Positions 1-22,049 of a stretch of 22,049 bases of DNA are shown here, piece after piece. Made by a program: the position numbers and the translations under genes. Below the pieces are notes generated by a model. It made no database searches. It was not told the origin of the DNA and was given only the letters and a program-made list of their open reading frames with translations. How positions within the stretch are numbered: the first letter of the stretch is position 1; the number at the start of each line of letters is the position of its first letter. The stretch is from a virus: positions 1 through 22,049 of the IMG/VR virus record IMGVR_UViG_3300004806_000103; one strand, 5' to 3'.

Positions 1-855
1 AGCGGCGAAGCTAAAAAAGCCGATGCCATGCAGGCGGACAACTCTAATTTTCATTATTTCGACAATTTGACGCGCTCAATTGCACACGCAGGTACTGTTA
101 TCCTTGACCTGATCCCACGCATTTACGATACGCAACGGATGTTACGCATTATCGGTGATGACGGGAAGCCCGATATTATTACAGTCAACCAGCAAACCGG
201 CGAGACCGACGCCCAAGGCGCTTACATCATCAAAAATGATTTGACGCTAGGCCGCTATGACGTGGTAATGGACGCCGGCCCCGGAACTGAAAGCAAGCGT
301 CAAGCAGCGGTTGAGGCAATGTTAGCTATTGCCAATCGAGATACGCAAATATGGCAGGTAGCTGGCGATTTGATTTTCAGAAACATGGACTTCCCCGGCG
401 CTGAAATTATTGCCGACCGGCTGGCGGCAGCTAATCCGCTCGCGCAAATTGACGATAAAAGCGACATACCACCTCAAGTACAAATCAAGCTAAAACAACT
501 GGAAACCCAGTTGCAGCAAGCCATGCAAGCCCTGCAAGCGGCTGAAACAGAGAAAAAATACGGTTTCGAGCTTGAGAAAATGAAACAAGAAGGACAAACC
601 CGCAGAACACTTATGCAAGAAACCGTTCGCGCTCAAGACAATTTGCATTGGCAACAAGAAGAAATTAGGCAGGTCGATAGCGTTGAGCGAACTAGATTGC
701 ATGACGTGATGGCGAGAACAATCGGCGCGCAGAATGTTGCCGAAATTAACGGTATTGTACAGTTGCTTTGCAAACATCTGGACGCCACGCAACTAAAGCA
801 ATTCACAGACCGCGCTGACGCTGAAACAATGGCGGTTGACAAATCAGCAATTTAG
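1..855 (+). CDS. Portal protein, C-terminal part (P22 gp1-like), 5' truncated by window edge
   Basis: The reading frame is open from base 1, so this is the end of a larger gene and the ATG at 28 is internal. The visible 284 residues begin with a segment containing HYFDNLTRSIAHAG, then ILDLIPRIYDTQRMLRIIGDDG, split here as ILDLIPRIYDTQ and RMLRIIGDDG; this is the pattern of P22-type portal proteins, which form the dodecameric DNA channel at one capsid vertex. The last 130 residues or so (from about IKLKQLETQLQQA) are Gln/Glu/Lys-rich and helical, matching the long C-terminal helical barrel of the P22 portal. It precedes scaffold and coat genes as portal does in P22. Family assignment is from recalled sequence pattern plus gene order; the missing N-terminus prevents a length comparison. 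Confidence 0.88.
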   Translation, partial: SGEAKKADAMQADNSNFHYFDNLTRSIAHAGTVILDLIPRIYDTQRMLRIIGDDGKPDIITVNQQTGETDAQGAYIIKNDLTLGRYDVVMDAGPGTESKRQAAVEAMLAIANRDTQIWQVAGDLIFRNMDFPGAEIIADRLAAANPLAQIDDKSDIPPQVQIKLKQLETQLQQAMQALQAAETEKKYGFELEKMKQEGQTRRTLMQETVRAQDNLHWQQEEIRQVDSVERTRLHDVMARTIGAQNVAEINGIVQLLCKHLDATQLKQFTDRADAETMAVDKSAI

Positions 856-874
856 AATAACATTGTGCTAAATC

Positions 875-898
875 TAGCGCCGAGTAGTGCCGGCGCTA
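875..898 (+). repeat. Perfect 8-bp hairpin between portal and scaffold genes
   Basis: TAGCGCCG at 875-882 and CGGCGCTA at 891-898 are exact reverse complements with an 8-nt loop. This lies in the only sizeable gap (856-935) of the head module. No T run follows on the plus strand, so it is not a standard intrinsic terminator; it could be an mRNA-stability or processing element that separates portal from scaffold/coat expression. Confidence 0.6.
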
Positions 899-935
899 TG
901 TAAAAAACTTGATCCGCTAATGCGTGAGGTAGATT

Positions 936-1778
936 ATGGCTGGTGAAAATAGAGTGACCCACGACTCTGAAAGTTTTAACGCTTTTTTACTGGGAAATGA
1001 ACTAGGCGTGAGCGAGGAAGTCAAAAAAACCGACCTACCCGCAGGTGACCCGCCGACCGATGAAGGTAAAGAGCAAGAAGGGCAGGAAAACCCGATTGAG
1101 AAGCGCATTAAAGGGTTGGTTGGTAAATTAAAAAGCAAAGATGAAGCAATTGCCGAGAAAGAAGTGGAAATTGCTGAACTGAAAGCGAAATTAATCACAA
1201 AACAGCCTCAGGAAGAGATTAAACAGGAAGGCAAGCCGCAAGCTAAGGATTTTAAAGATATTGAGTCCTATACTGATGCATTGACCGATTGGAAAATTGA
1301 TCAATTTCAAAAGCAGCAAACGGCAAAACAACAGCAAGCTGAAGCCAAGGCCGCACAAAAAAGCGTAGCTGATAGCTTCCAGTCTCGCCAAATTGAATTT
1401 CAAGTGGCAACACCCGATTACGAAGATGTAATTGAAGCGATTGAAACGCCAATTAAACATCAGGAAGTCGGCGTAGCAATCCTTGAAAGCGAATTAGGCC
1501 CGCAATTGCTGTACCACATTGCCAAAAATCCTGAGTTAATCGACGAGCTAAACAAGTTGTCACCCACCGCCGCACTGCGAAAATTGGGAAAACTTGAAGT
1601 CACTCTGGAAGCGCCTAAAAATCAGGAAAAACCTGCTCCTAAACCGTCATCGGCCCCGGCTCCCATTACGCCGGTCAAAGGCGGCACGGCTACAGGCGAA
1701 TTGCCACTCGATAAAATGGTGGTAGGACAGAATTGCACTCTCGCTGAGTACCGCGCCCGCAAACAGACCGGAAAATAA
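936..1778 (+). CDS. Putative scaffolding protein
   Basis: A 280-residue, highly charged protein placed between portal and coat, which is where the scaffold gene sits in P22-like phages (P22 gp8 is 303 residues). Residues about 53-90 and 125-145 are Lys/Glu/Gln-rich and look like coiled coil, and residues about 225-250 are Pro/Ala-rich linker. The C-terminus ends in a short basic segment (LAEYRARKQTGK), consistent with the basic coat-binding tail known for P22 scaffold. Scaffolds guide procapsid assembly and leave before DNA packaging. The start at 936 has a good ribosome-binding site (GAGGT at 926-930). The call rests on position, size and composition, because scaffold sequences diverge fast; an accessory capsid protein is the alternative. 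Confidence 0.65.
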   Translation: MAGENRVTHDSESFNAFLLGNELGVSEEVKKTDLPAGDPPTDEGKEQEGQENPIEKRIKGLVGKLKSKDEAIAEKEVEIAELKAKLITKQPQEEIKQEGKPQAKDFKDIESYTDALTDWKIDQFQKQQTAKQQQAEAKAAQKSVADSFQSRQIEFQVATPDYEDVIEAIETPIKHQEVGVAILESELGPQLLYHIAKNPELIDELNKLSPTAALRKLGKLEVTLEAPKNQEKPAPKPSSAPAPITPVKGGTATGELPLDKMVVGQNCTLAEYRARKQTGK

Positions 1779-1788
1779 TGAGCTAGGG

Positions 1789-1805
1789 CCTTATTTGGAA
1801 TAAGG
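1789..1805 (+). promoter_or_regulatory. Hairpin covering the coat gene ribosome-binding region
   Basis: CCTTATT (1789-1795) and AATAAGG (1799-1805) form a perfect 7-bp stem with a 3-nt loop directly before the coat ATG at 1808. The right arm contains the AAGG most similar to a Shine-Dalgarno, only two bases from the start codon, while GGA at 1797-1799 lies at a more usual distance but is in the loop and stem edge. Translation of the most abundant virion protein may therefore depend on unfolding of this stem, for example by ribosomes finishing the scaffold gene at 1778. Confidence 0.5.
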
Positions 1806-1807
1806 TC

Positions 1808-3085
1808 ATGGCAAATAATTTACTCACAATATCCCAGATCACTAACGATGCTCTGGACGTTTTAACCAACCAATTAACCTTTGCTGATGGCGTCGTGCGT
1901 GAATACGACGACCAATTTGCGCGTACTGGCGCAAAAATCGGCAATACTCTTAACATCCGCAAACCTGGCCGCTTTATCGGCACGTCTGGCCCTAATCTGG
2001 CCGTCGAGGATTTTAATGAAACATATGTGCCGCTGGTACTCGGTTCAACCGCTAACTACGGCGACCAGTTCCACGTTGACACCAGCTTCACCACTCAAGA
2101 CCTGTTGTTGAGCTTGGGCGATTTCAGTGAACGGATTGTTAAACCCGCTATTGCGGCTATCGCCAACCGGATTGACTATGTCGGTCTGCAAATGGCTAAA
2201 AACTCGGTAGCCAACATTGTCGGCATTCCCGGCACAGCCCCAACCAGTTTTTTAACCTATCTAAACGCACAAGCGATTCTGGATTCTGAAGCGGCCCCGC
2301 GTGACGGCAATCGCCGAATTGTCATGGAACCATTCACCAATGCGGCAATTGTCGATAGTTTGAAAGGCTTGCTGACGCCAGAAAACACAGTTGGCGATCA
2401 GTATAAAAAAGGCATGATGGGACGCGACGCCGCCGGCTTAAGCTGGTTTTTAGATCAAAACGTCGCATTGCAAAACTTTGGCTATTGGGCCGGCGCATCT
2501 GCTAGTACATTGACATACAACACTAGCACCATGGCTGGCGCATTGTCTAGCGGCTGGGCATCTAACAGCACAATTACGCTAACCAATGGCGCGGCGCTGA
2601 CCTTAAATCAAGGCGACACTTTTACCATTGCCGGCGTTTATGGCGTCAACCCGCAAAATCGTCAAAGCTATGGCCGGTTGCGTAATTTTGTCGTTAACTC
2701 GACCGTATCTGCATCTGGTTCGGGCACTATTTCGGTCAATGTTTCACCGGCCATTATTACGGCAGGTCAATTCCAAAACTGTGTAGTGACTAGCACCAGC
2801 AGTACAGCAACTGTTACTCCGTTGTCAATTGGTGTATCCGGCGCTGGTACTGTTTCGCCACAAAACATCATGTTCCACAAAAACGCCTTTGCGTTTGCTA
2901 CCGCTGATTTGCCTATGGTCGATGGTGTGGATAAATGCAGTCGATCTAGTGATAAGGATGCTGGATTGAGCATCCGTCTGGTTCGGCAATACACCATCAA
3001 TAACGATTCCCTTCCTGCACGTTTTGACGTGTTGTTTGGTTGGGCTCCTCTGTATCCAGAACTCGCCGTTCGCGTAGCGGCCTAA
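1808..3085 (+). CDS. Major capsid protein, P22 coat (gp5) family
   Basis: At 425 residues it matches P22 coat (430). The N-terminal part (MANNLLTISQITNDALDVL, then VVREYDDQFAR and GNTLNIRKP) and the segment LLSLGDFSERIVKPA are typical of the P22 coat family, an HK97-fold shell protein. Residues about 233-348 form a separate Thr/Ser/Asn-rich beta segment, containing GDTFTIAGVYGVNP and GRLRNFVVNSTV, that corresponds in place and pattern to the inserted I-domain (telokin-like) of P22 coat. After it the HK97-type core resumes (IMFHKNAFAFATADLPMVDG). It assembles on the scaffold encoded just upstream and is decorated or closed by products of the following genes. Confidence 0.93.
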   Translation: MANNLLTISQITNDALDVLTNQLTFADGVVREYDDQFARTGAKIGNTLNIRKPGRFIGTSGPNLAVEDFNETYVPLVLGSTANYGDQFHVDTSFTTQDLLLSLGDFSERIVKPAIAAIANRIDYVGLQMAKNSVANIVGIPGTAPTSFLTYLNAQAILDSEAAPRDGNRRIVMEPFTNAAIVDSLKGLLTPENTVGDQYKKGMMGRDAAGLSWFLDQNVALQNFGYWAGASASTLTYNTSTMAGALSSGWASNSTITLTNGAALTLNQGDTFTIAGVYGVNPQNRQSYGRLRNFVVNSTVSASGSGTISVNVSPAIITAGQFQNCVVTSTSSTATVTPLSIGVSGAGTVSPQNIMFHKNAFAFATADLPMVDGVDKCSRSSDKDAGLSIRLVRQYTINNDSLPARFDVLFGWAPLYPELAVRVAA

Positions 3086-3098
3086 GGAGGGACTTATT

Positions 3099-3530
3099 AT
3101 GGCTAATCCAGGCCCTGCAACAAGCGGCGCGGTCAACGCGCAGCCATTAAACAGCTCACAAGCATTGCGCTTGCTGGGCTATAAACGCGGTGTTAACGTC
3201 AATGCCACTGGCGATACGTTAATCCCGCTTATTAATGCAACTCAGTTCAGCGTCGATGCGGTGGTGTTTACCAATGCCAGCACGAGCTTAACCACTGCTG
3301 CGGCTGGCGTTTTCCCGTCAGCTAATGCGGGCGGCACGGCAATTGTTAGTAACGCGGCATTGTCGGCATTGACCGGCGCAACCGTATTCAGCAAGCGCAC
3401 CATTAACAGCAACGCCGTGCAAACGGCCGGCCCCGGCGGATCTCTGTATCTGAACGTGGGTACAGCACAAGGCGCGGCGGCTACTATGGACGTGTTTGTT
3501 TACGGCTATGAAATTGCCGACTTACCTTAA
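3099..3530 (+). CDS. Small virion protein, candidate capsid decoration protein
   Basis: A 143-residue protein starting 14 bases after the coat stop codon, with a very strong Shine-Dalgarno (GGAGG at about 3086-3090), so high expression is expected. It is rich in Ala, Thr, Ser, Asn and Val with no charged helices and looks all-beta; there is no signal peptide or transmembrane segment. The segment QALRLLGYKRGVNVNATGD resembles short head-associated proteins found after coat genes in many phages, but I cannot name a family. Position and composition suggest an outer capsid decoration or stabilising protein. Confidence 0.6.
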   Translation: MANPGPATSGAVNAQPLNSSQALRLLGYKRGVNVNATGDTLIPLINATQFSVDAVVFTNASTSLTTAAAGVFPSANAGGTAIVSNAALSALTGATVFSKRTINSNAVQTAGPGGSLYLNVGTAQGAAATMDVFVYGYEIADLP

Positions 3531-3539
3531 GGGGGAATC

Positions 3540-3866
3540 ATGGCCGGGAAAAGCACAATAGCGCGCGGCAATGTGTTGATGGAAACTATGTTTAATATTT
3601 CTGGCAACACGCCATCAGTAACTGCTAATACTTCTGCAATTGCAACTTATACCGTGCAAGGCGTGTTGCCGAATGATTTTGTTGAAATTAACCAGCTATC
3701 ACACGTAACCGGCCTTGCAATCGGCAACGTGTGGGCAAGTGCGGCTAATACTTTGACGATTCAGTTTTGCAATTTGACTGGCACGACAATCGGCGCAACT
3801 GCGATTAATTTGCTGGGTGTCATTACTCGATGTGAAGATCAAACTATCCCAAATGGGGTTTACTGA
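3540..3866 (+). CDS. Small beta-rich structural protein
   Basis: 108 residues, with a strong Shine-Dalgarno (GGGG at about 3531-3534) and a 1-base overlap with the next gene, so it is co-translated with the head genes. The sequence alternates Thr/Ala/Val/Ile and is predicted beta, with ARGNVLMETMFNISGNTPSV near the N-terminus and a central LPNDFVEINQLSH. I recall similar short proteins beside coat genes in other phages, where they are unnamed structural proteins, but not well enough to assign a function. A capsid or head-vertex accessory role is inferred. Confidence 0.55.
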   Translation: MAGKSTIARGNVLMETMFNISGNTPSVTANTSAIATYTVQGVLPNDFVEINQLSHVTGLAIGNVWASAANTLTIQFCNLTGTTIGATAINLLGVITRCEDQTIPNGVY

Positions 3867-4192
3867 TGTTAACTCAAGTCCTTAATATCGGCGCGGGCAA
3901 TGATTCGTATTCGATTAGCGCAACTTCGACTTCAGCAAGCGTTTCTTGTCATACGCGAGACAGCGCCAACAATGACTGTTTTAGAATCGTTAATTACGGC
4001 TCTAAAATAGCGTTTGTGAAGTGGGGAAATAGCAAGGATGGCACTGTAACCATTACCGCATCAACCGCCGATACACCAATATTGCCGAATACCGAAATAA
4101 CGGTCTATGTCGGCAATTCTGATACATTGGCGGCTATTTGTGGCGGTACGGATACCACCACGATTTATTTCAGTAACGTACAGGGAATTTAA
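3866..4192 (+). CDS. Small beta-rich structural protein
   Basis: 108 residues, the same length as the preceding gene, which it overlaps by one base (TGATG). The pattern FRIVNYGSKIAFVKWG followed by TPILPNTEITVYVG resembles small beta-sandwich proteins encoded in head modules of many phages, where residues around the strand-turn-strand core are conserved. There is no signal peptide or membrane segment. Likely a virion component close to the capsid surface or vertex; function not established from the sequence. Confidence 0.55.
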   Translation: MLTQVLNIGAGNDSYSISATSTSASVSCHTRDSANNDCFRIVNYGSKIAFVKWGNSKDGTVTITASTADTPILPNTEITVYVGNSDTLAAICGGTDTTTIYFSNVQGI

Positions 4193-4194
4193 TC

Positions 4195-4908
4195 ATGGCA
4201 ACGGCGCTAGACATTATCAACGGTTCACTAAGCGCGATAGGCGCACTGGCTCCCGGTGAATATCTTGATCCTGCTCTAGCGACCGATGCTCTGAATATGC
4301 TTAATCGGTTTCTGGACGCTAGTAGCAATGATGAGTTTGCAGTTTTTTACATAAACGAAACGGCTTATAACGTTGCTGGATCAACCACATGGACAATCGG
4401 GCCATCTGGTCAAATTGTCGCACCCAGGCCGTTATCTATCCGTTCGGCATTTGTACGGGTGGCCGGTATTGATTACCCGGTGACAGTGCTTAATCGTGAG
4501 CAATACAACTTGATTGGATTGAAGCAGTTAAACGGGCCTTGGCCTAGAGCCGTTTATTATCAGCCCACTATGCCGAATGGCGTTTTGACATTTTGGAGTT
4601 TGCCTTCTACTGGTGAAATCCATTTATTCAGCCTGGCGGCATTGACTGACTTTAGCAGCATAACGACGGCCGTTAATTTTCCACCCGGCTATGAAATGTG
4701 GCTGCTGTGGGAGTTGGCCAAACTTTTAGCGCCGGGTTACGGCAAAGCGTCCATGATGCAATTTTTAGACGCACAGGCCCGCGAGTTTCGATCAAAAATT
4801 GCCAGAACCAACATGCAGCCCATGCAAACGGTTAGCTTTGATCCTGTTATCGCCATGCACGGCCCGGACGCCGGTTTTATTATGCATGGTGGATTTGGGC
4901 GGCCATAA
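4195..4908 (+). CDS. Head-completion / tail accessory protein, P22 gp4-like
   Basis: 237 residues. The start (MATALDIINGSLSAIGALAPG, here written in part) followed by LATDALNMLNRFLDA is the helical pattern of gp4-type head-tail connector proteins: two short helices repeated in ring-forming adaptors that sit below the portal. The middle part (residues about 55-150) is beta-rich and ends in FPPGYEMWLLWELAKLLAP, a segment seen in this family. P22 gp4 (166 residues) binds the portal and stabilises packaged DNA. Gene order (after head genes, before the gp10-like gene, which it overlaps by one base) supports the call. It is longer than P22 gp4, so the match is to the broader podovirus adaptor group. 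Confidence 0.75.
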   Translation: MATALDIINGSLSAIGALAPGEYLDPALATDALNMLNRFLDASSNDEFAVFYINETAYNVAGSTTWTIGPSGQIVAPRPLSIRSAFVRVAGIDYPVTVLNREQYNLIGLKQLNGPWPRAVYYQPTMPNGVLTFWSLPSTGEIHLFSLAALTDFSSITTAVNFPPGYEMWLLWELAKLLAPGYGKASMMQFLDAQAREFRSKIARTNMQPMQTVSFDPVIAMHGPDAGFIMHGGFGRP

Positions 4909-6359
4909 TGGCGGATTTTGCCGGATTCATTGGCGGCGATTATGAAGCAACCAGCATCTGGCAAGATGCACAGGAAAGCATCAACTGGTATGTTGAAATT
5001 GACCAAAATGTTGAAGCGGTTAAAAAAGGCTTTAAAGTTTTATACCCAACACCAGGCACTTACTTATTATTTTCACTACCTTATGCCGGTGAAGTCCGAG
5101 CAATTTATCCATTGCCGGGCGGATCACAAGTTTTAATCGTTTGCGGCCCATTTGTTTATTTAGTCGATCAATCCTATACCGTTACCCAGATAGGCGTATT
5201 GCAAAGCAGCTCAGGAAGCGTCAGCATTACTGATAACCGAATATCGGCCTATATTGTTGATGGCGGCAACCGGTACACCTATGTATTAAACGGCGTAACG
5301 GCTGGCGTTTTTGCTCAAATAGCCAATACTGATGGCGCGTTTCAAGGCGGCGATATTTGCTGTTTTATTGACGATTTTATCATTTACAATCAGCCAAGCG
5401 GCAACCAATGGGCGGCCACAAGTGCGCTTTCCACTGTTACTCCTGGCATTAGTTTTGGTTCCATGCTGTCTTCTCCGGACAACATCATTGGATTGATTGT
5501 CGATCACCGGCAAGTTTATTTGTTTGGCGAATACACTACCGAGGTCTGGGTTAATGTGGGCGCGTATCCGTTTCCTTTTCAAGTCGTTCCTGGCTCGACG
5601 ATGCAGGTGGGTTGCGCCGCCAGGCGATCTATTGCGCGACTGGGTGGATCGATCGCATGGCTGGGAAAAAACGAACGCGGGGAAGCTATCGTTTACATGG
5701 CCGAAGGTTATACGGAAAAACGCATTTCAACCCATGCTATTGAAAACGACATTTCCGAAGGCAGAATTGACGACGCGGTTGCTTTTACTTATCAGCAAGC
5801 CGGCCATGAATTTTACATGCTCACGTTTCCGTCACAGGACAAAACGTGGTGCTATGACACATCGTCAGGGTTTTGGCACAAACGCGCCAGTATAGATGGT
5901 TTTGGTCGGCTTCATCGTCACATTGCAAATTGCCATTGTGCATTCAATGGACTAAATCTTGTTGGCGATGCGGCAAGCGGCAATGTTTACGCACTTGATC
6001 GGTTTACTTATACCGATAATGGCAATCAAATTTACCGCCGCCGCCGCGCTCCTCATATCATTGCGGATTTGAACCGAGTTTTTTATGACCAGATTCAATT
6101 CCAGTTTCAGTCCGGTGTTGGCCTTCAAACTGGTCAAGGCTTTGACCCTAAATCTATGCTGCGCTGGTCGGATGACGCCGGCGAAACTTGGAGCAATAGT
6201 TACATGTTGCCGATAGGCAAAGTAGGTCATTACAAAAACCGGTGTATGAAAAGGAAAATGGGTTGGTCGCGCGATAGGGTGTATGAGATCAGTATGACTG
6301 ACCCGGTTAATGCGACATTGATCAGCGTTGAAATTTATACTCAAACTGGTGACCATTAA
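4908..6359 (+). CDS. Tail hub / packaged DNA stabilisation protein, P22 gp10-like
   Basis: 483 residues against 472 for P22 gp10. The N-terminal part (AQESINWYVEID, then GFKVLYPTPG) and the repeated beta blades through the middle fit the gp10 group, which forms the hexameric hub under the gp4 ring and carries the tail appendages. The C-terminal block LRWSDDAGETWS followed by GHYKNRCMKRKMGWSRDRVY is a strongly conserved feature of podovirus stabilisation proteins: a beta domain with an aromatic/basic end. It overlaps both neighbours by one base (ATG at 4908, TAATG at 6359), so it is translationally coupled. No enzymatic motif is evident. Confidence 0.83.
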   Translation: MADFAGFIGGDYEATSIWQDAQESINWYVEIDQNVEAVKKGFKVLYPTPGTYLLFSLPYAGEVRAIYPLPGGSQVLIVCGPFVYLVDQSYTVTQIGVLQSSSGSVSITDNRISAYIVDGGNRYTYVLNGVTAGVFAQIANTDGAFQGGDICCFIDDFIIYNQPSGNQWAATSALSTVTPGISFGSMLSSPDNIIGLIVDHRQVYLFGEYTTEVWVNVGAYPFPFQVVPGSTMQVGCAARRSIARLGGSIAWLGKNERGEAIVYMAEGYTEKRISTHAIENDISEGRIDDAVAFTYQQAGHEFYMLTFPSQDKTWCYDTSSGFWHKRASIDGFGRLHRHIANCHCAFNGLNLVGDAASGNVYALDRFTYTDNGNQIYRRRRAPHIIADLNRVFYDQIQFQFQSGVGLQTGQGFDPKSMLRWSDDAGETWSNSYMLPIGKVGHYKNRCMKRKMGWSRDRVYEISMTDPVNATLISVEIYTQTGDH

Positions 6360-6571
6360 TGCAAATCAATATCCCAGGTCCCCAAACCGCTTTTTTAACC
6401 GCCTCAGGTACGGTATCACCCCAGTGGTATTTGTTTTTATCAGGTATTGCACAATTTGGAACACTGACGGCGCTTGGAAATTATGCGAATGATGCCGCCG
6501 CCGCCGCCGCCGGTGTTAAAATTGGCGCAATGTATCGCAATGGTTCGGTATTAATGGTTCGAGTATCATGA
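6359..6571 (+). CDS. Small conserved phage protein of unknown function
   Basis: 70 residues, coupled to the gp10-like gene by TAATG (1-base overlap) and to the next gene by ATGA (4-base overlap). It contains VSPQWYLFLSGI near the middle and ends in a run of six alanines followed by GVKIGAMYRNGSVLMVRVS. The end pattern (Ala run, GV.IG..YRNGS...VR) is recurrent in small genes after tail-closure genes of many phages, none with a known role that I can cite. It occupies the slot where P22 has the tail needle (gene 26) but is far too short and has no coiled coil, so it is not a needle. Confidence 0.6.
   Translation: MQINIPGPQTAFLTASGTVSPQWYLFLSGIAQFGTLTALGNYANDAAAAAAGVKIGAMYRNGSVLMVRVS
6494..6511 (+). 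repeat. (GCC)6 trinucleotide tract
   Basis: Six tandem GCC codons inside the 70-aa gene encode a run of six alanines. Such a tract can change length by slippage without breaking the frame. All six codons being identical, although four alanine codons exist, points to slippage rather than selection. Confidence 0.85.
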
Positions 6572-7038
6572 GCAAAATTAGAGAACTTGAAGCGCATATT
6601 CAGCAAAACCTTGACCAGGTTTCTTGTCCGGTACGTCATTATTTTGTCAATAATGCTGATGGAAAGCCTTGCATGATGGCCCGAGAAATGACAATACCCG
6701 CTGGCGTGATGCTGACCGGCGCAATGCATAAAACCGAACATTTAAACACGATCAGCGCCGGGCGGATTATCGTTTATACCGAGCATGATGACGGCACGAC
6801 CTCACAAACCGAAGTGGCCGCCCCCAATACTTTCATTAGTCAACCCGGCATTAAGCGTGCCGGATTCGCTTTAGAAGAAACGGTCTGGACAACGTACCAT
6901 GTAACCGCAACTACCGATATTGATGCGCTTGTCGAAGAGCTGACCGACATGAGAAATTGTGAGTTATTAGGCGGTCGGGACAATGTACAATTGCTTAACC
7001 AAAAACAGCGAGAATTAACCCATGTGGCTGAAGAATAA
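6568..7038 (+). CDS. Cupin-like phage protein
   Basis: 156 residues. A double-stranded beta-helix (cupin) pattern is visible: TIPAGVMLTGAMHKTEHLN with His54, Glu57 and His58 in the metal-site position, then a return strand QPGIKRAGFALEETVWTTYH ending in His111. The C-terminal 35 residues are a charged helix. Short cupin-like proteins of this form are common in late regions of podo- and siphophages; role unknown, possibly structural or sugar-binding. It overlaps its upstream neighbour by ATGA and its downstream neighbour by 17 bases, so it belongs to the virion operon. Enzyme function cannot be claimed from the motif alone. Confidence 0.65.
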   Translation: MSKIRELEAHIQQNLDQVSCPVRHYFVNNADGKPCMMAREMTIPAGVMLTGAMHKTEHLNTISAGRIIVYTEHDDGTTSQTEVAAPNTFISQPGIKRAGFALEETVWTTYHVTATTDIDALVEELTDMRNCELLGGRDNVQLLNQKQRELTHVAEE

Positions 7039-7750
7039 CCCGATTTTTGGATTGATATTTGTAGCAATTCGTCCATTTTCAGTATTTGGCGCGTCTGCGG
7101 CAACTATTGCTGGTATTGGTGCTGGTATTGGTGGGGCCGCTTCACTTGCTGGCGGATTAATTGCTTCAAATTCAGCTAACAATGCCGCTGATTTACAAAA
7201 TTCAATGTGGCAAACGGCCCAACAAAATTTTCAGCCCTATTTGCAGAATGGGCAAACGTCATTAAGTTCTATTATGAAAGGGCTAAATGGCGGCGTGACC
7301 AAAGGTCAATTTACCCATCAATTTAACGCCAATGACTTGAACGCCAATCTTGCGCCAAATTATGCGTGGCAACTTGGACAAGGCGAACAGGCGTTAAATA
7401 ATTCCAACAGCGTGACCGGTGGATTAGTTGGGGGCAACGCTTTAACTGCATTGAATAATTATGCTCAAAATCAAGCATCCGGCGCTTATCAGCAAGCTTA
7501 CGAAAATTACAATACCAATCAAAACAATATTTATGGCAGATTGTCTAATATTGCCGGATTAGGTCAATCTTCAGCGGCTAATGCCGCCAATGCTGGTGCG
7601 CAATATGCTGGTCAAATTGGTAGCAATATCGTTAATTCTGGCAATGCGCTTTCTGCTGGTATCAGTGGAGTAGGAAATTCGGCGTCTAATTTGGGATCGT
7701 CTTTTTTGCTATCCAGTTTGCTGAATAAACAACCCAAGACACAAGGGTAA
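7022..7750 (+). CDS. Ejection (DNA transfer) protein, P22 gp7-like
   Basis: 242 residues with a hydrophobic N-terminus: residues about 7-25, then a Gly/Ala-rich stretch about 24-50 (AATIAGIGAGIGGAASLAGG). The remainder is very rich in Asn, Gln, Ala, Gly and Ser with few charges. The pattern MWQTAQQNFQPYLQNGQTSL followed by a helix and PNYAWQLGQGEQALN is common to podovirus proteins annotated as DNA transfer protein gp7-like. These are carried in the capsid and pass into the host envelope ahead of DNA. As the first of three genes before the fibre, it matches the 7-20-16 order of P22. The start codon overlaps the cupin-like gene by 17 bases and has only a weak Shine-Dalgarno (GAG at about 7010), implying coupling. 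Confidence 0.7.
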   Translation: MWLKNNPIFGLIFVAIRPFSVFGASAATIAGIGAGIGGAASLAGGLIASNSANNAADLQNSMWQTAQQNFQPYLQNGQTSLSSIMKGLNGGVTKGQFTHQFNANDLNANLAPNYAWQLGQGEQALNNSNSVTGGLVGGNALTALNNYAQNQASGAYQQAYENYNTNQNNIYGRLSNIAGLGQSSAANAANAGAQYAGQIGSNIVNSGNALSAGISGVGNSASNLGSSFLLSSLLNKQPKTQG

Positions 7751-7755
7751 TATCT

Positions 7756-9246
7756 ATGCCTGATTACAGTTTTTTAGCTCAGGGCGGCGGATTCAAGCCT
7801 AGCGAATTGCTTAACATGGTGTCCTCGGTTAAGCACATCCAGGCCCAAGATATTGAAAATGAACGCCAACAAAAATTGCTGGACGAGCAAAATCATATTC
7901 GCGATATGGCTAAAAACGGTTTTTCAGAATATTTGAACGAAAATCAGCAATATGACTGGCCAAAATTAAGCGCTGATGTTTTAAAAGGCGCGCCGACTAT
8001 AGGCGCTGAACACATCAGCGGCCTATATAATGCCGATCAAAACAACATTGCCGCCAAGCAAGCGTTATCTGGCTTTAACCAACAACAGCGCACATTTATT
8101 GCTCAGGAAGTTTTAGCCACAGGTGGAACGCCGGAAGAGCAGTATTCAGCAATTGAAAAGCGCTTTTCCGGCAATCCAGATGCCGCGCCAATATGGAAAG
8201 CAGCCAGCAACCGGTTTTCAAGTCTATTGCAATCGCCAAGCATGACGCCAGAAGCGAAGGTTAAGGCCTGGAATGATCTCAAAAATCAGTTTGGACAGGC
8301 TATTCTCAGTGTACCGGATCAAAACGCCATCCGGCAACCGCAAGGGCCGACATTCAACAACGGACAGACTCAGGTCATGTACAACGCTAACCCAATGGCG
8401 CAAATCAACGGGCAGCCTGTGCCGCAAAATCAGCCGGTAATAGGCGTTCAAAATCAGATTACGCCTAGTGAACAGCATCAGGTTGGCGGCACTGGAATCA
8501 ACGGCTTGCCTTTTCAGTTCGAGCGCGGCCCAAATGGCGAATTTATCCAGGTTAAGCCCGTTCCCGTCCAAGGCCAGCCACAAATCGGCCCGATGTTTCC
8601 AGGCCCTGGCGAAACGCCGGAAACTGCCCATAATCTTTATGGCGCACGGGATACCGCCGCTCAAGCGGCTCAATCCGTGCCGCGTGAACATTACAACAAC
8701 GAAAGTATTTTAAATTTATTGGATGCGGTCGAAAAAAACGGCGACCTTAGCCCGACCGGTTCTAACGCCATGCTGATTAAACGGGTGGGTAATATTTTTG
8801 GTAATCCTGGCGTTTTGACTGACAAAGCGGCTTTGGTCGATACACTTAACCATTACATCAGCCAGAATACCGCGGCATTGAATGCCGAAATGGGAACACA
8901 TACCAACCTTGAAATTCAAAATAATGAAATTCAATCAGGCAATACTCAGATGGCGGCAAAAGCCCTAAAACGCGCCGTCAGTGACTTGGATGCTTTAGCT
9001 GCCGGTAAACAAGTATACGCCGAAGGCTTTAACAAAGCGGCTCAAAAAGGCCCGCAGGCGATGCGAGAATTTATCACTAAATGGCCTGAAGCTTTTAGCG
9101 TTGAAGCTATGCGTCTGTATCGATTATCAAAAACAAGTCCTAAAGATGCAGCCGCGTTCGTTGAAGAAATGGGTGGCCAAAATTCTGAGCGCATGAAGGA
9201 AATCGAGCGCAGTTACAACGCCATGAAAGCAATGTCGGGGCAATAA
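7756..9246 (+). CDS. Ejection-type internal virion protein, P22 gp20 position
   Basis: 496 residues, soluble, with a Gln/Asn-rich helical N-terminal third (coil-like QAQDIENERQQKLLDEQNH), a Pro/Gln/Gly-rich low-complexity middle (about residues 190-290) and a helical C-terminal third. No catalytic motif or membrane segment is recognisable. It lies between the gp7-like gene and the transglycosylase-bearing gene, the place of P22 gene 20 (471 residues), so an internal capsid protein injected with the DNA is inferred. It overlaps the next gene by one base (TAATG at 9244). Sequence alone would not identify it; the call depends on gene order, length and composition. Confidence 0.6.
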   Translation: MPDYSFLAQGGGFKPSELLNMVSSVKHIQAQDIENERQQKLLDEQNHIRDMAKNGFSEYLNENQQYDWPKLSADVLKGAPTIGAEHISGLYNADQNNIAAKQALSGFNQQQRTFIAQEVLATGGTPEEQYSAIEKRFSGNPDAAPIWKAASNRFSSLLQSPSMTPEAKVKAWNDLKNQFGQAILSVPDQNAIRQPQGPTFNNGQTQVMYNANPMAQINGQPVPQNQPVIGVQNQITPSEQHQVGGTGINGLPFQFERGPNGEFIQVKPVPVQGQPQIGPMFPGPGETPETAHNLYGARDTAAQAAQSVPREHYNNESILNLLDAVEKNGDLSPTGSNAMLIKRVGNIFGNPGVLTDKAALVDTLNHYISQNTAALNAEMGTHTNLEIQNNEIQSGNTQMAAKALKRAVSDLDALAAGKQVYAEGFNKAAQKGPQAMREFITKWPEAFSVEAMRLYRLSKTSPKDAAAFVEEMGGQNSERMKEIERSYNAMKAMSGQ

Positions 9247-11531
9247 TGGAAGATTTCGGCGCTATCATGGCGCGAGTCAAAGAAGCAGAACCCAAAGATA
9301 ATCGCGCATTTTCGCCCGAAAAAACTTACGGTACACATCCTAAGTTATTGGACAATTTGCGCCAAGCGGAAAGCGGCGGGAATCCTTACGCCATTAACCC
9401 GAAAACCGGCGCAATGGGGCCTTATCAATTTATGCCTGATGTGGTGATGGAGTACCGCAAAAAAGGCATGGAGTTCGACCCATTTAACGAACACGAAGCC
9501 CGTGCCGCCGCCGATTATCATTACCAAACAATGCTGGAGCGCGCGAAAGGCGATCATCCTAAGGCCGTGATGTTGTACGGCGGCTTTAAACGCACTGACC
9601 CGACTCAATACGTTAATAAGGTACTCGAAGGCGTCCCAACCGAAAAAGACCAGCCACAAAGCGGTCTTGAAGATTTTAGCGCTATCATGGATAGAGTGAA
9701 ACAGGCCAAAACGGAACAGGAAGTTGCCAAAAAACCAGAAAACGTAATTGATACCGCCGCCGGTAAAGTATTGCAATTCGGAAAGGATGCTGCCAAAGCA
9801 CAAGCCGATTATCTGCGGATGGGTGCTGGGGCGGCGGCCCATGCCTTAACAGGCGCGGCGGCCACTGTTGGCGCAGGTATTGGTGGCCTGTATAAACTCG
9901 GTGAAGGCCATGATTTGCATAGCGCGGTTGAAGCGTCTATTCCTTGGCAACATCAGGCAATGAAAAACCGGACATTCCAAGGCGAACCCGGAACGCCTGA
10001 ACGCGCCGGTTCTGATGTAGTTGATAAAATCGGTGAAGTTATCAATTACCCGGCGCATTGGGCGGATGTAAAGCTGCATGAGGCCGGCCACCCCATTGCC
10101 GGAAACTTGGTTCAAGCCGGCGCTAACCTAGCCGGCTTATTGTTGCCTGCTAAACGGCTTGGCGTTATTGAAAAAGCTGCGCCTGAAGCGGCTAATTATG
10201 GAACAGCCGGCGCGGCTTCCGCTAAATTTTCAGAGCGGGCGGCGGCAATGGGTATTGATCCAATCACACAGGCGGAAATAGCGGCAGCCGAAAAAGCGGG
10301 GCAAATAAACCCGACCGCCGCCGAACGTCATTTAGATGCTTTGTCATTGCCGGAGCCGGTCAGATTAACTGAAGGCCAGGCGACAGGCGATATTATTCAC
10401 CTCAGCAATGAACAAAACCTTCGAGCTAAACATCCAGAATATGCACGTCGATTTAATGAACAAAACCGCGCTTTGGGTGAAAATTTTGAACATTTCCATG
10501 AGCAGGCCGCGCCGGATATTTATACCACGTCAGCCTATGAAAATGGTAAGCAGTTAATTGAAGCCTATAAAACCAAGGACGAGGCATTGCGCGCTGACAT
10601 TTCCGCCAAATATAAAGCGCTTGAGGACGCGAACGGCGGTCAATTTCCCATGCCTGGCAAATTATTTGTTGAAACTGCTAACGCTGAATTGCATAAACAC
10701 ATGAAAGGCGAGTTTTTGCCTTCACCTGTCAAAAGCATTATGCAAAATGTTGTCAAAAAGAACCACATGACTTACGAGCAGTTTGAGAATTTGCGAACTA
10801 TTTTGGCAGCAGAAATTCGTAAATCCGAACGCCACGAAGATGGGAATAGGACTTATGCGTTATCAATTGTGCGCGATACATTGGAACAAATGCCTATATC
10901 GGAAGCTACGTCTGAAATTAAGGCAATTGCCGATACAGCCCGCAGCGCCGCTAAAGCACGGTTTGATTTGTTACGTGAAGACCCGGCCTATAAAGGCGCG
11001 ATTGATGAAAAAAGCTTGGCAGATGATTTTGTCAGAAAACATATCATTAATGGCAAAGTCGAACATATCGAAACAATGCGTAAAAACTTGGAACATGACC
11101 CGCTGGTAAGTCAGGCTATTGCTTCCAGCGTCATTCATCACTTAAAAGAACGCGCCGGTATCCATGAAAATGGCGGTAATTTTTCGCAAGCCGCCTATAA
11201 CAAAGCTTTGCGCCAAATTCAGCCAAAATTGAAGCATTTATTGCCGCCCGATATGATCGAACACGTTGAAAAATTAGGTAGAGTGGCGCAATACGTGAAT
11301 GAACAGCCGCGCGGGTCGTTTGTAAATAACTCAAATACTGCCGTAAACATGCTGGCCGAACATTTTCAGGGCGCAGCCGAACATATGCTGAATAAAGCAA
11401 CTGGCGGCATTGCTGGGGCACTCAAAGAACGGTCGCGGCAAAAGAAAATCAATGCTCAGGTTGAAAATTCACTCGGCCCCGGCGCTGGTGTCCGGCTTAT
11501 CGACATTTCGAGAAAGCAGGGGTTGAAATGA
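9246..11531 (+). CDS. Internal virion protein with N-terminal lytic transglycosylase (SLT) domain, P22 gp16 position
   Basis: 761 residues. Residues about 30-120 form a soluble lytic transglycosylase domain: catalytic Glu42 in RQAESGGNPYAINP, then TGAMGPYQFMP (54-64), and a YGG at the end of AVMLYGG. Such domains cleave peptidoglycan locally so that the ejection apparatus can cross the cell wall. A short motif, DF(G/S)AIM.RVK, occurs at residues 3-12 and again at 143-152, flanking the domain. Residues about 190-220 are Gly/Ala-rich and may insert in membrane; the rest is long, helical and charged (roughly 330-740). P22 gp16 (609 residues) occupies this position but lacks this enzyme domain as far as I recall, so this is closer to transglycosylase-bearing ejection proteins of other podoviruses. 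Confidence 0.8.
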   Translation: MEDFGAIMARVKEAEPKDNRAFSPEKTYGTHPKLLDNLRQAESGGNPYAINPKTGAMGPYQFMPDVVMEYRKKGMEFDPFNEHEARAAADYHYQTMLERAKGDHPKAVMLYGGFKRTDPTQYVNKVLEGVPTEKDQPQSGLEDFSAIMDRVKQAKTEQEVAKKPENVIDTAAGKVLQFGKDAAKAQADYLRMGAGAAAHALTGAAATVGAGIGGLYKLGEGHDLHSAVEASIPWQHQAMKNRTFQGEPGTPERAGSDVVDKIGEVINYPAHWADVKLHEAGHPIAGNLVQAGANLAGLLLPAKRLGVIEKAAPEAANYGTAGAASAKFSERAAAMGIDPITQAEIAAAEKAGQINPTAAERHLDALSLPEPVRLTEGQATGDIIHLSNEQNLRAKHPEYARRFNEQNRALGENFEHFHEQAAPDIYTTSAYENGKQLIEAYKTKDEALRADISAKYKALEDANGGQFPMPGKLFVETANAELHKHMKGEFLPSPVKSIMQNVVKKNHMTYEQFENLRTILAAEIRKSERHEDGNRTYALSIVRDTLEQMPISEATSEIKAIADTARSAAKARFDLLREDPAYKGAIDEKSLADDFVRKHIINGKVEHIETMRKNLEHDPLVSQAIASSVIHHLKERAGIHENGGNFSQAAYNKALRQIQPKLKHLLPPDMIEHVEKLGRVAQYVNEQPRGSFVNNSNTAVNMLAEHFQGAAEHMLNKATGGIAGALKERSRQKKINAQVENSLGPGAGVRLIDISRKQGLK

Positions 11532-11629
11532 ATCTGGATTTTCATTTTTTTTCAATACCTGGCGGCGACACCAATCCAAAAAATCGTTATTGGCGCGCTC
11601 GTCTTCATCTTCAATATACCAGGGCATAA
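11528..11629 (+). CDS. Possible 33-aa micro-ORF
   Basis: An ATG at 11528 overlaps the upstream stop codon as ATGA and opens a 33-residue frame (starting MNLDFHFFSIPGGDTNP) that ends at 11629, seven bases before the next start at 11636. It fills almost all of the only gap in this stretch, and the coupling arrangement is the same as for other genes here. No family is recognised. The opposite strand also has an open frame across this gap, so the coding call is tentative. Confidence 0.35.
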   Translation: MNLDFHFFSIPGGDTNPKNRYWRARLHLQYTRA

Positions 11630-11635
11630 AACACC

Positions 11636-12985
11636 ATGAATTTAGCCTTATCGCCAATTTTTAACGGATACCAAAGTTTTTTGCCGACCGGTGCGCCTAA
11701 TTCTGGCGGTTTAATTTATACCTATTTGGCCGGATCGACCACGCCGACCGCTACTTATTTCGATTCCGCCGGCGCTGTTGCTCAGGCTAATCCTATTCCT
11801 TTGGATTCCGGAGGCCGCCCACCAGGTGAAATTTGGATAAACCCGAGCTTAGGGTATAAATTCGTATTGACCGATACCTATTTTAACGTCATTGGCACTT
11901 ATGACAATATTGTAGCAAATTCGGCTCTTTCCGGCGGCACGATGACAAACGCGCTTAACGAAGCGCCGCCAGTCACAATTGCTAGTGCTACAACCGTTGC
12001 AATAGGAGCGGCGGCGGCTAATACCATCAATATTTCAGGATCAACTACAATCGTTGCATTTGATACGATTGCAGCGGGTGCAAAAAGAACTTTAATTTGG
12101 GGCGGCAATGCTCAGTTAACTTATAACGCCACTTCGATGCAATTGATTGGCGGTGTAAATCGAGTAAATGGCGTTGGCGATATTTCTGAATTTGAAAGCC
12201 TAGGTTCTGGAAACTGGAAGGAAATAAATTATATTCCCGCTTCTGGCTGGTCTCAGAATGGAATAGCAGCGGCAAAAAATGGATTATCAATACAGACTAC
12301 CAGCTCGACTGCGCTTACTGTTACTTGCCAACAAATTAGTTTGCAAAGTTCTAAAAATTATTTAACCTTAACCGGCGTTAATTTGTCGGCTAGCATTGGC
12401 GGCACCGTTGGGGCAAATGGCTTAGATGTAGGCTCTTGGGCTTATTCAACTTGGTATGCAATTTATTTAATATATAACCCCAATACTTTTACATCCGCGT
12501 TATTGTTTTCAGCAAGCTATTACCCTTCTGGTCCAACTTTGCCATCTGGATATACTTACTTTGCTCGCATAGGCTGGTTTAAAACTGCAAGCGGTTCGGT
12601 TATTTTTAATAACCAATTTAACCAAAAAAACAGCAAAGTCATTTTGAAACAACCGGCTTTGCTTACCTCTGGCGTAGCGGGTGACGTTAATGTCCCAACA
12701 TGGGCGGTTATTTCGCCATTAGTGCCACCTACCGCGATTTCTCAAATTGTTTTAGCCAGCAATCAAACGACTAGCGGAACCGCTATTATTATGGCTGCGC
12801 CAAGCAACAGTTATGGCGCTCAAAATTCAACCAGTTACCCGGCTCCCATTTTGCATACCGGCGGCTCTGGATATTCTCAAGCCAATATTATGGCGACGTT
12901 AATGCTTGAAAGTTCGTCAATTTTTTATGCCTCAAACACAGCATCAGGGTATTTATTTGCCGCTGGCTGGGAAGATAATTTTTAA
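11636..12985 (+). CDS. Tail fibre / tailspike-type protein
   Basis: 449 residues. Residues 1-95 carry the N-terminal fold seen in many podovirus fibres and spikes: FLPTGAPNSGGLIYTYLAGS, then TPTATYFDSAGAVAQANPIP, then LDSGGRPPGEIW. This domain attaches the appendage to the particle. Beyond it the protein is Ser/Thr/Ala/Asn-rich and beta, without a recognisable depolymerase motif, and ends in a segment (about 270-449) that could be the receptor-facing domain. It follows the ejection genes as tail appendage genes do. The start codon follows a gap with only a modest Shine-Dalgarno. Whether it has polysaccharide-cleaving activity cannot be told. Confidence 0.75.
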   Translation: MNLALSPIFNGYQSFLPTGAPNSGGLIYTYLAGSTTPTATYFDSAGAVAQANPIPLDSGGRPPGEIWINPSLGYKFVLTDTYFNVIGTYDNIVANSALSGGTMTNALNEAPPVTIASATTVAIGAAAANTINISGSTTIVAFDTIAAGAKRTLIWGGNAQLTYNATSMQLIGGVNRVNGVGDISEFESLGSGNWKEINYIPASGWSQNGIAAAKNGLSIQTTSSTALTVTCQQISLQSSKNYLTLTGVNLSASIGGTVGANGLDVGSWAYSTWYAIYLIYNPNTFTSALLFSASYYPSGPTLPSGYTYFARIGWFKTASGSVIFNNQFNQKNSKVILKQPALLTSGVAGDVNVPTWAVISPLVPPTAISQIVLASNQTTSGTAIIMAAPSNSYGAQNSTSYPAPILHTGGSGYSQANIMATLMLESSSIFYASNTASGYLFAAGWEDNF

Positions 12986-12996
12986 AGGAGCAATGT

Positions 12997-14184
12997 ATGC
13001 CAAATTTAGGCCCAAATGTCCAGACAACGCAAAATGTGGCGAATGTGCAAGGCGTATTTGATTCGTCTGGGAAAAACTTAATTTATGCCACAGACGCCAA
13101 TGGTCATCAGTATTCATTCAATTCTCTTGGCACAATTTCTTCTTTGGCGGTTTTGCAAGCGAATTATCAGGCTGCTAATTATCAAGGATACACCGCTTTC
13201 CCGCTTGACCAAGGGGCGCAATGGGTGAGTGACGGCACTCAATGGGGTCCATCGACTTTTCCATCAGCAGCGCAAAATGTGGCGCTTACACAACCAGCGA
13301 GTGGTCAATACGCTCCTGGCGGAACAATTTTTACCTTAGCGACTTCGCCGGGTAGCACTTGCGTTACCGCGCCAAACGCATCAATTTTGTATGTGCAGGG
13401 CACAGGTCAAAGCGCACCCGCTCACCAAATTGCGCAAATTTGTTGGTACAACAACCAATTGACCGGTGCTAATTACCAAGACATAGCAAATGAAGCAAAA
13501 TGGAATGCTTCCGCGACCTCTCAGCCTTCATACGTGCAAATGTATGAAGCTAACATGAATGGCAATTTAGGTTCTGTTGGTCGGTGGACTGCACTCAATG
13601 CCCATCTTGCAGCTAACGTCGGAACGATGCTGTATGTAGTTGGTGTGAATATTTCCTTGGATGCGAACTTATCCGGTTCGATAAGCAACGCAATCCGTGG
13701 CATGGACTTTAATATCCAGAACAGCGGTGCTACACATGTCACTGTGCCGGAAGTAACTGCGATCAACTTTCCAGACCTTTCCGCGCAAAATGTGACTTCT
13801 CGGCATATTATTAACGGCGCAGATGCTGGCGCTTTAATGACGACAGCCGGGCCAGAGGTTTGGAGTACAAGCTATGCCGTATCCGCTTCGCCTAGTTCTG
13901 GCTCAACCGTGACAATCCCAGCAAATACGCAAAAAGCCTTTATCTATAATAGCGCAATTGCGGCTTTGACGGTGGCGCTGCCAGCCAATCCAGTTTTAGG
14001 CCAGGAACAGGATATTATTATTGCTGCGGCCGTCACTGTGCTTACAATGACCAACCCAAATAGCTATGGTATGCTCGGTAAACCAACTGTTATTGCCTTA
14101 CCTGGCGATGGCACTTACTACTCATTGAAAATGAAGTTCGTCAACGTATCCGGCACACCTTACTGGGTAATGTTCGGTAAATAA
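12997..14184 (+). CDS. Second fibre-type virion protein, function unassigned
   Basis: 395 residues, with a good Shine-Dalgarno (AAAGGAG about 12984-12990) after the first fibre gene. It is rich in Asn, Gln, Ser, Thr and Ala and looks all-beta, with no signal peptide and no membrane segment. Residues about 290-395 (SPSSGSTVTIPANTQKAFIY onward, ending in LKMKFVNVSGTPYWVMFGK) resemble C-terminal beta domains found at the tips of phage fibres. The N-terminal 80 residues have the pattern YSFNSLGTISSL and WVSDGTQWGP, similar to fibre-associated structural proteins. A distal fibre subunit or second receptor-binding protein is inferred from position and composition; a family name cannot be given. Confidence 0.6.
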   Translation: MPNLGPNVQTTQNVANVQGVFDSSGKNLIYATDANGHQYSFNSLGTISSLAVLQANYQAANYQGYTAFPLDQGAQWVSDGTQWGPSTFPSAAQNVALTQPASGQYAPGGTIFTLATSPGSTCVTAPNASILYVQGTGQSAPAHQIAQICWYNNQLTGANYQDIANEAKWNASATSQPSYVQMYEANMNGNLGSVGRWTALNAHLAANVGTMLYVVGVNISLDANLSGSISNAIRGMDFNIQNSGATHVTVPEVTAINFPDLSAQNVTSRHIINGADAGALMTTAGPEVWSTSYAVSASPSSGSTVTIPANTQKAFIYNSAIAALTVALPANPVLGQEQDIIIAAAVTVLTMTNPNSYGMLGKPTVIALPGDGTYYSLKMKFVNVSGTPYWVMFGK

Positions 14185-14194
14185 GGAGAAACAC

Positions 14195-14725
14195 ATGCGA
14201 TTAGAAGATTTTATTGAAAAAGGTGACGGCGTATTTAATCAGCCGTTTAACATTGGTGACAGAACAGTTGCTACTGATGGACTGATGCTGTTGTCGGTGC
14301 CGAAGATCGAAGGTTATAAAGAATTCAAATTTTCTGATGAAGTTGTGCAAAAAATGGGTATTCCATTTGACCCATCATTGCCGGTCAGCTCATTGGAGAC
14401 GGTTATCGGCTTGGCCGATTTTGCGCAGTTTCAGGGATTTTCCGATCATCAATTATTTTCTGAGCTGGTGCGTTGTCATGGCCTGGATATATGGAAACGG
14501 CAAGCTGATATTATTGCCGATGCTCCTGATTTACAGGTTGGTATTATCAATATTCAATTGCTGGAAGGCGGCCACTACATTAAGGCCGTGCCAAATGAAC
14601 AAGCGCCAAGGCTGTTGATTTTTAAATCAGGCGAAGCTTATGGCTTTATTTCACCGGTTTACATTGATATTAAATGTCCGGTGATGTTTCACTACAACAT
14701 TCCAGCAACAGTAATGGGAGTATAA
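14195..14725 (+). CDS. Hypothetical 176-aa protein with an ATDG motif
   Basis: Strong Shine-Dalgarno (AAGGAG at about 14184-14189). The N-terminal part reads FNQPFNIGDRTVATDGLMLL (ATDG at 26-29), followed by a helical segment (residues about 45-110) and a beta C-terminus (LLIFKSGEAYGFISPVYIDI). The order 'strand, ATDG, strand' with a matching final strand recalls single repeats of the DNA sliding clamp fold, and similar small proteins occur in other phages, but the resemblance is short. Between fibre and lysis genes a replication role would be odd, so this remains unassigned. No membrane segment or signal peptide. Confidence 0.55.
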   Translation: MRLEDFIEKGDGVFNQPFNIGDRTVATDGLMLLSVPKIEGYKEFKFSDEVVQKMGIPFDPSLPVSSLETVIGLADFAQFQGFSDHQLFSELVRCHGLDIWKRQADIIADAPDLQVGIINIQLLEGGHYIKAVPNEQAPRLLIFKSGEAYGFISPVYIDIKCPVMFHYNIPATVMGV

Positions 14726-15220
14726 ATGCAAAACAATACTATTGACGCCCCGCCCGGCTGGACTAAAGACGCCGCCGGTAATTGGGTGCAACAATCTAAC
14801 CCAGTATCCAGCATTGTTAGCAACGTATCTAGCATGGCGGCAACAATTGCCGCCACTGCTCAAGCACGATCAACGGAAGCCTCTACCTATGCCGGAGCGG
14901 CAATTGGCTCTACCGGCATTACCGCTGGCGATGTTGAGTCCTTAATCGGTGCAGTTGGTTTGGTGCTGGCCGGCGACATTCCGGGCGCTATTCATGCTGG
15001 GGCTTTGCCGTTATTCCGCCTTGGTACTGCCGCCGCCGCTATTTTAATTCCTGAAAGGAAACCAACCGATGACCAAATTAAAACGGCTGTTGCCGCTCTT
15101 ACTCATGACCAGCTTATTAGCTTGCTCGACCAGTCAGTTGCCGTTAGTCCCGGGGCAATTGCTACAACCGATCATAGTACCGCCTGGCAGCCCGTCAAAG
15201 TGCCAAACGCCGCCGGTTAA
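14726..15220 (+). CDS. Hypothetical 164-aa protein upstream of the lysis genes
   Basis: Its ATG directly follows the preceding stop codon (TAAATG) with GGGAG about 8 bases before it. Residues 1-25 contain a PPGWTKDAAGNWVQQSNP motif of the kind seen in short phage structural proteins. Residues 30-65 are Ala/Ser/Thr-rich, and residues about 70-109 are hydrophobic but broken by Gly, Asp and Pro, so a membrane segment is possible but not clear. The last 50 residues are translated from DNA that also encodes the o-spanin-like lipoprotein in another frame. It occupies the place of an i-spanin by overlap, but lacks the expected N-terminal membrane anchor followed by a long coiled coil. Confidence 0.55.
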   Translation: MQNNTIDAPPGWTKDAAGNWVQQSNPVSSIVSNVSSMAATIAATAQARSTEASTYAGAAIGSTGITAGDVESLIGAVGLVLAGDIPGAIHAGALPLFRLGTAAAAILIPERKPTDDQIKTAVAALTHDQLISLLDQSVAVSPGAIATTDHSTAWQPVKVPNAAG

Positions 15221-15311
15221 TTATTCTGTCGAGCAATTGGCCGGAATGTCAGATGCGGATTTACAAGCGGCAGCGGTGGCAAGGGAAACTTGGTTAAGAG
15301 ATTGTCAATAA
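15069..15311 (+). CDS. o-spanin-like outer-membrane lipoprotein (Rz1 type)
   Basis: 80 residues. The first 18 residues are a lipoprotein signal peptide (basic TKLKR, hydrophobic core, lipobox LLAC with Cys19); Ser at +2 predicts outer-membrane sorting. The mature part is proline-rich at first (VPGQLLQPIIVPPGSPS), as in Rz1-type o-spanins, then a short helix ending in WLRDCQ. o-spanins connect to an inner-membrane partner and fuse the membranes in the last step of lysis of Gram-negative cells. The gene begins inside the 164-aa gene in a different frame, with its own Shine-Dalgarno (GAAAGGAA, 15053-15060), and ends just before the holin, so the lysis context is strong. No convincing i-spanin is seen. 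Confidence 0.78.
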   Translation: MTKLKRLLPLLLMTSLLACSTSQLPLVPGQLLQPIIVPPGSPSKCQTPPVNYSVEQLAGMSDADLQAAAVARETWLRDCQ

Positions 15312-15321
15312 GGTGAAAAAT

Positions 15322-15510
15322 ATGGAAGACGCCAAATTATCTTCGGTTGCATCTTACGTCATTAGCTGCGGTTTAGTATTTGGCGATCTTTTGCACTGGC
15401 TGAACGAAAATGCCGCTGCATGTGGGGTTTTTTTGGGCATGTTGACGTACATAACTAACGTGTATTTCAGGCTGAAAGAAACTAGACGTGCTCGTAAAAA
15501 ATCTTTATAA
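15322..15510 (+). CDS. Small holin, lambdoid phage P21 S (pinholin) type
   Basis: 62 residues from the ATG at 15322. The C-terminal half, GMLTYITNVYFRLKETRRARKKSL in two parts (GMLTYITNVYF, RLKETRRARKKSL), closely follows the P21 S pattern, GFLTYLTNLYF then KIREDRRKAARGE as I recall it. Two membrane segments fit: a weakly hydrophobic Ser/Gly/Ala-containing one (about residues 6-27) and a second at about 33-49, then a basic tail. Holins assemble in the cytoplasmic membrane and open it at a set time. A GTG at 15313 would extend the protein by three residues to MKNMED, like the MKSMDK of P21, where the longer form is an inhibitor; but the Shine-Dalgarno (TAAGGTG, 15309-15315) overlaps that GTG and is best placed for the ATG. 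Confidence 0.8.
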   Translation: MEDAKLSSVASYVISCGLVFGDLLHWLNENAAACGVFLGMLTYITNVYFRLKETRRARKKSL

Positions 15511-15526
15511 ATAAAAGGCATGAGTG

Positions 15527-15994
15527 ATGGCAACTAAAGAACTTATCGCGCAGCTAAAGTTTGAAGAAGGCGAACGGCTGCACCGTTATCTTGATATTTA
15601 CGGCAATCCGTCTATTGGTGTTGGCCATAATCTAAAAACTTCACCGTGCCTTAATGGTGTAAAGATTGGCGATACAATCACCCAGTCTCAGTGCGACATA
15701 TTATTATCTATGGACGCCAAGCTAACTGAAGATCAAGTCGCCGGTCGGTGGGCCGGTTTTCGCGGACTCGATCAACCAAGAAAAGATGCTTGTTTAAACA
15801 TGGCGTTTAATCTTGGCGTTGATGGGTTTATGGAATTTAAAAATATGCGGGCGGCGCTGACTGCTAAAGACTGGCAAAAAGCGGCGGCTGAGATTAAATC
15901 TAGCCGCGCTCATGCTGAATTGCCGCACCGGTATGATCGAATCATTAGCCAGATTCTAACTGGTCAGTATTATAAGATTCCGGGCTTGGGATAA
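15527..15994 (+). CDS. Endolysin, T4-lysozyme-like muramidase (GH24)
   Basis: 155 residues, close to T4 lysozyme (164). Residues 12-34 carry the active site: Glu14 in FEEGERLHRYLD, Asp23 nine residues later, and NPSIGVGHNL, where T4 has Thr26 and this protein has Ser29. Later segments GLDQPRKDACLNMAFNLG and FKNMRAALTAKDWQKAA fit the helical lobe of the family. It hydrolyses the MurNAc-GlcNAc bond of peptidoglycan. No signal peptide or SAR anchor is present, so it should be cytoplasmic until the holin fires. ATG at 15527 is chosen because AAAAGG (15513-15518) is eight bases before it; an in-frame GTG at 15524 is the alternative. Last gene of the plus-strand operon. Confidence 0.9.
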   Translation: MATKELIAQLKFEEGERLHRYLDIYGNPSIGVGHNLKTSPCLNGVKIGDTITQSQCDILLSMDAKLTEDQVAGRWAGFRGLDQPRKDACLNMAFNLGVDGFMEFKNMRAALTAKDWQKAAAEIKSSRAHAELPHRYDRIISQILTGQYYKIPGLG

Positions 15995-16167
15995 ACACCT
16001 CCCTTTTGACCAGGTTTATTGCTATTAGTGCAATCAAGCTCATGGTCTGATGCTTTAGGGCATCTTTTATTACCACATACCGGGCAAAGTATCATTTGCA
16101 AAGAAGCAAGCTTGAATCCGTTTATGCTTATTCCTCTTAAGCATTTATGGCAGTTTAGGCAATTCAT
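15970..16167 (-). CDS. Small zinc-ribbon-like phage protein
   Basis: 65 residues with Cys3, Cys6 and Cys9 at the N-terminus, then CPVCGNKRCPKASDHELDC (Cys28, Cys31, Cys36, His42, Cys46) and TNSNKPGQKG. The block CP.CGNKRCPKA..H...C..SN.PGQ is a recurring small protein of phages and prophages, presumably zinc-binding, with no role I can cite. It is the last gene of the minus-strand run and its end overlaps the end of the convergent endolysin gene by 25 bases. Its start overlaps the upstream stop by one base, so it is translated by coupling. Confidence 0.75.
   Translation of the reverse strand: MNCLNCHKCLRGISINGFKLASLQMILCPVCGNKRCPKASDHELDCTNSNKPGQKGGVYPKPGIL
16049..16071 (+). terminator. Candidate intrinsic terminator of the late operon
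   Basis: GATGC (16049-16053) and GCATC (16060-16064) form a 5-bp stem with a 6-nt loop, followed by TTTTATT. It is 55 bases after the endolysin stop, inside the convergent small zinc-ribbon gene. The stem is short, so termination may be partial; it is the only hairpin plus T-rich run I see close to the end of the plus operon. Confidence 0.45.
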
Positions 16168-16352
16168 TAAAAATCAATTTCCGCAAGGCTTAGTTTTGCT
16201 TTTTGAATTTGCTTATCAAATTCTTGAAGACCTTTTTTAAAGTCATCAAGTTCTATTTTATTAGTACCCTTGAAAACATAAATTAAACAATCTTTTCCAA
16301 TTTCAAGTATTTCTATAAGATTTTCGATTTCTTCTTTAGGTGATATGCTCAT
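16167..16352 (-). CDS. Hypothetical 61-aa protein
   Basis: A small acidic/basic amphipathic protein (MSISPKEEIENLIEILEIG at the start) with a helical C-terminal half rich in Lys, Gln and Glu (DDFKKGLQEFDKQIQKAKL). There is one short hydrophobic stretch (CLIYVF), too short to cross a membrane. An AGGAT Shine-Dalgarno is correctly placed, and the stop overlaps the next start by one base. No family recognised. Confidence 0.6.
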   Translation of the reverse strand: MSISPKEEIENLIEILEIGKDCLIYVFKGTNKIELDDFKKGLQEFDKQIQKAKLSLAEIDF

Positions 16353-16361
16353 TTAACTATC

Positions 16362-16661
16362 CTAGGCTTTGCCTACCGGTTTCAATTGACGCTTAACTGA
16401 TTCGACTTCTGCGGTTAGTTCGGATATTGTTTCTTGAGACCTTGTTAAAAATCTATCCAAATAGCTAAAGCTTAAATTATCTGCATACAAATCAGCTTGT
16501 ACGGTTACGTCATTAAACTCTAATGTCAATTCACGCCTAAACGGCGCTAATTCTTCCTCCCTGTCTAACCGGCCTTTCTTGTAAACCGCTTGCAGCATGG
16601 CGCTAAGGTCGCCGCTCATTAAGGAAAATTCTTCAAGTTGTTCTTTTGTTAATTCAGTCAT
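16362..16661 (-). CDS. Hypothetical 99-aa helical protein
   Basis: The start at 16661 (MTELTKEQLEEFSLMSGDL) is preferred to a frame extension up to 16721 because it sits in an 8-base overlap with the upstream gene's stop and follows a GGGATGGGA ribosome-binding site. The protein is charged and helical, with a C-terminal coiled-coil-like stretch (RSQETISELTAEVESVKRQ) and no membrane segment. No family recognised; it belongs to the run of small accessory genes. Confidence 0.65.
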   Translation of the reverse strand: MTELTKEQLEEFSLMSGDLSAMLQAVYKKGRLDREEELAPFRRELTLEFNDVTVQADLYADNLSFSYLDRFLTRSQETISELTAEVESVKRQLKPVGKA

Positions 16662-17022
16662 TGATGTATTCCCATCCCTTAATATTTTTAAATAATAAAT
16701 GTTTTGCATAGCTAGGCCCAAAACATTGACCAGGAGTGCTGGTAATGTAAATAACTTTTTTATTCATATCCGGCAATGTTTCGGCAGTCCAGGTTTCGCC
16801 ATCTTGCAGCATGTGGCGCAGCTTTTTAGGCGGTTCGTTTTGAGCTTCCCTTTGTTGGTTGGCGTAGTTGATAAATTTATCAGCAACATAAAAGCAAGCT
16901 TCTATATCAGATAATTTTTTAGAAGGTTCAGAGTTAGATTCCCATGATTCAAGAATTTTAAACGCCAAATGCTCACGCATGGTCATATTTTTGGGGTAGT
17001 ATGGTAAGTTACGGTTAATCAT
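16654..17022 (-). CDS. Hypothetical 122-aa phage protein
   Basis: N-terminal half helical (REHLAFKILESWESNSEPSK), then EACFYVADKFINYANQQREA. The C-terminal half begins GETWTAETLPDMNKKVIYIT and ends GWEYIND, an arrangement of a Trp-Pro lead, beta strands and a final GW resembling the DUF551-type end of the neighbouring 135-aa gene. Small proteins of this type are widespread in phage accessory regions without a known role. A reasonable Shine-Dalgarno (AGAGAT) precedes the ATG at 17022. Confidence 0.65.
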   Translation of the reverse strand: MINRNLPYYPKNMTMREHLAFKILESWESNSEPSKKLSDIEACFYVADKFINYANQQREAQNEPPKKLRHMLQDGETWTAETLPDMNKKVIYITSTPGQCFGPSYAKHLLFKNIKGWEYIND

Positions 17023-17043
17023 TTTGTTTTATCTCTAGGTAAA

Positions 17044-17229
17044 TTATTCTGGACAGCCCCGTATTTCCCTAGTGCCACATAGGTAGCCCTGGTCTTTTGA
17101 GCGCCGCCGGTAGCCTTGGCCTTGCGTGAATACGCCAGGATCAGGCCTAGCCCAGTAGCATTTCTTAGTCGGACAATCCTTGTCGCAGACATCGACTTTC
17201 TTTTTTAGGGTTTTATCAATGACTTTCAT
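17044..17229 (-). CDS. Hypothetical 61-aa Cys-rich basic protein
   Basis: Contains five cysteines: three in VCDKDCPTKKC and two near the C-terminus (LCGTREIRGCPE), separated by a basic Arg/Lys/Gln segment. This could be a metal-binding knot, but the spacing does not fit a named zinc-finger class that I recognise. It begins three bases after the upstream stop with a weak GAG Shine-Dalgarno, so coupling is likely. Unknown function. Confidence 0.55.
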   Translation of the reverse strand: MKVIDKTLKKKVDVCDKDCPTKKCYWARPDPGVFTQGQGYRRRSKDQGYLCGTREIRGCPE

Positions 17230-17232
17230 TAC

Positions 17233-17640
17233 TCACGGCACTGGCGGCAGCTCTTGCCAGCCGATAATTGATTGCTGGTCAATGCGTATCAAGGCATTAT
17301 CACCTTCATTTATTCCCATTAGGTAATATCCTTCTGGACAATAATAGGTGTCATCCGACTCTCTGTAATCCAAAATTTCAGAATCCCAATAATCGCCCGT
17401 TGATTCCTCTGAAAATTTAAAAACATAGCGGCCACTTCGCGCAACATTTACCTTGCCGAAATTAACCAAAACTAGAATGTCACGGCCATTGTCCGGCGGT
17501 TCACTTGCGGGATTCCATTTCTGGGATTTTTTCAAGATAAACTCGGCAAACTTAATTGCCGAAATTTTTGTTATCGAATGACAACCATAAATCCCATTAA
17601 ACTTTATTTCAAATTCCTTGGAAATTTCTTCTCTGTTCAT
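17233..17640 (-). CDS. Hypothetical 135-aa protein, DUF551-like C-terminus
   Basis: The start at 17640 (MNREEISKEFEIKFNG) overlaps the stop of the 39-aa gene upstream as part of ATATGA and follows a G-rich GTGGGGG site; a longer frame up to a TTG at 17718 is less likely because it would overlap that gene. The N-terminal 45 residues are helical. From about residue 50 the pattern KWNPASEPPDNGRDILVLV and the end IIGWQELPPVP match the frame of DUF551-type domains (W.P....P..g..VLV ... GW..LP), common in phage accessory genes and of unknown function. Confidence 0.68.
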   Translation of the reverse strand: MNREEISKEFEIKFNGIYGCHSITKISAIKFAEFILKKSQKWNPASEPPDNGRDILVLVNFGKVNVARSGRYVFKFSEESTGDYWDSEILDYRESDDTYYCPEGYYLMGINEGDNALIRIDQQSIIGWQELPPVP

Positions 17641-17756
17641 ATAAGCCCCCACATTCTTGCTATTCCCCAAAAAACAAGGCCGCCCGCTCCCATTAAGTAG
17701 AATATTGTAGTACCCCAAAGCAGAATAGAATAAGCAATATCATCATATTTTTTCAT
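17637..17756 (-). CDS. 39-aa membrane micro-protein
   Basis: The frame runs from ATG at 17756 to TGA at 17637-17639 and encodes MKKYDDIAYSILLWG, then TTIFYLMGAGGLVFWGIARM, then WGLI. Apart from the first six residues and one Arg it is hydrophobic, with one long or two short membrane segments around a GAGG turn. Both ends are exactly coupled: ATGA overlap with the upstream stop at 17753-17755 and overlap of its stop with the next ATG at 17640. It fills a gap that would otherwise be about 110 bases without a gene. No family recognised; roles open to small phage membrane proteins include superinfection exclusion or envelope modification, with no direct evidence here. Confidence 0.65.
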   Translation of the reverse strand: MKKYDDIAYSILLWGTTIFYLMGAGGLVFWGIARMWGLI

Positions 17757-18268
17757 GGCAACACCACATATCCGGTGTTAAGCCATTCACAGGCTTTCTT
17801 TGCGGCTTGTTGTGAAAAAGTGACAACTTCATATCTGAATTTTATCCAACCGTCGTCGCTCCATTGTTTTGTTGTTGTATTAAAAACCAAAACATATTTT
17901 ACTTGGTCGTCATTTCCCCAATCCGCCACCCAGTCACCGTTCAGCTCCTCAGCCAAATGAAACAGCCAAAGCTGTCGGCTGATAATCTTGATGGCGCGCT
18001 CAGCTTGTTCTTCCGTATCAAATTGAGCGCCATACATTTTAAGATAGTTTGATGAATCCCCATAAAAAACTCTACCCGTTAAATCCATAGACCAATCGCC
18101 TTCTGGCGGACTCCATTTATCAGTCTTAGCAGGTTCGGGAAGGTCGTCGATTTTTTCCTGAATTTCTTGTTTCTTAGCGTCAATGTATTCAATTATTGAC
18201 TGTTTTGCTGAATAAAATAACTCATTTGCCTCTTTTAGAGTGGCGATTATTTCTTGATTATTTTTCAT
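17753..18268 (-). CDS. Hypothetical 171-aa phage protein
   Basis: Residues 1-45 are a helical, coiled-coil-like segment (ATLKEANELFYSAKQSI, AKKQEIQEKIDDLPEPA). From about residue 52 a compact alpha/beta domain follows: WSPPEGDWSMD, then GAQFDTEEQAERAIKIISRQ, a WVADWGNDDQVKYVLVFN strand block and an end with QAAKKACEWLNTGYVVLP. This domain pattern (W.P..GDW ... T.E.AE.A ... KY.V ... A...LN.G) recurs in small genes of many phages and prophages; I know no function. Overlaps its neighbours by ATGA on both sides. Confidence 0.68.
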   Translation of the reverse strand: MKNNQEIIATLKEANELFYSAKQSIIEYIDAKKQEIQEKIDDLPEPAKTDKWSPPEGDWSMDLTGRVFYGDSSNYLKMYGAQFDTEEQAERAIKIISRQLWLFHLAEELNGDWVADWGNDDQVKYVLVFNTTTKQWSDDGWIKFRYEVVTFSQQAAKKACEWLNTGYVVLP

Positions 18269-18462
18269 TGTTGTTCACCGGTGTAAAGCTTAATCGTCGC
18301 CTTAGACTGAGCTATTGCGCCTTCTTTGGTGGCTTGGCATAAGCCGCGTTTAAACCACAATAAATCTATGTCATCGCTTTCCCATCTATATTCTTCAAAA
18401 TATTCTGAATTAACAATATTGGATAGATAATACACGGCACCAACTTCCGTCGCTTCCCGCAT
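18265..18462 (-). CDS. Hypothetical 65-aa protein
   Basis: Small acidic-aromatic protein (SNIVNSEYFEEYRWESDDID, then LLWFKRGLCQATKEGAIAQS) with no membrane segment. Its stop overlaps the next start as ATGA. No clear Shine-Dalgarno precedes the ATG at 18462, which lies 13 bases after the stop of the 36-aa ORF, so it may depend on ribosomes from that ORF. The end, where an 'A.AQSKATIKL' helix leads to the C-terminus, has no family I recognise. Confidence 0.6.
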   Translation of the reverse strand: MREATEVGAVYYLSNIVNSEYFEEYRWESDDIDLLWFKRGLCQATKEGAIAQSKATIKLYTGEQQ

Positions 18463-18475
18463 AGGTTAAGGAACT

Positions 18476-18586
18476 TCAATGCCACCGATCATTGATTGTT
18501 CGTGCTTTGCGGCGGAATTCCGCATCAATGGCAGCGCCGATATTTTTAATGGCTTTCAATAAAGCATCATGTTGTTCTTTGTTCAT
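18476..18586 (-). CDS. 36-aa micro-ORF, first gene after the structured RNA
   Basis: ATG at 18586 with one of the best Shine-Dalgarno sites on this strand (GAGGA, about five bases upstream), encoding MNKEQHDALLKAIKNIGAA then IDAEFRRKARTINDRWH. It is amphipathic and basic at the end, probably a single helix or helix pair. Its ribosome-binding site begins only a few bases after the U tract of the RNA element at 18600-18695, so its translation, and that of the following coupled genes, would be cut off by termination there. No family recognised. Confidence 0.55.
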   Translation of the reverse strand: MNKEQHDALLKAIKNIGAAIDAEFRRKARTINDRWH

Positions 18587-18599
18587 AAATTCCTCGCAT

Positions 18600-18663
18600 A
18601 AAAAAAGCCGACTCCATTACCAGTTTGCACGGGAAGAGAATCCCCAGGTAATAAAATCGACTT
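18600..18663 (-). terminator. Terminator-like hairpin with U7 tract at the end of the structured RNA
   Basis: The outer stem AAGTCGA/TCGGCTT (7 bp with one G-U), an inner ATTACC/GGTAAT stem and an apical GGGA/TCCC stem are followed directly by seven Us (18606-18600). The interior is larger than in a simple terminator, so efficiency may depend on which fold the RNA adopts. Confidence 0.55.
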
Positions 18664-18695
18664 GTGTTATTTCTCTTTAACGGGTGCAAATCCGT
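18600..18695 (-). ncRNA. Candidate structured RNA (about 96 nt) with pseudoknot-forming repeats
   Basis: Predicted to start at about 18695, seven bases after the -10 box of the promoter at 18702-18729, and to end in a seven-U tract (18606-18600). In RNA order, a 5' hairpin ACGG/CCGT comes first. Two further helix sets then interleave. Set A pairs TTTGCAC (18690-18684) with GTGCAAA (18630-18624) and AAGAGAA (18677-18671) with TTCTCTT (18640-18634). Set B pairs AAGTCGA (18663-18657) with TCGGCTT (18611-18605) and ATTACC (18652-18647) with GGTAAT (18621-18616). The one imperfect pair in set B is G-U on this strand but A-C on the other, favouring the minus strand. It could be a free small RNA or an attenuator leader. 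No known RNA family recognised. Confidence 0.6.
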
Positions 18696-18701
18696 ATTGT
18701 T

Positions 18702-18729
18702 ATTTTAAGGTTTTAACAGGCTTTGTCAA
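18702..18729 (-). promoter_or_regulatory. Sigma70-type promoter for the structured RNA / small-gene operon
   Basis: On the minus strand TTGACA (18729-18724, 6 of 6 to consensus), a 16-base spacer and TAAAAT (18707-18702, 5 of 6 to TATAAT). Predicted transcription start near A18695. The -35 box lies within the last codons of the upstream ASCH-like gene and the -10 box just after its stop. It is the best promoter match I found on either strand. Confidence 0.72.
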
Positions 18730-19429
18730 CTAACTTAAATTCAATTACCCATACCCAGGGGTTCACCTTCCAAGAATTCAGCCCGTTGATTGATTCCAAA
18801 AGAGACCTATAGGATAAAATTGGTTGATTGAATGCAATTCCAGCCTTTTGTAAGAAGTTTTCATCTCTATAATCGTGGTCTGCTTGATAATCTTTCCAGC
18901 AATCAATAATTTTTCCAATATTTTCAATCCCTTCTGGTTTGTCGTCTTTTTCGCTAATATCCCGCAATCTCTCAACTCTAACTCCGGTAATTTCCAGATT
19001 GATACGGCTGGCCCAGCGCGGCATGTAGATTGATGACTTCCATTTGTCAACATAAACATCTTCAGTTGACCGAAAGTCTTTAATTAAAAACTGATTGCCA
19101 TCCTTAATCCCGATTGGAATGTTTTCACCTGTCTTGTAAAGAATAACGGGGGTTCCATCTGCTCTATGGGTTTCTGAGTACGTTTCCTTAACCCACAAAC
19201 CATCACCCAAAAAACCGTAAGGACAAAGCTCCAAAAATTCATTTGAATGTAAATGGTGCTTATGTTTTTTTGTAATTATTTCAAAACTGTTTAATGATTT
19301 CCTGTAATTTATTTCTTGTGTTTTTCCTAATTTGTTAAGTTTGTTAACAATCTGCCGTGTTTGCGTTTTTCTGCCTTCCAGTAACGCTAAAACCATCGGC
19401 GTTGAAAACAATATTGGGCATTCTTTCAT
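18713..19429 (-). CDS. ASCH-domain-like phage protein
   Basis: 238 residues. The frame PILFSTPMVLALLEGRKTQT near the N-terminus, CPYGFLGDGLWVKETYSE in the middle, then SSIYMPRWASRINLEITGVR and VERLRDISEKDD, and finally SWKVNPWVWVIEF is that of a widespread phage family with an ASCH-like (ASC-1 homology, PUA-related) fold, sometimes labelled morphogenetic protein. ASCH domains are thought to bind RNA or modified nucleotides; the role in phages is not established. The usual GRKTQTRR is GRKTQTRQ here. It overlaps the upstream ATPase stop as ATGA and its 3' end contains the -35 box of the next promoter. Confidence 0.8.
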   Translation of the reverse strand: MKECPILFSTPMVLALLEGRKTQTRQIVNKLNKLGKTQEINYRKSLNSFEIITKKHKHHLHSNEFLELCPYGFLGDGLWVKETYSETHRADGTPVILYKTGENIPIGIKDGNQFLIKDFRSTEDVYVDKWKSSIYMPRWASRINLEITGVRVERLRDISEKDDKPEGIENIGKIIDCWKDYQADHDYRDENFLQKAGIAFNQPILSYRSLLESINGLNSWKVNPWVWVIEFKLVDKAC

Positions 19430-21180
19430 GCCGCCACCCGCACAGATTCTTGGTTTACGCCGTTTTCAATCCAAACGCATTGCACAGTATCCAATAGTTT
19501 GTTTGGTGCGGTTTTCAGCGTAGCAAACAGCAGGGCCGTGTCCAGCTCTCCTGATCTAGCTAATTCATCCAGCCAATAAAACAAATCGGCACGGCCTTTT
19601 TGCTGGTCGAGCACGTCCACTCGATCTAGCACAAGCAGCTTTATGCCTGAAATAAACGCTATTGCTTCGGCAATCATTGCGTCCGCCCGCCATTGCTCGG
19701 ATTCTGACAGTAAGTTGTATGGCAGCAATTCGGCATAAATACTCATATCGTTGTCAATAGTGACAGCCATCCATTCGGCTAAATTTGCAGAATTTTTTAA
19801 CCTGTCATTGATTGGCGTCAGTACGCTTTTTAACAATTCAGTCGGTATGCCGTCCGGTGCCAGGGCGTCGGCTATTGCCGTCCAGTCCAGTATGTTAACA
19901 TGCAGCAATAGCACCTTTTTAATTTTTTCGACTTGCTCGTTATGCAATTGAAGTTGAGCGCTATATTTATTGTGATCCTGCTGCCAGGCGCTTTTTTTAT
20001 CGTTAAGAACTTTTATTTCAGCTTGAATTGCATCAATGTCAACCGGCGACTCTACTGGCAATTCATTTAATTGAATGCCGGCTTGCTCTGCTTCCGCTAA
20101 ATCGCGTTTACCATTAGCGATAGCTGATTCAAGCAACGCTAAGGCCCGTTCTTCATCCGGCAGCCGGCGCACGGCATCAATATCTGGGGTATGCAAGGGT
20201 GGCAAATATTCTTCCAGAGCGACCGGGCCGTTAGCATTAATTACTCGCAATAACTTTTTGCAACATGGGCATTCGGCACTGTCGTATTCTGGCTTTCCGG
20301 AAGCGCCTAACCGAGTGGCGGCAACCTTGTCTTGCCAGGTAATCATGTTTTCGGTATCGACGGCCAACTTGCGCCTAATCCTTTCAATTTTTCCGGCTTT
20401 TTCTTCAAGTCGCTGGCGCTTGGCAACAAGATCGATATTTTGCTGTTCGGCTTGCTTTGCCGCGCCTAATTGCTGCTGTGCGTCGGCCAATTCAATTCCA
20501 AAATGAGTGACTTGCCGTTGGGCGTTTTCAATCAGTTTTTGAATGTGCTCTGGGTCTACGGTTTGGGTTACTTCAGCCGGTTGCCATTGACCGCCTTTTT
20601 CTTTTCCCCATGTCTCGCCGCCGGTCAATGTTTTATAGCCGGTTTTGCTATCACGGGCCTTGGCTTTAGCTTCATTATGGGCGGCGTCGAATCCGGATTT
20701 TAAATACGGGGTGATTTGCTCGACTTTGGCCGGATTAAGGTTTTTTTCCAGCAATCTTTTTTTAATGGCGTCGGCGGACGTTTTAACTCCCATCAGCCCG
20801 AATAAAAATTCAGAGCGTTCTTTGGTGTTCAGGCTTGCAAAGCGCTGGGCGTTCAAAACATAGGGTAGTGCCGCCGGCGTGTTTTTACCAGCTTGGTTGT
20901 CGGTAATTTTGCCGGCCTTATTGATCGTGACGCCGTAATCCCCATCGCTGGTGGTAATTTCCACAGCGGCATACTCTTGACCAGTGGTGATCAGTTGCGC
21001 CGCGTCTTTTTTCAGGCTAATCCGCGTTAAATCAGCGGTCAGCGCCAAATTGATTGCATCGCGTACTGAGCTTTTGCCGGCGTAATTTTTGCCAGCAAAC
21101 AAGGTGATTGGCGTATTTAAGGCCGCTTTTACGCAAACAGCGCCTAGAAAATTTTGAATATCGATTGATTGGATTTTCAT
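19426..21180 (-). CDS. SbcC/Rad50-like (SMC-type) ATPase
   Basis: 584 residues. Walker A at 30-38 (GKNYAGKSS); coiled-coil stretches about 207-285 and 335-425 separated by a CPCC at 304-307 like a Rad50 zinc hook; ABC signature LSESEQWR at 491-498; Walker B LLVLD ending at Asp519. The residue after Asp519 is Arg, where SMC/Rad50 proteins have the catalytic Glu. These proteins act on DNA ends during recombination and repair, usually with a nuclease. The gene is coupled (ATGA) to a DnaQ-like exonuclease upstream and to the ASCH-like gene downstream, so it looks like part of a phage recombination module. Shorter than bacterial SbcC (about 1050), in keeping with phage versions. Confidence 0.83.
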   Translation of the reverse strand: MKIQSIDIQNFLGAVCVKAALNTPITLFAGKNYAGKSSVRDAINLALTADLTRISLKKDAAQLITTGQEYAAVEITTSDGDYGVTINKAGKITDNQAGKNTPAALPYVLNAQRFASLNTKERSEFLFGLMGVKTSADAIKKRLLEKNLNPAKVEQITPYLKSGFDAAHNEAKAKARDSKTGYKTLTGGETWGKEKGGQWQPAEVTQTVDPEHIQKLIENAQRQVTHFGIELADAQQQLGAAKQAEQQNIDLVAKRQRLEEKAGKIERIRRKLAVDTENMITWQDKVAATRLGASGKPEYDSAECPCCKKLLRVINANGPVALEEYLPPLHTPDIDAVRRLPDEERALALLESAIANGKRDLAEAEQAGIQLNELPVESPVDIDAIQAEIKVLNDKKSAWQQDHNKYSAQLQLHNEQVEKIKKVLLLHVNILDWTAIADALAPDGIPTELLKSVLTPINDRLKNSANLAEWMAVTIDNDMSIYAELLPYNLLSESEQWRADAMIAEAIAFISGIKLLVLDRVDVLDQQKGRADLFYWLDELARSGELDTALLFATLKTAPNKLLDTVQCVWIENGVNQESVRVAA

Positions 21181-21734
21181 GGCAAATCCTTAATTGCAAA
21201 ATAAATATCACGGCAAGCCAAAGCATCAGCCATAGCGCTATGAGCGTTTTCAAGCTCTTTGCCCATGAAATGTTTATAAGCTTCAGACAGTTTTGGATAT
21301 TTTCCACCAATGATTTTTTGGGTCATTTTCATGCAGCATTCAGACTGCGCAAGCTTCCATTCGTCCAATTGCTTTTCTTCAATCCCCATTTTATGCTGAG
21401 CAATCCTAACAATTCTGGAATCAAAAGATTCGTTATAAGCAACACGTTTTCGACCATCCCATAGATGAAAAAAAACAGACATTGCTTTCATTAACGGAAC
21501 TCCACAAGCAGAGGCAAAGGCAGTATCGATTCCATGTATTTGTGTTATTTCTTCTGGAATTTCATAACCATCAGGCTTGATTATTAAGTCAATGCTCTGA
21601 ATGGTTTTTCTGGTTTTTTCGTCAACCAATATAGCGGCAATTTGAACGATATGCGGCTGTTCTGGATGTTCCAACGGCTCTTTAAAAAGAGGCAAACCAG
21701 TAGTTTCTGTATCATAAAATAAAATACGGCTCAT
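21177..21734 (-). CDS. DnaQ-like DEDDh 3'-5' exonuclease
   Basis: 185 residues. All catalytic positions are visible: Asp8 and Glu10 in FYDTETTGLP (Exo I), Asp105 in VAYNESFDSRIV (Exo II), and His165 with Asp170 in NAHSAMADALACRDIYF (Exo III, DEDDh type). These enzymes degrade DNA or RNA 3' to 5' with two metal ions, as in the epsilon proofreading subunit. No polymerase-binding tail is evident. Overlap with the annealing-protein gene by one base and with the ATPase gene by four suggests a recombination or end-processing role rather than proofreading; both are possible. Confidence 0.9.
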   Translation of the reverse strand: MSRILFYDTETTGLPLFKEPLEHPEQPHIVQIAAILVDEKTRKTIQSIDLIIKPDGYEIPEEITQIHGIDTAFASACGVPLMKAMSVFFHLWDGRKRVAYNESFDSRIVRIAQHKMGIEEKQLDEWKLAQSECCMKMTQKIIGGKYPKLSEAYKHFMGKELENAHSAMADALACRDIYFAIKDLP

Positions 21735-22049
21735 TATTCAATCTCCATTCCACGGTTACGGCGCGTTTGTATTTGTGCGCTTCGGTCAAGCTCTGCATAC
21801 GCATCTAGTGGCGGTGCGTCTGGAAATTCCAGGGTTTCCGCTGGTTTTTGTTCAATCGACACTGGTTCTGGTTTTTGTTCCTGCTGCGCAATTTCGCCGG
21901 TATCGGTATTGACATCAAAATCTTGGGTAACAACAAATTCACCTTCCAGAGTAACGTGCTTTCCTGATTCAACATTGTTTGCAAAGTCAACCGCTCTTTG
22001 GATTTCGACTGAGCAAGGCATGTATTTTAAAACTTGCAGCAGTGGAACT
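21734..22049 (-). CDS. C-terminal part of a probable RecT-type ssDNA-annealing protein, 5' truncated
   Basis: The frame stays open beyond the ATG at 22021 to the window edge, reading VPLLQVLKYMPCSVEIQRAV in upstream-to-downstream order, so that ATG is internal. The 'LLKYMP.S.E.Q.A' pattern resembles the end of the RecT core (typically K..LKY.P.S.EL..A), and it is followed by an acidic, Pro/Gln/Glu-rich tail (about 75 residues), as RecT proteins often have. RecT-type proteins anneal complementary single strands. The downstream exonuclease and SbcC-like ATPase support a recombination block. Identification is limited by the missing N-terminal core. Confidence 0.55.
   Translation of the reverse strand, partial: VPLLQVLKYMPCSVEIQRAVDFANNVESGKHVTLEGEFVVTQDFDVNTDTGEIAQQEQKPEPVSIEQKPAETLEFPDAPPLDAYAELDRSAQIQTRRNRGMEIE

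Follow-up and report, generated by a model that had tools for sequence, protein, structure and literature searches.

A predicted small RNA unit with its own promoter and terminator in the tightly packed minus-strand gene array of a phage genome fragment

Within a phage genome fragment of 22,049 bases from an environmental sample (IMG/VR virus record IMGVR_UViG_3300004806_000103, positions 1 to 22,049, analysed as a whole and here called the window), a near-consensus promoter and an intrinsic terminator enclose an interval of about 96 nt on the minus strand; the sequence gives good support for a discrete unit that runs from the one to the other. We propose, tentatively and with a probability of about 0.42, that the predicted product is a trans-acting phage small RNA. 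The host-type promoter and the intrinsic terminator would yield a short structured RNA of ~96 nt that would act in trans by base pairing, regulating host or phage mRNAs; its 3' stem and U tail would protect it, and an Hfq-like chaperone would probably assist, on the A-rich linker and the U tail, these two being the only Hfq-compatible features of the RNA. The elements of the unit and the flanking reading frames are as follows.

18702-18729, minus strand: sigma70-type promoter TTGACA-16-TAAAAT (11/12), read from the sequence, with an A/T-rich stretch 5' of it
18600-18695, minus strand: predicted ~96-nt RNA, starting at A18695 and ending with the U tract
18680-18695, minus strand: 5' hairpin ACGG[AUUUGCAC]CCGU, its loop with UUUGCAC (folding)
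18684-18690, minus strand: pseudoknot partner 1, UUUGCAC, complementary to GUGCAAA at 18630-18624 (sequence)
18662-18679, minus strand: A-rich linker UAAAGAGAAAUAACACAA, mostly unpaired, its final two bases joining the terminator stem (folding)
18671-18677, minus strand: pseudoknot partner 2, AAGAGAA, complementary to UUCUCUU at 18640-18634 (sequence)
18605-18663, minus strand: terminator stem-loop, with a 17-bp stem (18663-18647 with 18621-18605) and a small apical hairpin GGGA..UCCC (z = -4.9)
18600-18606, minus strand: T7 (U7) tract (sequence)
18713-19429, minus strand: upstream ORF, a member of PHROG 874, function unknown (E = 1.9e-60)
18476-18586, minus strand: downstream 36-aa ORF, its ATG start codon preceded by AGGA and lying 13 nt past the U tract

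An earlier note on this DNA had described a near-consensus promoter firing into a transcript that starts exactly at the base of a small 5' hairpin, and both statements held on closer inspection. The -35 box TTGACA (18729-18724) and the -10 box TAAAAT (18707-18702) are separated by a 16-nt spacer, and the resulting score of 11/12 is the highest within positions 4000-22049 and the only one of at least 11/12 across the window. The predicted start, A18695, lies seven bases beyond the -10 box and is the first base of the hairpin, such that promoter, start, hairpin and U7 tract stand in exact register on one strand. The interval had also been called non-coding, which is true of the RNA itself but not of its promoter, as the upstream ORF extends to 18713 and its final codons take in the -35 box together with the 11 spacer bases (of 16) nearest to that box. 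Taken alone, an 11/12 promoter is unremarkable, as dinucleotide shuffling of the entire window yields 0.71 such sites per 22 kb; the expectation falls to 0.17 per 22 kb when a T6 tract must follow and to 0.007 when a hairpin of -18 kcal/mol or lower is required as well, a figure that serves as a guide only, since the shuffle criteria for the promoter-hairpin-U-tract unit were set after the site had been seen. In 594 kb, comprising the window and the fetched loci, this unit alone combines a promoter of at least 10/12 with a strong terminator.

The transcript predicted from this promoter is more stably folded than its composition would suggest. Its computed free energy of -30.2 kcal/mol compares with a mean of -19.2 for shuffled sequences (z = -3.8; none of 200 shuffles was as stable), and the terminator part by itself reaches z = -4.9 against its shuffles; the dense self-complementarity reported earlier is thus borne out, as is a length of about 96 nt ending in seven Us, given by the 17-bp terminator stem and a U7 tract that ends near 18600. 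A unit bounded by its own promoter and intrinsic terminator within the 50-250 nt range is what the sequence criterion for a phage small RNA describes, and such a unit is found here.

Overlooked in the earlier note were two collinear 7-nt segments, one in the loop of the 5' hairpin and the other in the linker, that are exactly complementary to the apical part of the terminator. When both regions are shuffled, such collinear complementarity occurs in only 0.00025 of cases, and the RNA region therefore appears to carry more structure than termination would call for. With the terminator arms placed both between and outside the complementary segments, the arrangement is that of a pseudoknot, and the RNA probably folds as one, judging from the complementarity and not from a computed pseudoknot energy. 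During transcription, when the nascent RNA is 72-84 nt long, the best fold uses the UUUGCAC:GUGCAAA pairing (-12.0 to -16.7 kcal/mol), and the terminator fold takes over afterwards, at -21 to -30 kcal/mol. The helix between 18690-18684 and 18630-18624 overlaps the terminator stem by only about one base and leaves the terminator arms otherwise free; for this reason we rejected a classical terminator/antiterminator pair of the kind found in a riboswitch or attenuator leader, the mutually exclusive shared strand being absent. A topological exclusion between the alternative helix and the terminator is possible.

The window carries a P22-type coat gene, and its genes face the plus strand over positions 1-15,994 and the minus strand from 16,167 on. 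The minus-strand genes include an exonuclease, an SbcC-like ATPase and the PHROG 874 gene, and we call this cluster "early-type" by inference only. The SbcC-like AAA ATPase (19426-21180, minus strand) adjoins the DnaQ-type exonuclease (21177-21734) and shares 29-36% identity with ATPases from Pseudomonas, Burkholderia and Achromobacter phages, which, beside a P22-like coat gene, points to a mosaic genome. Elsewhere in the array, within a 161-aa ORF, a symmetric hairpin at 17542-17563 (TCGGCAAACTTAATTGCCGA) has a terminator-like score on both strands.

The gap that holds the RNA unit measures 126 nt and is the only large one in this tightly packed array, where the other gaps between predicted minus-strand genes range from -68 to +40 nt. 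The product encoded just upstream had been described as ASCH-like; it has no Pfam match up to E = 5 and belongs instead to PHROG 874. Nine relatives of the gene, 31-40% identical by best segment, allow the neighbourhood to be compared: in all nine the distance from the PHROG 874 stop codon to the next frame is -4 to +30 nt, and in six of them -4 nt, the gene usually overlapping its neighbour by ATGA. Since the next frame lies so close in the relatives, the unit looks like a local acquisition between coupled genes. Downstream, a 65-aa ORF (18265-18462, minus strand) matches only the C-terminal half (residues 71-128 of 131) of PHROG 18768, and the 36-aa ORF that precedes it has no match to that family, so the 65-aa gene may be truncated; for a further downstream ORF, of 171 aa, no relatives were found.

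Searches for relatives of the RNA returned the RNA itself and little else. The earlier statement that it matches no riboswitch or known phage RNA agrees with the Rfam covariance models, which gave no match at the gathering score and none up to E = 5, and a tRNA/tmRNA search found none. With blastn, the region searched in phages and the RNA searched in phages and plasmids yielded nothing beyond short chance matches, which lay outside the RNA or had E = 4; the matches from four IMG/VR pattern scans were unlike the full RNA under a single-sequence covariance model (R1), and when 48 sources and 23 complete records of related viruses were scanned with R1, the window alone was recovered. The search for the interval in related phages, which the earlier note had suggested as a check, thus turned up no homologue in phages, plasmids, IMG/VR or the R1 set, although a model built on one sequence has low power for diverged relatives and, since several of the searches may have excluded very near relatives of this record, absence of homologues is no proof of uniqueness. 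Two scans of genome contigs, using the coat protein and the PHROG 874 protein, likewise found no relative and did not identify the host.

Base pairing with start regions of the phage's own genes was also computed. The best site for the apical segment is the start codon region of the PHROG 874 gene (-25.2 kcal/mol, the top of 1083 sliding windows), which is not significant, as 15% of shuffled controls match it; for the 5' segment, shuffled controls reach the score of the best start-region site 80% of the time, again not significant. The PHROG 874 start region is accordingly only a lead as a target. Its start codon lies inside a small hairpin, GGCATGAAAGAATGCC, at 19417-19432 on the minus strand.

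The main rival to a trans-acting RNA, on balance unlikely in our estimate, is a promoter-terminator gate or attenuated leader, in which the promoter would serve the small genes downstream, RNA polymerase halting at the terminator except when an antitermination factor or a change of RNA fold allowed it to pass, the short RNA being a by-product. The terminator ends 13 nt ahead of the ATG of the next gene, and this placement just upstream of a gene, which would fit a cis role too, speaks against the trans-acting reading. No minus-strand promoter-like site of at least 10/12 was found in the array downstream of the 36-aa ORF, and because the genes there are both tightly packed and lacking such a promoter, they probably need read-through. 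The UUUGCAC:GUGCAAA fold, best just before the terminator forms, also speaks for a gate, although it does not sequester the terminator stem. There are precedents in the pR'-tR' region of phage 21 and lambda, where a promoter, a short transcript and an intrinsic terminator stand ahead of a gene block under the control of Q (PMC6606751), and in an AlpA-controlled promoter-terminator unit in Pseudomonas (PMC9371919). The likeness to pR'-tR' lies in that succession of promoter, short transcript, terminator and gene block; unlike it, the present unit precedes small unknown genes and not late genes, no Q-like or AlpA-like protein was found among the part of the window's proteins searched (the window itself being a genome fragment), and by eye the bases transcribed first (ACGGATTTGCAC) contain no good -10-like pause element. 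A plainer account, an ordinary operon-end terminator beside a chance promoter-like sequence and with no functional small RNA, strikes us as improbable: such terminators are common at operon ends and an 11/12 site arises readily in shuffles, but a terminator requires neither the alignment of promoter, start and hairpin nor the additional complementarity, the stem here begins some 50 nt past the stop codon with the gene array continuing beyond it, and a chance promoter is unlikely to fall exactly at the only large gap and on the right strand.

Other readings start from the pseudoknot. The RNA might bind a host or phage protein, for example one of defence or a toxin, and not an mRNA, as a decoy would; the two additional, collinear 7-nt helices point to a compact tertiary fold, and a single-copy acquisition between early-type genes would suit such a role. 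We nevertheless give this little credence, as the RNA lacks tandem repeats of the type III antitoxin kind, no relatives were found, and the only toxin-like or defence-like neighbour is the SbcC-like ATPase, whose PADLOC matches seem no more specific than those of ATPases in general. The type III antitoxins ToxI and CptI resemble the present case in having a pseudoknot RNA (inferred here), a terminator and then a gene on the same strand; they differ in their tandem repeats and in what follows, which here is a 36-aa ORF without toxin similarity. A type III toxin-antitoxin system was therefore rejected, the RNA being free of tandem repeats and the 36-aa, 65-aa and main further downstream ORFs giving no ToxN/AbiQ-like match. 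It is also conceivable, though unlikely, that the unit belongs to a hitherto undescribed class of pseudoknotted phage RNAs: the 5' hairpin loop and the linker would pair into the RNA's own terminator loop, and the tertiary fold would either tune termination, acting on the genes behind it as a topological switch for antitermination, or form a compact protein-binding decoy.

Among characterised phage RNAs, OOP and sar have their own promoter and terminator, and the interval between ea10 and ral in lambda belongs to the early pL region. It is in this interval of the lambda gene cluster that PreS (LPR1), of ~88 nt, is encoded, and OOP of lambda and sar of P22 measure 77 nt and 68/69 nt, respectively (PMC12197685). 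By analogy of size and placement, PreS would be the nearest counterpart, sharing with the 96-nt RNA its short length and its place between phage genes; for PreS, however, synthesis, Hfq dependence and regulation of dnaN have all been demonstrated, whereas the 96-nt RNA is a prediction from sequence, and no sequence relatedness was found between the two. OOP and sar are alike in being short phage RNAs (68-77 nt), but OOP is antisense to the adjacent cII, while the predicted 96-nt RNA is sense, lies between genes and has nothing gene-like on the opposite strand; sar acts on the ant mRNA, and for the 96-nt RNA no such target is known.

Of the regulatory small RNA first suggested for this interval, then, the promoter-to-terminator unit stands well supported, and the role in trans is plausible only, since a promoter-terminator gate fits the same anatomy; the two can both hold at once. 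We regard the unit as a well-formed prediction of a known kind, belonging with phage small RNAs or gated leaders. If expressed, it would lengthen the short list of validated phage small RNAs by a compact, lineage-specific one, and would provide a clear example of early-type genes, otherwise overlapping, that have gained a regulatory RNA between them.
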